A DNA stretch of 64,000 nucleotides, taken from positions 1 through 64,000 of the forward strand of contig JAFAWQ010000052.1 of assembly GCA_019241645.1 (NCBI GenBank), written 5' to 3'. The notes beneath the pieces are model-generated. The model saw nothing but the letters and a program-made list of their open reading frames with translations. It searched no databases and was not told where the DNA came from. This document shows, in pieces, positions 1 to 64,000 of the stretch. Source of the DNA: Alphaproteobacteria bacterium. GTDB taxonomy: Bacteria; Pseudomonadota; Alphaproteobacteria; Micropepsales; Micropepsaceae. The translations under genes were made by a program, and so were the position numbers. Position 1 is the stretch's first letter. The number at the start of each line of letters is the position of its first letter.

Positions 1-22
1 CCTTACTTATGAAGGGTCTTTC

Positions 23-1123
23 ATGCCGTCCGAGCGAGCCCCCCCAATTGCGCGCGTAGGGTCTATGCAGGGGGCGCGGCCTGCAAATCTGGCACTAAGA
101 CTCGCGGGGTTTCGCGGCGTGGAGAACAATTCCATCCGCTATTCAATCGTGATTCCCTTCTTCAACGAGCGCGCGGTGCTGCCTGCGCTCTTGGAAAGGC
201 TGGACGACGTAATTTCGAGGCTTGATGCACCCAGCGAGGTGATCTTCGTGGACGATGGAAGCCGCGATGGAAGCGCAGAAATCATCCGATCGCATGCAGT
301 TCATCGCCCTGCTTACAAAGTGATCGAACTGTCTCGCAACTTTGGTCATCAAGTCGCAATCACGGCCGGGATGGATCATGCCTCCGGAGAGGCGGTGATC
401 ATCATGGATGCCGATCTCCAAGACCCACCAGAGCTCGTGCTGGAGATGATCGAGAAATGGGCCGAAGGCTACGACATTGTCTGCGCACAGCGCGTTGCGC
501 GAGAAGACGACACTTGGTTCAAGCGCAGCACCGCCTGGTTCTTTTACCGTGCACTCAGTTTGCTGACGCCGGTGGAAGTTCCTCCGGATGTCGGTGACTT
601 TCGGCTTGTGGACCGCTCAGTCGTGGATTCCTTCACGAACATGCGTGAGCGAGATCGCTTTGTTCGGGGCATGTTTGCCTGGATGGGATATCGCCAGATC
701 ACGATCCCTTTCAGCCGCCCGGATCGCTTTGCCGGCGAGACCAAATACCCTCTCCGTAAGATGTTTGCGCTCGCGATGAATGGCATTCTTGGCTTTTCCG
801 ATGTTCCACTTCGCTTGGTAATATGGTTTGGTATGATCGTGTCTGTGATGGCTGTATTCTGCGGGATTTATGCGATTGTACTCCGCTTCAGCAATGACGA
901 TCTCGTACCCGGTTGGGCATCTACAATCGTTGTCGTCGCCTTCCTCGCCGGAGCGAACATGCTTATGACAGGCATCGTAGGCCTTTATATCGGCCGGATT
1001 CATCGTGAGGTCAAAGGCCGTCCACTCTACCTCGTGCGTTCAGCCTTTGGCTTTCAGCCAGAACTATTGAGACGGCCGGCGCAGGGGGGCGAAGCTAATC
1101 TTGCAGTTCGGCAGCCCAGGTAA
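23..1123 (+). CDS. GtrB/DPMT-like family 2 glycosyltransferase
   Basis: Membrane-bound polyprenyl-phosphate glycosyltransferase (366 aa) that would move a sugar from a nucleotide donor to the lipid carrier at the inner face of the inner membrane. The GT-A core is clear: IVIPFFNE at about residue 42, VDDGS at 76-80, and DADLQDPPE at 129-137, the metal-binding DxD region. Two hydrophobic helices follow at about 263-288 and 302-325, as in GtrB and bactoprenol glucosyltransferases. A GtrA-like flippase lies at 5391, so the two may act together on an envelope glycan. The first ~32 residues are unlike the family; a GTG at 119, just before the core, is an alternative start. The 3' end overlaps the convergent receptor gene by 29 bp. 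Confidence 0.85.
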   Translation: MPSERAPPIARVGSMQGARPANLALRLAGFRGVENNSIRYSIVIPFFNERAVLPALLERLDDVISRLDAPSEVIFVDDGSRDGSAEIIRSHAVHRPAYKVIELSRNFGHQVAITAGMDHASGEAVIIMDADLQDPPELVLEMIEKWAEGYDIVCAQRVAREDDTWFKRSTAWFFYRALSLLTPVEVPPDVGDFRLVDRSVVDSFTNMRERDRFVRGMFAWMGYRQITIPFSRPDRFAGETKYPLRKMFALAMNGILGFSDVPLRLVIWFGMIVSVMAVFCGIYAIVLRFSNDDLVPGWASTIVVVAFLAGANMLMTGIVGLYIGRIHREVKGRPLYLVRSAFGFQPELLRRPAQGGEANLAVRQPR

Positions 1124-3482
1124 AAGAAATCCCGATGGTCCGGGGTCTGGGCGGCGTAATTTGGGGCTCGAAAGGCAGACTGAACGGATTCCCGAAGGCG
1201 AACGTATTCCCACGATCGTTGGTGAGATTCTCGGCAAACAAGACGGCCTGCCAGTGGCCTTGGCCAAGACCGAACCGCACATTCGTCAGTTGGTAATTTC
1301 CCATTGGCGGGGTCTTGTCGCTGAAGCCGAGATGGGAACTGCCGACGTAATTGTAAGCGAATTCCGCAAACCCATTCAGACCCGTGGCCAGTTGCCGATC
1401 GTACCGTGCGGAGATTCCAAACGTGACGGCAGGCGCGCCGGGCAAGTTACCTTCGGTGGTGACCAACAGCGGGTTTGTGTTTGACAGGCCGGAATTGCTC
1501 CAGAACACATTCCCCTTGAGACTCAGATTGGGCAACAACTCCGCCCTGCCCTCCGCCTCCAAACCCAGATCGTGCACATCCCCGGCGTTCAAGATGTAGA
1601 AGGCACCATCCTGCGTGATCTGATCGGTCTGAACATTCCGCCATTCAGCAAAATAGACGGCCGTGTTTGCAACTGCGCGTTCGTCGAACAACCGCACCTT
1701 TGCGCCGGCTTCGTAATTTCTGAGAACGTCGGAGTCGAATGAGGACTCCGCGTCGCCGGACGCCCCCGGCGGACCGTCGACATTCAGTCCACCCAGCCTA
1801 TATCCTTCGGAGTAGCTGACGTAAAATGTGGTGTCATAGTTGGGCCGGTATGCGATGGAAGCATAGGGCGCGAGACCCTTCTGGCTATTGTCGCCGCGAA
1901 ACTGCGGTGTCCCTGCAAGCAAACCTGATGATTCTGCGCTTACATTGTGTGAAGTATCGAAAGCACGTGCGCCAGCGGAGATGGAAAACTGATCGGAAAG
2001 GTTGTATGTCACTTGTCCGAAGGCCGCCGCTTCGTTGGTGCGGTCGTCACGTAGTTCCGATCGGCCATTTATTGTGGCGTGAACCGGTCCGGGTCCGATC
2101 AGACGGGAACTAAAGTCCTCATCCTCGTGTGACAGAAAGACGCCAGCCAGCCATTGCCAGCGTCCTACCTGCGTGGAGGACAATCTGGTCTCGTGCGTGA
2201 ATGCCCGGACATTGCGGACATAGTTGAATGGTGCCGCACCGAACGGCAGGCCGGTCAGTTGTGGCCATGCGAGCGTGGCATCGAACCGCTCCGCCAACTT
2301 GCGGTGTACGAAGGCGGATGTGGACAACAGATTCAGCCCGCCAAACGAGCCCTGTGCGCCGACGCTCGCCAGCAGAAAGTCATCTGAATGGGGCTCGGAA
2401 AGATAGTTGTCACGTTTGTCAGCACCTAAGTCCTGATCATAGTATTGGGAGTCACCGGAGCGCGTTCGCTGATAGGCAAAATGGGCGGAGACAGTCCACT
2501 CGTTTATTGGCTGCCATGCTGCCGCGAACCGCAAACCTGCCATGTGCGTATCGTTGGTGTTGTTTCGATGGAGGCGTAACTCATCGACATAGCCACCCAG
2601 ATCATCGGCATATCCGACCAAACGTAGGGCGACCTGATCATCGAGCAAAGGCATGTTAAGTATCGCTTGCGCACTTGCCGAGGGGGCACCGCCAAACGTG
2701 AGCGAGGCATCGCCGCCCGTGATCAACTCCACCCGATCGAACAGGGGTTCCCGCGTGACAATTCGGACAAGCCCGGTGAGCGCGCCTGCACCATAGAGCG
2801 AACCTTGCGGCCCCCGCAGTACTTCGACCCTTTCCACGTCGATCAGACGGAGGTTGGGATCCGGGGTATCGGAAGCGATAGGGGAGTCGTCCAGGTACAG
2901 GCTCACGACAGATTGACTCAGACCGGGGAGTACGCTGTCCGTCAGTCCTCGCACGAACAGCTTGTCTTCTCCGGGACCCAGGTTTGTTGCCGTTAGTCCG
3001 GCGACTTCCAAGGTGAGGTCCTGCGTGGTCTTCGCATTCACGAGCTGCATCCGCGCCCCGCTCGCTATCGCAACGGAGCGCGGCGCCGGTTCTGCAACTT
3101 CGCGTATTTTGCTTGCGGTCACCACCACGCGTTCGACTGTGGCGTTTTCTGACGGCGGCGCGAGTGTCCGATCTGGAACGGTGATCTGAACTGATTGTCC
3201 GTCCACGAAATGGAAGCCGAAGCCGCTGCCTCCCAGAAGCCGCTGGAGTGCAGCCTCAGATGTAAATCGGCCGTCGATGGGATTGCTCGCCGCTCCGCGA
3301 AAGTTTATTCCCGAATCGCTGATGGACAGCTCTGCCTGCATAGCGAAATCGACCAGTGCGTCCGCCATCGGTTTGGATGGAATGTGAAAGACCCGCCCCA
3401 CATCGTCCGCGGAGGCTTGTCTGCCAATCCCGGTCATGACGATTGCTGCTACAAACGCGAAAGCGAGTAGGGAAAACCGCAC
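1095..3482 (-). CDS. FecA-like TonB-dependent receptor with STN signalling domain
   Basis: Outer-membrane active transporter (795 aa) for an unknown ligand, probably a ferric chelate. A signal peptide covers about residues 1-25, ending ASA. A secretin/TonB short N-terminal (STN) domain at about 30-100 is the module that lets such receptors signal to a FecR anti-sigma factor. A plug domain (VERVVVTASK near 116, then a VLRGPQGSLYG segment) and a 22-strand-type barrel follow. FecR lies 30 bp upstream and FecI upstream of that, on the same strand, which is the classical cell-surface signalling order. The substrate cannot be read from the sequence. Confidence 0.9.
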   Translation of the reverse strand: MRFSLLAFAFVAAIVMTGIGRQASADDVGRVFHIPSKPMADALVDFAMQAELSISDSGINFRGAASNPIDGRFTSEAALQRLLGGSGFGFHFVDGQSVQITVPDRTLAPPSENATVERVVVTASKIREVAEPAPRSVAIASGARMQLVNAKTTQDLTLEVAGLTATNLGPGEDKLFVRGLTDSVLPGLSQSVVSLYLDDSPIASDTPDPNLRLIDVERVEVLRGPQGSLYGAGALTGLVRIVTREPLFDRVELITGGDASLTFGGAPSASAQAILNMPLLDDQVALRLVGYADDLGGYVDELRLHRNNTNDTHMAGLRFAAAWQPINEWTVSAHFAYQRTRSGDSQYYDQDLGADKRDNYLSEPHSDDFLLASVGAQGSFGGLNLLSTSAFVHRKLAERFDATLAWPQLTGLPFGAAPFNYVRNVRAFTHETRLSSTQVGRWQWLAGVFLSHEDEDFSSRLIGPGPVHATINGRSELRDDRTNEAAAFGQVTYNLSDQFSISAGARAFDTSHNVSAESSGLLAGTPQFRGDNSQKGLAPYASIAYRPNYDTTFYVSYSEGYRLGGLNVDGPPGASGDAESSFDSDVLRNYEAGAKVRLFDERAVANTAVYFAEWRNVQTDQITQDGAFYILNAGDVHDLGLEAEGRAELLPNLSLKGNVFWSNSGLSNTNPLLVTTEGNLPGAPAVTFGISARYDRQLATGLNGFAEFAYNYVGSSHLGFSDKTPPMGNYQLTNVRFGLGQGHWQAVLFAENLTNDRGNTFAFGNPFSLPFEPQITPPRPRTIGISFTWAAELQD

Positions 3483-3512
3483 GTCCGCGGCCTCGCTGAA
3501 GCCCCGCCCTTA

Positions 3513-4517
3513 TTAGTGCTTCCGCTCCGCGGCCCGCAACCGGATGCTTCCATCCGAGGCACGGACGGCGACAATCGGCAAAAAACCCGTGAGTTGTGCG
3601 ATGGCGGCAGCTTCGTCGCGGATGTGCAATACGCCGGAAAAGCGCAGCAAAAATAGCTCACCCGGTTCCACAATGATAGGAAGTCGAAAGTATCGATTTA
3701 GGTCGTCGATAACCTCTCCCAGCGGTACGTTTCGGTACACCATATAGCCGCTGCGCCAGGCGGTAACCAGTTTCGGATCGATTCTATCGCGTTTGGACGA
3801 ATTGGTACCTTCCGTGTGCCTGATACGGTCTCCAGCGCCGAGAATGATGGGCTCCGCATCACTGATAGGCCCTACTGCGACCTGGCCCTCCGCCACAGCG
3901 ACCGTAATCTCGCCCGAGCTTCGCAAGATGTCGAACACGGTCCCTACGTCGCGAACCTGGCGGTCTCCAACCGCAACCACAAACGGACGGTCCCGATCAG
4001 GCCTAATCTGAAAAATCGCCTCACCGCGGTCCAGAATGACGTACCGTTTCTCGCTGCCCATTTGGACGGACATTGACGTGGCGGTGTTCATTTCGACCTT
4101 GGACCCATCCGAAAGACGGACCGTTCTCGATTGTCCCACTGCAGTTGCGTAATGAACCGCCGGTGGGGCACGTGTGCCAAGGGTGAACAAGATCAGCAAA
4201 ATAGCTGCCATTGCGGCCGCGCCGGAAACCCATTTGCTCAAGCGAATGCGGCTCGGAGCGCGACTCTGCTGCCTTAGAGCTCTCCATGATTCAGAGCTGT
4301 CGGTCTGCGGCTGTTCAACAATGGCGTCAGCGAGCCGCCGATCAAAGTCCTCGACTCGGTCAAAGAGAACACGGTTCTGGGGGTCGCTTTCGAGCCAGGC
4401 GGCGAACTCCGCAAATTCAGCTTCACCGGCATCGGGTGAGCCGAGCCGCACATGCCAGGTCACTGCGTCTCGCAGCTTGCGTTCCGGTGACATTGTTTCC
4501 TGTGAGCGGCTGTCCAC
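3513..4517 (-). CDS. FecR-family anti-sigma/sigma regulator
   Basis: Single-pass inner-membrane regulator (334 aa) that passes the state of the STN-bearing receptor to the cognate FecI sigma factor. The N-terminal cytoplasmic part, with WLESDPQNR around residues 42-50, is the DUF4880-type sigma-binding segment. One membrane helix lies at about 97-113. The periplasmic FecR domain follows (VGQSRTVRLSDGS, LDRGEAIF, VRDVGTVFDI), and a C-terminal STN-like DUF4974 region starts near 255 (VPLGEVIDDLNRYF). The gene sits between the sigma factor and the receptor, and all three are probably co-transcribed. Confidence 0.88.
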   Translation of the reverse strand: MDSRSQETMSPERKLRDAVTWHVRLGSPDAGEAEFAEFAAWLESDPQNRVLFDRVEDFDRRLADAIVEQPQTDSSESWRALRQQSRAPSRIRLSKWVSGAAAMAAILLILFTLGTRAPPAVHYATAVGQSRTVRLSDGSKVEMNTATSMSVQMGSEKRYVILDRGEAIFQIRPDRDRPFVVAVGDRQVRDVGTVFDILRSSGEITVAVAEGQVAVGPISDAEPIILGAGDRIRHTEGTNSSKRDRIDPKLVTAWRSGYMVYRNVPLGEVIDDLNRYFRLPIIVEPGELFLLRFSGVLHIRDEAAAIAQLTGFLPIVAVRASDGSIRLRAAERKH

Positions 4518-4617
4518 TGTTTTGTCCGAGCTTTCCTAATTATCAGACGCCACTGCGCAGCTTCCCCCGTCGAAGGGGAGCAGCCAGCTGGAAGCAAAGG
4601 GGGTAGAGCGTTGCATT

Positions 4618-5163
4618 TCAGTCACGGTCCATGCGCTTCATCAGGTGCCGAAGAGCAGTATGCATGTGTTTCTCGACCGTGCGCCGGGAAATCCCAAGTG
4701 CGTCGGCAACTTCGCGATGCGGAAGCCCTTCGAATTTGTGCATTCGAAACACGCGTTGGCATTGGGGCGATAGCTCGGCGAGAGCATTCCTCACCTGCAT
4801 CAGCAATTGCCGCGCGGCCAACGCTGCGTCGGCGGAAGGCGCATCGAAAACAGCGCCGCCTGCCTGGATAGTGTATTGAGTTTCGGCCCACATGCCTTCC
4901 CGCACCCGGGCTCTCGCATGATCGCGGCGATAGTCCCGCGAAGCGTTCATGGCCATCCGAAAGAGATAAGCCCCGGGATCTTTGATCTCGTCGGCGGTAT
5001 CGGCGTGCGAGAGCCGCATGAACATCTCCTGAAGAACGTCTTCCGCATCCACGCTGTTTCCGAGACGTGCAGTGAGAAAGCGCCCGATCTTTTCGCGTCG
5101 AATCAGGAATTCTTCCAAGAGAGCCCGCGATTTCCGCACCTTAGTGAGCAACTCCCCTGCCAT
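4618..5163 (-). CDS. FecI-like ECF RNA polymerase sigma factor
   Basis: ECF sigma factor (181 aa) expected to direct RNA polymerase to the downstream receptor gene when FecR relays a signal. Region 2 lies at about residues 22-88, with the DAEDVLQEMFMRL core and DPGAYLFRMAMNASRDYRR. Region 4 at about 120-175 carries the helix-turn-helix LPHREVADALGISRRTVEKH. The length is normal for the FecI group. A 100-bp gap separates it from fecR, so a second promoter there is possible. It is divergent from the GtrA-like gene at 5391. Confidence 0.88.
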   Translation of the reverse strand: MAGELLTKVRKSRALLEEFLIRREKIGRFLTARLGNSVDAEDVLQEMFMRLSHADTADEIKDPGAYLFRMAMNASRDYRRDHARARVREGMWAETQYTIQAGGAVFDAPSADAALAARQLLMQVRNALAELSPQCQRVFRMHKFEGLPHREVADALGISRRTVEKHMHTALRHLMKRMDRD

Positions 5164-5390
5164 GAAGCGTGGTCGCCCTGTTAGTCAGAGTGCAAGCGGT
5201 TGCGGCCGCGATTGCGATTCGAGCGTACATCAGAGAGAAATTGCGCACCACACTTAGGGGCGTTCGAATTTCTGCTCGAAGTCTATCAACTGCGCGGAGG
5301 TGAGGCACCGCTGGCAGGGCGCGCGAAAGGCAGGAGAAGAATACGTAGCGCGCCATCGAATTCTATTTTTTTCGCACCGACCACTCCGCC

Positions 5391-5948
5391 GTGATAGTAG
5401 TGAAAGCCATGATGCGGCTACGATACCTCGTTGTGCTTCGAATGGGCAGACCAACTTTTTATGGCTTCCGGCGAGGACTGGCTCGCATCGAAGAACAAGT
5501 GACGGCTGTCGTGCGTTTCGCCATTACTGGCGCAACAGCAACGATGTTCAATCTTCTGCTGCTATGGCTTCTGACCGAGAAAATTGGCATCTGGCGCGTC
5601 CCGGCTTCAGCCCTCTCCTTCGCGCTCGCGCTCGTTTTCAATTTTGCGCTTCAGAAAGGCTGGGCGTTCGCTTCGCCGCTGATCAAGGATGCGCAGACCC
5701 AGCTTCTGCAATTCGTTGCCGTGAACTTTGTGAATCTGACGCTCAACACCGCAATATACGCCGTACTTGTTGAAAACGATCTTGCGCCGAGCATGGTGGC
5801 TCAGCTAATCGGCTCGGCGATGACCGCTGTGAACTCATTTTTCTGGTATCGGTGGATATTTGCACGACCTCCTTTGGCGCAAGCGACTTCAAAAAGGGCG
5901 CGCCCAAGCCTTAATTCTGAGCCGGTGTCGCGCATATACATGCCGTAG
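5391..5948 (+). CDS. GtrA-like membrane protein
   Basis: Small polytopic protein (185 aa) of the GtrA/DPMS family, thought to flip or assist polyprenyl-phosphate-linked sugars across the inner membrane. The family signature RFAITGATATMFN begins near residue 39 and opens the first of four predicted helices. Asn and Phe residues at the later helix ends (FNFALQKGWAF, AVNSFFWYRWIF) match the family. The GTG at 5391 is the longest start; an in-frame ATG at 5409 is equally plausible. Its natural partner is the GtrB-like glycosyltransferase at 23-1123. Confidence 0.8.
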   Translation: MIVVKAMMRLRYLVVLRMGRPTFYGFRRGLARIEEQVTAVVRFAITGATATMFNLLLLWLLTEKIGIWRVPASALSFALALVFNFALQKGWAFASPLIKDAQTQLLQFVAVNFVNLTLNTAIYAVLVENDLAPSMVAQLIGSAMTAVNSFFWYRWIFARPPLAQATSKRARPSLNSEPVSRIYMP

Positions 5949-6772
5949 CAGCCCATATATCTATCCGGTGCAGCCGCCTCAAGATCGCTGCGGCATTCTC
6001 GACCCGTCCGCTTTGGAAGCGGAAGTCGGCGATGACAGTATAGTGCGCTGATGAGCCGCCATTGGCCATCACGCTGACTAAGCGTGTCGCATTTCCCGCT
6101 GTAATGATCGGCAGTTTAAGGCGGCGAAGAACCGTGATTTTGTAACCCTGTATCGATCATTGGCGGCTTCGGAAAGCAGGAGTGCGCTCTGAGCCTGAAC
6201 ATAGCCGCGCGCAGAACCGCGTACAACGAGCGAGAAATCGCGCGAAAAATGTTGGTATGGTAGATGGGCTCAGAATCCGCCGCCGCCAGAATTGTCAATT
6301 AAGTTCAACAGGTTAGCCGAGGCGCGCCGTCGAGCCCCTGGGCACCATGGCTACACATACTTGAACATGTCTGAACATGCGGCCTCCTGAACTTTGAGCT
6401 ATATATTATCCGGTTCGGACGAACTTCGAAGCGCAACCACAGCGTCCTTTACTTTCCGTTTGCGTAATTCTCCGGCGGTCGCCTTTCGATACCGCCGCCA
6501 GTCACGGCAAGCGCTGTGTCGGCAGGCGAGCGTTTGAGCGCGCGCGCCAGCATTGACTCTGCAACTTCTCGAGTCACGCTGCTTTTGGCAGCCCGAGGTT
6601 CGATGCGTCCGGAGCACTGCTAAATCTTCGCGCGCTGGCTCCCCTTCCTCCGCATAGACGGACCATATGGGGGGTTATTTCGGCGGCGGCACAAATTGCC
6701 CACGGAGAATTCTACAGAGCGGTCAACTTGAACAGGCGAACTTGCGTACAGTTGGAGCCAAAAGTCGGGTGG
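5949..6772. other. Gene-poor interval
   Basis: No convincing gene in about 820 bp. The open frames here are short and low-complexity, with no ribosome binding site or recognisable domain. Two small features were seen: a tandem GAACATG pair around 6364-6381, and a GCTGC/GCAGC hairpin near 6580-6594. Neither makes a tRNA or a good terminator. It separates the convergent GtrA-like gene and the FixJ-like regulator. Confidence 0.5.
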
Positions 6773-7402
6773 CTACGTTCTTGCGTCAGGAGCAATGCTC
6801 AACCGCAACCCCATGTTGACGAGATCGGCAAAAGTCTTTGCGTGCATCTTTTCCATAACCCGGCCGCGATGCGCTTTCACGGTAATCTCAGTAATGCCCA
6901 ACTTGCCGCCCACTTGTTTGTTGAGAAGACCACGGACGACCAGCGTCATTACTTCCCGCTCGCGGCGGCTAAGCGACACAAACCGTTCGCGCAGTGCGCG
7001 CAATTCTGCCTCTTCATCGAGCGCCACCCCGCTGCGCGCGATCGCATTGCGGATCGCGGCTAGCAGGACTTCGTCATCAAACGGCTTGGTCAGGAATTCC
7101 GCCGCTCCCGCCTTCATCGCTCTTACCGTGGAGGGAACATCGCCATGGCCCGTTAGAAAAATGATCGGCATGCTAGTGCGATCCGCAGCAATGTGCTGCT
7201 GCAGGTCGAGACCGCTCAATTGGGGAAGAAAGACGTCGAGGATCAAACAGCCGGGGATAACAGGCCGAGGCCGGGCAAGGAAGGCTTCGGCCGATTCGAA
7301 AGCCTCGACGTTCAAGCCCTCGTGCCTGATGAGTGCTTCGAGAGACTCGCGAACAGAGATGTCGTCGTCGACAATAAAGACAATAGACGTCTGTTGCGAC
7401 AT
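6773..7402 (-). CDS. FixJ/NarL-type response regulator
   Basis: Two-domain transcription factor (209 aa). The receiver has acidic residues at 12-14 (DDD), the phospho-acceptor Asp56 in LILDVFLP, Thr84 and Lys106 in TKPF. The output is a LuxR-type helix-turn-helix at about 142-200 (LSRREREVMTLVVRG, then ITEITVKAHRGRVMEKM). The ATG at 7402 is chosen because the receiver starts there and a GAAGGA site sits about 10 nt upstream; longer in-frame starts would run into the kinase gene. It begins 4 nt after the kinase stop, so the two form one operon and a cognate pair. Confidence 0.92.
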   Translation of the reverse strand: MSQQTSIVFIVDDDISVRESLEALIRHEGLNVEAFESAEAFLARPRPVIPGCLILDVFLPQLSGLDLQQHIAADRTSMPIIFLTGHGDVPSTVRAMKAGAAEFLTKPFDDEVLLAAIRNAIARSGVALDEEAELRALRERFVSLSRREREVMTLVVRGLLNKQVGGKLGITEITVKAHRGRVMEKMHAKTFADLVNMGLRLSIAPDART

Positions 7403-7406
7403 CGAT

Positions 7407-8933
7407 TCATCCTTCGGAGGCTTGCGAGGCCGCAGGCGGCGAGCAGCAAGGAATCGCAAACGAAAAGGTTGAACCGGGACAATCGTCATTAGCGACCGCC
7501 CAGATACGTCCGCCATGACTTTGAATGATAGACCGGCTCACCGAAAGGCCGACACCCATCCCGTGGCCCTTGGTCGAATAGAACGCCTCGAAGAGCTTCC
7601 CGGCCGACTCGGGGGCGATGCCGATGCCGGCATCGCGGACGGAGAGGAGAACCTCGGGGCCGTCCAACGTCGTCGCGATAGAAAGACTGCGCGGCCGGTC
7701 ATCCACGTCGCGCATGGCATCGGCCGCATTGACGACGAAGTTCATGATCACCTGCTGAAGCTGAACGCGATCGCCGACAACAGGCGGGAGACCAGAGGCA
7801 AAATCCGTCTGTAGAACAACACGGCCGCGCTGCAATTCACTTGCCGACAAGGCAAGCACCTCCCGCGCCGCCTCATTGAGCGCCACCGTTTCGGTCGTAA
7901 GCTCCTTGTGCGTAAACATCGCGCGCAGGCGCTGCACGACCGCAGAGGCACGATCCGCATCGCGCAGAGTGCGTTGGGCGGTTGCGCGCGCCCCATCGAG
8001 ATCTAACCGATCGGAGGCCAGCATGCGCAAGCATGTGTTCGCGTTGGTGACGATGCCCGTGAGCGGCTGGTTCACTTCGTGTGCGATTGCAGCAGTCAGC
8101 ATGTTGATGGTGGAAACTCTCGCGACGTGCGCCAGCTCGGCCCGCGCCCGGCTGAGTTCCGCCTCGTTACGCTTGCGGATCTCAATCTCTGTGAGCAGGA
8201 CATACCAGCAGACGATGTTACCGTTGTCGTCGCGCATGGGTACGCCGCGATCATCAAACCAGCGGTACTCGCCGTCGTGGCGACGCAGGCGGAATTCCAT
8301 AGCGTGCGGAATTCCCAAGGCGATAGACTGCCCGAAAACCTCCGCCGTGTGGGGTAGATCTACTTCGTGAATAGTGCCGTTCGTCCCCCAATTCTTAAGT
8401 TCCTCAAGCGACTGGCCCGTGTATTCCTTGATTCGGCGATTGACGGCTTCGACAGAACCGTCCGGCGCCAGAATACCTATGAAGCCGGGGATACCGTCGA
8501 TCGCGCGCGTACGGATGTCGCTTTCGCGCAAGGTCTCGTCGCTCCGAATGCGCGCGTACAATTCCTCCTGGGCGGCCAGCTTTTCTTCGATCTCGGTGTT
8601 GATCCCGCACCACCTGGCGATCTCCCCGGACGCGTTGGCGATGGGCGCAGCGCTGAACAGGAAGCGGCGGTACTGGCCGTCGTGCCGCCGTAAACGAGCT
8701 TCGACTTCGCCCGGATTTCGTGACGCAAGGAGCCCATCCCAGTATTCGAGCCAGCTCAACCGGTCATCGGGATGCACGGCCGACTGCCAACCCATCCCAC
8801 TCGCCTCTTGTGGGCTCAGGCCAGTGTAATCGCACCAACGCCGGTTCAGAAACTCGGCGCGGCCGTCAGGGAGCGCAACCCAGACTAGTCCAGGCAGCGC
8901 ATCCGCCAGCGAGGTGATGAGCCCGATCTCCAC
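7407..8933 (-). CDS. Soluble PAS-PAS sensor histidine kinase, FixL-like
   Basis: Cytoplasmic sensor kinase (508 aa) with no membrane segment. Two PAS folds lie at about residues 8-115 and 145-255, each with the PAS/PAC ending (RRHDGQYRRF and RRHDGEYRWF). The dimerisation and phospho-acceptor domain has His285 in AIAHEVNQPLTG. The ATPase domain shows the N box (MNFVVNAADAM), G1 (DAGIGIAPES) and G2 (GHGMGVGLSVS). Residues typical of a haem PAS could not be confirmed, so the signal is unknown. The start is a GTG preceded by an AAAGGGG site. It is coupled to the FixJ-like regulator downstream. Confidence 0.92.
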   Translation of the reverse strand: MEIGLITSLADALPGLVWVALPDGRAEFLNRRWCDYTGLSPQEASGMGWQSAVHPDDRLSWLEYWDGLLASRNPGEVEARLRRHDGQYRRFLFSAAPIANASGEIARWCGINTEIEEKLAAQEELYARIRSDETLRESDIRTRAIDGIPGFIGILAPDGSVEAVNRRIKEYTGQSLEELKNWGTNGTIHEVDLPHTAEVFGQSIALGIPHAMEFRLRRHDGEYRWFDDRGVPMRDDNGNIVCWYVLLTEIEIRKRNEAELSRARAELAHVARVSTINMLTAAIAHEVNQPLTGIVTNANTCLRMLASDRLDLDGARATAQRTLRDADRASAVVQRLRAMFTHKELTTETVALNEAAREVLALSASELQRGRVVLQTDFASGLPPVVGDRVQLQQVIMNFVVNAADAMRDVDDRPRSLSIATTLDGPEVLLSVRDAGIGIAPESAGKLFEAFYSTKGHGMGVGLSVSRSIIQSHGGRIWAVANDDCPGSTFSFAIPCCSPPAASQASEG

Positions 8934-9286
8934 CCCGCCCCTTTATCAGTTCCGCCGCAGTGCGAACATGTCAGAACCGGCGCGAAAGTGCCAGTTTCAT
9001 GGGGGCCGCGCCCTAAGCCCACTGACCTAATGACCACGAATTGAACGTTCGTCGGCCGGCCGGCTACAGACAATGCAGGCCAGAGACTTCAATTTGAGCG
9101 GCCCGCTGGCCTCTGTGTGCGGCACTTGAACTGGCCAACTGGACGTGGCCTACAGCCCCGCAACTGCCACGGTCAGATCATGCCGTTGCAGATCCGCCCA
9201 TGTTCACATCCACCGCACATTGGGCCGGAGCGATTCCGCTACCAGCAGGCAGTGTGGCCGGATGATGATCCTCTTAGTATGTCCGA
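8934..9286. other. Noncoding interval upstream of the kinase operon
   Basis: About 350 bp with no supportable gene. It must hold the promoter of the kinase-regulator operon. A GAACGTTC palindrome near 9042-9049 and a GC-only palindromic stretch next to it are the only structures seen. No clear terminator for the hydrolase ending at 9287 was found. Confidence 0.45.
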
Positions 9287-10090
9287 TCAGCGCACGGTCG
9301 CCGCTGCGTCCTCAATGACTTTCACAACCTCCTTCGCATGCGTGACCATCACAATGTGAGAGGCTCCCTTGACCACAACGGTCTCGCGTGCGTGGGCACG
9401 CTCGGCCATCCAGCCCAACGCCTTCGGCGGAATGGCCGTGTCGCCGTCGCCGTAAACGAACCATGACGGAATGGTTTTCCAGGCCGCACTTGCGGATTTT
9501 TCGCCAAACGCGATGTCCGTAATCGGCCGCTGCGTTGTCCCAGCAACGCGCGCCGGCCCCACCGGCAGATCGGGCGCGAAAGCATCATGAAACTTATCCT
9601 GTTGGACGTAGAGGTCGTGGCCGCCGCCGGGGATCGCTACGGGTGGTTGCAGCGCGCCACCAAGCAGACTGCCTGGGAATTTGTTGTCTAGTGTACCGGC
9701 ATCTTCGCCCGGTTCTGGAGCGAACGCGGCGACGTAGACAAGTGCTTTCACATTGGAAGCGCCGATGGCCGCGTTCGAAATCACCATGCCGCCATAGGAA
9801 TGCCCGACTAAGACCACGGGACCTCTGATGTTGGCAAGAAGTGCGTGCACATAGGCGGCGTCACCCTTTACGCTACGTAGCGGATTGGCCGCGGCGATAA
9901 CGTCGTAGCCGTCGTGCACAAGAATGGGGACGACGCCGTTCCAGCTCGAGGAGTCGGCGAAAGCACCGTGCACGAGAACGATGGTCGGTTTCGCTTCGGG
10001 CACCGATGCAGCTTGGGCCGGACAGGCCCAAGAGACGGCCAGCAAGGTGGAAGCCAGTGTCGTGGCCAATGATGCGAAGAGATTTTTCAT
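9287..10090 (-). CDS. Secreted alpha/beta-hydrolase
   Basis: Serine hydrolase (267 aa) exported by a signal peptide of about 27 residues that ends AQA. The fold opens with VLVHGAFADSSSW (39-50, oxyanion HG). The nucleophile is Ser98 in GHSYGG, the acid is probably the Asp in YGDGDTAIPP, and the base is the His in GASHIVMV near the C-terminus. This resembles the salicylate-esterase/EstC-like group of small periplasmic hydrolases; the substrate is unknown. A CAGGAGC ribosome site lies 6 nt before the ATG. It stands alone between two signalling loci. Confidence 0.85.
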   Translation of the reverse strand: MKNLFASLATTLASTLLAVSWACPAQAASVPEAKPTIVLVHGAFADSSSWNGVVPILVHDGYDVIAAANPLRSVKGDAAYVHALLANIRGPVVLVGHSYGGMVISNAAIGASNVKALVYVAAFAPEPGEDAGTLDNKFPGSLLGGALQPPVAIPGGGHDLYVQQDKFHDAFAPDLPVGPARVAGTTQRPITDIAFGEKSASAAWKTIPSWFVYGDGDTAIPPKALGWMAERAHARETVVVKGASHIVMVTHAKEVVKVIEDAAATVR

Positions 10091-10322
10091 CGCTTGCTCC
10101 TGTGGTTGTGAAAAACGATCCGCGTCGATGATGGCTTGGCGACGGCCGGTGGCTGCATGGTCGGGCCCCTATATCCAAGCGTTCCCCAGTGTGTTTCGAC
10201 AGGTACCCTGACATGATCATTCGTCTAGCTAAAGTATCGGATAACCATCCGACTGAATTTTACGGTCACTCCGTGTGAAGGAGTAGTCTCATCCAAGTTG
10301 GCTGCCATCTCTTCTGACGAAG

Positions 10323-10706
10323 TTAATCCTTTTTCTCGCTAAGGGCTTTTTTTAACGCATCCTGCAGAGCGGCTTCACTAAACGGCTTGACCAGACAAGC
10401 GGCTGCGGTTTGCACCTCTAGCCGCGAGGCGGCCTCCGGATGCGCCGTTATGAAGATGGTCGGAATGCCATGCCCCCGATTCTCTAATTCTCGTTTGAGT
10501 TCTGGTCCCGACATGTCGGGCATCGAAATGTCCAGGATCAGGCATGACGTCTTACCGAGGCAATCTGAAGCAAGAAACTCGTTTGCCGAGGCGAACGCGT
10601 TCGCGTGATAGCCCAATTCCCCTAACAGATCCGGAAGGGACTCCCGCACGGACTCGTCGTCGTCGACGACCGACAGCAGAGTTTTGGCAGGTTTTGCACC
10701 CTTCAT
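10323..10706 (-). CDS. Stand-alone receiver-domain protein
   Basis: Single-domain response regulator (127 aa) with no output domain. It has acidic residues 15-17 (DDD), phospho-acceptor Asp59 in LILDISMPDMSG, Thr87 in FITAHP and Lys107 in LVKPF. Such proteins shuttle phosphate or control a partner by contact. The ATG at 10706 fits the receiver start; longer frames add unrelated sequence. No kinase adjoins it; the nearest in the window is the PAS kinase at 7407-8933. Confidence 0.85.
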   Translation of the reverse strand: MKGAKPAKTLLSVVDDDESVRESLPDLLGELGYHANAFASANEFLASDCLGKTSCLILDISMPDMSGPELKRELENRGHGIPTIFITAHPEAASRLEVQTAAACLVKPFSEAALQDALKKALSEKKD

Positions 10707-11187
10707 GGTGCGTACGTTGCTCGGAATCGCATTGGGGTGGCAGGCTTTGTCAGCGGTCTTCCAGCGCGGAGGACCTTTGCAATGGCGTAGGCCATCTGCG
10801 CACACAGCATCCATAGTATGTTAGTGTCGGTCGCGCTTGGACGGCAGCGCTTAGTTCAGCCCGCCCCTGCTGTATTGATTGCCCCTGGCGGATGATCTCC
10901 CGCGGACGAGAAAGCGAGTGCCGCTCCCATTCGCGGATTCGGCCGCGCCAATGACCTGGCTTGATCAATGATTGGGTCTGCTTGCGGAAAAACTGATGCC
11001 CATGTCGCATGCTTTGTCGTGTACACTGCATCGAACACGTTGGTGTCACTCGCTGTACGGTGTGGTTCGCCCGGAGGAACAAAAGCGTCAAGTCCGGGGA
11101 TATTACGATTTCGTGACTGATACGAAGATATGATGACCAATACCAACGTCTAATGGATTTGCTCATTCTTCGATTTTATCATGCAAG
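10707..11187. other. Divergent promoter interval
   Basis: About 480 bp between the receiver gene (minus) and the AraC-type gene (plus). An open minus-strand frame at 10750-11166 lacks a ribosome site and any recognisable domain and is not called. No repeat or operator stood out. Confidence 0.45.
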
Positions 11188-11829
11188 ATGTCAGGCGCCG
11201 GTGTCGTTACCGGCGTGCTGGCGACGCATGAAACCTATGGCGAGGTCGGGGCCGTGGCCAGAATGGTTTTCGAAAGCGACATCATGTCGCTCGCAATCGC
11301 CCTTATTACCGAGGCGGAACTAAGTCTTGAAACAAACCGCGCAACCTCAAAGGCATGTCTAGCAAGGGCACACGCGCTACTCAGTGTACGGGGAGACTCC
11401 AATGACGCTGCTCCCGGCTCCCCAGAGCACGGGGGACTTGCACCTTGGCAGAAGCAACGTCTTAAGACCTACATCGAGTTGCACATGAGATTCCGGATAG
11501 ACATGTCCGATCTCACGTCCATTGCGCGACTTAGCACCAGTCATTTCGCGCGGGCGTTCAAGAAGAGCTTTGGCGCCGCGCCATTCGCCTACATCGCGCG
11601 TACGCGGGTTGAGAGGGCAAAGCGTTTGATGCTCGAAACCGACCTTGCGCTGAGCCAAATCGCGCTGGAGTGCGGCATGTGTGATCAGTCTCATTTTACC
11701 CGCGTATTCAGTCGGTTAGTTGGCCAAAGTCCGAACAGGTGGCGGCGGGCCCACAGCAGTGGAGAAGTATTCCGCACCGTCCCGATGGTCTCCTCCCCAG
11801 AACGGCAGCAGGCAGCGGAGTATATCTAG
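11188..11829 (+). CDS. AraC-family transcriptional regulator
   Basis: Regulator of 213 aa with a C-terminal AraC/XylS double helix-turn-helix at about residues 95-190. Diagnostic segments are LARLSTSHFARAFKKSFG-like for the first HTH and LSQIALECGMCDQSHFTRVF for the second, then the PNRWRR end. The short N-terminal part has no recognisable ligand-binding cupin, so the effector is unknown. The C-terminal tail after the HTH is about 25 residues longer than usual. The target is unknown; the small membrane-protein gene at 11842 follows directly on the same strand. Confidence 0.85.
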   Translation: MSGAGVVTGVLATHETYGEVGAVARMVFESDIMSLAIALITEAELSLETNRATSKACLARAHALLSVRGDSNDAAPGSPEHGGLAPWQKQRLKTYIELHMRFRIDMSDLTSIARLSTSHFARAFKKSFGAAPFAYIARTRVERAKRLMLETDLALSQIALECGMCDQSHFTRVFSRLVGQSPNRWRRAHSSGEVFRTVPMVSSPERQQAAEYI

Positions 11830-11841
11830 GCGCCCGGTTGA

Positions 11842-12264
11842 ATGTATCTGTTCAACTTAATTCTGAAGGCCATCACGTTCGGCACGCTGCTGATTGGCGC
11901 ATGCGCGTTGTATATCGCAATACGAAACAACAGTCGGCAGCTCGCGGCCCAGATTTTTCTCGCCTATTCCAGTCGCGTTCGCGAAATCCGTAGCGCCGCC
12001 GCGGATGATTTCAACAGGCCGGAAGCAATTTTGGAGGCCACCTATCTTATTTTCGAGTTCCACTCGCTCAGGCGACGCGGTTACGCTCCGAAGCCAATTT
12101 GGCAGATTTGGGAAGCAGACATGACCGATCTGTTAAACAGACCGTCTTTCTTGCATCTCTGGCCGACCATTCGGCACCGCTTCGAAAACCACCCACACTT
12201 CTTGGCGTGGGTAGCGGAGCGACACGGTGCCCGCGCGTCGAAGAACGCCAATCGGAATCACTAG
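11842..12264 (+). CDS. Orphan single-pass membrane protein
   Basis: Not a family I recognise (140 aa). One N-terminal membrane helix (about residues 5-26) is followed by a basic cytoplasmic segment with a predicted helical body rich in Trp and His (PIWQIWEADM, LWPTIRHRFENH). It starts 12 nt after the AraC-type gene, so the two are probably co-transcribed. It ends 9 nt before the convergent outer-membrane-factor gene. Codon use looks like the neighbours. It may be a small sensor or scaffold, but this is inference only. Confidence 0.6.
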   Translation: MYLFNLILKAITFGTLLIGACALYIAIRNNSRQLAAQIFLAYSSRVREIRSAAADDFNRPEAILEATYLIFEFHSLRRRGYAPKPIWQIWEADMTDLLNRPSFLHLWPTIRHRFENHPHFLAWVAERHGARASKNANRNH

Positions 12265-12273
12265 GCAAGACGA

Positions 12274-13686
12274 TCAGGGTCCATTCCTCCGTTCGGCTGC
12301 CTTGGCCGTGTCATCGGCTGAGGCAGCCCAGCCACCGCCGAGACTCTGATAGAGCTGAATGGTCGCGGTAAGCCGGTCCGCGTGGGTTTGAACGAGCGAA
12401 AGCTGCGCCGACAGCAATTGTCGTTGTGCATCAAGCTGATCGAGATACGGCGAATAGCCCGCGCGATAGCGGTTTCGCGCCAACTTCAGCGCATGTGCGA
12501 GAACCTCGCGTTGGGCCTCGAGCGTCTTTTCTTGTTCGGCAAGCCGCTGCACGGCGGCGAGAGCATCTTGAACTTCACGAAACGCCGTGAGCGCCGTCTT
12601 GCGATACACGAATGCCGCCTGATCGCGCCGGGCCGTCGCAGCGTCCTGCTGCGCCTCCAGTCGTCCGGCGGTGAAAATTGGCGCAAGTATGCTTGCACCC
12701 AGGGACCAAATTAATAGCGGACTGCTGGGGATCAACGTAGAACCCACATAACCGCCGGAGGCCGCCAGTTGGATGTCCGGCATGAATGCGTCGCGAGCAG
12801 CATTGAGCGCATGATCTGTCGCGGCAAGCTGCTGTTCCGCGGACGCAATGTCGGGCCTGCGGCTTAGCAACGAAGCGGGCACCGAAACCGGGATTGAAGG
12901 CACTGCGAATCCGTCAAAATGCCTGTTGCGCTCGATACCGCGCGGGTTCTCGCCCAAAAGCACGCTCAGACCATCCTCCTGTTTCGTCACGGCGAGCTCG
13001 GTTGCCGGGATGAGCTGCCGCGTGGCCTGGTAGGCGGCATCGGCCTGCGCGAGGTCGAGCTGGCTGGAATAGCCAACCTGCGCCCGATGCCGCGCAACGC
13101 GGAGCTCCTCCTCGCGTGCCTTCAAAGTGTCGCGCAGCACCGCAAGACGCGCATCGAGCGAACAGAGGGTGATGTACCCTGAGGCTGCGGAGGCGGCGAC
13201 GGCAAGACGCACATTGTCTCGTGCCGCTTCCGTTGCCAGTAGATTGGCACGTGCTGCCTCACTCGAATCTTTCAGCCGTCCGAACAGATCGAGGTCGTAT
13301 GAAATTCCGCCTTCCGCCTGCCAGGCTGATTGGAGTTCGGGAATACCGAACCCCGGATTGATCGTGCGTTCGCGCGCCCCCTCGCCGCCGATGGCGATGT
13401 TCGGCCACAGCTGCGCGCGCGCGAGACGGAATTGCGCCCGCGCCTCAGCCACGCGACCGGCCGCGATGGCGATATCGTCGTTGTGTTGCAGGGCCGCTTC
13501 CACGATCTGCGCGAGCACTTGGTCGTTGAAGGACCGCCACCACTGTGCGTCCACCGCGTCGTCCCTCGCCGCTGCCGCGCCGCGCCAGGCGGAAGGGGGC
13601 GTCACGGCGGCTTCCGGCGGAACCGGCGCCTTCGACCCAGCGCAGCCGGCAAGCAAAAGCGATATCAACACAAGAAGGCGTTTCAT
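12274..13686 (-). CDS. NodT/OprM-like outer-membrane efflux lipoprotein
   Basis: Outer-membrane channel (470 aa) of a tripartite pump, TolC/OprM superfamily. A lipoprotein signal peptide ends in the lipobox LLAGC with the acylated Cys at residue 15. Two repeated outer-membrane-efflux domains make the body, with long alpha-helical stretches (AGRVAEARAQFRLARAQ near 80, and its C-terminal counterpart) and the family ending near LYQSLGGGW. Its start overlaps the stop of the HlyD gene by 4 nt (ATGA), so it is translated with the pump. It is the last gene of the 11-gene minus-strand operon. Confidence 0.92.
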   Translation of the reverse strand: MKRLLVLISLLLAGCAGSKAPVPPEAAVTPPSAWRGAAAARDDAVDAQWWRSFNDQVLAQIVEAALQHNDDIAIAAGRVAEARAQFRLARAQLWPNIAIGGEGARERTINPGFGIPELQSAWQAEGGISYDLDLFGRLKDSSEAARANLLATEAARDNVRLAVAASAASGYITLCSLDARLAVLRDTLKAREEELRVARHRAQVGYSSQLDLAQADAAYQATRQLIPATELAVTKQEDGLSVLLGENPRGIERNRHFDGFAVPSIPVSVPASLLSRRPDIASAEQQLAATDHALNAARDAFMPDIQLAASGGYVGSTLIPSSPLLIWSLGASILAPIFTAGRLEAQQDAATARRDQAAFVYRKTALTAFREVQDALAAVQRLAEQEKTLEAQREVLAHALKLARNRYRAGYSPYLDQLDAQRQLLSAQLSLVQTHADRLTATIQLYQSLGGGWAASADDTAKAAERRNGP

Positions 13687-14741
13687 GGTCCGCCGCTTGT
13701 CTGAACGTGTGTGATGACCGACATCCCGGGACGAAGCCGCGCTATGGCGGATTGTCCCCCGTTGATCGCGATGCGAACACCGATGCGTTGCGGCACCTTG
13801 ACGAAATTCCCCGTGCCGTTGTCGGGTTTGATCACCGCGAATTCCGAACCCGCCGCGGGGGACAGCTGCTCTACACGGCCGTCGAACCGGGTTCCATCAA
13901 AGGCATCGACAGTGAATGTGACCGGTTGGCCGACGGCCATGTGCGCCGTTTGCGATTCCTTGTAGTTGGCGATGACCCAGCGCTCGGCCGGCACCAGGGA
14001 CATCATCTGCGTTCCATTCGTCACGTACTGGCCCAGCCGCACACCGATTTCACCCAGTTGTCCGGACTCCGGCGCGCGCACGACCGCGTGCCCAAGATCG
14101 ATCAGCGCGGAATCAAGCTGTGCCTTGGCGGCGGCGACCTGCGCGACGAGCCCTCCCTTTCCTACATCCACAGTCCGGATGTTTTGCTGCGCAACGTCCA
14201 CGGCCGCTTGCGCCTGAATGAGGGCCGCCTTGGTCTGGTCGCGCTCCCGGACCGACACCGAGCCGTCTCCCACCAGATCCTTGACGCGTGCCATATCCGC
14301 CTTTGCGCGCACCAGCGCCGCGGCCTGCCCCGCCAGCGATGCGACTCCCGAGGCGCGCGCCTGTCTGTTGTTCGCAAGCGCTGCCTCCGCTGCGGCAAGA
14401 TTGGCCTGCGACTGTTCCACGCGCGCGCGGTAGGTGCTGTCGTCGATGCGCGCCAATATCTCGCCCGCGTGAACTTGCGCATAATCATTCACCGGAACGG
14501 CGACCACATAACCGCTGACCTGCGGTGCGATCACGGTGGTTCGCCCCCGAACGTAGGCGTTGTCCGTCGTTTCGATGCCGCCGCCGAAGGGTGGCAGATC
14601 GAATGCCCACAGGATCGCCAGAATGCCAATAAGCGCGACCGCGCCAATGGCCGCGATCGACCACGGACCGCGGGCGGGCGGATGCCAAGTCTGTCTTGGC
14701 GGCGGCAGGACGGCCGTTTCATCCCGTACCGGCGCGCTCAT
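13683..14741 (-). CDS. EmrA/HlyD-type membrane fusion protein
   Basis: Periplasmic adaptor (352 aa) that joins the MFS pump to the outer-membrane channel. One N-terminal membrane helix at about residues 27-46; then the lipoyl-like half-motif (TTDNAYVRGRTTVIAPQVSG), a coiled-coil hairpin of about 110 residues rich in Ala, Gln and Arg, the second lipoyl half (VVRAPESGQLGE) and a beta-barrel domain. The ATG at 14741 is chosen because it overlaps the MFS stop by 4 nt and starts the family-length protein; the same frame stays open far upstream inside the MFS gene, which is a shadow. Confidence 0.92.
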   Translation of the reverse strand: MSAPVRDETAVLPPPRQTWHPPARGPWSIAAIGAVALIGILAILWAFDLPPFGGGIETTDNAYVRGRTTVIAPQVSGYVVAVPVNDYAQVHAGEILARIDDSTYRARVEQSQANLAAAEAALANNRQARASGVASLAGQAAALVRAKADMARVKDLVGDGSVSVRERDQTKAALIQAQAAVDVAQQNIRTVDVGKGGLVAQVAAAKAQLDSALIDLGHAVVRAPESGQLGEIGVRLGQYVTNGTQMMSLVPAERWVIANYKESQTAHMAVGQPVTFTVDAFDGTRFDGRVEQLSPAAGSEFAVIKPDNGTGNFVKVPQRIGVRIAINGGQSAIARLRPGMSVITHVQTSGGP

Positions 14742-16366
14742 GTCGCGACTTCGGCGTTGAGTCTCGATCGCCTGGCATCCGCGACGATCATCCATGCCAG
14801 CCATCCGGCCGTGGCCAAAGATGCCCACATCACCAGACGAAACACGTCGTCGAACGCCAGGGTGCTCGCTTCTGCCGTCAACGAGCGACCCAGGCGGCCC
14901 GTCCCCTGCGCGGCCCGCAATGCCGGATCGGTAAGGGTACCCGAGACCGCCCCGACTCCTTGTTGAATGCGTGCCACAACCTGCGGGTCGGAGGCCAGAA
15001 TATGCTCGCCCAGCGAAGCGGCATGCGCTCTTGTATAGACAACCTGTGCCGTTCCCAGGATAGCCGAGCCGGCGAGTCCGCCCACATTCTGGGTCATGCT
15101 GAAAACGACGATCAGGCTGACCAGATGCGTCGGGCCCTGCCTCAGCATTTGCAGAAATCCATACGCCAATGCAGGTCCGATGAAGAGCGTGGTGCCGAAG
15201 CCGATCAGCGATTGACTGAGATAGAGCTCGTGCGGCCTGGTGATGCTGGTCGAGCGACTGTCCAGAAACGCCGCAAGAGCGATAATGAGCGAGGCCGCCA
15301 ATACCTGGTAAGGCGGACTCTTCAGCGACATCGTCGCGCAAGCCACGACGATTCCCAGCACCACGGAAAGCGCCACGTAACCGAACAGGGTGTGGAGCTG
15401 ATCGTTTGTAAGCCCACCCGAGGTAAGGAAGCCCACCGATCCGTATGTCTGCTCGGCGAGGGCAAGGCGCACCAATAACGAGATGAGGAAGAAGCGCACA
15501 ATCTCGCCCTTGCCGATCCAGTCCGTATAGAGCAACGGACGGCCGCGAACCCGTTCCACGGCGATGGCGGCAGCGCACATGGCGACAGCGGCAACCAAAG
15601 CCCAACCCAGCCAGTCGCGATCCGTCCACCACAGCAGGCGTCCCTCCCCAAGGACGATGCAGAACAGGAGAAACGCGTGAACCATGAGGCCGATCGTGAT
15701 CAGGTCGCTGCCTTCGAACGCAGGGGTGTGATCAGTCGGCGGAAGCGGCACGGCGAAGATGGCTGCACTGACGAGCAAGCCCACGCCAAGCTCGATCAGC
15801 GACAGGCCGTGCCAGCTATCGGTGGCAATGACGTCCAGCGGAACAAGGCGGGCAAGCGGCGTGCCCAGCTGCACCACGCCGATCCCGATGACCAGCGCAA
15901 GTGGGCGAGCTCGGGGCGGAAGCGTCTGGAGAAAGTAGAAGACCGTGAGCGTCGTCAACCCGGCCGCCATCAGGCCGCAAGCGGCGCGCGTTGCGATCGC
16001 CGTGGCGTAACATGGAAACACGAGCTGGAGGAAAGCAGCCAGCGCATACAGGCCCATGAGCGCCTGCGTGAGATGGGGAATGCCAAATCGCGTGCGAGCC
16101 CGCACCAGCGATAGGTTCCCTGTTGCATTCATGGCGATGTAGATCGCCGGCAGCGCGCTCACCTGCGCCAGCGTAAGATTGAGCGAGCCGGCAAGATTGC
16201 CGGCGTTTACGTTGACGAGCGCGTTCGTGAAGGTGGTGCAGGCGCCGATCAGGATACCGACGCCGGCATAGGCAATGCGGCGCCGGTTGGAATGCACCGG
16301 CGTGTAGGGCGATCCAGGGAATTGGGGCCGCTCGTTTGGCGCGAACTCATATGCCGCTGCGCTCAC
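14738..16366 (-). CDS. DHA2-family MFS efflux transporter, EmrB-like
   Basis: Inner-membrane proton-driven exporter (542 aa) of the 14-helix DHA2 type, with many hydrophobic segments from about residue 30 to 525. It lies directly before a HlyD adaptor and an outer-membrane factor, the EmrAB-TolC-like arrangement. Its ATG overlaps the Dyp peroxidase stop by 4 nt, so pump synthesis is coupled to the peroxidase. The long loop near the C-terminus (around 450-500) is typical of EmrB proteins. The substrate is probably a product or substrate of the peroxidase pathway; this is inferred from the coupling only. Confidence 0.9.
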   Translation of the reverse strand: MSAAAYEFAPNERPQFPGSPYTPVHSNRRRIAYAGVGILIGACTTFTNALVNVNAGNLAGSLNLTLAQVSALPAIYIAMNATGNLSLVRARTRFGIPHLTQALMGLYALAAFLQLVFPCYATAIATRAACGLMAAGLTTLTVFYFLQTLPPRARPLALVIGIGVVQLGTPLARLVPLDVIATDSWHGLSLIELGVGLLVSAAIFAVPLPPTDHTPAFEGSDLITIGLMVHAFLLFCIVLGEGRLLWWTDRDWLGWALVAAVAMCAAAIAVERVRGRPLLYTDWIGKGEIVRFFLISLLVRLALAEQTYGSVGFLTSGGLTNDQLHTLFGYVALSVVLGIVVACATMSLKSPPYQVLAASLIIALAAFLDSRSTSITRPHELYLSQSLIGFGTTLFIGPALAYGFLQMLRQGPTHLVSLIVVFSMTQNVGGLAGSAILGTAQVVYTRAHAASLGEHILASDPQVVARIQQGVGAVSGTLTDPALRAAQGTGRLGRSLTAEASTLAFDDVFRLVMWASLATAGWLAWMIVADARRSRLNAEVAT

Positions 16367-17697
16367 ATCTGGAACTCGCCGAGCCAGCGCAAGGCCGACA
16401 AACTCGGCATGAAAAAGTATTCGCCGCCGCGAAGCACATTGAAGGTTTCGATACCGTGAACGCGGCGCCGGACCGGTTCCTTTGGAATGGTGAAATATGC
16501 ACCTTCCTCCTGACGGCCGATAATTGGATCGCGCTCCTCCCCTAGGCCGATGAAGTTACCCTCGTCGATCCATTCCTGTTGGAGGAATTCCATCGTCGCC
16601 ATCGCCTTGGCGCTGATGAACAGAAAGATGGCCCCGCGCTCCACATTGTCGGCGTCTTCGGACAATTCATTCGGATCGTAGGGTTTTCCATAGGTCGTGC
16701 CGCGCCGGATGAGTCGATGAATGTTCACATCGGTCAGCCGGGTGAGTTGCGTGTCGCGCGGGTTCATGCGCCGGATATGGCAACCGAACGGCGCCCTGCG
16801 ACCGTGGGTGTCGCCGGCATAGTTGAAATCGTTGTTGCGGTGCGGATCAGCGCCGAGCGCCGGATCGTCGGCGTCAGGTGCCAGGGTCAGCGGCGCGCCG
16901 CTGCGCCACCGGCCGACCAGTTTTGCTGCAACGAACTCCCGTTCGTCTTCGGTCTTTCCGTTGGCATGGAGGAAGCGGTTGAATGCGCCGACCCGCGATT
17001 GATACTTGCGGAAGCCCACATAGGTGCCGTTGCGACCGAGGATGTCCGGCTGCGGCATCGGCAGCGGCACGCCGGTCTCGCCTGGATAGCCAAGGATGAA
17101 TTCGCCGGCCTTGATCGGGTTGCCCTGGCCCGGCAGCGGGTCGACCCCGACGCCCTCCATCGCGGGCTGGTCAATACCGTCCTTGTAGCCCAGCGAATTG
17201 CGGTCACCCGGCTGCATGCCGAAATCCTGCACGGCCAACACCCGGACGCCATGCAAATCACGCAACTGCTCACGCGCCATCTCAACAATGCGCTGCCATT
17301 TCTCCATGGAGTCGCTAAACGCATTCAGCCCGATATGCGCTTCACCGTTTCCGAACAGCGGCTCCCAGTTTTTTGGGTCGTTGACGCCCTCGTCCCTCAA
17401 TTCCCTGGCGCGGGCTGCCATGCCCACGCGAAACGCTTCGGGAAAGCTCTGCAGCGATTCCGCCGGAAGGCCGAGGGCCTTGAAACCCGCATAGCTGATC
17501 GCAACCGAAATCCAGGCATCTGCGGGCTTCCACCAGTTCGCCGCCGAATCGACATGGGGCGCCAGCCGGCGGAGAAACTCATGGCCCGCTTTTGCATCGT
17601 CAACGCGGAACAGCACGTGGGAGCCATAGTACGGCGCCGGCCTTAGCCGGAGCACGGTCGCCTGTATTTCATGCAGTTCAACCTTAGGCGGACTCAT
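16363..17697 (-). CDS. Dyp-type (dye-decolorizing) haem peroxidase
   Basis: Haem peroxidase (444 aa) of the long class C/V type. The catalytic GxxDG motif is GYKDG at 170-174 with Asp173 as the distal acid. The proximal haem ligand is expected at His307 in the conserved HIRRMNPRD block. RRGTTYG at about 331-337 and the C-terminal FFMPSLSALRW segment also fit the family. No signal peptide, so it acts in the cytoplasm unless it is cargo of something not seen here. The start at 17697 gives family length and lies 11 nt after the upstream paralogue stop. It is coupled to the efflux genes by a 4-nt overlap. Confidence 0.93.
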   Translation of the reverse strand: MSPPKVELHEIQATVLRLRPAPYYGSHVLFRVDDAKAGHEFLRRLAPHVDSAANWWKPADAWISVAISYAGFKALGLPAESLQSFPEAFRVGMAARARELRDEGVNDPKNWEPLFGNGEAHIGLNAFSDSMEKWQRIVEMAREQLRDLHGVRVLAVQDFGMQPGDRNSLGYKDGIDQPAMEGVGVDPLPGQGNPIKAGEFILGYPGETGVPLPMPQPDILGRNGTYVGFRKYQSRVGAFNRFLHANGKTEDEREFVAAKLVGRWRSGAPLTLAPDADDPALGADPHRNNDFNYAGDTHGRRAPFGCHIRRMNPRDTQLTRLTDVNIHRLIRRGTTYGKPYDPNELSEDADNVERGAIFLFISAKAMATMEFLQQEWIDEGNFIGLGEERDPIIGRQEEGAYFTIPKEPVRRRVHGIETFNVLRGGEYFFMPSLSALRWLGEFQM

Positions 17698-17708
17698 CGC
17701 AACGCCCG

Positions 17709-18311
17709 CTATCCAATCTTGTCGAGGAACTCGTCGACAGCCGCACCGATTTTCTCGAGCCGCTTCGTTTCGGCGACCGTGAGATTGGGGGAAGCGACAT
17801 ACCAGGCATCGGCAGTGAGCTGATGACTGACGATCCAATCCTTGATTTTTGGACTGCTGATCCCCGGCCATCCCGCGCAATTGCAGAACAGGATGTCCAT
17901 CGATGTCGGAATCTTCGTCGCGAAGTCGTCGATGTACGTATCCCATTCACCGTCATAGGCTGTGCAGAAGAGAAGCTTGGTATCGTTCTCCAGCAGCACA
18001 AAGCGCATGTCATGCAAGGTGCCGACGATATCGGCGCCCTTGAAGTTTCCTCCCAGCAAATCCAGCAGGCCGCGAATGCGCTTGCCGCCGCCCGGCTCCA
18101 GCGGAATGATCGCGGTCAGTTCGGACACCTTGCCCTGGCGCGCGCCGATACGGCCCGCGCTTTCGCGCTGCATTGCGGCGGCAAGTTCGCGCGCCAGTCC
18201 CTCTTCGACCCCTTTCTTCAGGGCGACCCTGCCGATTTCCGGCGCATCCGCATAAAGCTCCTGCACCTTCCTAAGTTTTTCTTCGACTTGAATTTGTTCT
18301 TGCGTCGTCAT
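17709..18311 (-). CDS. Dyp-associated paralogue 3 (~200 aa orphan family)
   Basis: Third of three tandem paralogues (200 aa). Shared blocks are RIGARQGKVSELT (about 54-66), PLEPGGGKRIRGLL, VGTLHDMRFVLLENDTKLLF, TAYDGEWDTYIDDFATKIP, WYVASPNLTVAE and the ending AVDEFLDKIG. An alternating beta/alpha pattern with a conserved His-x-MRFV strand and YDG turn suggests a ferredoxin-like fold of the Dyp/EfeB/chlorite-dismutase type, but this is inference from pattern. It sits 9 nt after paralogue 2 and 11 nt before the Dyp gene. Unlike the other two it has a cysteine pair (FCNCAGWPG) in the variable loop. Function unknown. Confidence 0.85.
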   Translation of the reverse strand: MTTQEQIQVEEKLRKVQELYADAPEIGRVALKKGVEEGLARELAAAMQRESAGRIGARQGKVSELTAIIPLEPGGGKRIRGLLDLLGGNFKGADIVGTLHDMRFVLLENDTKLLFCTAYDGEWDTYIDDFATKIPTSMDILFCNCAGWPGISSPKIKDWIVSHQLTADAWYVASPNLTVAETKRLEKIGAAVDEFLDKIG

Positions 18312-18320
18312 GTCGTCCGC

Positions 18321-18932
18321 CTAGCCAATCTTGTCGAGGAATTCGTCCACGGCCGTGCCGACCTTTTCGAGCCGTCGGGTCTCGGCGGCGGTCAGGTTTG
18401 GGCTGTTGACGTACCAGGCTTCGGCGGCAATTTGGTGCGCGGCGATCCAGTCCGCCGCCGCCTTCGGGTTTCGCATTCCTGGGTAACCCTCAAAATTGCA
18501 CAGCCACAGATCCATAGCGTTCGGAATCTTCGCCGCGAAGTCCTCGATGTAGGGGTCAAAGTCGCCGTCATATGCGGTCGCGAAGAGTATCTTCGTATCG
18601 TCATCCACGAACACGAAGCGCATGTCGTGCACTGTGCCTACGGCGTCGGCAGCCTTGAAGTTGCCTTCCAATAGCTCCAGAAATCCACGCAGCCGCTTCG
18701 CTCCGCCTGGCACGAACGGAAGAAACACGGTGAGCTCCGAGACCTTGCCCTGACGGGCGCCGATGCGGCCGGCTGTTTGGGCGTGCCCCGGCGCTGCCAG
18801 TTCCTTGGTGAGCATGGCGAGCCCGTTCTTCAGCGCGGCTTTGCCTATTTCAGGCGCGTCGGCGTAGAGCTCCCGCAGCTTCTGAAGTTTCTGCTCCGCG
18901 GTCATGTTGGTTTTCGCTTCATTCGTGGTCAT
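18321..18932 (-). CDS. Dyp-associated paralogue 2 (~200 aa orphan family)
   Basis: Second tandem paralogue (203 aa). It keeps the common blocks: YADAPEIGKAALKNG near the N-terminus, RIGARQGKVSELT, PGGAKRLRGFLELLEGN, VGTVHDMRFVFVDDDT, TAYDGDFDPYIEDF, WYVNSPNLTAAE and AVDEFLDKIG. A strong AAGGAGGGG ribosome site precedes the ATG. The spacing and near-identical C-terminal ten residues show an origin by tandem duplication. No catalytic motif could be named. Confidence 0.85.
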   Translation of the reverse strand: MTTNEAKTNMTAEQKLQKLRELYADAPEIGKAALKNGLAMLTKELAAPGHAQTAGRIGARQGKVSELTVFLPFVPGGAKRLRGFLELLEGNFKAADAVGTVHDMRFVFVDDDTKILFATAYDGDFDPYIEDFAAKIPNAMDLWLCNFEGYPGMRNPKAAADWIAAHQIAAEAWYVNSPNLTAAETRRLEKVGTAVDEFLDKIG

Positions 18933-18971
18933 GCCTGCCTTCCCCTCCTTTTTAGATGGTGTGCTATTCGC

Positions 18972-19592
18972 TCAGCCGATCTTGTCCAGGAATTCGTCGA
19001 CGGCCTTGGCGATGCGCTGGTTCCGTAGAATTTCCGCTACCGTTAGATCGGGATAAGCGACGTACCAGCCTTCTGCCGTGATCTGGTGACTGGCGAGGTA
19101 GTCTTTCGCGCCGGGGCTGCGGATGCCAGGCCAGCCGTCCCACGCAGAGTCGATGATGTCGAGGTAATCGGGAATCTTGGCGACGAAGTCGTCGATGTAG
19201 GTGTCCCAATCGCCGTCATAGGCTGTCGCGAAGAGCAGCCGCGTGTCGTTGTCGAAGAACACGAAGCGCATGGTGTGGAGCGTGCCCACCAAATTCGCAC
19301 CCTGCGAGAGATTGCCACCCAAAATTCGCAGGAACGCCCGCAATCGCTTTGCGCCGCCGGGTGCCAGTGGAACGATGATCGTCAGCTCGGAAACCTTGCC
19401 GAGGCGCGCGCCGACGCGGCCGGCGCTTCCAATCGGCGGCGGCGGATCCGAGGCCTGCGACTTCAGCGTGTTGATCGAGTTTTCCAGCGCCTGCTTGCCA
19501 ATCTCCGGCGCGTCGGCGAACAGCTCCCGGAACTGCCGGATCTTGGCGTGAATGTCCGAAGAAGGGTCCGATCCGGTGTTGAGTGTCGCCAT
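18972..19592 (-). CDS. Dyp-associated paralogue 1 (~200 aa orphan family)
   Basis: First tandem paralogue (206 aa). It has FADAPEIGKQALEN, RVGARLGKVSELT, PGGAKRLRAFLRILGGN, VGTLHTMRFVFFDNDT, TAYDGDWDTYIDDFVAKIP, WYVAYPDLTVAE and AVDEFLDKIG. It differs from its sisters by a short proline run (DPPPPIG) before the core. The ATG at 19592 is supported by a GGGAG site about 7 nt upstream; the frame stays open further upstream but only as a shadow of the TPR gene. It starts 13 nt after the TPR protein stop. Confidence 0.85.
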   Translation of the reverse strand: MATLNTGSDPSSDIHAKIRQFRELFADAPEIGKQALENSINTLKSQASDPPPPIGSAGRVGARLGKVSELTIIVPLAPGGAKRLRAFLRILGGNLSQGANLVGTLHTMRFVFFDNDTRLLFATAYDGDWDTYIDDFVAKIPDYLDIIDSAWDGWPGIRSPGAKDYLASHQITAEGWYVAYPDLTVAEILRNQRIAKAVDEFLDKIG

Positions 19593-19605
19593 CTTTGTTT
19601 CTCCC

Positions 19606-20703
19606 TCACATTGGATTTGGTTGAGCGGCCAACTCTTTGGCGCTTTCGTACCGGTCGCTGCGTCTCGTCCGGTCAAGACCCTTCGCGATCCTGTCCATCT
19701 GGGTGATCGCGCGCCGTGTCGGACGATTGGCGGCATTTGTGCGTGCAAGCTCAAGTGCCAGCTCCGGGTCGTTCCCATCATCGGCGTAGAATTCGGCGGC
19801 ATGGTCCGCGAAAGCGAGCCGGTGTTTCGCCAGCAGGCTTTCGAAGCCTGAGCGAGCGGCCTTTCGCTGTATCTCGGCCTCTTCGAAGCGCCCCTGCGCG
19901 ATGCGCACGCCAGCGAGACGCCATCGCACTTCGGGATCGCAGCTGGATAACGCCGACAGCAGCAGCGCCTCCGCATCGGAGAGTTGGTCCTCGCTTGCGT
20001 AGATTTCTGCGAGGTGGACGCGCGCCCTCACATAGCCCGGCAGGTAGGCAATCGCGCGTTGATACCAGCGTTCTGCGAGTCTCAGATCGGGCTCGGGCAC
20101 GAGTTCTCCCCACAGCATGCCGAGCTGAAAACAAACCCACGCCAGCGGAAACGGCGAGGTACCGTCGTACGACGAAAAAGCCTTCCGATAGACCGCATCC
20201 GCCTCGGCGAACCGCTCGAGATCGGCGAACAGGGCGCCGAGCGGCACGAGCTCCTCGATCTTTCCGCTTTCCGCGGCGAAGCGGCAGCGCCCGTCCAGCA
20301 CATCGTCGAGTTGCAGGCCACATGCCTGGTTGACGGCCAACAACCGCCGCTCGATGTCGATGCACGGCGCGCCCAACCGCGCCGCAGCTGAAAGGTGAGT
20401 TCTGGCGTCGCGGAAGCGGTGCGCCGACGACGCGACCTCCGCTTCCAAAAGGGGGGCGCGAAACGATTCATCCGCATGAGCAAATTGCCGGGCCAGCATC
20501 TCCAGGCGATCGAGCGCGGTCAGATCGCCAAGGAACTGCGCGACCATGCGCTCCAGATCGACAAGCGACTCCGCGACGCGCGGCGCGCCGGAGTCTTGCG
20601 TAAAGCATGCCCATGCGCGCCGGCGCGTGCTTTCCAGATTGATCGCGGCAATCTGTCCGTCAGTGACAGTCCGACCGTCGCCAAGGTCCAATGCGGTGCT
20701 CAC
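19606..20703 (-). CDS. TPR-like helical repeat protein
   Basis: Soluble helical protein (365 aa). From about residue 60 it shows repeating pairs of helices with TPR-like spacing of Ala, Gly and Leu (for example ALFADLERFAEADAVYRKAF, AERWYQRAIAYLPGYVRARVHLAEIYASEDQLSDAEALLLSAL). It is likely a binding scaffold. The GTG at 20703 is chosen because its GTGA overlaps the HupE stop by 4 nt; the open frame upstream lies wholly inside the HupE gene. Its place between HupE and the paralogues suggests it organises partners of this pathway, which is inference. Confidence 0.75.
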   Translation of the reverse strand: MSTALDLGDGRTVTDGQIAAINLESTRRRAWACFTQDSGAPRVAESLVDLERMVAQFLGDLTALDRLEMLARQFAHADESFRAPLLEAEVASSAHRFRDARTHLSAAARLGAPCIDIERRLLAVNQACGLQLDDVLDGRCRFAAESGKIEELVPLGALFADLERFAEADAVYRKAFSSYDGTSPFPLAWVCFQLGMLWGELVPEPDLRLAERWYQRAIAYLPGYVRARVHLAEIYASEDQLSDAEALLLSALSSCDPEVRWRLAGVRIAQGRFEEAEIQRKAARSGFESLLAKHRLAFADHAAEFYADDGNDPELALELARTNAANRPTRRAITQMDRIAKGLDRTRRSDRYESAKELAAQPNPM

Positions 20704-21293
20704 GGCGACACAAGAAAGGCGACGCCAGCCAACGCCATGGCGGACCCGCTGATCTGAAGAATTCTGCGACTGTACGCCTTGCCTGCCCTGGCAATCGCCA
20801 GACCCAAACCAATGCCAATCCCGTGAAGCAGCGCGGTGGCGAAGACAAATCCAAGGCCGTAGGTTAAACCGGACACGCTGGCCGGCATTTCCGCGCCATG
20901 TACGTGGCCATGAAAGATGGCGAAGAATCCCACGGCGGCCATCGCAGCCAGCGTCGGGACGCTGACCTGCAACGCCACAGCCATTCCCAGCACGATGATC
21001 GACAGGCCGATACCGATTTCCGCGAATGGCAAACGCACGCCCGCCATACCCGCCAAGCCGGCAACCGCCATGATCGAAACAAATGTCAGCGGTACGAGCC
21101 ACAGAGCCCGTCCGCCCAAATGGGCAGCGAACATGCCGACGGCAACCATTGCCAGAACATGGTCGACGCCGCTCAACGGGTGCGCGAAGCCATGCACGAA
21201 TCCGTGCGTACCGCCAATACCCACATGGGCCGATGCGGACACCGGCATGAATACGAGCGCCGCGATGCACACTCTGAGAATGGACCGCATCAT
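20700..21293 (-). CDS. HupE/UreJ-like membrane protein
   Basis: Polytopic inner-membrane protein (197 aa) with a cleavable-looking N-terminus (ending ASA, about residue 22) and about six helices. The His-rich opening (GGTHGFVHGFAHPLSGVDH) and the later FHGHVHGAEMP motif are the HupE/UreJ signature; relatives carry Ni or Co, or help metalloenzymes. No hydrogenase or urease gene is in the window, so its metal role here is open. The stop overlaps the TPR gene start by 4 nt; the aldehyde dehydrogenase is 37 nt upstream. Confidence 0.88.
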   Translation of the reverse strand: MMRSILRVCIAALVFMPVSASAHVGIGGTHGFVHGFAHPLSGVDHVLAMVAVGMFAAHLGGRALWLVPLTFVSIMAVAGLAGMAGVRLPFAEIGIGLSIIVLGMAVALQVSVPTLAAMAAVGFFAIFHGHVHGAEMPASVSGLTYGLGFVFATALLHGIGIGLGLAIARAGKAYSRRILQISGSAMALAGVAFLVSP

Positions 21294-21330
21294 TGTTCGG
21301 CCCGCATTTCAGTAGCTTGTTTCATCAGGA

Positions 21331-22734
21331 TCACGGGCGGCCCCCCGAAACGGCGTCGCTCATTTCCGCCGCAACACGGATCAGCTTCTTGTTGACGAAC
21401 TCGCCGATGCCGAGATGCGACAGTTCGCGGCCGTATCCGGAATTCTTCACTCCGCCGAACGGAAGCTCCGGAGACGTACCGGTCGCCCGGTTTATGAAGA
21501 TCATCCCGGATTCGATCCGGCGCGCGACGCGCTTGCCGCGTTCGACGTCTTTGGTGATCACGCTTCCGCCCAATCCGAAAGGCGAATCGTTGGCCACGCC
21601 GACCGCCTCGTCTTCATTCTTCACCCGGAAGAACATGGCGACCGGCGCGAAGAATTCGAGATGAAAAGCCGGATTGTCCGGCCTTACATCGGTGAGAATG
21701 GTGGGCGCGAGAAAGAACCCGCGCCGGTCGAGCCGCTTTCCGCCCAGCAACACATTGGCGCCGCCCTTGATCGCGATGTCGATCTGCTTCAGCGCATTGT
21801 TAAGGGCGGCCTCCGTGCAAAGAGGAGCCAGCGAGGTTCCGGGATCCATTGGATCGCCGGGCTTCAGTTTCTCGACCTCACTCTTGACCCGGGTGAGGAA
21901 CGCATCGGCGATGCCTTCCAGAACAATGAAGCGCTTCGCCGAGATGCAGGATTGGCCGGAATTGCGCATGCGCCCGTTGACCGCCCATTTCACCGCGGTC
22001 TCGAGGTCCGCATCGTCCAGCACGATGAAGGGATCGCTGCCGCCAAGCTCCATGGTGCTTTTTTTCAGCGCCTGACCTGCCTCGGAAGCCACCGCCGCCC
22101 CTGCCCGCTCGCTGCCGGTCAGCGCCACGCCCCTGATCCGGCTGTCGGCGATGACCTTCGCCGCCTGCTCATTGGTCAGAAAGACATTCGTCCAGACGCC
22201 CGCAGGGGCGCCGGCATCGAGAAACAGCCTCTCGAATGCCAGCGCGCATTGCGGCACATTCGGCGCGTGCTTGCAGATGACTGTGTTGCCGATCATGAGA
22301 TTCGGCGCAGCCACGCGCACCAGCTGATAATAGGGAAAATTCCACGGCTCGACGCAGAACAGCACGCCCAGCGGTGCGGTCTCGATGAATGCCTCGCCGT
22401 CTTTCACATCGATTTTCTCGGGAGCGAGGAAGTTCTCAGCGTTGTCCGCGAAGTAGTCGAGGATATCCGCGCACAGGCTGAGTTCGGACCGCCCCTCACG
22501 GAGCAACTTGCCCATTTCCAGCGTGCTGTATCCGGCGAACTCCTCGATCCTCTCGCGCAGAATGGACGCCGCTTTTTTCACCACGGTCTTGCGTGCCGCG
22601 GGCGATCTCTTGCTCCAGTCGGCCTTGTACGTCTCGTCCGCTTTGGCGACGATCGCTTCGGCTTCGCTATCGCTGTGCAGGTCGAATGTTCGGACAAGCT
22701 CTTCGGTGTAAGGGTTGATCGTCTGGTATTGCAT
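21331..22734 (-). CDS. NAD(P)-dependent aldehyde dehydrogenase, succinate-semialdehyde type
   Basis: Oxidises an aldehyde to its acid (467 aa, normal length). Catalytic Cys263 lies in GQSCISAKR and general-base Glu229 in MELGGSDP; PWNFPYYQ at 130-137 is the cofactor-domain signature, and FGGVKNSGYGREL closes the protein. The closest match by eye is the GabD/Sad succinate-semialdehyde group, but the true substrate is unknown. A GGAG site lies 7 nt before the ATG. In this operon it would remove a reactive aldehyde made upstream, which is inference. Confidence 0.88.
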   Translation of the reverse strand: MQYQTINPYTEELVRTFDLHSDSEAEAIVAKADETYKADWSKRSPAARKTVVKKAASILRERIEEFAGYSTLEMGKLLREGRSELSLCADILDYFADNAENFLAPEKIDVKDGEAFIETAPLGVLFCVEPWNFPYYQLVRVAAPNLMIGNTVICKHAPNVPQCALAFERLFLDAGAPAGVWTNVFLTNEQAAKVIADSRIRGVALTGSERAGAAVASEAGQALKKSTMELGGSDPFIVLDDADLETAVKWAVNGRMRNSGQSCISAKRFIVLEGIADAFLTRVKSEVEKLKPGDPMDPGTSLAPLCTEAALNNALKQIDIAIKGGANVLLGGKRLDRRGFFLAPTILTDVRPDNPAFHLEFFAPVAMFFRVKNEDEAVGVANDSPFGLGGSVITKDVERGKRVARRIESGMIFINRATGTSPELPFGGVKNSGYGRELSHLGIGEFVNKKLIRVAAEMSDAVSGGRP

Positions 22735-22760
22735 GAAGTGATCTCCGCTTGGTCTTGCGC

Positions 22761-24329
22761 TTACGGTCGCACTGGTTCTCGATCGGTGCCGAAGCGGGAT
22801 TTCAGGCTTCCGAGACCGCTCTCGATAAGTCCGGTGACCATGTCCCTGACCCGGATGTCGGGGAGTCCGTCTGCCAGAAATTGAACCCGCCAGGCGGCGA
22901 CGCAGCCGGCGCCGCGCGGTCTCACATCGATCGTTCCCGCGTAGTCGGAGGCGGGAATCCCGGCGACCATCGAGTAGCGATAGATGCGCTTCGCCTCATC
23001 GACCTCGTCGAGGCGCTCGACAATGGTGCGGCCGTCTCCTGTCTCTATGCGGCGGAGCTGACCGGTTCCGGAGCCGATCAGCGCGACCTTCGCGACATGG
23101 GGATGCCAGCTGAGGTCGAACTGTCCGATCAGTGACCACACCGCCTCCGGCGCGGACGCGAGCTCGACGGAATCGGCGACGCACTGCACTTCGCTGTTCG
23201 GCGACGCGAAGTATGGAAAGACATTCGTGCCGGGCTTTGTCGCGCCGGTCGCTCCACCCCGCAGGAATTCGCGATCGCGGTTTATGAGCCAGGTGAGCAG
23301 GATGTCGATCACGTTGGCATTGATGGTGCGGCCGCCGCCGGTCCGGTAGGGCACGCCGTTCAGTGTGCTTTTCTCGATTTCGAGATGACTATCGTCCGTG
23401 ATCGGTTTGGCGATGTCGAACAGAAGAAAATCGTCGAGGAAGACGCGGGCATTGGCGGCGCGCGCTTCCGACGTCCAGTCGGCCTTGCCGTCGCGCATGT
23501 CCCAGTCGGCGAAGCTGGCATTCAGACGCTTGAGGAACAGAGGCTGGAGGTCCGGCGAGATCGCGAACGGCTTCTGCTGATTCCACAGGTCGCGGATGTC
23601 GTCGACGCCCTGCAGTCCGGGATTGTTCAGACGAATGTTCGTCTGCTCGGGCTTTCCCACCCAATCGATACGCGCGACAGGGTGGCCGATGCGCCCCGGC
23701 GGTTCGCGCGGGACCGTCTCGCCGATCGCGCCGAACAATGTGCCGGCGGCGGAATCGAGCATGCACTTTGTGTCGAACTCGACGACCAGGCACAACACGT
23801 TGTCGTGCTGCAGCAGGTTCGGCACCTTCTCGAGTGTGGCGGCGATCACGGCCAGATAGAAGGGGTCGGAGCGCAACCCCGCGAACACGCGCGGATCGCC
23901 TTCCGGCGCCGTCGCGCCCCCTTCCTCATTCACGGTGAGTTGAAGTTTGCGGCCGTCCGGCAGCACGCAAACACCGCGCTGGACGATTCTGCCCTCTGCG
24001 TCCCGTTGGAGAGCCCCGAAACGGAACACGAAGCGGATCTCGTCCTCTGATGGTGAAAACTTCGCCGCATTGCCGCTGCCGTCTACCGTAACCCGGCGAA
24101 GGGCAATGGTGTAGTCGATGACGTTCGAGAACACGGCGCTAACGCCGGCCGATGGAAAAACGCACATGGCGAGAACCGTGCGCGCCGGGTCTGCCGGACT
24201 TGTAAATGCGAAGAGATCCGTCACATCGGCTGGCGGATCGCCGATCGAGCGCGGACCGTCAACGTGATCGGACACGTTGATACCTCCAGAGGTTTCCGTC
24301 TGGCGAACACGGACAATGGGCTCCGCCAT
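22761..24329 (-). CDS. DUF4331-SRPBCC fusion protein
   Basis: Two-domain protein of 522 aa. Residues ~18-370 match the DUF4331 pattern (DHVDGPRSIGDPPADVTDLFAF at the start, then FDTKCMLD and DDFLLFDIAKPI), a family of unknown function usually found alone and secreted. Here there is no signal peptide. Residues ~378-515 form an SRPBCC/polyketide-cyclase-like domain (SVELASAPEAVWSLIGQFD, WHPHVAKV, YAGTIDVRPRG), a fold with a deep hydrophobic ligand pocket. It is the first gene of the 11-gene operon. A 37-bp element shared with the other unit lies 60 nt upstream. Confidence 0.8.
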   Translation of the reverse strand: MAEPIVRVRQTETSGGINVSDHVDGPRSIGDPPADVTDLFAFTSPADPARTVLAMCVFPSAGVSAVFSNVIDYTIALRRVTVDGSGNAAKFSPSEDEIRFVFRFGALQRDAEGRIVQRGVCVLPDGRKLQLTVNEEGGATAPEGDPRVFAGLRSDPFYLAVIAATLEKVPNLLQHDNVLCLVVEFDTKCMLDSAAGTLFGAIGETVPREPPGRIGHPVARIDWVGKPEQTNIRLNNPGLQGVDDIRDLWNQQKPFAISPDLQPLFLKRLNASFADWDMRDGKADWTSEARAANARVFLDDFLLFDIAKPITDDSHLEIEKSTLNGVPYRTGGGRTINANVIDILLTWLINRDREFLRGGATGATKPGTNVFPYFASPNSEVQCVADSVELASAPEAVWSLIGQFDLSWHPHVAKVALIGSGTGQLRRIETGDGRTIVERLDEVDEAKRIYRYSMVAGIPASDYAGTIDVRPRGAGCVAAWRVQFLADGLPDIRVRDMVTGLIESGLGSLKSRFGTDREPVRP

Positions 24330-24388
24330 TCGTGTCCGGCAGACAGGTCAACGGGACGCGCGAACTTAATTCGAAAGGACACAGACAG

Positions 24389-24425
24389 CTTTTCCGAAAG
24401 CGCCAAAACTTTCACGTCGCTGCTG
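24389..24425 (-). promoter_or_regulatory. 37-bp shared upstream element, copy A
   Basis: This 37-bp block is repeated at 28573-28609 in the same orientation, 32 of 37 positions identical (mismatches at block positions 4, 5, 9, 17 and 28). Read on the minus strand its core is GTGAAAGTTTTGGCGCTT preceded by CAGCAGCGAC. It ends 60 nt before the start of the DUF4331-SRPBCC gene, where a promoter or activator site is expected. It matches no sigma-factor consensus I know well, so its reader is unknown. Confidence 0.6.
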
Positions 24426-24499
24426 TCTCGGACTCTCCATTGCAGGAACCCGAAACGTCAACCGGTAGCTAGCCAGTCGCTCATGCCGCTGGAGGGCCT

Positions 24500-25336
24500 T
24501 CAACCGGCATGGCCGGCGGCCCTGGTTTCGATCCAGGCGATGATGTCGGCCATCACCTTTTCCCTGCCGACATCGTTCAACAGGTCGTGATAGTGGCCCT
24601 CGTAGAATTTGAGCGTTTTGTCGACCGATCCTGCTTGATCGTAGAACGCCTGGCTGCCGCTCGGTCTCGTTACCTTGTCCGCAGTGCCGTGCAGGATGAG
24701 TACGGGCAGCGTGATCCGTGGAAACTCGCGCTTCAGCCGCTCATCGGCGCGGGCCAGCGCGGCGACGGTTGCCGCCGGTTGGGCTTCATCCGCGATCAGC
24801 GGATCGGCGTTCTTCGCTTTCACGACGTTCGGATCGCGGGAAAAATCCTTGTTGTGAAGGGTCAGCGCATGCGCATGCGGCGCGAGGTGGCTGATGCCTT
24901 TCACGAGCGCTATTGCAATATCCGGCGCGGGCACCTGGAAGGCGAAGTCCTCGCAGATCAGCCCCGCGATCCGGTCCTGGTTGTCCAAGGTGTAAACGCA
25001 CGAGACGACGCCGCCGGCGCTGTGGCCGAACAGGTAGACGGGCGCGTCCGGTTCGCGCTTTTCCGCCAGCTCGATGAGCATCGCAACATCGCCGACATAG
25101 TCCGAGAGGTCCTCGACATAGAACCGTTCCCCGTCCGATTTTCCGCGGCCACGCAAATCGAGCGCGTAGACCGCGAAACCCGCAGCCCGCAGTTGCTCGG
25201 CGGCCCACACATATTCGCCGCTGTGAGAATTGAGGCCATGGCAGATGGCCACCACGCCGCGCGGCTTGCTGTCGGGATGCCATGAGCGGAAGAAAATCGC
25301 GATATCCTTCCGGCCGGTGAACCGTTCCTCGTTCAT
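24500..25336 (-). CDS. Monoacylglycerol-lipase-like alpha/beta-hydrolase
   Basis: Cytoplasmic serine hydrolase (278 aa) of the Hydrolase_4/lysophospholipase type. HGLNSHSGEY near residue 33 is the oxyanion region of this family; nucleophile Ser106 is in GHSAGG; the acid is Asp in LHGTADKVTRP and the base His in EGHYHDLLND. The ATG at 25336 is preceded by GAGGGG; the longer frame adds an unrelated basic leader. It is the last gene of the upstream hydrolase unit. A lipid ester or another carboxylic ester is the likely substrate. Confidence 0.87.
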   Translation of the reverse strand: MNEERFTGRKDIAIFFRSWHPDSKPRGVVAICHGLNSHSGEYVWAAEQLRAAGFAVYALDLRGRGKSDGERFYVEDLSDYVGDVAMLIELAEKREPDAPVYLFGHSAGGVVSCVYTLDNQDRIAGLICEDFAFQVPAPDIAIALVKGISHLAPHAHALTLHNKDFSRDPNVVKAKNADPLIADEAQPAATVAALARADERLKREFPRITLPVLILHGTADKVTRPSGSQAFYDQAGSVDKTLKFYEGHYHDLLNDVGREKVMADIIAWIETRAAGHAG

Positions 25337-25392
25337 GATGTTGGTCCCCTCGTGGTTGTGTCCGCTTGGCTCGCGGGGTTCAAGGCGTTGCG

Positions 25393-26271
25393 TTACGCGA
25401 CAGCGGGATCGAGGCCGGCAAGCCACAGCGCCACGTTGCGCGCATAGGTCTTCGCCGATACGAGCGCTTCAGGCGTCTCGACCATCCCGTTGCCCGGCGG
25501 CTCGGTGACAAAACTAGGTGCCCCGGTGCTGAGGTCCCAGTTGTAGTCGGCGAAGTGATGAAACGTCGATTGCGCGATGGCCGGACCGTTCTCCCGATCC
25601 GGCTCGAACACCACGGCGATATTGAAAACTGCGCCAGTGACCTTGCTCCGGCCGGTAGCGATGACCCGCGCGGTCGCGTCGCCCGGCGGCGCGCTCACCG
25701 CCCCTTCGTGCGGATGCGCAGGCAGAAACCGCAGCGCCTGTTGCGGGTTGGAGGGATCGCGCAGCACCGGATGCAGCGCGCCTTCTGCTCCGATCTCCTG
25801 ATAGTCGCCGTTCGCACCGGAATGGTAGTTAGGCCAGAGGATCGTGGTGGTGAACGGGTCGTCGATCTTGTGGCGCGAAGGATCAGGCTCCGGATTCTTC
25901 GAATGGAAGTGGTGCGCCAATCCAACGCCGCCCAACGTGCAGACCGACGAACCGAGGTCCATGTGATCGCGGGCGACAAGCAGACCGCCGCCGCGCTGGC
26001 GAAATTTGGCAATCGCCGCGCAATCCTCAGGCGTCAGCCCGTCACCTTCATCGACGGCGAAGAGCCACAATTCGTCGAAGTCTGTCTCATCGATGCGGGG
26101 AAGTACGTTGTCTTGTGCGCCATCGCGATCACGCGCCGCAACGGCAAACAATCTCGATCCCTCCGTGCCTTCGAGGCCATTCAGATACTCCGACAGGAGA
26201 TGGAAGCGTGCGATGCTCCAATTGTCTTGCTCCGCCGGGATGGTGGTTTGCAGAAGAATTTTTTTCGGCAT
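25393..26271 (-). CDS. ThuA-like / class I glutamine-amidotransferase-fold protein
   Basis: Protein of 292 aa without a signal peptide. FDELWLFAVDEGDGLTPEDC (about 65-84) followed by a central RQRGGGLLVARDHMDLG strand-turn is the pattern of ThuA-like GATase folds, where a flavodoxin-like domain is topped by a Gly-rich elbow. The usual catalytic Cys is not present at the elbow, so it is probably not a glutaminase. His-rich segments (HHFHS, HPHEG, FHHFADYNWD) may bind metal. The role is unknown. It sits 12 nt after the cupin gene. Confidence 0.6.
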   Translation of the reverse strand: MPKKILLQTTIPAEQDNWSIARFHLLSEYLNGLEGTEGSRLFAVAARDRDGAQDNVLPRIDETDFDELWLFAVDEGDGLTPEDCAAIAKFRQRGGGLLVARDHMDLGSSVCTLGGVGLAHHFHSKNPEPDPSRHKIDDPFTTTILWPNYHSGANGDYQEIGAEGALHPVLRDPSNPQQALRFLPAHPHEGAVSAPPGDATARVIATGRSKVTGAVFNIAVVFEPDRENGPAIAQSTFHHFADYNWDLSTGAPSFVTEPPGNGMVETPEALVSAKTYARNVALWLAGLDPAVA

Positions 26272-26283
26272 TGAAGGTCCCGG

Positions 26284-26697
26284 CTACTTGTCGATCGGCG
26301 TCGTCAAATTGGTCTCGTTGGTATCGACAACAAACACCGCCAGCAAACGCGCCGGCTCCGTGGCGCTCGCGTTCGCGCTCACGGAGTGCCGGTCGCCGGG
26401 GTTCTCCGAGAAGCTTTCACCGGCGCGATATGTCTTCACGGGTCCGTCATTAACCTGGCTGCGAATCGCACCCTCCAGAACCGTGGCATAGATGAACGCC
26501 GACTTCGGATGCATGTGTGCCGGAGAGGTGCCGCCCGGCCCGTACTCGACAAGGATTCCCTTCAGGCTTTTGCCCGGCACATTGGGCAACACGTGGTCGT
26601 AGACCATCGTGACTTTTGCCTCCGGCGCCTTGGGTGCCGGCGCGGCGGCGATGCATAGCGCCGCAGCGGCTGCCGCGAAGAAGAGGCGAGAGATCAT
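26284..26697 (-). CDS. Secreted small cupin protein
   Basis: Exported single-domain cupin (137 aa). A signal peptide covers about residues 1-20. The first cupin motif reads SPAHMHPKSAFIYATVLEG, with two His as likely metal ligands; the second motif has GDRHSV with another His. Such proteins bind a transition metal and may be dioxygenases, isomerases or sensors of small acids. Its ATG overlaps the upstream NmrA-like stop by 4 nt and has AAAGGAG 7 nt before it. It is the only clearly exported product of this transcription unit. Confidence 0.82.
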   Translation of the reverse strand: MISRLFFAAAAAALCIAAAPAPKAPEAKVTMVYDHVLPNVPGKSLKGILVEYGPGGTSPAHMHPKSAFIYATVLEGAIRSQVNDGPVKTYRAGESFSENPGDRHSVSANASATEPARLLAVFVVDTNETNLTTPIDK

Positions 26698-27464
26698 GTT
26701 GCAGCTCCTTTCGGTTGTTGGGTGCGGGCCGTCATCCAGTCCTCAAAGCATGTTGCGGCAATACGCGCGTTGGTGCCCGGAACGAGCGTTTCGTCGCCGA
26801 TCTCATAGCCATAATAGAGCGCATGCGGATCGCCCACCACACCGCGTGGATCGTTTGTCGCTTTGAGGTAGCGCGCGACGAGTTCGCTCATGCGCAGCTT
26901 TTCGGGACCGGCGATCTCGACGATGCCATTGGCAGGAGCCGCCAGCGCGACGTCGGTCATGGCGTCTGCCACGTTATCGGCCGAGATCGGTTGGAAATAC
27001 GCCGTGGGTACGTGGATGGTTTGTCCGGCCGTGCCGGTGTCCGCGATGGCCTTGGTGAATTCGAAGAACTGCGTCGAGTGCACGATCGTGTACGGGACGC
27101 CGCCGTTCTGGATGAGATTTTCCTGTGCCGCCTTGCCGCGGAAATAACCGCTGCCTGAAAGACGTTCGGTGCCCACCACCGAGAGCGCGACGTGGTGTTG
27201 GACGCCGGCGGCCTTTTCCGCGGCAAGCAGGTTCTTGTTCGATGTTTCGAAGAATTCCACGGCGGCTCTTTCGTCGAAGGAGGACGAATTGGAGAGATCG
27301 ATCATTACCTGCGCGCCGGCCAGCGCCGCGGCTAATCCTTCGCCGGTGATGGTGTTGACGCCAGTGTTCGGAGACGCCGCCACCACATCGTGTCCCTTGT
27401 TGCGCAGCCGTTCCACAGTCTTCGAGCCGATGAGGCCGCTGCCGCCTATCACCACGATCTTCAT
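26694..27464 (-). CDS. NmrA-like NAD(P)-binding SDR-family protein
   Basis: Atypical short-chain dehydrogenase-fold protein (256 aa). It opens directly with the dinucleotide-binding motif KIVVIGGSGLIG (Gly7 to Gly13). The segment HVALSVVGTERL followed by SGYFRGKAAQE is the NmrA/NAD(P)H-quinone-reductase pattern, where the classical YxxxK is replaced by a Tyr/Lys pair. It may reduce a small quinone or epimerise, or act as a redox sensor. The ATG at 27464 is preceded by AAGGAG, 6 nt away. It is 23 nt after the haloperoxidase-type gene and overlaps the cupin gene. Confidence 0.85.
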   Translation of the reverse strand: MKIVVIGGSGLIGSKTVERLRNKGHDVVAASPNTGVNTITGEGLAAALAGAQVMIDLSNSSSFDERAAVEFFETSNKNLLAAEKAAGVQHHVALSVVGTERLSGSGYFRGKAAQENLIQNGGVPYTIVHSTQFFEFTKAIADTGTAGQTIHVPTAYFQPISADNVADAMTDVALAAPANGIVEIAGPEKLRMSELVARYLKATNDPRGVVGDPHALYYGYEIGDETLVPGTNARIAATCFEDWMTARTQQPKGAAT

Positions 27465-27487
27465 GCCGATCTCCTTCGGGCGCAGGC

Positions 27488-28315
27488 TTAGGACTTGATG
27501 AAGCCGAGCAGGTCGGGGTTGATGACATCCGCATGAGTCGTGCACATGCCGTGCGGATAGCCCGGATAGACCTTTAACGTTCCGTGTTTCACAAGTTTCG
27601 CGGTGAGCGTGGCTGAATCCGCAATCGGAACAATCTGGTCATCGTCGCCGTGCAGGACGATTACGGGGACATCGATGGTTTTCAGGTCATCGGTGAAGTC
27701 GGTTTCCGAGAACGCCTTGACGCATTCGTATTGCGCGTTGGCGGCTCCCATCATGGCTTGGCGCCACCAGTTGAGACGGATCTGCTCGTTCACGTCCGCG
27801 CCGGGCCGGTTGAAGCCGTAGAAGGGGAGGATAAAGCTCCAGTAATATTCCGAGCGGTTGCCGGCGACGCCCGCTCGAATCTCGTCAAACACTTCGATTG
27901 GTGTGCCGCCCGGATTCTTGGCTGACTTGACCATCACGGGCGGTACGGCGCCGATCAAAACCAATTTCGAAACGGCCCCCGTACCGTACTTCGCCACGTA
28001 ACGCGCCGCTTCGCCGCCGCCCGTGGAATGGCCGATATGGATTGCATTCTGAAGGTCGAGAACCTTCGCCAGCTCCGCCATGTCGGCCGCGTAAGTATCC
28101 ATGTCATGACCGCCCGCCGTTTGCGTCGAACGGCCGTGACCGCGGCGATCGTGCGCGATCACGCGATAGCCGTGCTGCAGTAAGAACAGCATCTGGGCGT
28201 CCCAGTCATCGCCGCTGAGCGGCCAGCCATGATGGAAGACAATGGCCTGAGCATCTCTCGGGCCCCAGTCCTTGAAATAGATTTCCGTCCCGTCACGAAT
28301 TGTGATGATGCTCAT
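27488..28315 (-). CDS. Non-haem chloroperoxidase / aryl-esterase-type hydrolase
   Basis: Alpha/beta-hydrolase (275 aa) of the cofactor-free haloperoxidase group, which makes peracids or hydrolyses aryl esters and lactones. HHGWPLSGDDWD at 28-39 and RRGHGRS at 57-63 are diagnostic. The triad is Ser97 (GHSTGG), Asp in HGDDDQIVP and His in YPHGMCTTH. The ATG at 28315 has AAGAAGGGA upstream. It is the first gene of the five-gene unit, and its leader carries a decayed DUF4331 fragment and the 37-bp element. Peracid chemistry would fit with a Dyp peroxidase next door, but this link is inferred. Confidence 0.9.
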   Translation of the reverse strand: MSIITIRDGTEIYFKDWGPRDAQAIVFHHGWPLSGDDWDAQMLFLLQHGYRVIAHDRRGHGRSTQTAGGHDMDTYAADMAELAKVLDLQNAIHIGHSTGGGEAARYVAKYGTGAVSKLVLIGAVPPVMVKSAKNPGGTPIEVFDEIRAGVAGNRSEYYWSFILPFYGFNRPGADVNEQIRLNWWRQAMMGAANAQYECVKAFSETDFTDDLKTIDVPVIVLHGDDDQIVPIADSATLTAKLVKHGTLKVYPGYPHGMCTTHADVINPDLLGFIKS

Positions 28316-28331
28316 GGTCTCGTTTCCCTTC

Positions 28332-28488
28332 TTGCGCCCCTTCATTGTTTACGGTGAGCCGGACCTCGCGACCGTTCGGAGCATGAAACACCGCGCAGGA
28401 CTGTCTTTTTCTCAGCATTGTATTCGAGCTCACGGATTTGAGGCCGAGCTCCTTGTCCGCAGGCTCGAACTTCCCGCATTGCCGCCTT
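28332..28488 (-). pseudogene. Decayed DUF4331 gene fragment
   Basis: On the minus strand three pieces in two frames line up, in order, with the intact DUF4331 gene at 22761-24329. They are CGKFEPADKELGL (compare AAKFSPSEDEIRF), RELEYNAEKKTVLRGV (compare GALQRDAEGRIVQRGV) and APNGREVRLTVNNEG (compare LPDGRKLQLTVNEEG). The DNA also matches: GTCCTGCGCGGTGTTT against GTCCAGCGCGGTGTTT, and GCGGCAATGCGG in both. At least two frameshifts separate the pieces, so no protein is made. It lies between the 37-bp element copy B and the hydrolase gene, so it is the ghost of a duplicated DUF4331 gene. Confidence 0.65.
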
Positions 28489-28572
28489 GGATAAGTCTGC
28501 TGGCAACGATCCAACAGCCGAGGGCATTCCAGAAGCTCGCATGCCAACACTAGTTTGAAGAGCGTAGATTCA

Positions 28573-28609
28573 CTTGCCCGGAAGCGCCCAAACTTTCACC
28601 TCGCTGCTG
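28573..28609 (-). promoter_or_regulatory. 37-bp shared upstream element, copy B
   Basis: Second copy of the block at 24389-24425 (32 of 37 identical, same orientation). On the minus strand it reads GTGAAAGTTTGGGCGCTT after CAGCAGCGAG. It stands about 260 nt before the hydrolase start at 28315, with the DUF4331 remnant between. The flanks on either side are not alike in the two copies, so the block has been kept better than its surroundings. Confidence 0.55.
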
Positions 28610-28741
28610 AATCAGCCGATTAGGCATGCAGTTCTAGGAGGCTTACTCGACTTCCATGCCGTGCGCATGATGACGCCCGGATCCGCCCAAGAAGCGTAGA
28701 TTGTTTAAGACGGTGAGTGCGTAGCGGCGAGGTTTAGAAGA

Positions 28742-29059
28742 CTACCGGTCGTAATTGTTGCGATTCGAATAGAACACCAAGGCCATAAGGCCGCCGCCCA
28801 CGACAATAGAAAAGATGACCCCGAGGATCAGCATCCCCCAACCCATCCCGCTCATTTGCGCGCTGACGGAATTCCAGATGTGGACTGCCATCCAGATGAC
28901 CGCAACCAGCATCGCGAGCAGGGCAATGACAACAAACCAGCCGCCTGCAGAGAGGCGTTTCCCGGTAGAGCCAAGCTGGAACAACGCCATCTCCCCATAG
29001 AGCGCCCAGTCTAGGTACATGGCAAGTCTGTCAGTCAAGGATAATCGCCGCCTGATCAC
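28742..29059 (-). CDS. Small two-helix membrane protein
   Basis: Hypothetical protein of 105 aa, not a family I can name. Two hydrophobic helices lie at about residues 42-62 and 74-97, with a short loop holding MSGMGWG. The end (YSNRNNYDR) is polar and probably cytoplasmic. No strong ribosome site precedes the ATG at 29059; an in-frame ATG at 29020 is the alternative. It is 426 nt before the hydrolase unit on the same strand and is probably separate from it. Confidence 0.55.
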   Translation of the reverse strand: MIRRRLSLTDRLAMYLDWALYGEMALFQLGSTGKRLSAGGWFVVIALLAMLVAVIWMAVHIWNSVSAQMSGMGWGMLILGVIFSIVVGGGLMALVFYSNRNNYDR

Positions 29060-29389
29060 ATCCGGTCACCGCATTCGTGATTATCGGAATGCGGAGGGTG
29101 CAAGGAAATTGATGACCGTAAAGCGAACCGACGGTTGTGCCCCTGGCACCGGCGTTATGACGCCAGCACCGTGTGATGATTTCGGCATTAGTTTGCAAGA
29201 GAGTGGGGCAGGGTCCCCCGCCCCTCTGTAGATCGAGGGGCGAGCATCGGCGTACTAAGTGTCGGCCTTGGGACCGGAAATATGCCCGGCATGAACCGGT
29301 GGCTCGGAGAAAATGTGGTTTGGCCTTATGCCAATTTCCAACTCCAAGAATACATGTTTTACAGGCGCGCACTCGGATATTAGCGGAGT
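29060..29389. other. Noncoding interval holding repeat copy 1
   Basis: About 330 bp between the divergent small membrane proteins. It contains the first copy of the 86-bp repeat (29139-29224), which ends in a GGGGC/GCCCC hairpin. No gene with a start signal was seen on either strand. Confidence 0.5.
29139..29224 (+). repeat. 86-bp direct repeat, copy 1
   Basis: About 90% identical to 29983-30069, same orientation. It starts GCCCCTGG, has the shared centre CACCGTGTGATGATTTCGGC, and ends with a GGGGC...GCCCC stem that could stop transcription or fold in RNA. The flanks differ between copies. Confidence 0.75.
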
Positions 29390-29716
29390 ATGGCAACCAA
29401 CATGGATAATCAAAGAACGTCATCGAGGAGCAACATGGTCGTAGCGATTACCGTCATTGCCGCCGTTCTCTGGTGTGTGCCCCTGGCTTTCAACACGGTC
29501 CTCGTCATAGATCAGTATAGGCAGGGCACAGGTTCATTCTTTTTGATCGGTATCGGTATCGTCCCCTATGCGATTGGGCTTCTAATTGCGGTTCTCGGAC
29601 CGTTGCTACTGGTGCGACAGGGTCATGAAAGTGCCGCATTAACTTTGGCTACGGTCATGCTCGCAGTTTCTCTTCCAGCAAATCTATTGTGGTTGCTGGG
29701 TATGGGTAGCACGTGA
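29390..29716 (+). CDS. Small three-helix membrane protein
   Basis: Hypothetical protein of 108 aa with three predicted membrane helices at about residues 16-38, 49-75 and 83-104, separated by short loops. No family recognised. A GCGGAG site lies just before the ATG at 29390, and a second ATG at 29402 would have better spacing. It lies alone between two copies of the 86-bp repeat, which makes it a possible cargo gene of an old duplication. Confidence 0.55.
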   Translation: MATNMDNQRTSSRSNMVVAITVIAAVLWCVPLAFNTVLVIDQYRQGTGSFFLIGIGIVPYAIGLLIAVLGPLLLVRQGHESAALTLATVMLAVSLPANLLWLLGMGST

Positions 29717-29982
29717 GCGCTTGATCCCCTATCGCCGTAGATCGTGCGGTGCACACTCACCGCCATCATCCTTCGCCGGAATAATCCCGTTTGGAACCTC
29801 GGTGACGGTTAATCCATTTCCGGCCTTGCCGAGCCTGAACATCGCTGAACATGGCTATGCGCAGAAGCGCATCCCGCGCGTCGCCGCGAAGGCGGAAATT
29901 GTTGGTATCGCCGGTGGTTCGTGGTCTTGCAAACAACAGATTTTTTTACGTTATCAACCGCTTGGGGCAGGCAACCCGGTAA

Positions 29983-30069
29983 GCCCCTGGGCACCAGCGT
30001 TCTGGCGCCAGCACCGTGTGATGATTTCGGCATTCGTTTGCAAGAGAGTGGGGCCGGGTCCCCCGCCCC
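29983..30069 (+). repeat. 86-bp direct repeat, copy 2
   Basis: Partner of 29139-29224. It has one extra G near the start, and its first part contains the perfect palindrome TGGCGCCA. The GGGGC/GCCCC stem at the right end is intact. Two copies 840 bp apart bracket the three-helix membrane protein. Confidence 0.75.
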
Positions 30070-30405
30070 ATCTACCCCACATCACATCTTGCGGTTTCCG
30101 CACCGCACGCGCATTTGAAGTACCGACTCCGTGGTGGAAGTGCGATGACCCGGATTACACTAACGCCGTTATACGGCTTTTATATTTTTTGACGCTTCGA
30201 GCCCGCTCGAAATCATATGCCCGTCCGTCCAAATTCGGGCTTCGGATTAAGGCCCCCCAGCGGGCATGACTGGAGCGCGCAAATGTGGCACCTGCATGGG
30301 ACCAACCTGCATTCGGCGAATACACTCGACGCGCGCACATGGGCGCCTTGCGCGGAGGAGGAAGAAGTCCCGCACGACAAAACCCCCCAGGCTGTTCTGT
30401 GGGAT

Positions 30406-30483
30406 ATGGGCAGGATTTTGGCCATCGCGGCAAGTTTCGCACTGACAGCAAATCTTGCGCTCCTTGCGTTCCACATCGCTTGA
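30406..30483 (+). CDS. Possible leader microprotein, 25 aa
   Basis: Frame of 25 codons encoding one hydrophobic helix (MGRILAIAASFALTANLA and a short tail). It stops 5 nt before the porin ATG, and the porin has no ribosome site of its own, so translation of this frame could feed the porin start. Only a weak GTGGGA precedes it. It could equally be chance. Confidence 0.25.
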   Translation: MGRILAIAASFALTANLALLAFHIA

Positions 30484-30488
30484 ACCCG

Positions 30489-31658
30489 ATGATGCAAAAC
30501 ACGCGCTCCAGACTTCACGAAGGCCGATGTTTTGGTGCGGGCTTATTCGCTCTCTGCATGGCGGACGGAGCCATCGCCGACCCGGCGCCCATGCCGGCAA
30601 TGAGTGCATCGCTGGGCGCCAATCCCGATCCGCTATCGCTAGAAGGCGGGCCGCTGGGAAAGATTTACATCACCGGCGCGCTGACGGGCCTAGGCTATTG
30701 GCAAAGTGAGCCGGTTCCGAGTGATCGGGACAGCCGCATCGATATCACCAACGGCCAGGTATTCGTGCAGAAGACGGATGGCTGGCTGCAATTCTATGTC
30801 CAGGCAGGGGCATATTCGCTGCCATCGCTCGGCACTCCTTACATCAAGGCCAGCGACATGCCGGAAAAGACGTATGGCGTCGTCCCGCAGGCTTTCGTGA
30901 AGCTCGCGCTGTTCGACGGATTTTCCGTGCAAGCGGGAAAGCTGCCGACCCTGATCGGCGACGAATACACGTTTACATTCGAAAACATGAATATAGCGCG
31001 CGGACTGCTGTGGAATCAGGAGCCGGCGGTGAGCCGCGGCGTGCAGGCCAACTACGCGACGGGCCCCCTGACATTCGCGCTGTCGTTGAACGATGGCTTT
31101 TACTCGAACGTGTACAACTGGGTGTCCGGCTCGGCGGCGTGGACCATCGACAGTTCCAACAGCGTAAGCTTCATCGGCGGCGGCAATTTCGGCCGCACGC
31201 ATGCTTCAAATTTCGCGACGCCGATGGCGCAGAACAATGGCAACATCTTCAACCTGATCTACACGCATGCCGGCGGCCCATGGACGATCAGTCCCTATCT
31301 GCAATATGCGAGTGTTCCATCCGATGCGTCTCTCGGAATCGCGCACAGCGCCTCGACCTATGGCGGCGCGGTTCTTGTTGGCTATGCCTTCGATGAAAAC
31401 TGGAAGCTTGCGGCACGCGGGGAATACATCAAATCCACCGGTAGTTTCACCAATGGCGCGCCGAGTCTGCTCTACGGACCGGGCAGCGATGCCTGGTCGC
31501 TGACGATAACGCCGACATACCAGAAGGGAATCTTTTTCGCGCGCGCCGAAGGCTCCTACACCGGCATCGGCCATTCGGCGGCGGGGTTCGAGTTCGGCAG
31601 GAATTTCGACAAGTCCTCGCAGGCACGTCTGATGCTGGAAGCCGGCGTGCTGTTCTAG
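30489..31658 (+). CDS. Outer-membrane beta-barrel porin (BBP2-like) of the kdp locus
   Basis: Outer-membrane protein of 389 aa. A signal peptide ends near residue 31 (AIA). The body has alternating short beta strands typical of the BBP2/DUF1597 porins: [34 protein letters not shown], and a C-terminal LMLEAGVLF ending in Phe as outer-membrane barrels do. The ATG at 30489 is chosen as the first before the signal peptide. It is 15 nt before the kdp microproteins, so it probably lets ions reach the periplasm for Kdp uptake; this pairing is inferred from position. Confidence 0.8.
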
Positions 31659-31673
31659 AAAGAGGAGAGCGCC

Positions 31674-31757
31674 ATGCTTGACATTGTGTTTATTGCCGGC
31701 GGTTTCGCGATGTTCGCCATCGCGATCGCCTATGCCTTCGCTTGCGAGAGACTGTGA
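31674..31757 (+). CDS. 27-aa membrane microprotein of the kdp operon
   Basis: Very small protein, one membrane helix ([20 protein letters not shown] followed by AFACERL). An AGGAG site 6 nt before the ATG is the strongest in the locus, and the stop overlaps the kdpF ATG by 1 nt (TGATG). I recall similar unannotated frames ending C-(D/E)-R-L before kdpF in other bacteria, but could not check. It may be a second KdpF-like stabilising peptide. Confidence 0.7.
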
Positions 31758-31846
31758 TGACTCTGGACTATGCACTCGGCGCGTTCGTGACGCTCGGAAT
31801 CCTGATCTATCTTGTTTACGCGCTCATCCGCCCCGAGCGCTTCTGA
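31757..31846 (+). CDS. kdpF: K+-transporting ATPase subunit KdpF
   Basis: 29-aa single-helix peptide that stabilises the KdpABC complex in the inner membrane. The sequence [20 protein letters not shown], then YALIRPERF, fits the KdpF pattern, including the conserved (L/I)xxPExF end. The start overlaps the stop of the preceding microprotein and the stop is 11 nt before kdpA. Confidence 0.85.
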
Positions 31847-31857
31847 GGATCTCGGCA

Positions 31858-33585
31858 ATGACGGCAAATGGCTGGCTTCAGATTGCGCTCTTCAGCGTAA
31901 TCATTATCGCAATCGCGAAACCACTCGGCGGCTACATGACGCAAGTCTTCAATGGCGAGCGCACATTGCTGTCTCCTGTTCTGCGTCCGATCGAGCGGGC
32001 GATTTATGCTATCTGCGGCGTGCGAGAGGACGACGATCAGCACTGGACTGCCTACACCGTCGGCATGCTGCTCTTCAGCTTCGCCAGTTTCGCCATACTC
32101 TACCTGCTGCAGCGCATTCAGGGCAGTTTGCCGTTGAATCCACAGCACTACGCCGCTGTCAGCGAGCATCTCGCCTTCAACACGTCAATCAGCTTCGTCA
32201 CCAACACGAACTGGCAATCGTACGTGCCGGAGACGACCTACGGCTATTTCGTGCAGATGGCGGGTCTCACCGTCCACAATTTCGTGTCCGCGGCGGCCGG
32301 CATCGCGCTGGCAATCGCGCTCATTCGTGGATTCACGCGGCGCACCGCCAGCGCACTGGGGAACTTTTGGGTCGATCTCACCCGTTGCGTTCTTTATATT
32401 CTTCTGCCGATTGCGATCGTCGTGACGCTGTTCTTCGTCTGGCAGGGCGTACCGCAGAACCTGCTGTCCTACACGGTCGTGCACACGCTGGAGGGTGCCG
32501 ATCAGACCATTGCACAGGGTCCGGTGGCTTCCCAGGAAGCAATCAAGATGCTGGGCACGAACGGCGGCGGCTTTTTCAATGCCAACTCCTCGCACCCGTT
32601 CGAAAACCCGAACGCAATCACCAATCTTGTGCAGATCATCCTCATCTTCTCGATCGGCGCGGCACTCACGAATGTGTTCGGCCGCGTGGTGGGAAATCAG
32701 CGCCAGGGGTGGGCGATCTTCGCCGTCATGGGCGTGCTGTTCCTCGCCGGAACAACGGTGGCTTACTGGGCCGAATCTCGGCCCAATCCGGCCCTGGCGG
32801 GCACTCATGTCGATCAGAATGTTTCGGCAATGCAGGCCGGCGGCAACATGGAAGGCAAGGAGGTCCGCTTCGGTATCGCCAACTCCGCGCTTTTCGCGAC
32901 AGTGACGACCGACGCATCGTGCGGCGCAATCAATTCCTGGCATGACAGCTTCATGCCGCTCGGCGGACTGGTGCCGATGCTCAACATCCAGCTCGGCGAA
33001 ATCATTTTCGGCGGCGTCGGGTCCGGCCTTTACGGCATGTTACTCTTTGTCATCGTGGCGATGTTCGTGGCCGGGCTGATGGTGGGGCGCACGCCGGAAT
33101 ATCTCGGCAAGAAGCTCGAAGCCCGCGAGGTGAAGATGGCCATGCTTGGAATTCTGATCCTGCCGCTGTCCATTCTCGGTTTCACGGCGCTGGCCGCGGT
33201 GCTTCCTGCAGGCGTGGCGGCCTTGAACAATGCCGGTCCGCATGGCTTCAGCGAGATGCTGTACGCGTTCACCTCTGCCACCGGAAACAACGGCAGCGCT
33301 TTCGGCGGCATTTCCGCGAACGTGCCGTTCTACAACTCCACACTTGGCGCAGCGATGTTTATCGGTCGCTTCCTGATGATTGTGCCCATGATGGCGGTCG
33401 CGGGATCGCTGGCCGCCAAGAAGATCGTCCCCGCATCGGCCGGCACCTTTCCAACCACCGGCCCGCTGTTCGTCGGGCTGACAGTTGGCGTCATCCTGAT
33501 CGTCGGCGGGCTCACCTATTTTCCGGCGCTCGCGCTAGGCCCCATCGTCGAGCACTTCGCGATGCTGGCCGGCAAGCTCTACTGA
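31858..33585 (+). CDS. kdpA: K+-transporting ATPase subunit KdpA
   Basis: Potassium-binding channel-like subunit (575 aa) of the high-affinity Kdp pump. It has about ten membrane helices and the selectivity-filter loops of the superfamily: [49 protein letters not shown] and [13 protein letters not shown]. The ATG at 31858 has GAGGAT about 9 nt upstream; open frame before it overlaps the microproteins and is not used. Length is normal. Confidence 0.97.
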
Positions 33586-33593
33586 GATCCGCA

Positions 33594-35672
33594 ATGAACT
33601 ACGCACCTACAGAGCCAATGGGACTCGAAAAGGCCAGGACACGCATGCCGGTGTCCACGATGACCGATCCGGACATTCTTGTGCCGGCGATATGGGATTC
33701 GGTCAAAAAACTCCATCCGCGCCACATGATCGGCAACCCCGTGATGTTCTGCGTGGAAATCGTGGCGGCGCTCACCACACTTCTGTTTCTGCGTGATCTC
33801 TTCACCGGCGGCAATTTGCTGTTTTCATTTCAGATCAACCTGTGGCTCTGGTTCACGCTGGTGTTTGCCAATTTCGCGGAAGCGGTGGCGGAGGGCCGCG
33901 GCAAGGCGCAAGCAGCATCCTTGCGCAAGACCAAGACCGACACGGCTGCGAAGCTGCTGGATAGCGGTGCCGTCAATTGGCAGTCGGTTCCGGCCACGGC
34001 GCTCAAGGAAGGAGACGTCGTGCTGGTCGAGGCCGGAGACCTCATTCCAAGCGATGGCGATGTGATCGAAGGCGTAGCCTCGGTCGACGAGGCGGCGATC
34101 ACCGGAGAGTCGGCGCCTGTGATCCGCGAGTCCGGCGGTGACCGTTCGGCCGTCACTGGCGGAACTCAGGTCATTTCCGACTGGATCAAGGTGAAGATCA
34201 CCGCCGCGCCTGGTCACACTTTCCTCGATCGCATGATCGCGCTTGTCGAAGGCGCCGCGCGGCAGAAGACTCCGAACGAAATCGCGCTCAACATCCTGCT
34301 CGCCGGCATGACGCTCATCTTCGTATTCGCGGTGGCGACCGTGCCGAGCTACGCGAAGTACGCTGGCGGCACGGTCAGTGTCCTCGTCCTGGTGGCGCTG
34401 TTCGTCACGCTCATTCCCACGACGATCGGCGCGCTGCTGTCGGCCATTGGCATCGCCGGAATGGATAGGCTTGTGCGGTTCAACGTGCTCGCCATGTCTG
34501 GCCGCGCGGTCGAAGCTGCGGGCGACGTGGATACGCTGCTGCTCGACAAGACTGGAACCATCACTCTGGGTAACCGGCAGGCGGCGGAGTTTCTCCCATT
34601 GCCCGGTGTGGACGAGCGTGAGGTCGCCGACGCGGCCCAACTCTCCTCGCTGTCCGACGAAACCCCTGAAGGCCGCTCGATCGTCGTCCTTGCCAAGGAG
34701 AAATACGGCATCCGTGGCCGCGATCTCAGCAGCCTGCACGCGCAGTTCGTCCCTTTTTCGGCGCAAACACGCATCAGCGGGATTGATTGCGACGGTACGT
34801 CGATCCGCAAGGGGGCCGTTGACGCAGTGATGGGCTGGGTGGGCCCCGCCGCCAGCCGCAGCGCCGAACTCAATGTCGTTGCCGACCGCATCGCCAAGAG
34901 TGGCGGCACGCCGCTGGCCGTCGCCAGAGACAGGCAATTGCTTGGCGTCATTCATCTGAAGGATATCGTGAAGGGTGGTATCCGCGAGCGGTTCGCAGCG
35001 TTGCGCAACATGGGTATCCGCACGGTAATGATCACGGGGGATAACCCGCTTACGGCAGCCGCCATCGCGGCGGAATCGGGCGTTGACGATTTCCTGGCCC
35101 AAGCGACACCGGAGACCAAGCTCAAGCTCATCCGCGATGAACAGGCACAAGGCAAGCTCGTGGCGATGTGCGGCGACGGCACCAACGATGCGCCGGCGCT
35201 TGCCCAAGCCGATGTCGGCGTCGCAATGAACACCGGCACCATGGCCGCCCGAGAAGCCGGGAACATGGTCGATCTCGACAGCGATCCCACCAAGCTCATT
35301 GAAATCGTGGAGATCGGCAAGCAACTCTTGATGACGCGCGGCGCGCTGACGACGTTCTCAATCGCCAACGACGTAGCGAAGTATTTCGCCATCATCCCGG
35401 CGATGTTCGCCGCCCTTTATCCGCAGTTGCAGGCTTTGAATATCATGGGGCTGCATTCGCCTCAGAGCGCGATACTTTCCGCCATCATCTTCAACGCGCT
35501 GATTATCGTGGCGCTGATTCCGTTGGCGCTGCGGGGTGTTTCTTATCGTGCAATCGGCGCCGCTAGTCTGCTGCGCCGCAACCTCTTAATCTATGGCCTG
35601 GGCGGCATTGCCGTGCCGTTCATCGGCATCAAGCTGATCGACATGTTCGTCAGCGCCGTTGGCCTTGCGTGA
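33594..35672 (+). CDS. kdpB: K+-transporting P-type ATPase KdpB
   Basis: Catalytic P-type ATPase subunit (692 aa) that powers KdpA. The phosphorylated residue is Asp318 in [11 protein letters not shown]; the actuator loop TGES is seen in [10 protein letters not shown]; the hinge [22 protein letters not shown] is complete, and the N-domain [11 protein letters not shown] block is present. It has about seven membrane helices. It starts 8 nt after kdpA and ends 7 nt before kdpC. Confidence 0.97.
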
Positions 35673-35679
35673 GGATACC

Positions 35680-36255
35680 ATGCTGAAACAAATCTGGCCC
35701 GCCTTTGCAATGATCGTTTTGATGACGCTCATCACAGGCATTCTCTATCCGCTTGGAATGACCGGCATCGCCCAGGTTCTTTTCCCGCATCAGGCGAACG
35801 GCAGTCTTATCACGCAAAATAGGCAGGTCATCGGATCCGAACTCATTGGACAGGCCTTCTCGAGCCCGAAGTACTTTCATGGCCGGCCCTCCGCTGCCGG
35901 CAGGGGCTACGATGCGGCGAATTCGGCCGGCTCCAATCTCGGCCCCACGTCGAAGAAACTGATCGTGAGGATGAAGGGCGACGCTGCGAGGCTCCACGCG
36001 GAAAATCCTGATGCCCCCGTGCCGATCGATCTGGTGACGACCTCCGCCAGCGGTTTCGATCCGGACATCACGCCCGCCGGCGCCTATTTCCAGCTGCCAC
36101 GGGTCGCGAAGGCACGTGGCATCTCAGAATCCCAGTTGCGCCAACTGATTGAGCAACATGTGCGGGGCCGCTACTTCGGCCTTGTCGGCGAGCCGCGCGT
36201 CAATGTTCTGGAGCTCAACATGGCGCTGGATGCACGAGTGCCCACGAAGGCGTAA
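35680..36255 (+). CDS. kdpC: K+-transporting ATPase subunit KdpC
   Basis: Single-pass subunit (191 aa) that helps couple KdpA and KdpB. One N-terminal helix (about 7-29) is followed by the periplasmic domain with the conserved blocks [29 protein letters not shown] and [10 protein letters not shown]. The ATG at 35680 is preceded by GAGGA; the frame opens earlier inside kdpB but without a site. Confidence 0.96.
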
Positions 36256-36267
36256 CGTTGCCGATGC

Positions 36268-38967
36268 ATGGCTGATGATCGTCCCGAATCGCGCCCCTCT
36301 CCCGAAGCCCTGCTGCGCGACGCATCGAAGGAAGGCCGCGGCCGCCTGAAGGTGTTTCTGGGTGCCGCTCCCGGTGTGGGAAAGACCTATGAGATGCTGC
36401 GCCAGGCGCGCCAGCGGAAGCTCGATGGCGTGGATGTTGTTATCGGTGTGGTCGAAACGCACGGCAGGGTCGAAACCGATCTGCTCACCAAAGGCCTCGA
36501 ACTAATTCCGAAGAAACGCGCGCTCTACAAGGGGCGTGTTTTTGCCGAACTGGATATCGATGCCGTCCTGCAGCGGCGGCCGAAGCTCGCAGTCATCGAC
36601 GAGTTGGCCCACACCAATGTGGAAGGTAGCCGCCATCCCAAGCGTTACCTGGATGTGGAAGAGTTGCTCGGTGCGGGAATAGACGTCTACACGACCCTGA
36701 ACGTACAGCACCTCGAAAGCCTGAACGATGTTGTCGCGCGGATCACCCATGTGCGCGTGCGTGAGACAGTGCCGGATTCGGTTTTGGACCGGGCGGACGA
36801 CGTGGAGCTTGTCGACATAACGCCGGAAGACCTGATCCAGCGTCTAAAAGAAGGCAAAGTCTACATCCCGGAAACAGCGGAGCGCGCCGCGCAAAGCTAC
36901 TTTGTGCCGGGGAACCTGACTGCCCTGCGCGAATTGGCATTGCGGCGCACCGCGCAGCGCGTGGATGACCAAATGGTCAACTACATGCGGGCACATGCCA
37001 TTCAGGGGCCATGGGAAGCAAGCGAACGCGTCCTCGTTTGCGTGAACGAGCGTCCCGGCTCTGCCGCCCTCGTGCGTTATGCCCGAAGATTGGCGGACCG
37101 GCTGCGGGCCTCGTGGACGGCGATTTATGTGGAAACAACTCGCGCTCAGCACTTCGGCGAAACAGAGCAGGATCGCCTTGCGGAAGCCTTGCGGGCCGCT
37201 GAACGTCTCGGCGGGCAAGCCATAACTGTGCCAGCCGGAAACGTAGCGGACGGGGTCATCCGGTACGCACGCGAGAACAATTTCACGCACATCGTGGTGT
37301 CGACCGCGCAGCGGTCCTGGTGGTCAGAATTGGTTCGTAGCTCTGCCGCTCACCAGATCATCCGCATGGCGGGCGATATCAGCGTACATGTCGTGCCAGA
37401 GCAACTCACCCGGGCGATGAAGGGACCGCCGCCAAAGTCCCAGTCGAAAACTTCGCCGCGGCAGTCGGGCAAAGTCCACGCCTACGCAGGGACGGCGGGA
37501 ATGGTCGCTGTCGCTCTCGCATTGGGGATGGTGCTTCGCTATTTCGGGATCACCAATATCGCGCTGGTGTTTCTGACAGCCGTTCTGATGAGTGCAATCA
37601 CCTACGGTCTGTGGCCTTCTTTGTTTGCATGCCTGGCAGCCATGCTTGCGTACAATTTCTTCTTCATGCCTCCGCTTTATACTTTCACGATAGCCGAACC
37701 TGATAACGTCACCGCATTGTTCTTTTTCGCTGTGGTCGCGTTGATCGCAAGTTATCTCTCGTCCCGTGTCAGAGCGCAGGCCGTATTGACGCGCGAACGC
37801 GCCGCGATGACCGAGAATCTGTATCTGTTCAGCCGCAAGCTTGCGAGTCTCTACATGCTCGACGATCTGCTCTGGACGGTTTGCTCCCAGATCGCGCACA
37901 TGCTGAAGCTCCGGGTTGTGATCCTTCTGCCGCAAAACGATGGCATCGCTGTCCGTGCGGGATTTCCGCCGGAGGATACGCTCGAAGAAGCGGATTTGGC
38001 TGCCGCAAAATGGGTGTGGCAGCACGGCACCTCCGCCGGGCGCGACGCCGACACGCTTCCCGGCGCGAGGCGCCTCTTTCTGCCGTTGCGCACAGGTCGC
38101 GGCACGGTCGCCGTGATCGGCCTCGATTCCGACAGACCAGGGCCATTGCTGACGTCGGACGAGCGGCGCCTGTTCGATGCCCTTGCGGATCAGGCCGCGC
38201 TCGCCATTGAGCGCATCAATTTCGCACAGGATGTGGACCGCGCGCGTCTGGCGGCGGAAACAGAACGTTTGCGCGGTGCTCTTCTGACCTCAATCTCCCA
38301 TGATCTTAGAACCCCGCTGTCGGGAATTCTCGGCTCCGCCACCAGCCTGAAAAGCCAGCGTGACTCGCTCGATAACGCGGCGCAGGAAGAGCTGCTGGGG
38401 ACGATTCAAGAGGAAGCAGAACGGTTAAATCGTTACATTACAAATTTGCTGGACATGACTCGGCTGGAATCGGGCGCACTTGCGCTACATTTGGAACGGG
38501 TCGATCTTGGCGACGTAATCGGGAGTGCCCTTCACCGCGCCGCCAAGGTGCTTGCAAATCACAAGGTTCGGATTTCCGCCCCGTCCGATCTTCCCGAAAT
38601 CGACGTCGACCCCGTCCTGTTCGAGCAAGTTTTGTTCAATCTGCTTGACAACGCAGCGAAATATGCGCCGCCGGAGACCGAGGTGCGGGTTACGGCTCGG
38701 GTCACGGATCGTCATTTGCGGATCGAAATCGCCGACGAGGGCGACGGAATTCCCGACGCCGATCTGGAGCATATCTTCGACAAATTCTACAGGGTTTACG
38801 CCGCGGACAGAAAAACCGGAACGGGACTTGGTCTTCCGATATGCCGAGGCTTTGTCGAAGTAATGGGGGGCACGATCACCGCAGGGAATCGATGCGACAG
38901 GCGTGGGGCGCTTTTCACGATCACCATGCCATTGCCGGCACCGTCCACGCGCGAGAAGGCTGCATAA
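36268..38967 (+). CDS. kdpD: Sensor histidine kinase KdpD
   Basis: Turgor/potassium sensor (899 aa). Order of domains: N-terminal KdpD domain with Walker A GAAPGVGKT at 32-40 and LAVIDELAHTN as Walker B; universal-stress-protein domain at about 250-370; four membrane helices at about 405-500; a GAF domain; the phospho-acceptor His678 in SISHDLRTPLSG; and the ATPase domain (LLDNAAKYAP, DEGDGIPD, GTGLGLPICRG). Full length and intact. It ends in TAA whose last A starts kdpE. Confidence 0.96.
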   Translation: MADDRPESRPSPEALLRDASKEGRGRLKVFLGAAPGVGKTYEMLRQARQRKLDGVDVVIGVVETHGRVETDLLTKGLELIPKKRALYKGRVFAELDIDAVLQRRPKLAVIDELAHTNVEGSRHPKRYLDVEELLGAGIDVYTTLNVQHLESLNDVVARITHVRVRETVPDSVLDRADDVELVDITPEDLIQRLKEGKVYIPETAERAAQSYFVPGNLTALRELALRRTAQRVDDQMVNYMRAHAIQGPWEASERVLVCVNERPGSAALVRYARRLADRLRASWTAIYVETTRAQHFGETEQDRLAEALRAAERLGGQAITVPAGNVADGVIRYARENNFTHIVVSTAQRSWWSELVRSSAAHQIIRMAGDISVHVVPEQLTRAMKGPPPKSQSKTSPRQSGKVHAYAGTAGMVAVALALGMVLRYFGITNIALVFLTAVLMSAITYGLWPSLFACLAAMLAYNFFFMPPLYTFTIAEPDNVTALFFFAVVALIASYLSSRVRAQAVLTRERAAMTENLYLFSRKLASLYMLDDLLWTVCSQIAHMLKLRVVILLPQNDGIAVRAGFPPEDTLEEADLAAAKWVWQHGTSAGRDADTLPGARRLFLPLRTGRGTVAVIGLDSDRPGPLLTSDERRLFDALADQAALAIERINFAQDVDRARLAAETERLRGALLTSISHDLRTPLSGILGSATSLKSQRDSLDNAAQEELLGTIQEEAERLNRYITNLLDMTRLESGALALHLERVDLGDVIGSALHRAAKVLANHKVRISAPSDLPEIDVDPVLFEQVLFNLLDNAAKYAPPETEVRVTARVTDRHLRIEIADEGDGIPDADLEHIFDKFYRVYAADRKTGTGLGLPICRGFVEVMGGTITAGNRCDRRGALFTITMPLPAPSTREKAA

Positions 38968-39659
38968 TGCAGGCCTCTCCTGTGCGAATCCTTGTCGTGG
39001 ATGATGAGCCCCCGATACGGCGTTTTCTGCGGACGAGTCTTTCTGCGAATTGCTATCATGTGCTCGAAGCCGAGGACGGAGGCACTGCACTCGATAAGAT
39101 TCGCAGAAACCACGTCGATCTGATTATCCTGGACCTCGGATTGCCGGGCAAGGATGGGTTCGAAGTCATCCGGCGGCTACGTGAGGAAGGTTCCACCATT
39201 CCCATCGTCATTCTCTCGGCCCGATCCGATGAGGCCGGGAAAGTCGCCGCACTGGATTTGGGTGCGGATGACTTTGTGACGAAGCCTTTCGGGATGGAGG
39301 AGCTGTTGGCGCGAATACGCGCCGCGCTTCGGCACCGCCTTCAGCAAGAGGGGGAGCGACCGGTATTCAAAGTGGGGGACTTGGCGGTTGATCTGGTGCG
39401 CCGCCTCGTGACTCGCAAGGGTGAGGACGTGAAATTGTCGCCCCGAGAATACGATTTGCTGCGCCTCCTGGTCGCCCACGCGGGCAAAGTCCTTACGCAC
39501 ACGTTCATTCTGCGTGAGGTCTGGGGCACAGAGACGGATGTTCAGTATCTGCGGATGTATGTGCGCACGTTGCGGCAGAAAATTGAGCCTGATCCAGCGC
39601 AACCCACCGTCATCGTCACGGAACAGGGTGTCGGCTATCGGCTCAGAGCGCCAGAGTAG
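38967..39659 (+). CDS. kdpE: Response regulator KdpE
   Basis: OmpR-type activator (230 aa) of the kdp promoter. Receiver with Asp12-Asp13, phospho-acceptor Asp56 in LIILDLGLPG and Lys in VTKPFG; C-terminal winged helix with VKLSPREYDLLRLLV and VRTLRQKIEPDP. The ATG at 38967 overlaps the kdpD stop by 1 nt. The frame is open further upstream inside kdpD, but the receiver begins here. Confidence 0.96.
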   Translation: MQASPVRILVVDDEPPIRRFLRTSLSANCYHVLEAEDGGTALDKIRRNHVDLIILDLGLPGKDGFEVIRRLREEGSTIPIVILSARSDEAGKVAALDLGADDFVTKPFGMEELLARIRAALRHRLQQEGERPVFKVGDLAVDLVRRLVTRKGEDVKLSPREYDLLRLLVAHAGKVLTHTFILREVWGTETDVQYLRMYVRTLRQKIEPDPAQPTVIVTEQGVGYRLRAPE

Positions 39660-39707
39660 CGACTAAGATCGCGGTTTTAAGGGATTTGCCGCAGCAGCCC
39701 GCCGCGC

Positions 39708-41186
39708 TCACTTCCGGGTTGCTGCGATGGAAACCGCTTGTTGGAGGACCGGATCGGTTGCGTCCTCCACCAGTGGCGTCGGTATAGCGATGTCGGGCAC
39801 AACACCGCGCGGCCGCTGGTCACCGCTAGGGCGGACGATATACGCCTTCGGAAAGCCGACTTTCAGTCCGCTCTCGCGCAGGGTGAAGCTCTCCATCGCC
39901 CCGTATGTTGTCGCGAGATCGGATGTCTCCTCGCCGATCACCGTACCCAGGCTATAATCCTGCACAGTTGCGGCAACGGCCACGCAGTTGGAATAGCTGT
40001 TCCGGTTCACGAGCAAATAGACGTTGCCCTTGAAACGCGGTTCGGCGCGCGGCTTGCTCCAATCGACGGGGAAGGGAACGATGCCGCCGGGACGGGCCGA
40101 GGCATACAGTGCCGCGTATTGGTGCGACACGTCATGTTCATTGCCGGGCGCCGCCTTCAATCTCTCATCGTTTGAGGCAATCGCCTCTTTGCTCACCTTG
40201 ATCTGGAACGACGATGCGAACCGGAACGGTTTGTCGGCAAACCAGGCGAGCATCAGATCGCTGAAGGAGCTGTCGCCGCCGGGATTGTCTCTGATGTCGA
40301 TGACGAGGCTTGTGGCGCCGGCGGCGAGAAATTTCCGGAAGGAGGAATCGACGAAGAGTCGAAAAGCGGTGTTGTCATACTCGTCCTTCGCGTTGGGATC
40401 GGTGTTGTAGAAGGCGCCCGGCCGCAGATAGGCAACCCCATTCTCCATCATGCGCGCCACGCGCTGGGTTCCATCCAGGCGAAGAACCGGCGACTGTTTC
40501 GCCACGAATGCTTTCATGTCTGTTTCGCCGCGGGCTGGCAGCGCGATAGTTCGAGCAGACGAGCCTGCGCGGCGAACGGTGACGTTAAAGCGCGGCTGCG
40601 GCCCCAACTCCAGCCACAGCAGCATGGGAAAATCCAGCTCCATCAGCGCATGCGCCATATAGGGCGTGTCGGCAGAGAGGTTGCGGCCGCAACGCGACAG
40701 CCAATATTCGATAGGCCGGCCGTTCAGTTTCGTAATCTCGTCGCCGCGCGCTATCGCGTTTATGCCGCTGCGATTCTCAGCCACGTAGGTTTTGCTGCCA
40801 ATTACGCGGATCAACAGCGGAAACGCCTTCCCGCCTCCAGCCATGAACTGCGCGAAATTGCGATAATTGGCATCGATGCGGGCATGCGCAACCTTGCCGA
40901 AGGCGGCAAACCGCTGAAAGCGAAGCGCCACCTGGGAGGCGGCGGCAGGTGCCGTCAAGGTTCCAAGAACCTGCCGGTACAGGCGGTCGTATTCGGGTTT
41001 GGATATGCGGGCGAAAAGATTGAAATGCGCCTCTTGCAGGGAACCGTAAAGCTGTTCGAAGTCCGCGCGGGTCTGGGAAACGCTGAGCGTTTTCTCCTTG
41101 ACCTTCCTCGCTTGCACGTCTGGTGCGAGCATGGCGGCGGAAAACAACAGGCAGAAAAACCAAAGGGGCTTTTTGATACCGAACAC
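39708..41186 (-). CDS. Secreted S41-family (C-terminal processing-like) peptidase
   Basis: Exported serine-peptidase-like protein of 492 aa. The GTG at 41186 is chosen because GGGAGG lies about 7 nt upstream and it begins a normal signal peptide (cleavage near VQA, residue 26); an ATG at 41231 would add a poor leader. The central ENRSGINAIARGDEITKLNG is PDZ-like. The S41 core shows VIDIRDNPGGDSSFSDL and VYLLVNRNSYSNCVAVA, with the Ser in SYSNC as likely nucleophile. It is divergent from a MarR regulator over a perfect palindrome. Substrate unknown. Confidence 0.85.
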   Translation of the reverse strand: MFGIKKPLWFFCLLFSAAMLAPDVQARKVKEKTLSVSQTRADFEQLYGSLQEAHFNLFARISKPEYDRLYRQVLGTLTAPAAASQVALRFQRFAAFGKVAHARIDANYRNFAQFMAGGGKAFPLLIRVIGSKTYVAENRSGINAIARGDEITKLNGRPIEYWLSRCGRNLSADTPYMAHALMELDFPMLLWLELGPQPRFNVTVRRAGSSARTIALPARGETDMKAFVAKQSPVLRLDGTQRVARMMENGVAYLRPGAFYNTDPNAKDEYDNTAFRLFVDSSFRKFLAAGATSLVIDIRDNPGGDSSFSDLMLAWFADKPFRFASSFQIKVSKEAIASNDERLKAAPGNEHDVSHQYAALYASARPGGIVPFPVDWSKPRAEPRFKGNVYLLVNRNSYSNCVAVAATVQDYSLGTVIGEETSDLATTYGAMESFTLRESGLKVGFPKAYIVRPSGDQRPRGVVPDIAIPTPLVEDATDPVLQQAVSIAATRK

Positions 41187-41221
41187 CGGACAACCTCCCA
41201 ACTTGCGAGATAGCCAAACAG

Positions 41222-41233
41222 GCTTGTACAAGC
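41222..41233. promoter_or_regulatory. Candidate MarR operator palindrome
   Basis: GCTTGTACAAGC is a perfect 12-bp palindrome in the 84-bp space between the divergent S41 peptidase and MarR genes. A second inverted repeat, GTAGG-CA-CCTAC at 41249-41260, lies next to the marR ribosome site. The TTGTACAA core is like known MarR-family boxes. A repressor bound here could cover both promoters. Confidence 0.55.
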
Positions 41234-41270
41234 ATATCGGAGAGATAGGTAGGCACCTACGGAGTTGTCA

Positions 41271-41795
41271 ATGCACAAAAGCAAAGGGACAAGAAGATCC
41301 GGGGTGCCAGTCCCGTCGGATTACAATCGCAGCCTCGGCGGTGCCGCGATCGGCGCGCGCCTGCGACGGCTTTCGGAACGCATCGATCGCGATGCAAACC
41401 GCGTGTACCAGGCCGCCGGCGTGACGTTCGAGCAGCGCTGGCTGGGAGTCCTGGAGCAGCTGGTCATTTGCGGACCCTTGGCGGTCAACGATCTGGCGAA
41501 AGCACTGGGGATCAGCCACCCCTCGGTCAGCCAGACAAGGGACTCGCTGAAGAAGGCCGGTCTGATTGCCGAAAAGGCTGACCCGGCGGACGCGCGCCGT
41601 CGCGTGCTGCAGATCACACGCAAAGGTGCTTCCTTCGCGCGAAAGCTCCAGCCGGTGTGGTCGGCGCTGGATCAAGTCGGGCGCCAGCTCAACGCCGAAG
41701 CCGGTGACGTGGTGACTGCCCTCGACCGGCTGGAAGACGCGCTGGACCGCCGTTCGATATTCCAGCGTGTCACTATCCTGCGCACTCCGAGCTAG
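41271..41795 (+). CDS. MarR-family transcriptional regulator
   Basis: Winged-helix regulator (174 aa) with the MarR core at about residues 45-125: VNDLAKALGISHPSVSQTRDSLKKAGLI is the recognition helix-turn-helix and KADPADARRRVLQITRKG the wing. The ATG at 41271 has GGAG 6 nt upstream; a TTG 6 nt earlier would be too close to that site. It is divergent from the S41 peptidase and probably represses both genes, a common MarR layout; the ligand is unknown. Confidence 0.88.
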   Translation: MHKSKGTRRSGVPVPSDYNRSLGGAAIGARLRRLSERIDRDANRVYQAAGVTFEQRWLGVLEQLVICGPLAVNDLAKALGISHPSVSQTRDSLKKAGLIAEKADPADARRRVLQITRKGASFARKLQPVWSALDQVGRQLNAEAGDVVTALDRLEDALDRRSIFQRVTILRTPS

Positions 41796-42040
41796 CGTCC
41801 TCAGGTATCCACTCCGAGGCCTGCATGCATACTTGCTATTGCGATGCACTTTCAATACTTTTGCCTTTGCGCCGGTAGCATGACACCCCTTCAGTGCATC
41901 CTAGGCGCGGGCCGGATTGCCTCGACTCTCGCGCGCGGACTTTCCGGCCCACCTCCTTAACGCTGTCATTCGGCGAGATCTCAAGAGAGGGACGGTCTTT
42001 GCGCTAACATGGCTCCCGACTCGCAATAAACTTCGGGCAG

Positions 42041-43399
42041 ATGCGCGATCTCACAACCGGCTCCATTCGAAAACACATCCTGGTGATGGCGACGCCGATA
42101 ACCGCAGGGATGATCTTTTCGGTTCTCTATGTGCTCGTCGATCTTTACTTCGTGGCGCGGCTCGGGCCTTCCGCCGTGGCCGGCGTTGGTGCCGCTGCAA
42201 CCGTCAGCTTCGTCGTCATGGCGATGACACAGATGGTCAGCGTGGGAACGGTGGCGCTTGTCTCCCACGCTGCCGGACGCAAAGACCGCCCAGACGCGAA
42301 CGCCGTCTTCAACCAGGCGGTGGCACTTTCCATCGTCAGCGGCATTGCCATCGCGGTGGCCGCCTTTCTCATCAGCGGACCGTACATGCGGCTGGTAGCG
42401 GCGAACGGCGCGGCGATCGCGACGGGACGCGACTATCTGCTTTGCTTCGCGCCGGGGCTTGGGCTGCAATTCGCCATCGCGGCCATGGGATCGGGGTTGC
42501 GGGCCACCGGCGTGGTGCAGGGCCCGATGATGATCCAGATCGGCACCGTGCTGCTCAACATTCTGCTGGCGCCGATTCTCATCGCCGGCTGGATCACCGG
42601 CCATCCCTTCGGTACCGCCGGAGCGGGAGCGGCAAGTTCGATCGCGATTGCGGTTGGCGTTGTGGTGCTCACGCTTTACTTCCTGCGCACCGAAAAGTTC
42701 GTGGCGTTGGCGCCGTCTGAGTGGATCAACGTGCGTCTCCCCACCTGGTGGCGGCTCTTGAAGATCGGCATTCCCGCCGGCGGCGAGATGGGACTGCTGT
42801 TCGTGTACAGCGGCATCATCTATGTGATCATCGCGCGTTTTGGGCCCGACGCGCAGGCGGGCTTCACGGTCGGCTCGCGCTTGATGCAGGCGTTCTTCCT
42901 GCCGGTGATGGCGATCGCCTTCGCCGCCTCGCCGATCGCGGGGCAGAATTTCGGCGCGCGCGACCACGATCGCATCCGCGAAACGCTGATCTCCGCCATT
43001 CTGATTTCCAGCATCTTGATGTTGGCCGTCACTTTGATCTGCCAATGGCGGCCGGAGCCGCTGATCCGTTTTTTCACCAACGACCAGGAAGCGATCAGCT
43101 TCGGCAGCGTGTATCTGCGAATCATCTCATGGAATTTCATCGCCACGGGAATCATCTACAGTTGCTCCAGCGTGTTTCAGGCGCTGGGCAACACCTGGCC
43201 CGCGTTGTTTTCGTCAGCCTCGCGCCTGCTCACGTTCATCCTGCCGATGCTGTGGCTGGTGAACCGGCCCAGCTTCCGCATCGAGGAAGTCTGGTATCTT
43301 TCTGTCGCCACGGTGGCGCTGCAGGCGGTGACAAGCCTTGTTCTGCTGCGGCGGCAGATGCATCGCGCCCGTGCTGAGCACGCGGCGGCTCCAACGTGA
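42041..43399 (+). CDS. MATE-family multidrug/metabolite exporter
   Basis: Cation-coupled exporter of 452 aa with twelve predicted helices in two homologous halves. The start (RDLTTGSIRKHILVMATPI) and segments VDLYFVARLGPSAVAG and FGTAGAGAASSIAIA are typical of bacterial MATE proteins. Its GTGA end overlaps the hydrolase gene that follows. The biosynthetic-looking operon at 44154-49573 converges on it, so it might export that product; this is inference. Confidence 0.9.
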   Translation: MRDLTTGSIRKHILVMATPITAGMIFSVLYVLVDLYFVARLGPSAVAGVGAAATVSFVVMAMTQMVSVGTVALVSHAAGRKDRPDANAVFNQAVALSIVSGIAIAVAAFLISGPYMRLVAANGAAIATGRDYLLCFAPGLGLQFAIAAMGSGLRATGVVQGPMMIQIGTVLLNILLAPILIAGWITGHPFGTAGAGAASSIAIAVGVVVLTLYFLRTEKFVALAPSEWINVRLPTWWRLLKIGIPAGGEMGLLFVYSGIIYVIIARFGPDAQAGFTVGSRLMQAFFLPVMAIAFAASPIAGQNFGARDHDRIRETLISAILISSILMLAVTLICQWRPEPLIRFFTNDQEAISFGSVYLRIISWNFIATGIIYSCSSVFQALGNTWPALFSSASRLLTFILPMLWLVNRPSFRIEEVWYLSVATVALQAVTSLVLLRRQMHRARAEHAAAPT

Positions 43400-44157
43400 A
43401 ACTCGCGTTCGATCACGGTGGCGATGGCGGCGATTTGCTGGTGCTGCTGCACGGATTGGGTGCAACCCGGTGTGTGTGGACGAACTTCATAGCTGCAAGG
43501 CGTTGGACCGGCTCGTGGATCGCGCCCGATTTACGTGGCCACGGTGCATCTGCGCACGCGGCAGACTACAGTCTCAACGCGCATGCGGCGGATGTTGCGG
43601 AATTGACTGCAGCGCATGGCGCTGCCAACTCAGTGACGGTGCTTGGCCATTCGATGGGTGGCGCCATCGGCCTGGCGCTCGCCTCCGGAGAATTCGGATT
43701 CCTTCCGGCGCGCATGTTTGGACTCGGCATCAAGGTCGCATGGAGCGCAGACGAACTGGCAGGCTTGCGAAGTATGGCCCAAGCAACGCCCCGCATCTTC
43801 GCTACCAAGGACGAAGCCATCGCCCGCTATCTGAAAGTCTCAGGATTGACCGGACTCGCGCCCAATGTCTCCGAAATCGCACTATCCGGAATTGCCGAAG
43901 TGGAAGGCGGCTGGCGCCTGGCCTGCGACCCTCGCACAGCCTCGGTCGGGCAGCCGCCGATGGAATCGCTGATGGCGGCTGCGCGCGCGCCAGTCCACCT
44001 CGCCTGCGGCGAAGGCGACACGCTGACAAACGTCGCACAGCTCGCGCGCTACGACGCAGCAGCGCAAAGCCTCTCCGGCGGACACAACATCATGATGGAA
44101 AATCCCGCAGCTGTCTGGGACTGGCTGCAGTCGAAGTCCGAAACGAAGCTTACCTAG
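43396..44157 (+). CDS. Small alpha/beta-hydrolase
   Basis: Cytoplasmic hydrolase (253 aa). LLHGLGATRCVW near residue 18 and DLRGHGAS near 45 are the family openings; nucleophile Ser86 is in GHSMGG; the base is the His in SGGHNIMMENP near the C-terminus. The GTG at 43396 overlaps the MATE stop by 4 nt, so the two are translated together. Its stop overlaps the convergent 111-aa gene by 4 nt. Substrate unknown. Confidence 0.85.
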   Translation: MKLAFDHGGDGGDLLVLLHGLGATRCVWTNFIAARRWTGSWIAPDLRGHGASAHAADYSLNAHAADVAELTAAHGAANSVTVLGHSMGGAIGLALASGEFGFLPARMFGLGIKVAWSADELAGLRSMAQATPRIFATKDEAIARYLKVSGLTGLAPNVSEIALSGIAEVEGGWRLACDPRTASVGQPPMESLMAAARAPVHLACGEGDTLTNVAQLARYDAAAQSLSGGHNIMMENPAAVWDWLQSKSETKLT

Positions 44158-44489
44158 GCGACTTTCGCGCGAGCGCGCACGACATCTGCGAAGGCGACCA
44201 CTCCCGCGGGTCGAATTGACGGTGCCTTGCGGCGCGCGTGCCGGAACTGTGTCCACGCCGGCCAGGCAAGGCGCACGCGCTTCAGGATTTCACGTTCGAT
44301 GCGGTTGCGGGCTTCGGTTTCATTTTTGAAGTAACCGAGATGCTCGTGATTTAGCCACGCTTTCCAGCGCGGGCCGCAACCGAGATCGTGCGGAAATGCG
44401 ATTTCGCCGAGAAACACAGCGCCTAGGCAAAGCTTGGCGCCGGCGCGGCCATCGATGCGCCAGGATTGCCATTCGCCGTCGCCGTTCAT
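44154..44489 (-). CDS. Orphan 111-aa protein of the carrier/ligase operon
   Basis: Not a family I recognise (111 aa). It is rich in Trp, Arg and Gly at the start (WQSWRIDGRAGAKLCLGAVF) and has a basic helical middle (ETEARNRIEREILKRVRLAW). Its ATG overlaps the ligase stop by 4 nt, so it is translated with the ligase and is a real gene. No metal or catalytic motif is evident. It may be an accessory or tailoring protein for the pathway. Confidence 0.7.
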   Translation of the reverse strand: MNGDGEWQSWRIDGRAGAKLCLGAVFLGEIAFPHDLGCGPRWKAWLNHEHLGYFKNETEARNRIEREILKRVRLAWPAWTQFRHARRKAPSIRPAGVVAFADVVRARAKVA

Positions 44490-46036
44490 GCGGCGGCCCT
44501 GGTCCGATACGCGTCCCCCAGCGCGGCTTTTCGGATCTTGCCGTTGGCCTCCAGCGGCATTTCGGGGACGATGACGATCTCGGACGGCCGCTTGTATGCC
44601 GTCAGGCGAAAGGCAGCGTGATCGGCAAGCTCTGTGGCGCTTGCGGTTGCGCCATCCACGAGCTGCACCAGCGCCAGAATGTCTTCGGTTCCATCCTGTT
44701 CGCGGCCGATTACCGCCGAGCGCAACACCCCGGGATGGGCGTTTAAAACCGCTTCGATTTCGGCCGGGTACACATTGTAGCCGAAGCGGATAATCATCTC
44801 CTTGGCGCGGCCGACGATGAACAGATGATCGCCCTCGAAACGCGCAAGATCGCCGGTGCGGAACCAACCTTCGTCATCGATCGCCGCCCGCGTTTCCTCG
44901 GCCGCGTTGTAATAACCTTTCATGACGCCCGGACCGCGAACCAACAGTTCGCCGATGTCGCTACCCTTTTTGGTGCCTGCCAGTTTCGTTTCAATTCCAG
45001 GAAGAATGCGGCCGACGGAGCAATCGCCACGGGGCGCATACAGCGCAGTCAGCGCGATGCTCGGGGAGCATTCGGAAATGCCATAGCCGTTGTGCAATGT
45101 CTGCCCGAACGCCGCTTCGACGCTTGCTTTTGTGGCGGCATCGAGCGGCGCTCCGGCCGAGGAGATCAAGCGCAAGGCCGGCGCGGCGATCGGCGCAAGA
45201 GCGTTACGCTTCGCATACTCGACCAGCATGGCATACATCGATGGCATGCCGATCATCACGCTGACGCCATCGTTCGCCAAGCCACCCAGAACGCGCGTGG
45301 GATCGAAGCGCGCATGAAGGTGAACCTCCGCTCCGCTCACCAACGAGCTGAGCAAAACGCCGGTCAGGCCAAGACTGTGCGACATCGGCAGGAGCGCACA
45401 AACCTTGTCTCCGGGCATCAGGCGGCGCGCGTTCGCCGTCGCATTTGCGACGAACAACAGATTCGCGTGGCTGAGCATGATGCCTTTGGGCCGGCCCGTC
45501 GTGCCCGTGGTGTAGATGATGGCGGCGACCTCTTCCCTGGGATCGCTGTCCAGTTCGGGTTCAGGCTGCGCCGTTGTGTTTGGAGATGTGAACGCCATCG
45601 GGCCAAGCCCCGAAAGATCGGAAATTTGCTCCGCGCCGTAGCGCTCCGCATGCGACCTGGTGCGCGCCGAGGCGCCGGTCGTGAAAACAATCAGGCGGCT
45701 GGAGCAATGTTCGCGAATGCCGTCGATCTCGCGCGACGCCAGCCGCGCATTCACGATAACCGGCCAGGCGCCGATGCTGGTGCAGGCAAAGTAGAGTGCG
45801 ACCGCCGCGATCGAGTTCTCGCAGATCAGCATAATACGGTCGCGGGGCCTGACGCCGACGCACGCAAGACGATTAGCAGCTTCCTCGATGGCGCGTTGCA
45901 ATTCCGCATAGGTGCAGCGCTGATCGCCCGCGACCAGCGCGACCTTTGCCGGCGATTTTATCGCTCGCAGGGCCACGATGTCTTCGACGCGATGGGGCAC
46001 GTCTGCTTGGCAGCGATCTATCTGCTGGTGCAGCAT
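44486..46036 (-). CDS. AMP-forming acyl/aryl-CoA ligase or carrier-loading ligase
   Basis: ANL-superfamily adenylating enzyme (516 aa). The phosphate-binding loop YTTGTTGRPKG is at 175-185; the A5-type block GYGISECSPS, the hinge-containing GEGD-like FEGDHLFIVGRAKEMII segment, and the A10 catalytic Lys in LEANGKIRKAALG are all present. It activates a carboxylic acid as an adenylate and passes it to CoA or to a carrier. A separate carrier protein is encoded just upstream, with a 1-nt TGATG junction. The substrate side-chain pocket cannot be read by eye. Confidence 0.9.
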   Translation of the reverse strand: MLHQQIDRCQADVPHRVEDIVALRAIKSPAKVALVAGDQRCTYAELQRAIEEAANRLACVGVRPRDRIMLICENSIAAVALYFACTSIGAWPVIVNARLASREIDGIREHCSSRLIVFTTGASARTRSHAERYGAEQISDLSGLGPMAFTSPNTTAQPEPELDSDPREEVAAIIYTTGTTGRPKGIMLSHANLLFVANATANARRLMPGDKVCALLPMSHSLGLTGVLLSSLVSGAEVHLHARFDPTRVLGGLANDGVSVMIGMPSMYAMLVEYAKRNALAPIAAPALRLISSAGAPLDAATKASVEAAFGQTLHNGYGISECSPSIALTALYAPRGDCSVGRILPGIETKLAGTKKGSDIGELLVRGPGVMKGYYNAAEETRAAIDDEGWFRTGDLARFEGDHLFIVGRAKEMIIRFGYNVYPAEIEAVLNAHPGVLRSAVIGREQDGTEDILALVQLVDGATASATELADHAAFRLTAYKRPSEIVIVPEMPLEANGKIRKAALGDAYRTRAAA

Positions 46037-47217
46037 CAGGCTCTCGCAAACCCGCGAAGGGGTGCGCCGCGCCTGAGCCTCGAGGCCCGTCCCGGGGCGC
46101 TCAATCCCTTCGCCTCACGAATACAGGCATTTATGCGATCGGCCACGCCAGCCGCGTGATCGCTGACGATGGTCAGATGTGAACCCGGACATCGATACAC
46201 GCGAAGGTTCTGAATCCAACGCGACCAGACATGTTTCGGATCGTCGGGAAAATCCGGATCGGGATGCCTGGCCTTCAGGAAAATTGCGCTGCCCGGATAG
46301 TGGCTATGGCGATAGCGGTAGACGGCCTTGTCGCCGGCCATTCGGGTTTGCATGAGCGGCAAGGGAAGATTGGGCCGCGTGTCCGTCAGCCACTGCTGCT
46401 TGCGCTTCTCCACTGCCTTGCGCCGCTCCTGCTCGGATAGATGCGCGCCTTCGCTGGACCGCGCGTTCCGCCGCGCCTTCAGCCTTGCCAGGCTCTCGCG
46501 CGGGCTGCGACGAAAGATCGAGGCCAGACTGCGAAGCTGCTTCCGCAGCCGCACTTTCAGCAGCGACTTCCGCGGCCAGGTGACGGGGTGGGCGTAGGCA
46601 TCGATCAGGAACAACTGGCCAATCTCTTCTCCGGCTTTTCGCGCAAGCCGCGCCACTTCAACCGCGATGAGTCCGCCAAACGAGTAGCCGCAAAGCCAGT
46701 ACGGTCCGCTCGGTTGCCGCTCGCGAATGGCCCGCCAATAAAGTGCGGCCATGTCGTGAACGGAGTCGAGCGGCGGCAAGGTGCCATCCAGACCCTGCGC
46801 CTGAACGGCATAAACATCGCCGCCGGTCTCGATCAGCTTGCCGAGCGCGGCGAACTCCACAACCGTTCCCCCAATGCCGTGAAACATGAACAGCGGCGGC
46901 CCTTCGCCGCCCGCCTTCAGCAACACCAGAGGTGAGAATTCGGAGACTGTAGTTTCGTCCCGCAGCAGCGCGCATTGCTCGGCTACCGTCTGCGCGTCGT
47001 AGATGGCGGTGATCGGAAGCTGCCGTCCTGTGGCGCGCTCGATCTCCAGAAACAAGGTCAGCGCCAATAGGGAGTCGCCGCCGAGATCGAAGAAGTTGCT
47101 GTCCGGCGTAACGTCGTCCGTCTGAAGCACCCGCCGCCAAATCTGAGTCAGCAGAGCGACCGTATCAGGCCGCTCCTTCAACTCAGTGAGCGCAGCGATG
47201 GTCGCAGCCATATTCAT
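46036..47217 (-). CDS. Peptidyl/acyl carrier protein-thioesterase didomain
   Basis: NRPS/PKS-type fragment (393 aa). Residues ~20-85 are a carrier domain, with the phosphopantetheine attachment Ser49 in FFDLGGDSL. Residues ~105-380 are a type I thioesterase: FMFHGIGG near 111, nucleophile Ser179 in GYSFGG, and His in PGSHLTIVSD. There is no adenylation or condensation domain, so loading must be by the ligase next door. The ATG at 47217 overlaps the metA-like stop by 4 nt. An insert of basic residues at about 240-290 is unusual. Confidence 0.88.
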   Translation of the reverse strand: MNMAATIAALTELKERPDTVALLTQIWRRVLQTDDVTPDSNFFDLGGDSLLALTLFLEIERATGRQLPITAIYDAQTVAEQCALLRDETTVSEFSPLVLLKAGGEGPPLFMFHGIGGTVVEFAALGKLIETGGDVYAVQAQGLDGTLPPLDSVHDMAALYWRAIRERQPSGPYWLCGYSFGGLIAVEVARLARKAGEEIGQLFLIDAYAHPVTWPRKSLLKVRLRKQLRSLASIFRRSPRESLARLKARRNARSSEGAHLSEQERRKAVEKRKQQWLTDTRPNLPLPLMQTRMAGDKAVYRYRHSHYPGSAIFLKARHPDPDFPDDPKHVWSRWIQNLRVYRCPGSHLTIVSDHAAGVADRINACIREAKGLSAPGRASRLRRGAPLRGFARA

Positions 47218-48230
47218 GGCGCCTGCAATCCCGCCAAGGGCCGGCGCCGTATCGCCGTGCCGTTGTGCTCGTTCCGCTGTTGTTGGATTTGCCGAAGCCA
47301 TATGCCGAGTGGCTCCGCGATGGCGGATCGCCGGCCAATACGCGGCGGTTCAATTGCCGGGAATGCGCTCATCAAACTTTCGTGGCGCTCACGCATGGCG
47401 CGCTTGCAAAAGCGCTCCAGACGTTCCGCCTGCGCACCCGTGAAATAGTTTGCCGGCATGTCCGGATAGATATCTTTCGAACCTTCCAGATACCGGCGAA
47501 CGTCGCGGCGGTACTCGCGGCCGAGGGTCGCTCCGTCGTATTCCGGATGACCCTGTTGAAACAGAAGCTCGTTGCGCTTGCGCTTGACGAACATGTCTAC
47601 TCCGGCATCCGGCGCATAGGTCAGGACTTCGTAGCCGGCATCCTCCAGCGCCTCGGCGGAAATGTCGTTCCAGCGGGAGTGTGCGATGGGTGTTGGACCC
47701 GTGAGCGACGCCGTGAGCGGATGCTGGGCGACCGGGACATGATCGAACATGCCGAAGCGCTTGCTCGCCAGCGGTTGCCGCTCGATCCCGTCGAAATGCA
47801 GCACGGCGGCATGCGCGGCAAGACAGGAGAACAGCGCAGGCGGCCCCTCCTGCTCGATCCAATCGAACAGTTCGGTCAGTTCGGACCAATAAGGTTCCTG
47901 CCGCAGGTCGGCCTGCAGGGGCTCTGTACCCGTGACGATCAGCGCATGAAGCCGCGTCCGGTAGATGTCGCGCGGCTTACCATAATATTCGCGAACCAGA
48001 TGGAGATTTCCCAGTTCGCCGCGCGGCATGGTGTGCAACGAGAACAGGTGCCAGCGGATGGGCAGCTCCGGCGCCGCTCGCGCCACCCAACGGAAGAACT
48101 GGCGCTCGGTGCTTTCCAGCGCCGCATCCGCCATGTTGTTGACGAGGCCGATATGCAGCACGTCGCGTTCGCGCACATCGGCCCAGCCGCCGCGCGGCCG
48201 GATGAGAAAATCCTGCAATCCCATATCCAT
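47214..48230 (-). CDS. MetA/HTS-family homoserine O-acyltransferase-like protein
   Basis: Acyltransferase (338 aa) of the class I glutamine-amidotransferase fold that includes homoserine O-succinyl/acetyltransferase. The catalytic Cys136 is in LFSCLAAHA, and His228-Pro-Glu230 lies in FQQGHPEYD, as expected for MetA. It ends with an extra ~30-residue tail. With the MetY-like enzyme beside it, it should make an O-acyl-homoserine. Because it sits in an operon with carrier and ligase genes, its acyl group may come from the pathway rather than from succinyl- or acetyl-CoA; that is inference. Confidence 0.88.
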   Translation of the reverse strand: MDMGLQDFLIRPRGGWADVRERDVLHIGLVNNMADAALESTERQFFRWVARAAPELPIRWHLFSLHTMPRGELGNLHLVREYYGKPRDIYRTRLHALIVTGTEPLQADLRQEPYWSELTELFDWIEQEGPPALFSCLAAHAAVLHFDGIERQPLASKRFGMFDHVPVAQHPLTASLTGPTPIAHSRWNDISAEALEDAGYEVLTYAPDAGVDMFVKRKRNELLFQQGHPEYDGATLGREYRRDVRRYLEGSKDIYPDMPANYFTGAQAERLERFCKRAMRERHESLMSAFPAIEPPRIGRRSAIAEPLGIWLRQIQQQRNEHNGTAIRRRPLAGLQAP

Positions 48231-48232
48231 GA

Positions 48233-49573
48233 TTACGCCCTCGCTCCGGCCACGCGCAGATGGCGTTGGCCGATGACCATGGAATGCTGCGGCTTGCTCG
48301 CGCGCAGCGCCTGCTCGAGATCGGCGATGATGTCGTCGATGTGCTCGATGCCGATGCAGAGCCGGATCATCTCCGGCCTCACGCCGACGCGCGCGAGTTC
48401 CTCCGGCGTAAGCTGGCGATGCGTGGTGGAGGCCGGATGGCAGGCGAGCGACTTGGCATCGCCGATGTTCACCAGCCGCTTGAACAGTTTAAGCGAGTCA
48501 TAAAACCGCTTGCCGGCTTCGAAGCCGCCCTTAACGCCGAAGGTGAGGAACGGCCCGGTCTTTCCCTTGAGGTACTTCTGCGCGAGCGCGTGACCCGGCG
48601 TGCCGATTCGGCCGATGGACTCGCACCACGCCACTTGCGGATGATGATCGAGAAACGCCGCGACCTTCGACGTGTTTTCGATGTGCCGTTCGACGCGCAG
48701 CGCCAGCGTCTCGACACCTTGAAGAAGCAGGAACGCGCTCAGGGGCGCAAGCACCGCGCCGGTGTTGCGCTGGCAAACGGTCCGGCAGCGCGCGACATAG
48801 GCACTGCGGCCGTACTGTTCGATGTAAACGACACCGTGGTAGGCCGCTTCGGGCTCGGCCAGCATGGCGAAGCGCCGTGAATGCTTCGCCCACGGAAAAT
48901 TCCCCGCATCCACGATCGCGCCGCCCATCGTTGTGCCGTGGCCGCCGAAAAACTTGGTCAGCGAATGCACGACGACATCGGCGCCGAACTGGATCGGCTT
49001 CAGCAGAATGGGCGTCGCGATGGTGTTGTCGACGATCAACGGCACGCCATTGCGGTGCGCGCAGTCGGCCAGCGCCTCAATGTCGGCAATCTTCCCGCCG
49101 GGATTGCCGATGCTCTCGCAGTAGACGGCACGCGTGTTGTCGTCGATCAGGCGCTCGACATCTTCGGCGCTGTCGCTGGCGGCGAACCGCACCTCGATCC
49201 CCTGCTTGCGCAGCACGTGCTCGAACAGCGTGAAGGTGGCGCCATACAGTTGCGGGGTGGAGACAATGTTGGTTCCAACTTCCGCGATGTTGGCAATGGC
49301 GTAGTGGATCGCCGCCATGCCGGAGCCGACGCAGAGCGCATCCACACCGCCTTCCAGCGCCGCGACCCGCCGCTCCAGAACCGCAGTGGTGGGATTTGAC
49401 AATCGTGTGTAGATATTTCCCGGCACTTCGAGGTCGAAAAGTGCCGCCCCGTGGTCAGCGCTATCGAATTCGTAGGCCACCGTCTGGTAAATCGGCACCG
49501 CGACCGATTTGGTCTCGGGATCGGTTTCGTAGCCGGCGTGGATGGAAAGGGTTTCGTCGCGCATGGCGTTCAA
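48233..49573 (-). CDS. MetY-like O-acetylhomoserine sulfhydrylase
   Basis: PLP enzyme of the Cys/Met-metabolism family (446 aa). The cofactor Lys207 is in SLTKFFGGHG; YTRLSNPTTAVLE near 55-67, SGMAAI near 84 and the C-terminal RLCIGIEHIDDI are diagnostic. It replaces an O-acyl group of homoserine by a sulfur nucleophile. It starts 57 nt from the divergent thiamine-diphosphate gene and is the first of the five-gene operon. A nucleophile other than sulfide is possible. Confidence 0.93.
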   Translation of the reverse strand: MNAMRDETLSIHAGYETDPETKSVAVPIYQTVAYEFDSADHGAALFDLEVPGNIYTRLSNPTTAVLERRVAALEGGVDALCVGSGMAAIHYAIANIAEVGTNIVSTPQLYGATFTLFEHVLRKQGIEVRFAASDSAEDVERLIDDNTRAVYCESIGNPGGKIADIEALADCAHRNGVPLIVDNTIATPILLKPIQFGADVVVHSLTKFFGGHGTTMGGAIVDAGNFPWAKHSRRFAMLAEPEAAYHGVVYIEQYGRSAYVARCRTVCQRNTGAVLAPLSAFLLLQGVETLALRVERHIENTSKVAAFLDHHPQVAWCESIGRIGTPGHALAQKYLKGKTGPFLTFGVKGGFEAGKRFYDSLKLFKRLVNIGDAKSLACHPASTTHRQLTPEELARVGVRPEMIRLCIGIEHIDDIIADLEQALRASKPQHSMVIGQRHLRVAGARA

Positions 49574-49629
49574 ACCGCGCGGTTTCGGCTAGCGTGCGAG
49601 ACGCCGCGTGAAATGAGGAGGGTGGTCGC

Positions 49630-51174
49630 TTGAACGGAGCCGAAAGCCTGATCCAAACGCTGGTCGACGGCGGCGTAGACACCTGCTTCATGAATCCCGG
49701 CACCTCGGAGATTCATTTCGTGGCCGCGCTCGATCGGGTTCCCCAGATGCGGGGCGTGCCGTGCCTGTTCGAAGGCGCAGCCTCGGGCGCCGCGGATGGA
49801 TACGCGCGGATGAGCGGGAAGCCGGCGAGCACGCTGCTTCATCTCGGGCCAGGTCTCTCGAACGCCCTGGCAAATCTGCACAACGCGTGCCGCGCCCGCA
49901 TGCCGTTAATCAATATTGTCGGGGACCACGCGACCTTTCACCGGCATTACGAGACGCCCCTCGCGTCCAATATCGAAGCGATTGCGCGGCCGTACTCCAC
50001 CTGGCTGCGCAGTTCCGCCTCGCCTGAGGCCGTTGGCCAGGATTGTGCGGAGGCGATTGCCAGTGCAATCACCGCGCCTTTCAGCATTTCCACGTTGATC
50101 CTTCCGGCGGATACCGCATGGGGCGAAGGCGGCGTGGTTGGCGAGGTGCCGCAAATGCCGCCGCCATCCTGCCCGGCGGATTCCCAGATCGACCATGCCG
50201 CGAAGCTGCTTCGAAGCGATGCGCGCGTGGCGCTGGTCCTCGGCGCCGTGCTGGCGGTTGGAAATGCATTAACCATCGCAGGAAAGATTGCGGCAACCAC
50301 TGGAGCTGCGCTTCTCGTGCCGTTTGCCTTCACGCGTCTGGAGCGAGGCGCCGGACGACCGTCGGTCAAGCGGATCGCCTACGTCACCGAAGAGGCGATT
50401 GCGCAACTGGCGGAATTCGACGCCGTAATTTTGGCTGGCGCGCCGCCGCCGGTGTCGTTCTTCGCGCATCCGAACAAGCCGAGCGTGCTCACCAAGGAAA
50501 CGACGGAGGTATTTACCCTGTCGACTCCGCAAGAAGATGGCCTCGCAGCATTGACCGCACTTGCTTTGGCGGTGAAGGCGGAGAAAGCGCAGCCGCAGGT
50601 TCCGCCGCTGGCCCGTAGCGCTTTGCCGGCCGGCAGCATCGATTCCGCAGGGCTGGCTGCCGTCATCGGCGCGCTGCTTCCCGAGAACGCCATCGTGGTT
50701 GACGAGTCGATCACGTCCGGCCGCGGCATGCTTGCGGCGACAGCATCGGCGCCGCCGCACGACTGGCTGGTAAACACCGGCGGCTCCATCGGCATCGCTT
50801 TGCCGTTATCGGTCGGCGCTGCGGTCGCTTGTCCTGGAAGACCGGTGTTGTGTCTCGAAGCAGACGGCAGCGGCTTATACACCTTGCAGGCACTGTGGAC
50901 GGCGGCGCGAGAGAACCTTGCCATCACGGCGGTGATCTTTGCCAATCGGTCATATGCAATTCTCAAAGGGGAACTGGGGAGTGCTGCCGCCAATCCCGGA
51001 CCGAGGGCGCTGGAAATGCTGCAGATCGATAGGCCGGAGATCGATTGGGTGTCGCTGGCGAGGGGGTTTGGTGTTTTCGGCACAAAAGTCGAAACGCTGG
51101 AGGAATTTGCCGTTGCCTTGCGCCGGGGCTTCGAAAGCCGTGCGCCGAACCTGATCGAGGTTGTGCTTCCGTGA
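49630..51174 (+). CDS. Thiamine-diphosphate-dependent enzyme, acetolactate-synthase-like
   Basis: ThDP enzyme (514 aa) of the IlvB/MdlC superfamily. Catalytic Glu in CLFEGAASGAADGYARM (near residue 48); the cofactor motif at about 418-445 reads EADGSGLYTLQALW, with Ala for the usual first Gly, then an Asn in FANRSY. The FAD-binding middle domain is short. It is a TTG start, decided by a strong GAGGAGGG site at 49615-49622, 7 nt away. It is divergent from the metY-like gene; it may make a 2-keto or acyloin unit for that operon, but could be independent. Confidence 0.85.
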   Translation: MNGAESLIQTLVDGGVDTCFMNPGTSEIHFVAALDRVPQMRGVPCLFEGAASGAADGYARMSGKPASTLLHLGPGLSNALANLHNACRARMPLINIVGDHATFHRHYETPLASNIEAIARPYSTWLRSSASPEAVGQDCAEAIASAITAPFSISTLILPADTAWGEGGVVGEVPQMPPPSCPADSQIDHAAKLLRSDARVALVLGAVLAVGNALTIAGKIAATTGAALLVPFAFTRLERGAGRPSVKRIAYVTEEAIAQLAEFDAVILAGAPPPVSFFAHPNKPSVLTKETTEVFTLSTPQEDGLAALTALALAVKAEKAQPQVPPLARSALPAGSIDSAGLAAVIGALLPENAIVVDESITSGRGMLAATASAPPHDWLVNTGGSIGIALPLSVGAAVACPGRPVLCLEADGSGLYTLQALWTAARENLAITAVIFANRSYAILKGELGSAAANPGPRALEMLQIDRPEIDWVSLARGFGVFGTKVETLEEFAVALRRGFESRAPNLIEVVLP

Positions 51175-51186
51175 GGAAAAGTGTAA

Positions 51187-51201
51187 GAACATAAAGTGAA
51201 C
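51187..51201 (+). promoter_or_regulatory. LexA (SOS) box upstream of imuA
   Basis: GAACATAAAGTGAAC is GAAC-N7-GAAC, the alphaproteobacterial LexA operator. It lies 17 nt before the imuA ATG, where a repressor would block the promoter. The imuA-imuB-dnaE2 cassette is a known member of this regulon. Confidence 0.85.
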
Positions 51202-51217
51202 ATTATGTCTGTCCGTA

Positions 51218-51907
51218 ATGGCTATTGTATTCAATCCCTTACTTCAAGGCGGCCTCCGCTCCGGCGCGGTGCATGAGGTTTTCTCTGACAGTGCTGGAGA
51301 CGAAGCGGCGGCTGCCGGCTTCGCCCTCGCGCTGGCGATCCGCGCATTGATCAAAGGCCAGTGGCTCTTATGGGTGCAGCAGGATTTCTCCGCCTTGGAA
51401 GCCGGTGAAACCCATGCGCAGGGGTTGTGCGAACTCGGCGGCGATCCTGATCGCGTTTTGATGCTCCGCGCGCCGGACGCGAAGAGCGTGTTGCGCGCCG
51501 CGAGCGAAGGTCTTCACTGCAAAGGCATCGGCGTCGTTCTCATCGAGCCGTGGGGCGAAGCAAGGATGTTCGATCTGCTCGCGAGCCGCCGGCTCACTTT
51601 GGCGGCACAGCAACACGGCGCCACGGCAATCGTGTTGCGGCTCGGCGCAAGGCCGCAGCCAAGCGCGGCGGAAACGCGCTGGATCGTCAAATCGGCGGAG
51701 TCACCCGACGAAGAAGATTGGGGGCGTCCGCGCTTCACGGCCGCGCTCGTGCGCAATCGTCACGGGCCGTGCGGCGAATGGGTGATGGAATGGGACTGCA
51801 ACAATGGAATCTTTTGCGAGCCACCGGCGCATTATCGCGCTGTGGCTGCCGAGGCTTTCCACCGATCGCCTGAGGCGGCGATGGAAGGCTTGCGGCAGGC
51901 CGGATAA
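51218..51907 (+). CDS. imuA: SOS mutagenesis accessory protein ImuA
   Basis: RecA/SulA-like helper (229 aa) of the DnaE2-ImuB translesion system. AVHEVFSDSAGDEAAAAGFA near the start and the WVQQDFSALEAGETHAQGL block are typical. Its C-terminal part overlaps the start of imuB by 104 bp, as often in this cassette. A GAAC-N7-GAAC box lies just upstream. Confidence 0.9.
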   Translation: MAIVFNPLLQGGLRSGAVHEVFSDSAGDEAAAAGFALALAIRALIKGQWLLWVQQDFSALEAGETHAQGLCELGGDPDRVLMLRAPDAKSVLRAASEGLHCKGIGVVLIEPWGEARMFDLLASRRLTLAAQQHGATAIVLRLGARPQPSAAETRWIVKSAESPDEEDWGRPRFTAALVRNRHGPCGEWVMEWDCNNGIFCEPPAHYRAVAAEAFHRSPEAAMEGLRQAG

Positions 51908-53360
51908 GCGGCCGCTCGCGGTCGCGGCGAAAACACAGAACGCGCTGCGCCTTGCGGCGGTGGATGCGCGCGCCGCACGCTTGGGCCTTTATCCCGGTCA
52001 GGCGCTTGCCGACGCGCGCGCAATGATTCCGGATCTCGCGGTGATCCGTGACAATCCCGCGGCCGATAAGAAGCTGCTCGAAGATCTGGCGGATTGGTGC
52101 GAGCGCTATACGCCTCTGGTGGCACTCGATCCGCCGAACGGATTGTTTCTCGATATCGGCGGCACGACGCATTTGTTCGGCGGCGAAGCGGCGATGCTGC
52201 AAAAAATCGGCGCTGTTTTTCGAAGCCAGGGATTTTCTGCGCGGTTGGCGTTGGCCGGCACTCCGCACGCGGCACGCGCGCTCAGCCGATATGCGCCGGA
52301 TACCTGCGTAGAGCCCGGTCGCGAACACGAAGCCGTCGCGCTACTTCCCACCGAAGCGCTGGGTACGGAAGCGGAGATCATCCATGCTCTCAAGCGGGCA
52401 GGCCTGAAAACCATCGGCCAGGTTGCGGCCCGCGCGCGGCACGAGCTGGTGGCGCGCTTCGGCAAGCACTTCATCGCGGTTCTGGATGCCACAATCGGCC
52501 GCATTCAAACACCGATCACGCCGCGACTGCCCCTGCCCGACCTGATGGCCGAGCAGACTTTCGCCGAGCCCGTGATGTCGGAAGAGTTTATCGCGTCCAC
52601 CCTGCACTCGCTCGGCGAAAGTCTTGCGCGGGTGCTGGAAACCCGCGGCGAAGGCGCGCGCGCGTTCGAGGCGAGCTTCTTCCGCGCCGACGGACAGATG
52701 CGGCGCATCGCCATCGAAACCGGCCAACCTCTGCGCAATCCGCAAACCATCACGCGCCTGTTTCGCGAAAAGCTCGATGCCCTGATCGATCCGCTCAACC
52801 CAGGATTTGGGTTCGACCTCATCCGGCTCTCCGCCACCTTGTCGCAGAAGCTGGAGGTTGTTCACAGCAGCTTCGATACCGGGAAAAGCGATCCGGACAT
52901 CGTTCTGCTGGTCGACAAACTGGCCGCGCGGTTCGGGCCCAATCGCGTGCTGCGCTTCCAGCCGCAGGACACGCACATCCCGGAAGCGGCCTGCATCGCC
53001 GCGCCGGCGCAATACGCGGAAAAATCCAAGCACGGTTGGCGGACAGTGCGCACTTCTGACGAAGCGCCGCGCCGTCCGCTGCGCCTGTTTGCCAAGCCGG
53101 AGCCGGTGGAAGTGTGGCCCCTTGCGCTGGAAAGTCTACCGCGTCGCTTTCGCTGGCGGCGTGCATTTCACATCGTGAAGCGGGTTGAAGGGCCCGAGCG
53201 CATCGCCATGGAATGGTGGCGGCAGCAGGAGCGGCAACCGACACGCGATTACTTCCGCATCGAAGACGAGAATGGCCGCCGCTTCTGGCTTTATCGCGAC
53301 GGCTTGCCGGGACGCGAAACGGTGCATCCCTGCTGGTATGTCCACGGGCTGTTCGCATGA
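51804..53360 (+). CDS. imuB: Y-family polymerase-like protein ImuB
   Basis: Catalytically inactive Y-family relative (518 aa) that recruits DnaE2 to the beta clamp. The N-terminal IIALWLPRLSTDRL segment lacks the acidic metal ligands found in active Pol IV/V. The palm and fingers region (YTPLVALDPPNGLFLDIGGTTHLFGG) and little-finger domain are present, and a C-terminal region of about 170 residues carries the partner-binding part. Its stop overlaps dnaE2 by 4 nt (ATGA). Confidence 0.93.
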   Translation: MESFASHRRIIALWLPRLSTDRLRRRWKACGRPDKRPLAVAAKTQNALRLAAVDARAARLGLYPGQALADARAMIPDLAVIRDNPAADKKLLEDLADWCERYTPLVALDPPNGLFLDIGGTTHLFGGEAAMLQKIGAVFRSQGFSARLALAGTPHAARALSRYAPDTCVEPGREHEAVALLPTEALGTEAEIIHALKRAGLKTIGQVAARARHELVARFGKHFIAVLDATIGRIQTPITPRLPLPDLMAEQTFAEPVMSEEFIASTLHSLGESLARVLETRGEGARAFEASFFRADGQMRRIAIETGQPLRNPQTITRLFREKLDALIDPLNPGFGFDLIRLSATLSQKLEVVHSSFDTGKSDPDIVLLVDKLAARFGPNRVLRFQPQDTHIPEAACIAAPAQYAEKSKHGWRTVRTSDEAPRRPLRLFAKPEPVEVWPLALESLPRRFRWRRAFHIVKRVEGPERIAMEWWRQQERQPTRDYFRIEDENGRRFWLYRDGLPGRETVHPCWYVHGLFA

Positions 53361-56300
53361 ACCAGCCAGTCTCCTATGCGGAAATCGCGGTAACGACGAA
53401 TTTCTCGTTCCTGCGCGGCGCCTCGCATCCCCAGGAATTCACGAGCGCTGCCACCGTGCTCGAATACAAGGCCATCGGCATCGCCGACCGCAACAGCATG
53501 GCCGGTGTGGTGCGCGCCTGGGATTCATTGAGACAGATTCGCGAGCAGACCGAGGGCAAAATTCCGAAGCTGCTGGTCGGCACGCGTTTGGTGTTTGCCG
53601 ATGGCACGCCGGACATCCTCGCCTATCCCATTGACCGCTACGCTTATGGACGGCTGTGTCAGCTCCTCAGCGCCGGCAAGCATCGCACGGAGAAGGGCGA
53701 TTGCCTTCTTTGCCTCTCCGATCTTCTCGATGTCCATGACAACCTGCTGCTCGCCGTCGTTCCGCCACGCGGGTTCGTTCCGAACACGGCAGACACTCTT
53801 GCCAAGCTTAAGGAGACTGCTCCCGGCCGCGTCTGGCTTTGCGGCTCCATCCTGCATCGCGGCAATGACGGCAGCCGACTGAAAAGACATCACAGGCTTG
53901 CGCAGGAGGCGAGCGTTCCCCTCATCGCCACCAACGATGTGCTGTATCATGCAGCCGAACGGCGCGCCTTGCAGGATGTCGTCACCTGCATTCGCGAGCA
54001 CGTAATTCTGGACGAAGCCGGCAAGCTGCTCGAAAGCAATGCCGAGCGTCATCTCAAGGCGCCGGCCGAGATGGCCCGCCTGTTCCGGGCAATGCCAGAG
54101 GCAATCGCCGAAACCATCCGCTTCGCCGAGCGCATCGAATTCTCGCTTGACGACATCCAATACAACTATCCGGACGAACCGGTGCCGCTTGGCAAAACGC
54201 CGGACCAGCACCTCGCCGATCTCACCTGGAAAGGCGCCGCCTGGCGTTTCCCCGGCGGCGTTCCGGACAAAGTGCGCGCGACGCTGGAAAAGGAACTGGC
54301 GCTGATCGCCCGGATGAAGATCGCGCCTTATTTCCTCACCGTGCATGACATCGTGCGCATCGCCGACGAGAAGAAGATTCTCTGCCAGGGGCGCGGCTCG
54401 GCCGCCAATTCTGCGGTCTGTTATGTGCTGGGAGTTACCGCCGTAAATCCAACCGAGATCGATCTTCTGTTCGAGCGCTTTATCTCCGAGGAGCGTAAGG
54501 AGCCGCCGGATATCGACGTGGATTTCGAGCATGAGCGTCGCGAGGAAATCATTCAGGAAATCTACAAGCGCTACGGACATGAGCGCGCGGCGCTGACCGC
54601 CACCGTCATCACCTATCGTCCGCGTAGCGCCATTCGCGAAGTGGGAAAAGTATTCGGGCTGACCGAAGACGTGACCTCGGCGCTGGTCGGCGGTTTGTGG
54701 GGCAGCGGGGATTCCGAAAGCCTGCAAGAGAAAAAGGATGCCCGCATGCGGCAGGGCGGATTCACACCCGGCAATCCGCTGGTCGAACGCACCTTGCGCT
54801 ATGCGCGAGAGCTTTGCGGCTTCCCGCGCCATCTTTCCCAGCATGTCGGCGGATTCGTGCTGACGCGCGACCGGCTGGACACCATCGTGCCGATCGGCCC
54901 GGCGGCGATGGAGGACCGCTATTTCATCGAATGGGACAAGGACGACATCGACGCGCTCAACATCATGAAAGTGGATGTGCTGGCGCTGGGGATGCTCACC
55001 TGCATCCGCAAGGCGTTCGCGCTGGTTTCGACCTACGGTCCGAAGCTTAAGAATCTCGACGACGTCCCGCGCGAAGATCCGGTTGTGTACGACATGTTGT
55101 GCGAGGGCGATTCCATCGGCGTGTTCCAGGTGGAAAGCCGGGCCCAGATCAACATGCTGCCGCGCCTCAAGCCGCGGGAGTTCTACGATCTCGTCATCGA
55201 AGTGGCGATCGTGCGCCCCGGCCCCATCCAGGGCGACATGGTGCACCCCTATCTGAAGCGCCGCGCCGGAAAAGAGGTGGCGGAATTCCCCTCCCCTACC
55301 ATCGCCGGCAGCGATCCGGATGAGCTGAAACAGGTGCTGGGGAAAACGCTCGGCGTTCCCCTGTTTCAGGAACAGGCCATGAAGCTCGCCATTGTCGCCG
55401 CCGGTTTCACGCCGCAGGAAGCCAACGGGCTTCGGCGCGCCATGGCCACCTTCCGCAATGTGGGCACCATCGATCATTTCGGCGACAAGATGATCGATGG
55501 CATGACAGCGCGCGGTTACGCTCGCGAGTTCGCCGAGCGCTGCTTTCGGCAGATCGAAGGCTTTGGCTCGTATGGTTTTCCGGAAAGCCATGCCGCCAGC
55601 TTTGCGCATCTTGTCTATGTGTCCGCCTGGATCAAGAAGCATCATCCGGCGGCTTTTGCCTGCGCGCTCCTCAATTCCCAGCCGATGGGCTTCTATGCGC
55701 CGGCGGAAATCGTGCGCGATGCACGCGAGCATGGGGTTGAGGTGCGCCATCCCGACATCAATGACAGCGAATGGGACAACACGCTCGAATTTGCCGCAGA
55801 CGGCTCCCCGGCGCTGCGGCTGGGTTTTCGCCAGATCGCGAGCTTTCAGGAATCATGGTGGAATGACCACATCGCGCCCGGCCGCGGCAACCGCTTCGCC
55901 TCGTTCGAAGCCTTCGTGCGGCGGACGAAACTGCCGAAGCGCGCGCTGATCACCTTGTGCGAAGCCGATTGCTTCCGCTCGCTCGATCTCGACCGCCGTG
56001 AGAGCCTGTGGATGGTCCGCCGCTTGCCGGACGATGACGCGCTGCCGCTGTTCGCCGCGCAATTCGTTGAAGACCTGCCAGAGGAGGTGACCGCGCCGCT
56101 GCCCCTGATGCCATTCGTCGAACACACCATCGAGGATTACCGCATGATGCGGCTATCGCTGCGCGCGCATCTCATGGAGTTCCTGCGCGAGGCGTTCCGC
56201 TCTGAAGGCGTCATGAGTTGCGCCGAATTCCTGAAAGGGAAGGATGGCGCGCGGGCGCGCTGCGCGGGCATCGTGATGACGCGGCAGATGCCCGGCGATG

Positions 56301-56635
56301 CGGGCGTGGTTTTCATTACGCTCACGGACGAAACCGGAATCTGCAACGCCGTGGTCTGGCCCGCCGTGTTCGAGCGCTGGCGCAAGGAAGTCATCGGAGG
56401 CCGTCTGCTGCTGATCGACGGCAAGATCCAGCGCAGCGAGGAAGGAATCGTGCATCTCATCGCCGAGCGGTTTAGCGACCGCACCACCATGCTCGACCAA
56501 CTATCCGATCAGGATGTGCGAACGCCGCCGGGCCGACTCGAAGACATCAGTTTTCCCCGCATCGATTCCCGCGCGCCCATGGCGCGGCATCCGAGGAACG
56601 TCCGCGTCCTGCCGCGCTCGCGGGATTTCCACTGA
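53357..56635 (+). CDS. dnaE2: Error-prone DNA polymerase DnaE2
   Basis: C-family polymerase (1092 aa, family length) that extends damaged templates in SOS-induced mutagenesis. The N-terminal PHP domain (TTNFSFLRGASHP, residues ~15-27) is followed by the catalytic palm with PPDIDVDFEHERREE carrying the acidic residues, then fingers, helix-hairpin-helix (LNSQPMGFYAPAEIVRDA) and a C-terminal OB fold (ITLTDETGICNAVVWP). The ATG at 53357 is coupled to imuB. A hairpin terminator follows at 56668. Confidence 0.96.
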   Translation: MNQPVSYAEIAVTTNFSFLRGASHPQEFTSAATVLEYKAIGIADRNSMAGVVRAWDSLRQIREQTEGKIPKLLVGTRLVFADGTPDILAYPIDRYAYGRLCQLLSAGKHRTEKGDCLLCLSDLLDVHDNLLLAVVPPRGFVPNTADTLAKLKETAPGRVWLCGSILHRGNDGSRLKRHHRLAQEASVPLIATNDVLYHAAERRALQDVVTCIREHVILDEAGKLLESNAERHLKAPAEMARLFRAMPEAIAETIRFAERIEFSLDDIQYNYPDEPVPLGKTPDQHLADLTWKGAAWRFPGGVPDKVRATLEKELALIARMKIAPYFLTVHDIVRIADEKKILCQGRGSAANSAVCYVLGVTAVNPTEIDLLFERFISEERKEPPDIDVDFEHERREEIIQEIYKRYGHERAALTATVITYRPRSAIREVGKVFGLTEDVTSALVGGLWGSGDSESLQEKKDARMRQGGFTPGNPLVERTLRYARELCGFPRHLSQHVGGFVLTRDRLDTIVPIGPAAMEDRYFIEWDKDDIDALNIMKVDVLALGMLTCIRKAFALVSTYGPKLKNLDDVPREDPVVYDMLCEGDSIGVFQVESRAQINMLPRLKPREFYDLVIEVAIVRPGPIQGDMVHPYLKRRAGKEVAEFPSPTIAGSDPDELKQVLGKTLGVPLFQEQAMKLAIVAAGFTPQEANGLRRAMATFRNVGTIDHFGDKMIDGMTARGYAREFAERCFRQIEGFGSYGFPESHAASFAHLVYVSAWIKKHHPAAFACALLNSQPMGFYAPAEIVRDAREHGVEVRHPDINDSEWDNTLEFAADGSPALRLGFRQIASFQESWWNDHIAPGRGNRFASFEAFVRRTKLPKRALITLCEADCFRSLDLDRRESLWMVRRLPDDDALPLFAAQFVEDLPEEVTAPLPLMPFVEHTIEDYRMMRLSLRAHLMEFLREAFRSEGVMSCAEFLKGKDGARARCAGIVMTRQMPGDAGVVFITLTDETGICNAVVWPAVFERWRKEVIGGRLLLIDGKIQRSEEGIVHLIAERFSDRTTMLDQLSDQDVRTPPGRLEDISFPRIDSRAPMARHPRNVRVLPRSRDFH

Positions 56636-56667
56636 ACCTTCTTGAAAAAAACTCTGCCTGTTCGACG

Positions 56668-56698
56668 AAAGAGCCGGACCCATGGGGTCCGACTCTTT
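56668..56698. terminator. Bidirectional hairpin terminator
   Basis: AAAGAG-C-CGGACCC, a 3-nt loop, GGGTCCG-A-CTCTTT: a 13-pair stem with one mismatch between the convergent dnaE2 and secreted-orphan genes. The T tract is short on the plus strand; on the minus strand a run of seven T follows about 25 nt on. It probably serves both genes. Confidence 0.65.
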
Positions 56699-56726
56699 CA
56701 ACGGCAATCGATCAATGCGCGTGCTG

Positions 56727-57578
56727 CTATTTCTTCACATAAGAGCCGAAGTAGAGAAAGAAATTCGATGGCGCCTCGATGGCCCGGCCAGCCTTTTCCG
56801 CGGCATCCAAGGCCTTCGCCGAGGTAATGCCGCTGCTGCCGTCCTGCGGGGGCCAGTCGTTCTTGTCCAGAACCAGCACCGGCAACACCTGCCACCATTC
56901 TGCTTTTACATTGATGTCCTCATCGTCCAGCACGTGGCTGTGGTTCGGCGTCGGGACGAACACATTGGCTGTCGGCGGATTGTCGATGTAGCCGAGAGCC
57001 GCCAGCACGGGAGCAAGATCGACCCGCGATGCGTGCATCGTGCAGGTGCCAGGACGGGCGCCGGGCTCGGGACATTGCGAAAACACAAGCGGCTTCGCCT
57101 TGAATCCTTCAGGCAACGCGCCGAACAGCTTGATCAAAGCCTTTCCCAGCTCTGGCCCGCACAATGTTCCCGGCGTCACATCTTTGCAGGAAATCGCATC
57201 ATCGGGGTTCTGATCCTTGTCGACGGAGAACATGGGGACGAGAACATACAGCGGATCGGTGGTAGAGGTCGCGGCGCCGATCGCGCCGGGCGGGTTAATG
57301 GTGGGATCTTTGCCGGCCTGGCAAATGGGGATTTGCAGTTCGTCCGGATCGACTTCAGCTCTCTTGCTATCGAAGTCGAGATTGTTGCCCGGCTGCTCGA
57401 CGCAGTCGAAATTCTGATGGTAGCCGAATTTCAGCAGCTTGCCCGCGCCAAATCCTTCCGTTTGATTCTTGCCATGGTCCTGCGGCGGCGGCGGCGCGGC
57501 CGCGGAACCGGCGTGTCCGAGACTGGCCAATGAGAAGACCGCGGCACATGCCAGCGCTCCCCCGAAAATGCGTTTCAT
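56727..57578 (-). CDS. Secreted orphan protein, RpoE-linked
   Basis: Exported protein of 283 aa; signal peptide about residues 1-24, ending GHAG/SAA. The mature part has at least six Cys in separate pairs (DFDC, PICQAG, ISCKDVTPGTLC, SQCPEPGARPGTC), which fits disulfides. It has a His motif NHSHVLDDED and a Trp-rich KAEWWQVLPVLVLD. I do not recognise the family. A promoter of the same form as that of rpoE-chrR lies just upstream, so it may belong to the singlet-oxygen response. It is divergent from rpoE. Confidence 0.75.
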   Translation of the reverse strand: MKRIFGGALACAAVFSLASLGHAGSAAAPPPPQDHGKNQTEGFGAGKLLKFGYHQNFDCVEQPGNNLDFDSKRAEVDPDELQIPICQAGKDPTINPPGAIGAATSTTDPLYVLVPMFSVDKDQNPDDAISCKDVTPGTLCGPELGKALIKLFGALPEGFKAKPLVFSQCPEPGARPGTCTMHASRVDLAPVLAALGYIDNPPTANVFVPTPNHSHVLDDEDINVKAEWWQVLPVLVLDKNDWPPQDGSSGITSAKALDAAEKAGRAIEAPSNFFLYFGSYVKK

Positions 57579-57614
57579 GCGGGCGTTCTCCGTTGGAAAA
57601 GCCCCTCGACATGA

Positions 57615-57644
57615 ATGCTACGGAAGAGCCGGTTCGTTGGATCA
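57615..57644 (-). promoter_or_regulatory. RpoE-like promoter of the secreted orphan
   Basis: On the minus strand: TGATCC (57644-57639), 18-nt spacer, TAGCAT (57620-57615). The -35 is identical to the known RpoE/ChrR-type consensus TGATCC; the -10 resembles TAAGAT less well. It predicts a start about 30 nt before the ATG at 57578. Confidence 0.5.
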
Positions 57645-57674
57645 GCCTAAACCGGAAATCTTTTTATTATCTGG

Positions 57675-57704
57675 CGATCCGGCAATGATTGCCAACCGTA
57701 TGAT
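57675..57704 (+). promoter_or_regulatory. RpoE-like promoter of rpoE-chrR
   Basis: CGATCC (57675-57680), 18-nt spacer, TATGAT (57699-57704). Same spacing as the divergent promoter 31 bp away. It predicts transcription from about 57711, which rules out an ATG at 57710 and supports the downstream start of the sigma gene. This fits autoregulation. Confidence 0.5.
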
Positions 57705-57832
57705 TTGTTATGTCGGCAGCCCCTTTGCCCATTGCCGCGCCATCGCAATGGCATCATCGGCCAGCAAGCGGTAAAGCCCGGCCGTGGCTGTTGGCGAAAC
57801 TGGTTGTCGTGCCAGACCCGGATTTCCGCGAA

Positions 57833-58360
57833 ATGAGCTCTTTGCTTCGTGCCGTCGCGGAGACGCGCGACCGGGTCGCGTTCGAGGCGTTGTTCCGTTA
57901 CTTCGCGCCGCGCATCAAAGCATACATGCTCCGGCACGGGGCGTCCGCTTCACTCGCGGAAGACCTCGCGCAGGAAGCCTTGCTGATCGCCTGGCGCAAG
58001 GCGCATCTGTACGACCCGGCAAAAGGCTCGGCGGCAAGTTGGATGTTCACGATCGCGCGGAACCTCCACATCGATGCGGTCCGTCACCAGCGGCGTCCCG
58101 AATTCGATCCCAACGATCCGGCCTTCGTTCCCGACCCGGAACCGCAGGCCGATGCCGCCATGGAACGCGGTGACGACGACCAGCGCTTGCGCAAGGCTCT
58201 CGAAAATCTCTCGCCAGCCCAGCGAAATGTATTGGAGCTTTCCTATTTCGCGGAGAAGCCTCATGCCGCTATTGCAAGGGAGCTGAGACTTCCGCTGGGC
58301 ACGGTGAAGTCGCGGCTGCGCATGGCCATAAAACGTGTTCGGAAAAGTCTCCTGAAATGA
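57833..58360 (+). CDS. rpoE: RpoE-type ECF sigma factor (singlet-oxygen response)
   Basis: ECF sigma factor (175 aa from this start). Region 2: FEALFRYFAPRIKAYMLRHG and LAEDLAQEALLIAWRKAHLYDP, with the SWMFTIARNLHIDAVR block. Region 4: LSPAQRNVLELSYF and AIARELRLPLGTVKSRLRMAI. The pattern matches Rhodobacter RpoE. The ATG at 57833 is chosen because the predicted transcript starts near 57711 and the family begins close to LLRAVAETRD; a GTG at 57809 is possible. Its stop overlaps chrR by 4 nt. Confidence 0.9.
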   Translation: MSSLLRAVAETRDRVAFEALFRYFAPRIKAYMLRHGASASLAEDLAQEALLIAWRKAHLYDPAKGSAASWMFTIARNLHIDAVRHQRRPEFDPNDPAFVPDPEPQADAAMERGDDDQRLRKALENLSPAQRNVLELSYFAEKPHAAIARELRLPLGTVKSRLRMAIKRVRKSLLK

Positions 58361-58998
58361 TCACACATCATCCAGCGAAGGATGTGCTGTTTGCCTATGC
58401 GGCGGGAACAACGCAGGAGGCCGTCTCGCTTGTTGTCGCAACGCATCTCGCGCTGTGTCCGGATTGCAGGTGTTCGGTCAGTCTTGCGGAGCGCGCTGGC
58501 GGCGCCATGCTGGAGAATTTTGCTCCCGAACCGATGACGACAGCGGCATGGGAGCGCGTCCAATCCAGGCTCGACGACCTGCGTCCAATCCATTCCGCCG
58601 TGCCGGTGCCGGGCCGCGAAACCGGTGCGCCGGAACCGCTGCGAACGTATTTGGACGGAGATTTGGACAGCGTTCGATGGATTTCAGTGACGCGCGGGCT
58701 TGCCTACAGGCCAATCCTCGTGGGCGATTGCCGGGTTCAGTTGGTTCGCACCAAACCCGGCCACCGCATCAGCCTGCACACGCACGGGGGTGACGAATTT
58801 TCGCTGGTCCTGACCGGCGGGTTCACAGATTGCTCGGGACAGTACCGGCGCGGGGACTTTCAAACGGCCACGCGCGAACTTTTGCACCGGCCGATGGCGG
58901 ATAAGGGCGAAGATTGCATTATCCTCACCGTTGCCGATGCGCCGCTGATGTTTCGCAACCCCTTTGTCGGTCTAATGGCCAAGCTGATGGGGTTCTGA
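58357..58998 (+). CDS. chrR: ChrR zinc-binding cupin anti-sigma factor
   Basis: Anti-sigma factor (213 aa) that holds RpoE inactive until singlet oxygen or a related stress appears. The N-terminal anti-sigma domain has zinc ligands His5, His30, Cys34 and Cys37 (THLALCPDC). The C-terminal cupin has His141, His143, Glu147 and His177 (SLHTHGGDEF, LLHRP). All eight match the Rhodobacter sphaeroides ChrR ligands in kind and almost exactly in number. Coupled to rpoE by ATGA. Confidence 0.95.
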   Translation: MITHHPAKDVLFAYAAGTTQEAVSLVVATHLALCPDCRCSVSLAERAGGAMLENFAPEPMTTAAWERVQSRLDDLRPIHSAVPVPGRETGAPEPLRTYLDGDLDSVRWISVTRGLAYRPILVGDCRVQLVRTKPGHRISLHTHGGDEFSLVLTGGFTDCSGQYRRGDFQTATRELLHRPMADKGEDCIILTVADAPLMFRNPFVGLMAKLMGF

Positions 58999-59146
58999 CC
59001 TAGATTTTTCACGCCCTGCTTGGGCTCTGGCAGACGCACATTCGCGCGGGGTGGAGCAGCGTTGGCGCTTCGACGATCAACGCTTCGCCTGGTCGCCGTC
59101 ATCAGACTGCAAAGAAAATCGTGAATAATATGGTTCGGACCGGCCA

Positions 59147-59175
59147 TCGTCACAAAACTGAAACAGAACTGTCAC
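59147..59175 (+). promoter_or_regulatory. Triple Pho box (PhoB sites)
   Basis: Three 7-bp half-sites spaced by 4 nt: TCGTCAC, CTGAAAC, CTGTCAC (59147-59153, 59158-59164, 59169-59175). The PhoB consensus is CTGTCAT repeated every 11 bp. It lies 111 nt before the phosphate porin. Phosphate-starvation control is strongly expected. Confidence 0.8.
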
Positions 59176-59285
59176 ACGCCCTTCGCAGGCCGCTGCAATC
59201 AGACCCTCCGAAGGGGCGGTGAAGCCTCGCGGTCGAACCTGCCTGCGGGACTTCGAACTGATCGCTCCGCAACTCGGAGAAGACC

Positions 59286-60911
59286 ATGAGAGGCAAAGCA
59301 TTGCTGCTCGGCGGAGCGAGCCTGTTGCTGGCGGCCACCGTCGCGCAGGGCCAGACCACGACGACGACCGTAACCCACAAACACCGGTATCACCACCGTG
59401 GCAAGGTCGTGAAGACCACTGTGGTGACGACGTCCAGCGAGCGCGCTCCCGCCGCCATGCCCGCGCCTCCGCCGCCTCCAGCATCCACCGATCCGTCGCT
59501 TGAAGAGCGCGTGCGGCGGCTGGAAGAGCAGCTCGATGCGCAGCGGGAAAAGGCGCAGGCGGAACACACCCGCCTCTCCACCCTGGAGCAGAATTTCAAC
59601 GACACATCGTGGACCTTCGACAACGCGCGGCCGACCATTAAAAGCGGCGACGGCCGCTTCACGATGGCGTTGCGCGTGCGGTTTCAGGTGGATGCGGCGA
59701 ACTTTTTCCAGGACGATCCGCACGATCCCAGCAATATGGCACAGTATAAAGATCTCTCCGACGGCGCCGTGGTGCGGCGCGCCTTCCTCGGCGTGGAAGG
59801 CAAGGCCTTCAACGATTTCTGGTACGAATTCCGCTATAACGCCGGCGGCTCGAACGGCGGCGGCGCCAATGCGACGGAAGGCGATCCGAACCTCAGCCTC
59901 GCCCGCGTTGCCTATCTCGGAATTCCCAGTTTCGAACTGAATCTTGGCGTCATCGAGCCGGCTTTCATGTTCGAGGGAACCACATCGTCAGGCCAGTTGA
60001 TGTTCATGGAACGGCCGGAAATCGAGAACATCGCGCTGGACTCGTTTGGCGGCGGCGATGCAAGGCGCGGCATCGAGGCGCGTTTCCAGCAGGCAGACTT
60101 TCTGATGCCGGGCGACAATTTCGTTCTTGGCGCCGATTTCACCGGCTCCAAGACGGGTTCGATCGCGGGGCACGGCAATGGTGGCGACGAACAGACGCAG
60201 GCGATGCTGCATGGCAGTTACCGTTTGTGGTCTGACGGCGTTTCCAACCTCATTTTCGGTGGCGACTACTCTCACGCGTTCACCGGCGGCGGCGTCGGCA
60301 CCATCAACCTGCAGGACCGCCCCGAGCTTCGCGTGGATGGCACGCGCCTGATCAGCACCGGCAACATCTTCGCCAAGACCGCCAACATGTGGGCCTTCAA
60401 CGGCGGCATGAATTTCGAGAACTTCTTCCTCGGCGGGGAATACGCGCATTTCTCGGTCGACCGCGCGGCCGTGCTTGGCGGACACACGCTCGACAATCCG
60501 GAGTTCTCCGGCTGGTTTGTGGAGGGCAGCTGGGTGATCACCGGCGAGCCGAAAAGCTATTCGGTGTCGGCCACAAACAATGAGGTGGGCGGTTTCGGCG
60601 CGCCGAAAGTAGCTAGCCCGTTCTCCCTTGCCGGAGACTCGTGGGGCGCTTGGGAATTGACAGCGCGCTACAGCAACACCGATCTCAACTGGAACCAGAA
60701 CTCCGCGCTCCTGCCCAGCGGGCTTCCCGGTGTCGCGGGCGGCGAGGAGCGGATCGTCATGCTGGGATTGAACTGGTATCTCAACAACAACATAAAACTG
60801 CAGCTGAATGATGGCATCGTCCATGTCAGCAAGCTGAACGCGCCAGGAGGGGCCATTCAGGTCGGCCAGGATTTCAACGAGCTTGGCATCCGCCTGCAAT
60901 TCACGAACTAA
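59286..60911 (+). CDS. Phosphate-selective porin, OprO/OprP family
   Basis: Outer-membrane porin (541 aa) that favours phosphate or polyphosphate. Signal peptide about 1-22. The mature N-terminus is Thr/His-rich (TTTTTVTHKHRYHHRG), then a Pro run, then a trimer-forming coiled coil (LEERVRRLEEQLDAQREKAQ at about 73-92), then the 16-strand-type barrel starting FTMALRVRFQVD and ending LGIRLQFTN with the typical aromatic end. It is downstream of a Pho box and 24 nt before pstS, so the two are one transcript. Confidence 0.9.
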   Translation: MRGKALLLGGASLLLAATVAQGQTTTTTVTHKHRYHHRGKVVKTTVVTTSSERAPAAMPAPPPPPASTDPSLEERVRRLEEQLDAQREKAQAEHTRLSTLEQNFNDTSWTFDNARPTIKSGDGRFTMALRVRFQVDAANFFQDDPHDPSNMAQYKDLSDGAVVRRAFLGVEGKAFNDFWYEFRYNAGGSNGGGANATEGDPNLSLARVAYLGIPSFELNLGVIEPAFMFEGTTSSGQLMFMERPEIENIALDSFGGGDARRGIEARFQQADFLMPGDNFVLGADFTGSKTGSIAGHGNGGDEQTQAMLHGSYRLWSDGVSNLIFGGDYSHAFTGGGVGTINLQDRPELRVDGTRLISTGNIFAKTANMWAFNGGMNFENFFLGGEYAHFSVDRAAVLGGHTLDNPEFSGWFVEGSWVITGEPKSYSVSATNNEVGGFGAPKVASPFSLAGDSWGAWELTARYSNTDLNWNQNSALLPSGLPGVAGGEERIVMLGLNWYLNNNIKLQLNDGIVHVSKLNAPGGAIQVGQDFNELGIRLQFTN

Positions 60912-60935
60912 ACCCGTTCTCGAAAGGACAGACCA

Positions 60936-61958
60936 ATGATATTCAGATCTCTCGTGGCGGCGGTGGCGCTGTCGGCGCTCGCCTCGCCTGCTTTGGCAGC
61001 GGATATTTCCGGCGCCGGCGCTTCGTTCCCCTTCCCGATCTATGCGAAATGGGCGGCGGCCTATAAGGGCGTTGGCGGTGTCCGCCTGAATTACCAGTCG
61101 ATCGGATCGGGGGGCGGCATTGCCCAGATCAAGGCAAAGACCGTCACCTTCGGCGCCTCCGACATGCCGCTGAAACCGGCGGACCTCAATGCAGCGGGCC
61201 TGACGCAATTCCCCACCGTGATCGGCGGTGTCGTGCCGGTGGTCAACGCGCCGGGCATCCGCCCCGGCCAGCTCACGCTCGACGGCAAGACCCTGGCCGA
61301 CATCTATCAGGGTAAGCTCTCCCGCTGGGACGATCCTGCCATCAAGGCGCTCAACCCGGGCGTCAAGCTGCCGAGCCAGACCATCACGGTCGTGCACCGT
61401 TCGGACGGATCTGGCACCTCATTCATCTTCACCACCTACCTGTCGCAGATCAGCGCGGACTGGAAATCGGCGGTCGGCGCGGCGACCTCCGTCGATTGGC
61501 CGGCCGGCATCGGCGCCAAGGGCAACGAAGGCGTGGCCGGCAACGTGGCGCAGACGGCGGGCTCGATCGGCTATGTCGAATACGCCTATGCCAAGCAGAA
61601 CCACCTCTCCTACGTGAAGATGAAGAACAAGGCGGGACAGACGGTAAGCCCTACGGTGGAATCGTTCCGTGCCGCGGCGCAGAACGCGAATTGGGACGAC
61701 GCCGCGAAGCAGAACTTCTACGTCATGCTGGTTGATCAACCGGGCGCGGCTTCGTGGCCGATCACCGCCACCACCTACATCATCATGTACAAGCAGCCGG
61801 CGGACGCGGCCACTTCGGCAAGCGCGCTCAAATTCTTCAAATGGGCCTATGAGCAGGGCGACCAGATGGCGCTGAGCCTCGATTACGTGCCGCTGCCGGA
61901 CAACGCGGTGAAGGCAATCGAAGCAAGCTGGAAGCAGATCCAGGGCTCGGGAATGTAA
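60936..61958 (+). CDS. pstS: Periplasmic phosphate-binding protein PstS
   Basis: High-affinity phosphate binder (340 aa) that delivers phosphate to a PstCAB ABC transporter. Signal peptide about 1-21 (ending ALA). Ligand residues lie in GAGASFPFPIY, SIGSGGGIAQIKAKTV, FGASDMPL and HRSDGSGTSFIF, as in E. coli PstS. pstCAB does not follow; a terminator closes the unit, so the permease genes must be elsewhere. Confidence 0.95.
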   Translation: MIFRSLVAAVALSALASPALAADISGAGASFPFPIYAKWAAAYKGVGGVRLNYQSIGSGGGIAQIKAKTVTFGASDMPLKPADLNAAGLTQFPTVIGGVVPVVNAPGIRPGQLTLDGKTLADIYQGKLSRWDDPAIKALNPGVKLPSQTITVVHRSDGSGTSFIFTTYLSQISADWKSAVGAATSVDWPAGIGAKGNEGVAGNVAQTAGSIGYVEYAYAKQNHLSYVKMKNKAGQTVSPTVESFRAAAQNANWDDAAKQNFYVMLVDQPGAASWPITATTYIIMYKQPADAATSASALKFFKWAYEQGDQMALSLDYVPLPDNAVKAIEASWKQIQGSGM

Positions 61959-61996
61959 TTCACGTATTGATTTTCAAAACGACGGACTGCCACTTC

Positions 61997-62030
61997 GGGC
62001 GAGGGCTCACCCCCTCGCCCTTCTGTTTTG
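61997..62030. terminator. Rho-independent terminator after pstS
   Basis: GGGCGAGGG (61997-62005), loop of 6, CCCTCGCCC (62012-62020), then TTCTGTTTTG. A perfect 9-pair stem. It serves pstS and may also stop the convergent methyltransferase transcript. Confidence 0.85.
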
Positions 62031-62046
62031 CGCTGCCAGCGGCGCG

Positions 62047-64000
62047 TCAGTATTGACCGGCGATAGCCTCTTCGACGAGCGAAATCTCATCGCGCGAGAG
62101 ATCGAACAGGCGGTAGACGCGGTCGTTGATCTCGGCTTCGGCATCGCCAATACGAGCCGTAAGCGTTTCAACCTCTGCTTTGCGCGCGTTGAAATATCGC
62201 TCCCATTCGTCACGCTCGCGCACCGGAATTTCAACGGAATGCACGCGCCTTAGCTCCGACAGAAATTTCCCGAAGTTCAATCCCGGCCATCGCGTGAACG
62301 AATCCGATAGACGTGCGCCACCACGTAGATCGGCTGCGCGTTGCAGGAAGGCTAGAATGGTGGTGGCGCGTTCAGTAGCTGCGCTATTTGCATACAAAGC
62401 GGACCTAGTTAACTGCGACTCGGCTGGATTACTCGCCGCTGGCATCGCGTCAAGATGATTGGAGAACAAGCGGAGGCGCCATTTGCCGCCCCGGAGCGCC
62501 TCAGCGTGTCCGAATAGCAAGAACCAAAAAGCTTTCGTATTTAGATAGGCTTCCAATCCACGATCTTCATGCGGATAGAAGTAGACGGTGTTGCCACAGA
62601 AATAACCCTTGGTGTCTAGCGAAAATTTTGGACCCTGAGACATGTCTGGGAAAACTATTTTGGCGGCCTCAAAGCTTGGCTCATACGCCGCCTGGGCTTG
62701 TTGCAACTCCCACCAGTTCTGTTTGGTCGCTCGTTTTTCGAGCTTGTCGCGGAACGGCAGCAGCCAATCGCGGATGGCGGGGTACTCCTCGATGTCGACG
62801 CGGTTTTTCGGGGTGTAGATCAGCCACAGATCGTCGCTCTCCACATGCCAGCGCCTAAGATTCTCGCCCACGAGAAAGGGTTTCAGCAGTTCGGCCGAGC
62901 GCGAATCCTTCATCACCAGTGCATCGCGCTGTGCACGAGTGAGCACGAAGGCTTCATTCAAACCTGTCTTGATGCCATAGAGCGGCGGCCCGTATACCTC
63001 GGCCAACGTCTTCCGCCCCGCCGCCATCTTCTTGCGGATGGCATCCAGCCGGTCATTTTCGAAGCGCCATGAGCCGCTGCCCAACCGCGCCCGTGGCATC
63101 GCTTGCGAGGCAGTTGAAAACACTTTCGACAGATCGTCGGGCAATTCGTTCACATGCAGGAAGCGCAATGCTTCGTCCGCGCCATCTCCGTTACGCCGCC
63201 GCAGCGTGAGGATCGTGGGATAAGTGGTGACACCTTCGAAAATCTGCAGGTCGCCGAAATCCACCACGGACTCGATTTCCGCCTTGGCGTTGAGGTATCG
63301 GCGCAGCGGCTCACCGGAACCGGTGCGAAAAAATGTTGAAGAGCAGATATAACCAAGGCGACCGCCCGGCTTCAGCAAGCGCACGCCCAGTTCCAGGAAA
63401 TAGGCATAGAGATCGGCGCGGTCCGCGACCACCTCGTAGCGGGTTTCAAGATACGGCTTGAACGGCTTAATCAGCTCCATCCGCACATAGGGCGGATTGC
63501 CGATGACGATATCGAAGCCACCGGCATCGAAGATTTCCTGAAACGCAGTCTTCCAATCGAAGGCGCGGCGTGAAAATCGGAGTCTTCAATGAGGCTGTTG
63601 CCCCAGCGGATGGTATGATCCAGCGATTCCAGCTGGCGACCTTTCTTTGCCGTCTTGATCCATAGAGACAGTTTCGTGATCTCAACCGATTCCGAGTTCA
63701 CATCCACGCCGTAGAGATTCTGCGTGATGATCTCGACATCGGTGTCTGCTTCCGAGTGCACCAGCAGGCCGGGTTCCAGCGCAGACAATTGCTCACGGAC
63801 CCGAGTCTGCTCGGCGCTCAGGAAGTCGAACGCCGCGATGAGGAAGGCGCCAGAGCCGCAGGCCGGATCGACGATGCGCAAGGACGTAATGCAATCGAGA
63901 TATTCGCGCCAAAAGGCCTTTTCGGACGACTTCGTTTTCCAGCGGATTGCGCCGCTCCCTCCCTCGCCGTCTACGTGCGCGCTCAGCAGCGCTTCGCGGC
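62047..64000 (-). pseudogene. Frameshifted type IIG/Eco57I-like DNA methyltransferase, 5' end off window
   Basis: Class I adenine-N6 DNA methyltransferase of the combined type IIG kind. The part at 63471-64000 has motif I, VDPACGSGAFLIAAFDFL, and stays open to the window edge with no start seen. Near 63560-63575 the frame is lost (after SLIEDSDFH) and resumes in another frame as AFDWKTAFQEIFDAGGFDIV, then motif IV NPPY (about 63490-63500). The second part, to 62047, holds the TaqI-like specificity region (GPPLYGIKTGLNEAFVL, KPFLVGENLRRW). One lost or gained base explains the break; it is either a true mutation or a sequencing error in a GC run. Confidence 0.85.

Follow-up and report, generated by a model that had tools for sequence, protein, structure and literature searches.

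The window, that is, the whole 64,000-nucleotide stretch of DNA analysed here, belongs to an alphaproteobacterium of the family Micropepsaceae and carries a run of genes for a DyP-type peroxidase, three orphan paralogues (P1, P2 and P3), a HupE/UreJ protein, a TPR protein, a DUF4331 protein, an aldehyde dehydrogenase (ALDH) and an efflux pump. The question raised by this locus is whether such a mixture constitutes one system and, if so, on which kind of compound it acts.

Organization of the operon

All 11 genes were confirmed by gene-call and gap checks as one run on the minus strand, from 24329 to 12274, with gaps of 9-39 nt and four 4-nt overlaps, in agreement with the first-pass annotation. 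In the order of transcription, the DUF4331-SRPBCC gene is separated by 26 nt from ALDH and this by 37 nt from HupE, which overlaps TPR by 4 nt; P3 follows after 13 nt, P2 after 39 nt, P1 after 9 nt and DyP after 11 nt, and DyP, MFS and HlyD each overlap the next gene by 4 nt, OMF being the last. The starts of P3 (19592), TPR (20703, GTG), DyP (17697) and HlyD (14741) were corrected, the raw ORF list being too long at these genes. The domain names given earlier also hold: OEP, HlyD, HupE_UreJ, Aldedh, DUF4331, Polyketide_cyc2 and TPR_19 passed the Pfam cut-offs, while MFS and DyP had weaker profile scores, DyP being backed by a solved homologue. The sigma-70 scan was uninformative and returned no site, and there was no relative among the 192 pattern matches obtained for a virus link.

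The DyP-type peroxidase and the P family

The DyP gene (16363..17697, minus strand) encodes a predicted cytoplasmic protein of 444 aa, of which 437 residues matched the solved DyP of D. radiodurans (8re3) with an E value of 2e-183. It keeps the G170-x2-D173-G motif (G170YKDG), the proximal H307 and Arg331/332; G170YKDG, H307 and R331 were conserved across 20 relatives, the heme residues being invariant. By its GXXDG motif, proximal His and distal Arg it is predicted to be a DyP-type peroxidase of class C/V. Its score against NCBIfam TIGR01413 was 91.9 bits for a cut-off of 100.5, which is a score threshold and not a biochemical feature, and the PF04261 (Dyp_perox_N) profile search of the genome was empty because this DyP class is too distant from the model. 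No encapsulin shell gene was found among the operon genes or the annotated relatives, and the enzyme does not correspond to an encapsulin-packaged DyP.

The D. radiodurans enzyme (DR_A0145; PDB 8re2/8re3), also of class C/V, is about 60% identical to that of the window (60.5%, tblastn). Both have the same heme residues and a P gene directly upstream, but D. radiodurans has Met in GXXDG, where the window has the canonical GYKDG, and a catalase-family gene downstream instead of DUF4331, ALDH, HupE, TPR and the pump. Purified by itself, the D. radiodurans DyP showed no activity at neutral pH, and the authors of that work suggested that it has a partner; what DyPs do physiologically has yet to be settled in the field (PMC10820274).

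The minus-strand genes P1 (17709..18311, 200 aa), P2 (18321..18932, 203 aa) and P3 (18972..19592, 206 aa) encode proteins that are mutually about 54-65% identical and that matched no Pfam or NCBIfam model. Their family has no significant PDB relatives. The comparison was based on about 75 loci, and in all 61 P loci examined DyP lay on the strand of P, within 500 nt in 52 of them and with P upstream (5') in 56; three of the 61 encode a single P450-P-DyP polypeptide (Pfam). The paralogues, previously regarded as orphans, are thus indeed without a known family, but they are members of one DyP-tied family rather than an isolated oddity. P3 grouped with the first P of an Acidobacteriota locus (support 100/99). 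Co-occurrence and fusion show an association of P with DyP, and the P proteins are probably partners dedicated to this DyP clade. A conserved partner that accompanies DyP in all P loci of the comparison, and is fused to it in some, would directly explain the inactivity of the purified member, and the operon is a concrete handle on the role and partners of this DyP class. P-DyP loci often add a third heme protein, either catalase-like, with conserved heme residues, or a P450, in which the O2-activating acid of the I-helix was absent in six of seven cases.

The P1 query gave an AlphaFold model (pLDDT 68, pTM 0.68) with a ferredoxin-like beta-alpha-beta-beta-alpha order, and that of P2 was poor (pLDDT 47). 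The best Foldseek matches of the P1 model were dimeric alpha+beta barrel proteins, Abx(+)O (E 0.2) and ActVA-Orf6 (E 0.63); since they are not significant, such a fold for P is suggestive only. An origin of P as a DyP domain duplicate was rejected, with a profile comparison probability of 0.3% and no detectable P-DyP homology. Weak matches to oligogalacturonate lyase, in one short stretch round LLF-x-x-x-x-DG-W, were judged to be due to chance.

The DUF4331-TPR-HupE module

The first gene of the run (22761..24329, minus strand; 522 aa) encodes DUF4331 fused to an SRPBCC domain (Polyketide_cyc2), a START/PR-10-like lipophilic-ligand domain for which solved structural relatives exist, and no signal peptide is apparent in the protein. 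Both halves passed their cut-offs (PF14224, 78 bits for a gathering score of 27; Polyketide_cyc2, 70 bits), the DUF4331 score being far from the canonical 500-bit group. The same fusion was found in relatives at 66-71% identity, with full-length counterparts in Bradyrhizobium CB82 (71%) and S. chiapasense (67%), while among 387 genomes of the class nearly all matches outside this genome were to the SRPBCC half only. The TPR protein (19606..20703, minus strand; 365 aa, TPR_19 35.6 bits) has relatives of 68% identity that adjoin DUF4331 on two rhizobial plasmids, and five genomes belonging to a single genus gave relatives of 53-67%. The HupE/UreJ membrane protein (20700..21293, minus strand; 197 aa) belongs to its family by PF04955 (175.9 bits for a cut-off of 23) and is a predicted metal permease, with a signal peptide-like N terminus, about six hydrophobic segments and a 55% identical counterpart in the S. 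chiapasense cluster. Neither a urease nor a hydrogenase gene was recognised in the operon.

Eight of 10 full-length DUF4331 loci carried DUF4331-TPR-HupE without P-DyP, mostly adjoining a sigma/anti-sigma pair. These loci, from other genomes of the phylum (L202-L208 and L210), keep the order DUF4331, TPR, HupE seen in the window but differ from it in a full-length, exported-looking DUF4331, a HupE of the HupE_UreJ_2 family and the absence of DyP and P. HupE and TPR go with DUF4331, and therefore HupE need not serve DyP. DUF4331, which was not named in any paper found by our literature search, now has two defined genetic contexts.

Two modules joined in one operon

Gene neighbourhoods show that the operon combines two modules, P-DyP and DUF4331-TPR-HupE, each of them widespread on its own. 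DyP, DUF4331 and TPR are also linked in Bradyrhizobium CB82, S. chiapasense, two Rhizobium plasmids, two Streptomyces plasmids and seven loci of one genus, and according to the tree two or more distinct DyP lineages have this linkage. The core of P, DyP, DUF4331 and TPR was checked for scattering in relatives, and none was seen; this core linkage supports the dedicated system proposed earlier, in that its genes are co-inherited and not chance neighbours. The odd gene mix is real and non-random, and represents two modules joined (about 75 loci). The operon genes look laterally gained, because P was absent from all 36 congeneric genomes.

The clusters on S. chiapasense pSchITTGS70a and Bradyrhizobium CB82 pCB82_1 share P, DyP, DUF4331-SRPBCC and TPR with the window, and the former HupE as well. 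They differ in having a molybdenum hydroxylase, a 2Fe-2S protein and cytochrome c where the window has ALDH, and they are without the MFS-HlyD-OMF trio, in place of which S. chiapasense has FUSC/DUF1656/HlyD. ALDH, MFS and OMF are not common to the window and its closest relatives. A hemA gene lies near the S. chiapasense cluster.

Proposed aldehyde oxidation and export

ALDH (21331..22734, minus strand; 467 aa) is of NAD(P) type (Aldedh, 443.8 bits), with the GQSC cysteine and ELGG glutamate motifs. Its best NCBIfam model, PRK09406, gave 479 bits for an equivalog cut-off of 730, and an assignment as succinate-semialdehyde dehydrogenase was rejected. In the rhizobial and streptomycete versions its place is often taken by molybdenum hydroxylase and cytochrome c; this hydroxylase, of the xanthine/aldehyde oxidase family, is not a proven aldehyde oxidase because its matches to xanthine, aldehyde and hydroxybenzoyl-CoA enzyme models are all far below cut-off.

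The pump comprises, all on the minus strand, a divergent MFS transporter (14738..16366; 542 aa) with at least nine hydrophobic segments in a crude scan and an MFS_1 score of 31.3 bits, just below the cut-off of 33.4, an EmrA-like periplasmic adaptor of the HlyD family (13683..14741; 352 aa; HlyD_D23 and HlyD_3 above cut-off) and an outer-membrane efflux lipoprotein of the NodT family (12274..13686; 470 aa; TIGR01845, 339.5 bits for a cut-off of 210). Parts of an EmrAB/FarAB-TolC tripartite pump are present, but that assignment was rejected on the MFS score and on the 195.6 bits of HlyD against the EmrA subfamily model TIGR00998 (cut-off 390.8). At other loci FUSC-HlyD or ABC-HlyD-TolC pumps replace MFS-HlyD-OMF, and efflux adaptors of several pump types adjoin 10 of 23 annotated P-DyP plasmid loci (raw count). 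The earlier scheme of oxidation, aldehyde removal and export is favoured by this functional replacement of ALDH and pump, without being proven by it.

Substrate and proposed function

Fatty-acid genes are the commonest linked metabolic genes at P-DyP loci: lipid genes (oleate hydratase, thioesterase, 3-hydroxyacyl-CoA dehydrogenase, patatin, acyl-CoA dehydrogenase) adjoin 12 of the 23 annotated plasmid loci (raw count). Oleate hydratase, thioesterase and phospholipase genes accompany the catalase-type P-DyP loci, and for this reason a lipid-derived substrate may be involved rather than an aromatic one. Catalase-type islands on Novosphingobium, Agrobacterium, Sphingobium and Roseomonas plasmids have the P-DyP pair in common with the window and combine it with TetR, acyl-CoA thioesterase, 3-hydroxyacyl-CoA dehydrogenase and oleate hydratase, but have no DUF4331 or ALDH. 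It must be noted that the window operon is without the catalase-like gene and the fatty-acid genes on which the lipid case rests, that its nearest DUF4331 relatives, which are rhizobial, are without oleate hydratase, and that a search of this genome, run without a positive control, gave no catalase-family match elsewhere. Our literature search found no paper tying the kind of substrate suggested by the recurring lipid genes to these DyPs, nor any that treats DyP together with oleate hydratase, fatty-acid hydroperoxide or P450 gene clusters.

The reading that we prefer, with a probability of about 0.45, is that the operon was gained laterally and serves the oxidative detoxification or the catabolism of a hydrophobic compound, probably one derived from lipids, P-DyP having been joined to DUF4331-TPR-HupE. 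P would bind DyP and switch on or steer the heme enzyme, which, given its homology and heme residues, would use peroxide to oxidise or cleave the substrate in the cytoplasm. The SRPBCC half of its paired protein would hold the hydrophobic substrate, with TPR as a scaffold. ALDH would convert an aldehyde product to the acid, the rhizobial molybdenum hydroxylase and cytochrome c being placed for the same job, and the MFS-HlyD-OMF pump would export the product or surplus substrate. HupE would have arrived with the DUF4331 module.

A rather unlikely alternative is an aromatic form of the scheme first put forward, in which DyP oxidises plant- or lignin-derived phenolics, ALDH or the molybdenum hydroxylase oxidises an aromatic aldehyde and the acid is pumped out. 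DyPs in general act on dyes, lignin units and aromatic sulphides (PMC10820274), the S. chiapasense pump is of the type of the hydroxybenzoate exporter AaeAB and the closest DUF4331-type clusters are those of root-nodule bacteria. Nevertheless, no ring-hydroxylating, demethylating or ring-cleaving gene was recognised in the window operon or beside P-DyP in the annotated relatives compared, and the recurring neighbours are fatty-acid genes; nothing points specifically to the bulky aromatics formerly suggested.

It is improbable that the operon is an oxylipin-like or secondary-metabolite pathway, in which DyP-P would use hydroperoxides and the product would leave the cell to act as a signal or a weapon, detoxification not being the purpose. 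Among hydroperoxide lyases and allene oxide synthases, catalase-related and P450 enzymes are known as a pair that does one step (PMC5617202), and a Nostoc heme dioxygenase joined to a catalase-related lyase is cited in PMC13049297; both parallel the catalase-like or P450 companion of the peroxidase-type heme protein at P-DyP loci, fusions included. DyP, however, is related to neither lipoxygenase nor cyclooxygenase; no lipoxygenase or fatty-acid dioxygenase and no catalase-related or P450 hydroperoxide enzyme was seen in the operon, and the literature search found no lipid chemistry for any DyP of this class. A bolder proposal, which we hold as doubtful, is that a large DyP clade has P as an obligate subunit, either for activation or for delivery of the substrate, and that P-DyP, together with a companion that is catalase-like or a non-monooxygenase P450, forms a mobile and so far undescribed bacterial pathway for lipid peroxides, analogous to the oxylipin pathways of plants, corals and fungi, with the window as a version whose downstream steps are taken by DUF4331-SRPBCC, ALDH and the pump.

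Finally, a defence against peroxide or redox stress in general, to which ALDH, HupE and pump would be unrelated passengers of lateral transfer, which would suit peroxide enzymes such as DyP and catalase-like proteins, the sigma/anti-sigma pair beside DUF4331-TPR-HupE in other genomes and the lack of ALDH, MFS and OMF in the closest relatives, has little probability in view of the tight spacing and translational overlaps, the independently repeated DyP/DUF4331-TPR linkage and the functional replacement of ALDH and pump elsewhere.

Upstream genes

Five further minus-strand genes lie upstream, from 28345 to 24500, with gaps of -4 to 56 nt, and a single 170-nt gap separates them from the 11-gene run, so that the tandem may be longer than the 11 genes stated earlier. 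By its strand and position, the gene next to this gap (24500..25336), for a monoacylglycerol-lipase-like hydrolase (Hydrolase_4; PF12146, 228 bits), is a possible member, and it is preceded in the same run by a gene for a 292 aa protein without Pfam or NCBIfam match (25393..26271). Three of the five (hydrolase, NmrA and cupin) also adjoin P-DyP in other genomes and are probable members of an extended cluster: in Microvirga (L007) a 59% relative of the NmrA-like NAD(P)-binding protein (26694..27464) directly follows DyP and a 42% relative of the cupin (26284..26697; Cupin_2, 54.9 bits) is found two genes after it, and in Rhizobium ACO-34A (L079) the gene that immediately follows DyP encodes a 63% relative of the alpha/beta hydrolase (27488..28345).

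Genomic organization of the operon

Re-examination of the sequence bore out the run of 11 minus-strand genes, from 24329 to 12274, proposed in the first-pass annotation. Genes for DUF4331-SRPBCC, aldehyde dehydrogenase (ALDH), HupE, TPR, P3, P2, P1, DyP, MFS, HlyD and OMF follow one another in this order with gaps of 9–39 nt and four 4-nt overlaps. Four starts, all on the minus strand, were corrected: TPR (20703, GTG), P3 (19592), DyP (17697) and HlyD (14741). The family names given to these genes stand on profile searches (Pfam and NCBIfam), with weaker scores for MFS (slightly below the Pfam cut-off) and DyP (slightly below that of NCBIfam). By PDB comparison, the window DyP is clearly homologous over its full length to the D. 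radiodurans enzyme of solved structure (DrDyP). Upstream, past a 170-nt gap, five more genes in the same direction reach 28345. Since relatives of the hydrolase (63%), the NmrA-like protein (59%) and the cupin (42%) encoded there adjoin DyP in other bacteria, the unit may start at 28345.

The P family and its association with DyP

The three orphan paralogues P1, P2 and P3 had no match in Pfam or NCBIfam and no significant match in the PDB. Relatives were gathered from plasmids, one Acidobacteriota contig and several hundred genomes. A same-strand DyP was present in all 61 P loci examined, a set of mixed entry found in part through P and in part through DyP, DUF4331 or TPR; among the examined loci found through P alone (for plasmids, 28 records minus Rhizobium oryzihabitans), the linkage was equally without exception. 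The distance to DyP was at most 500 nt in 52 of the 61 loci and at most 1.7 kb in 59, with P located 5' of DyP in 56. The reverse order was observed at L126:6465-8459 and at L169–L172. At three loci, P450, P and DyP parts lie in that order in one frame of 1410–1544 aa (L036:7856-12085, L037:6827-11425 and L139:6598-11229), with a proline in the I-helix at the expected site of the O2-activating acid, while several other loci encode two P domains in tandem within one protein. Judged from linkage and fusion, P1–P3 belong to a family of DyP partners.

Of the two P genes on the Acidobacteriota contig, the first groups with P3 in the tree and the second lies close to P1 and P2, so that the triplet probably arose from an old pair and a single later duplication. 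In the AlphaFold model of P1 (pLDDT 68, pTM 0.68), strands and helices follow one another as in a ferredoxin-like domain; a structure search with it returned only dimeric alpha+beta barrel matches, none of them significant.

Additional heme proteins and lipid genes

A catalase-like protein is encoded within 3 kb in 34 of the 61 P-DyP loci. The Pfam match of these proteins is weak; they keep the arginines and the proximal R-x3-Y of catalases, and the distal histidine is present in 10/11. At other loci a P450 adjoins P-DyP or is fused to it. Six of seven such P450s carry AGFVPT, GFIPT, GAIPT or GGPPQ in the I-helix instead of AG-x-[ED]-T, and this loss of the acid suggests that peroxides are used rather than O2. 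The exception, at a Methylorubrum locus with its own ferredoxin and reductase, retains AGHETT. To our knowledge, the sole case of catalase-like proteins and P450s sharing one step is that of oxylipin hydroperoxide lyase/allene oxide synthase.

Lipid genes were found near P-DyP in 12, and an efflux adaptor in 10, of 23 annotated plasmid loci, both being raw counts to which a single mobile island contributes several nearly identical loci (Novosphingobium, Agrobacterium pusense, Sphingobium and Roseomonas). This island (L010, L077, L119 and L120) carries oleate hydratase, 3-hydroxyacyl-CoA dehydrogenase, thioesterase, TetR, catalase-like protein, P and DyP. Its near-identity on plasmids of Novosphingobium, clinical Roseomonas mucosa, Agrobacterium and Sphingobium indicates recent transfer between orders. 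In oxylipin pathways, catalase-like proteins and P450s both act as hydroperoxide lyase/allene oxide synthase (PMC5617202), and a cyanobacterial heme dioxygenase partners a catalase-related lyase, according to work cited in PMC13049297.

The DUF4331 module

In other genomes of the phylum, TPR and HupE genes lie beside full-length DUF4331 in 8 of 10 loci, seven of these eight also having sigma and anti-sigma genes, and neither P nor DyP was found within about 8 kb. The DUF4331-TPR-HupE_UreJ_2 trio is conserved at L202–L208 and L210, mostly adjoining the sigma/anti-sigma pair. At L215:6676-9197, DUF4331, DUF4198 and a HupE 44% identical to that of the window are consecutive; DUF4198 is linked to Ni/Co uptake.

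In the window, DUF4331 is divergent, seems to be cytoplasmic and is joined in one protein to an SRPBCC domain of the lipophilic-ligand type. Linkage of this fusion (66–71% identical) and an accompanying TPR gene (67–69%) to P-DyP recurs in Bradyrhizobium CB82, in S. chiapasense and at three loci of a single genus. In Streptomyces and Rhizobium, and at additional loci of that genus, the P-DyP-linked proteins are remoter and shorter and match the DUF4331 half only. DUF4331-TPR occurs without P-DyP at L167 and L168. The window DyP forms a clade with those of Microvirga and the Acidobacteriota contig, both having catalase-like genes, and a separate clade holds most of the other rhizobial DyPs. Given the well-supported branches, the linkage of DyP with DUF4331-TPR must have changed at least twice on the tree; a tie in function is better supported by such repeated joining than by one shared operon.

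Extra hemA (5-aminolevulinate synthase) genes adjoin DyP/DUF4331/Mo-hydroxylase clusters at L011:6908-8137 and 20207-21314, L171 and L172, which suggests that heme is needed locally.

DyP, ALDH, HupE and tripartite pumps are of already known kinds. In the non-subscription literature searched, no paper was found that describes P proteins as a family, their association with DyP, P450-P-DyP fusions or the merger with DUF4331-TPR.

REPLACEMENTS

In place of the window's ALDH, a Mo-hydroxylase with its 2Fe-2S and cytochrome c subunits occurs in Bradyrhizobium CB82, in S. chiapasense and at seven P-DyP-linked loci of one genus. Likewise, the MFS/HlyD/OMF pump of the window is replaced by FUSC/DUF1656/HlyD in S. 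chiapasense and by ABC/HlyD/TolC pumps at other loci. The first-pass annotation had proposed that a small molecule is oxidised, an aldehyde removed by the dehydrogenase and the product exported. As the enzymes change while these three steps stay constant, the outline is supported as a scheme; the replacements leave its substrate unfixed.

Proposed mechanism

Gene content, linkages, heme residues and replacements were observed directly. Upon these, P would bind DyP and activate or steer it, SRPBCC would bind a hydrophobic substrate, ALDH would clear an aldehyde and the pump would export the product. The role proposed for P fits published data on DrDyP, which by itself is inactive at neutral pH and, as its authors suggest, may interact with a further protein (PMC10820274); these data open the proposal to direct test. 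We tentatively favor a lipid-derived substrate for the scheme (probability about 0.45); an aromatic one, passing through the same oxidation, aldehyde and export steps, seems rather unlikely.

Origin of the operon

The 36 other congeneric genomes searched gave no match for P, nor did the few of them sampled within the class search give one for DUF4331. The flanks are unrelated to the operon, with a response regulator and an AraC-type regulator on one side and a porin and Kdp on the other. Given these absences and flanks, lateral gain is the simplest reading. The host is probably an alphaproteobacterium, judging from its relatives among the search matches. Elsewhere in the window, consecutive genes for a TonB receptor, a FecR-like protein and a FecI-like sigma factor (1095-5163) constitute a separate surface-signalling uptake system.

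Follow-up and report, generated by a model that had tools for sequence, protein, structure and literature searches.

Why would a bacterium keep three related small genes directly beside the gene for a DyP-type peroxidase? This arrangement was found in the window, a stretch of 64,000 nucleotides of one contig (JAFAWQ010000052.1) from an alphaproteobacterium of the Micropepsaceae. Three tandem, co-directional open reading frames on the minus strand, P0001, P0002 and P0003, encode proteins of 200, 203 and 206 aa, and the DyP gene, P0004, lies 11 bp downstream of P0001. The features of this gene run are as follows.

16363-17697, minus strand: P0004, class V DyP-type peroxidase (444 aa), 61% identical to DrDyP of D. 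radiodurans.
17709-18311, minus strand: P0001, family member (200 aa) adjoining the DyP, with a predicted alpha+beta-barrel domain at about residues 58-174.
18321-18932, minus strand: P0002, family member (203 aa).
18972-19592, minus strand: P0003, family member (206 aa), transcribed first of the three.
19606-20682 (start approximate), minus strand: TPR protein, relatives of which adjoin the family/DyP pair in other genomes.
20713-21293, same run: gene for a HupE/UreJ-type membrane protein, flanked by the genes for the TPR protein and the aldehyde dehydrogenase.
21331-22734, minus strand: aldehyde dehydrogenase of the same run, a relative of which is also upstream of the family/DyP pair at locus L010.
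22761-24329, minus strand: DUF4331 + SRPBCC protein (Polyketide_cyc2, lipid-binding type), with relatives near the family/DyP pair at 10 loci.

Inspection by eye also identified genes resembling an outer-membrane factor, an HlyD-type adaptor and a 14-TM transporter on the same strand just downstream of the DyP (12274-16366), possibly for efflux.

Alignment of the three open reading frames confirmed the original prediction that the proteins share several blocks (VSELT, H-x-MRFV, TAYDG and YI-D/E-DF) and an identical AVDEFLDKIG end, all of which fall within about 90 columns that are invariant across P0001-P0003. The copies are 58-65% identical, the other two sharing 65% and 58% identity with P0001, and the gaps between the genes are 9 and 39 bp. 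E values from tblastn comparison of the three ranged from 1e-71 to 1e-133, so their similarity is not due to chance, and the same program found no further copy in the 2.87-Mb assembly. The Cys pair (C-N-C) expected in one copy was present in P0001, which is third in the order of transcription and adjacent to the DyP. It is not a conserved feature, however, as other residues mostly occupy these sites elsewhere in the family.

The family is widespread yet undescribed. Searches of Pfam, NCBIfam, PHROGs and PADLOC returned only sub-threshold chance matches, PDB sequence searches with one protein or with a 47-row profile gave no credible match, and relatives in plasmid records are labelled 'hypothetical protein'. 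The proteins were thus correctly described as being of unknown function, as no confident match to a known enzyme family was obtained in the libraries searched. Homologues with 44-79% identity occur in several phyla, indicating that the P0001-P0003 frames are real genes. A scan of GTDB genomes identified 131 places encoding family members, the best 80 of which are in the Alpha- and Gammaproteobacteria, Acidobacteriota, Chloroflexota, Actinomycetota and Bacteroidota; plasmid records added members from the Deinococcota, and the family is present in at least five phyla. Its distribution is patchy, with even a remote relative in just one other genome among the 36 of the window's genus. Near-identical cassettes, often >90%, were seen at loci L021-L043 and in plasmid records such as L095. 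Their hosts are Sphingobium, Novosphingobium, Brevundimonas, Shinella and Pseudoroseomonas, and their cargo includes genes for oleate hydratase, 3-hydroxyacyl-CoA dehydrogenase, thioesterase, TetR and a P-type ATPase. We take these cassettes as a sign of recent transfer, and their occurrence on sphingomonad contigs and plasmids, together with the patchy distribution, fits horizontal spread.

The family is tied to one DyP subfamily, as adjacent genes or within one polypeptide, across phyla. At the retrieved loci a P0004-like DyP was encoded downstream on the same strand for 82 of 85 family open reading frames, with a median gap of 43 bp; the other three comprised one in frame with a DyP, one with a broken DyP and one (L071) without a DyP. 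As the set of retrieved loci was potentially biased, whole-genome samples were taken. Every family-positive genome was also DyP-positive in the samples of Pseudomonadota (21/21, with 29 of 397 genomes DyP-positive overall), Actinomycetota (6/6, with 11 of 296 DyP-positive overall) and relatives (3/3 in 61 genomes). The corresponding hypergeometric P values were 1e-28, 5e-10 and 3e-5. In the two phylum samples the coordinates placed the family matches at most about 1.4 kb from the DyP match or within the same open frame. When sensitive profiles were applied to the eight apparent exceptions among the DyP-positive Pseudomonadota, a family domain was found at the DyP locus in five of them, bringing the total to 26 of 29 genomes. 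A search of the window's own genome with the DyP_N model gave no match, which is uninformative as its controls were also silent. The co-occurrence expected by the original prediction is therefore strict, and it is very probable that the family and the DyP act in the same pathway.

Natural fusions lend further support to a partnership with the peroxidase. Several genomes contain a single frame of 1408-1530 aa that encodes a P450, TM-like segments, a family domain and a DyP, and in one of these P450-family-DyP fusions the P450 is followed by a second, weakly matching family-like domain. Elsewhere, DyP neighbours of 435-708 aa contain a pair of family domains with TM-like segments between them. 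The dimeric alpha+beta-barrel superfamily has both single- and two-domain versions, the barrel being built from two halves (PMC4835899), and the recurrence of two family domains per system is as expected for such a fold. An in-frame family-DyP reading frame at L015 was not counted as a true fusion, as its DyP is frameshifted. Two of the P450-partner-DyP fusions (L124:10199-11980 and L126:2453-4114) adjoin a large TPR-containing protein that by eye looks like a cyclase- or SARP-type regulator. The three fused P450s that we inspected have G-F-x-P-T at the I helix, with Pro in place of the acid. P450s that activate O2 usually carry an I-helix acid. Fungal linoleate diol synthase and PpoA are dioxygenase-P450 fusions, and in these, as in the bacterial proteins, a radical-forming haem peroxidase and a P450 are joined in one polypeptide. 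The bacterial peroxidase differs in being a DyP, which is unrelated to the fungal one, and the bacterial P450 comes first.

We modelled the family protein with AlphaFold2 using 47 sequences (pLDDT 95.2, pTM 0.83). Foldseek E values were only about 0.01, yet the matches were consistently ABM-type and IsdG-type dimeric alpha+beta barrels, and the best VIA-align score was a Z of 7.9 over 95 residues within residues 60-173, all Z values being <8. Both lists were dominated by the dimeric alpha+beta-barrel superfamily, with moderate scores that speak to fold level only. ABM monooxygenases, polyketide cyclases and mutarotases were the best structural neighbours, and IsdG, IsdI and MhuD were also matched. 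A dimeric alpha+beta-barrel (ABM/IsdG-like, ferredoxin-like) fold is therefore a reasonable assignment of middling strength for the predicted domain, which spans about residues 58-174. Family proteins differ from the superfamily in their extra N-terminal helices, long C-terminal helix and tie to a DyP gene, and they have no sequence match to any family within it; the ABM monooxygenase model PF03992 did not match them at E values up to 1. The original prediction of the ferredoxin-like fold common to DyP, EfeB and chlorite dismutase (Cld) thus held at the level of the superfamily. A specific link to DyP or Cld was not seen: the nearest structures are of the ABM, IsdG and mutarotase type, and neither DyP nor Cld was among the matches listed. 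Profile comparison (hhalign) of the family with an alignment of P0004 and 126 DyPs detected no sequence homology (probability 0.2%, E value 0.38). P0001-P0003 lack the GXXDG motif, and no His is among the columns that are invariant in 47 family sequences.

The same structural neighbours raise the possibility that the family proteins are enzymes themselves, i.e. ABM-type cofactor-free oxygenases or isomerases that make or rearrange a (hydro)peroxide for the DyP, with H100, R103, W123, Y126 and D129 as the active site. R103, Y126 and D129 are invariant in the 47 sequences, and H100, Y119, D120 and W123 are nearly so, the His being missing in one remote member. This fold is common, however, the Z values stayed <8, no such enzyme was matched by sequence, and the strict tie to DyP and the fusions fit a partner role equally well or better. 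We consider an enzymatic role unlikely.

Returning to the partner role, we asked how the three copies relate to each other. In a maximum-likelihood tree they fell into three separate groups with support of 100/99, 100/100 and 99/99, and each group also contained proteins from other phyla or from other alphaproteobacterial MAGs. At loci L004, L005 and L019 the leading copy is P0003-like, and the one adjoining the DyP belongs to the P0001/P0002 group. By this phylogeny the three copies are old paralogues from three old clades, kept in order, rather than recent duplicates, which suggests distinct roles. They are probably a heteromeric set of specialised paralogues. Most loci have a single family copy and other lineages have two family domains in one protein, so a hetero-oligomer, as was originally suggested, is not a requirement of the system; three substrates, the other original suggestion, are likewise only a possibility.

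P0004 is a DyP by its GXXDG distal Asp, proximal His and distal Arg and by its 61% identity to a DyP of solved structure. Its GYKDG motif is at positions 170-174, and D173, H307 and R331 are kept in 126/126 relatives. Among the closest known systems is DrDyP (DR_A0145), a plasmid-encoded class V DyP of D. radiodurans that matches PDB 8re2/8re3 and, as in the window, has a family member directly upstream, the hypothetical protein WP_051618841.1. The window differs in having three partner copies and no catalase-like gene that we could find (a search without a positive control). DrDyP also has Met at the fifth GXXDG position, where P0004 has Gly. Ser occupies this position in 59 of the 126 DyPs and Gly in 64, indicating that the site varies and that the Met, which was reported to be unusual, is one substitution among several. 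DrDyP purified alone is reported to have a six-coordinate low-spin haem and to be inactive at pH 7.5 (PMC10820274). Its authors ask what activates the enzyme and suggest that other or interacting proteins may govern activity (PMC10820274). In the portion of the DrDyP literature consulted, we found no discussion of the family gene directly upstream.

The next gene downstream of DrDyP encodes a catalase family protein, which by gene order is DR_A0146. Across loci such third components were mutually exclusive, no locus containing two: within 6 kb on the same strand, a catalase-like gene was present at 73 loci, a P450 gene at 11 and a DUF4331-SRPBCC gene at 10, with none of the three at another 15, although redundancy among the loci means that these are not independent counts. 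Against Pfam Catalase, the catalase-like proteins score below the cut-off. The module of the window is of the DUF4331-SRPBCC type, its run also including the aldehyde dehydrogenase and the TPR protein, and no match to the catalase-like protein P0005 was found in its genome (the search lacking a positive control). Two-domain DUF4331 + SRPBCC proteins were seen beside the family/DyP pair in several phyla, where they replace the catalase-like or P450 gene. Annotated cassettes, some on plasmids, also carry genes for oleate hydratase, 3-hydroxyacyl-CoA dehydrogenase, acyl-CoA thioesterase and a TetR regulator, and such lipid genes are missing from many family/DyP loci. A literature search joining DyP with oleate hydratase, oxylipins or P450 fusions returned nothing relevant. 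Some DyPs have another dedicated partner gene, that for encapsulin. The family partner is not a capsid protein, and we rejected an encapsulin cargo partnership because no shell gene (PF04454) was found in the window's assembly, where the controls were positive.

The catalase-like neighbour is in keeping with a general peroxide-defence operon in which the DyP would remove H2O2 and the small proteins would serve as accessories under stress, and DR_A0145 and DR_A0146 are both reported to rise under UVC/vacuum stress (PMC5731708). This reading is improbable given the recurrence of lipid-metabolism genes, the reported inactivity of DrDyP at neutral pH (PMC10820274) and the reported lack of catalase activity of DR_A0146 (PMC7247583). 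An IsdG/MhuD-like carrier or insertion factor that supplies haem to the DyP, and to the neighbouring catalase-like protein or P450, would account for the IsdG, IsdI and MhuD matches, the nearly invariant His and the haem proteins that make up most third components, but is the least likely reading, as recombinant DrDyP reportedly loads haem without the family protein (PMC10820274), the window-type module has a DUF4331-SRPBCC protein and no second haem enzyme, and one remote member does without the His.

The best explanation for these results is that the family is an obligate partner subunit in a DyP module for the oxidation of unsaturated lipids, where it probably presents the substrate or activates the enzyme. 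That the three proteins are small alpha+beta-barrel partner subunits of one class V DyP subfamily is likely, and a physical complex with the DyP, which we infer, has a better than even chance. In a single-chain AlphaFold2 model of partner plus DyP, derived from an Acidobacteria in-frame read-through with shallow pairing and an artificial linker, pTM was 0.68, confidence in the small domain was lowered and no confident docking was obtained. Family members would form homo- or heterodimers, each a barrel with a pocket for a hydrophobic substrate. The partner might then dock on the DyP and either present the substrate or switch the low-spin haem to an active state. The chemistry, one-electron or peroxide, would be that of the DyP, and its oxidized product would be rearranged or carried by the third component. 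The likeliest substrate would be an unsaturated lipid or its hydroperoxide, because the neighbouring genes encode oleate hydratase, 3-hydroxyacyl-CoA dehydrogenase, acyl-CoA thioesterase, SRPBCC and aldehyde dehydrogenase; that the substrate is a lipid at all is an even call. We put forward only tentatively the wider proposal that the family provides a large DyP subfamily with its missing activating subunit, and that the module of DyP, partner and P450 or catalase-like protein is a bacterial oxylipin synthase that arose independently of its fungal and animal dioxygenase-P450 counterparts.

It is an open question what DyP peroxidases act on in nature, and DrDyP on its own has been reported to be inactive at neutral pH (PMC10820274). 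What the genomes indicate is a small, specific partner encoded directly upstream of the DyP, plus a third component that is catalase-like or a P450; this suggests that this kind of DyP, one member of which is seemingly inactive when purified alone, has been studied without its natural partner. If so, co-expression would reveal whether the native assembly of this DyP subfamily is active, and on what, and the genes described here would constitute a broad and as yet unnamed module of bacterial haem enzymes that oxidizes lipids.
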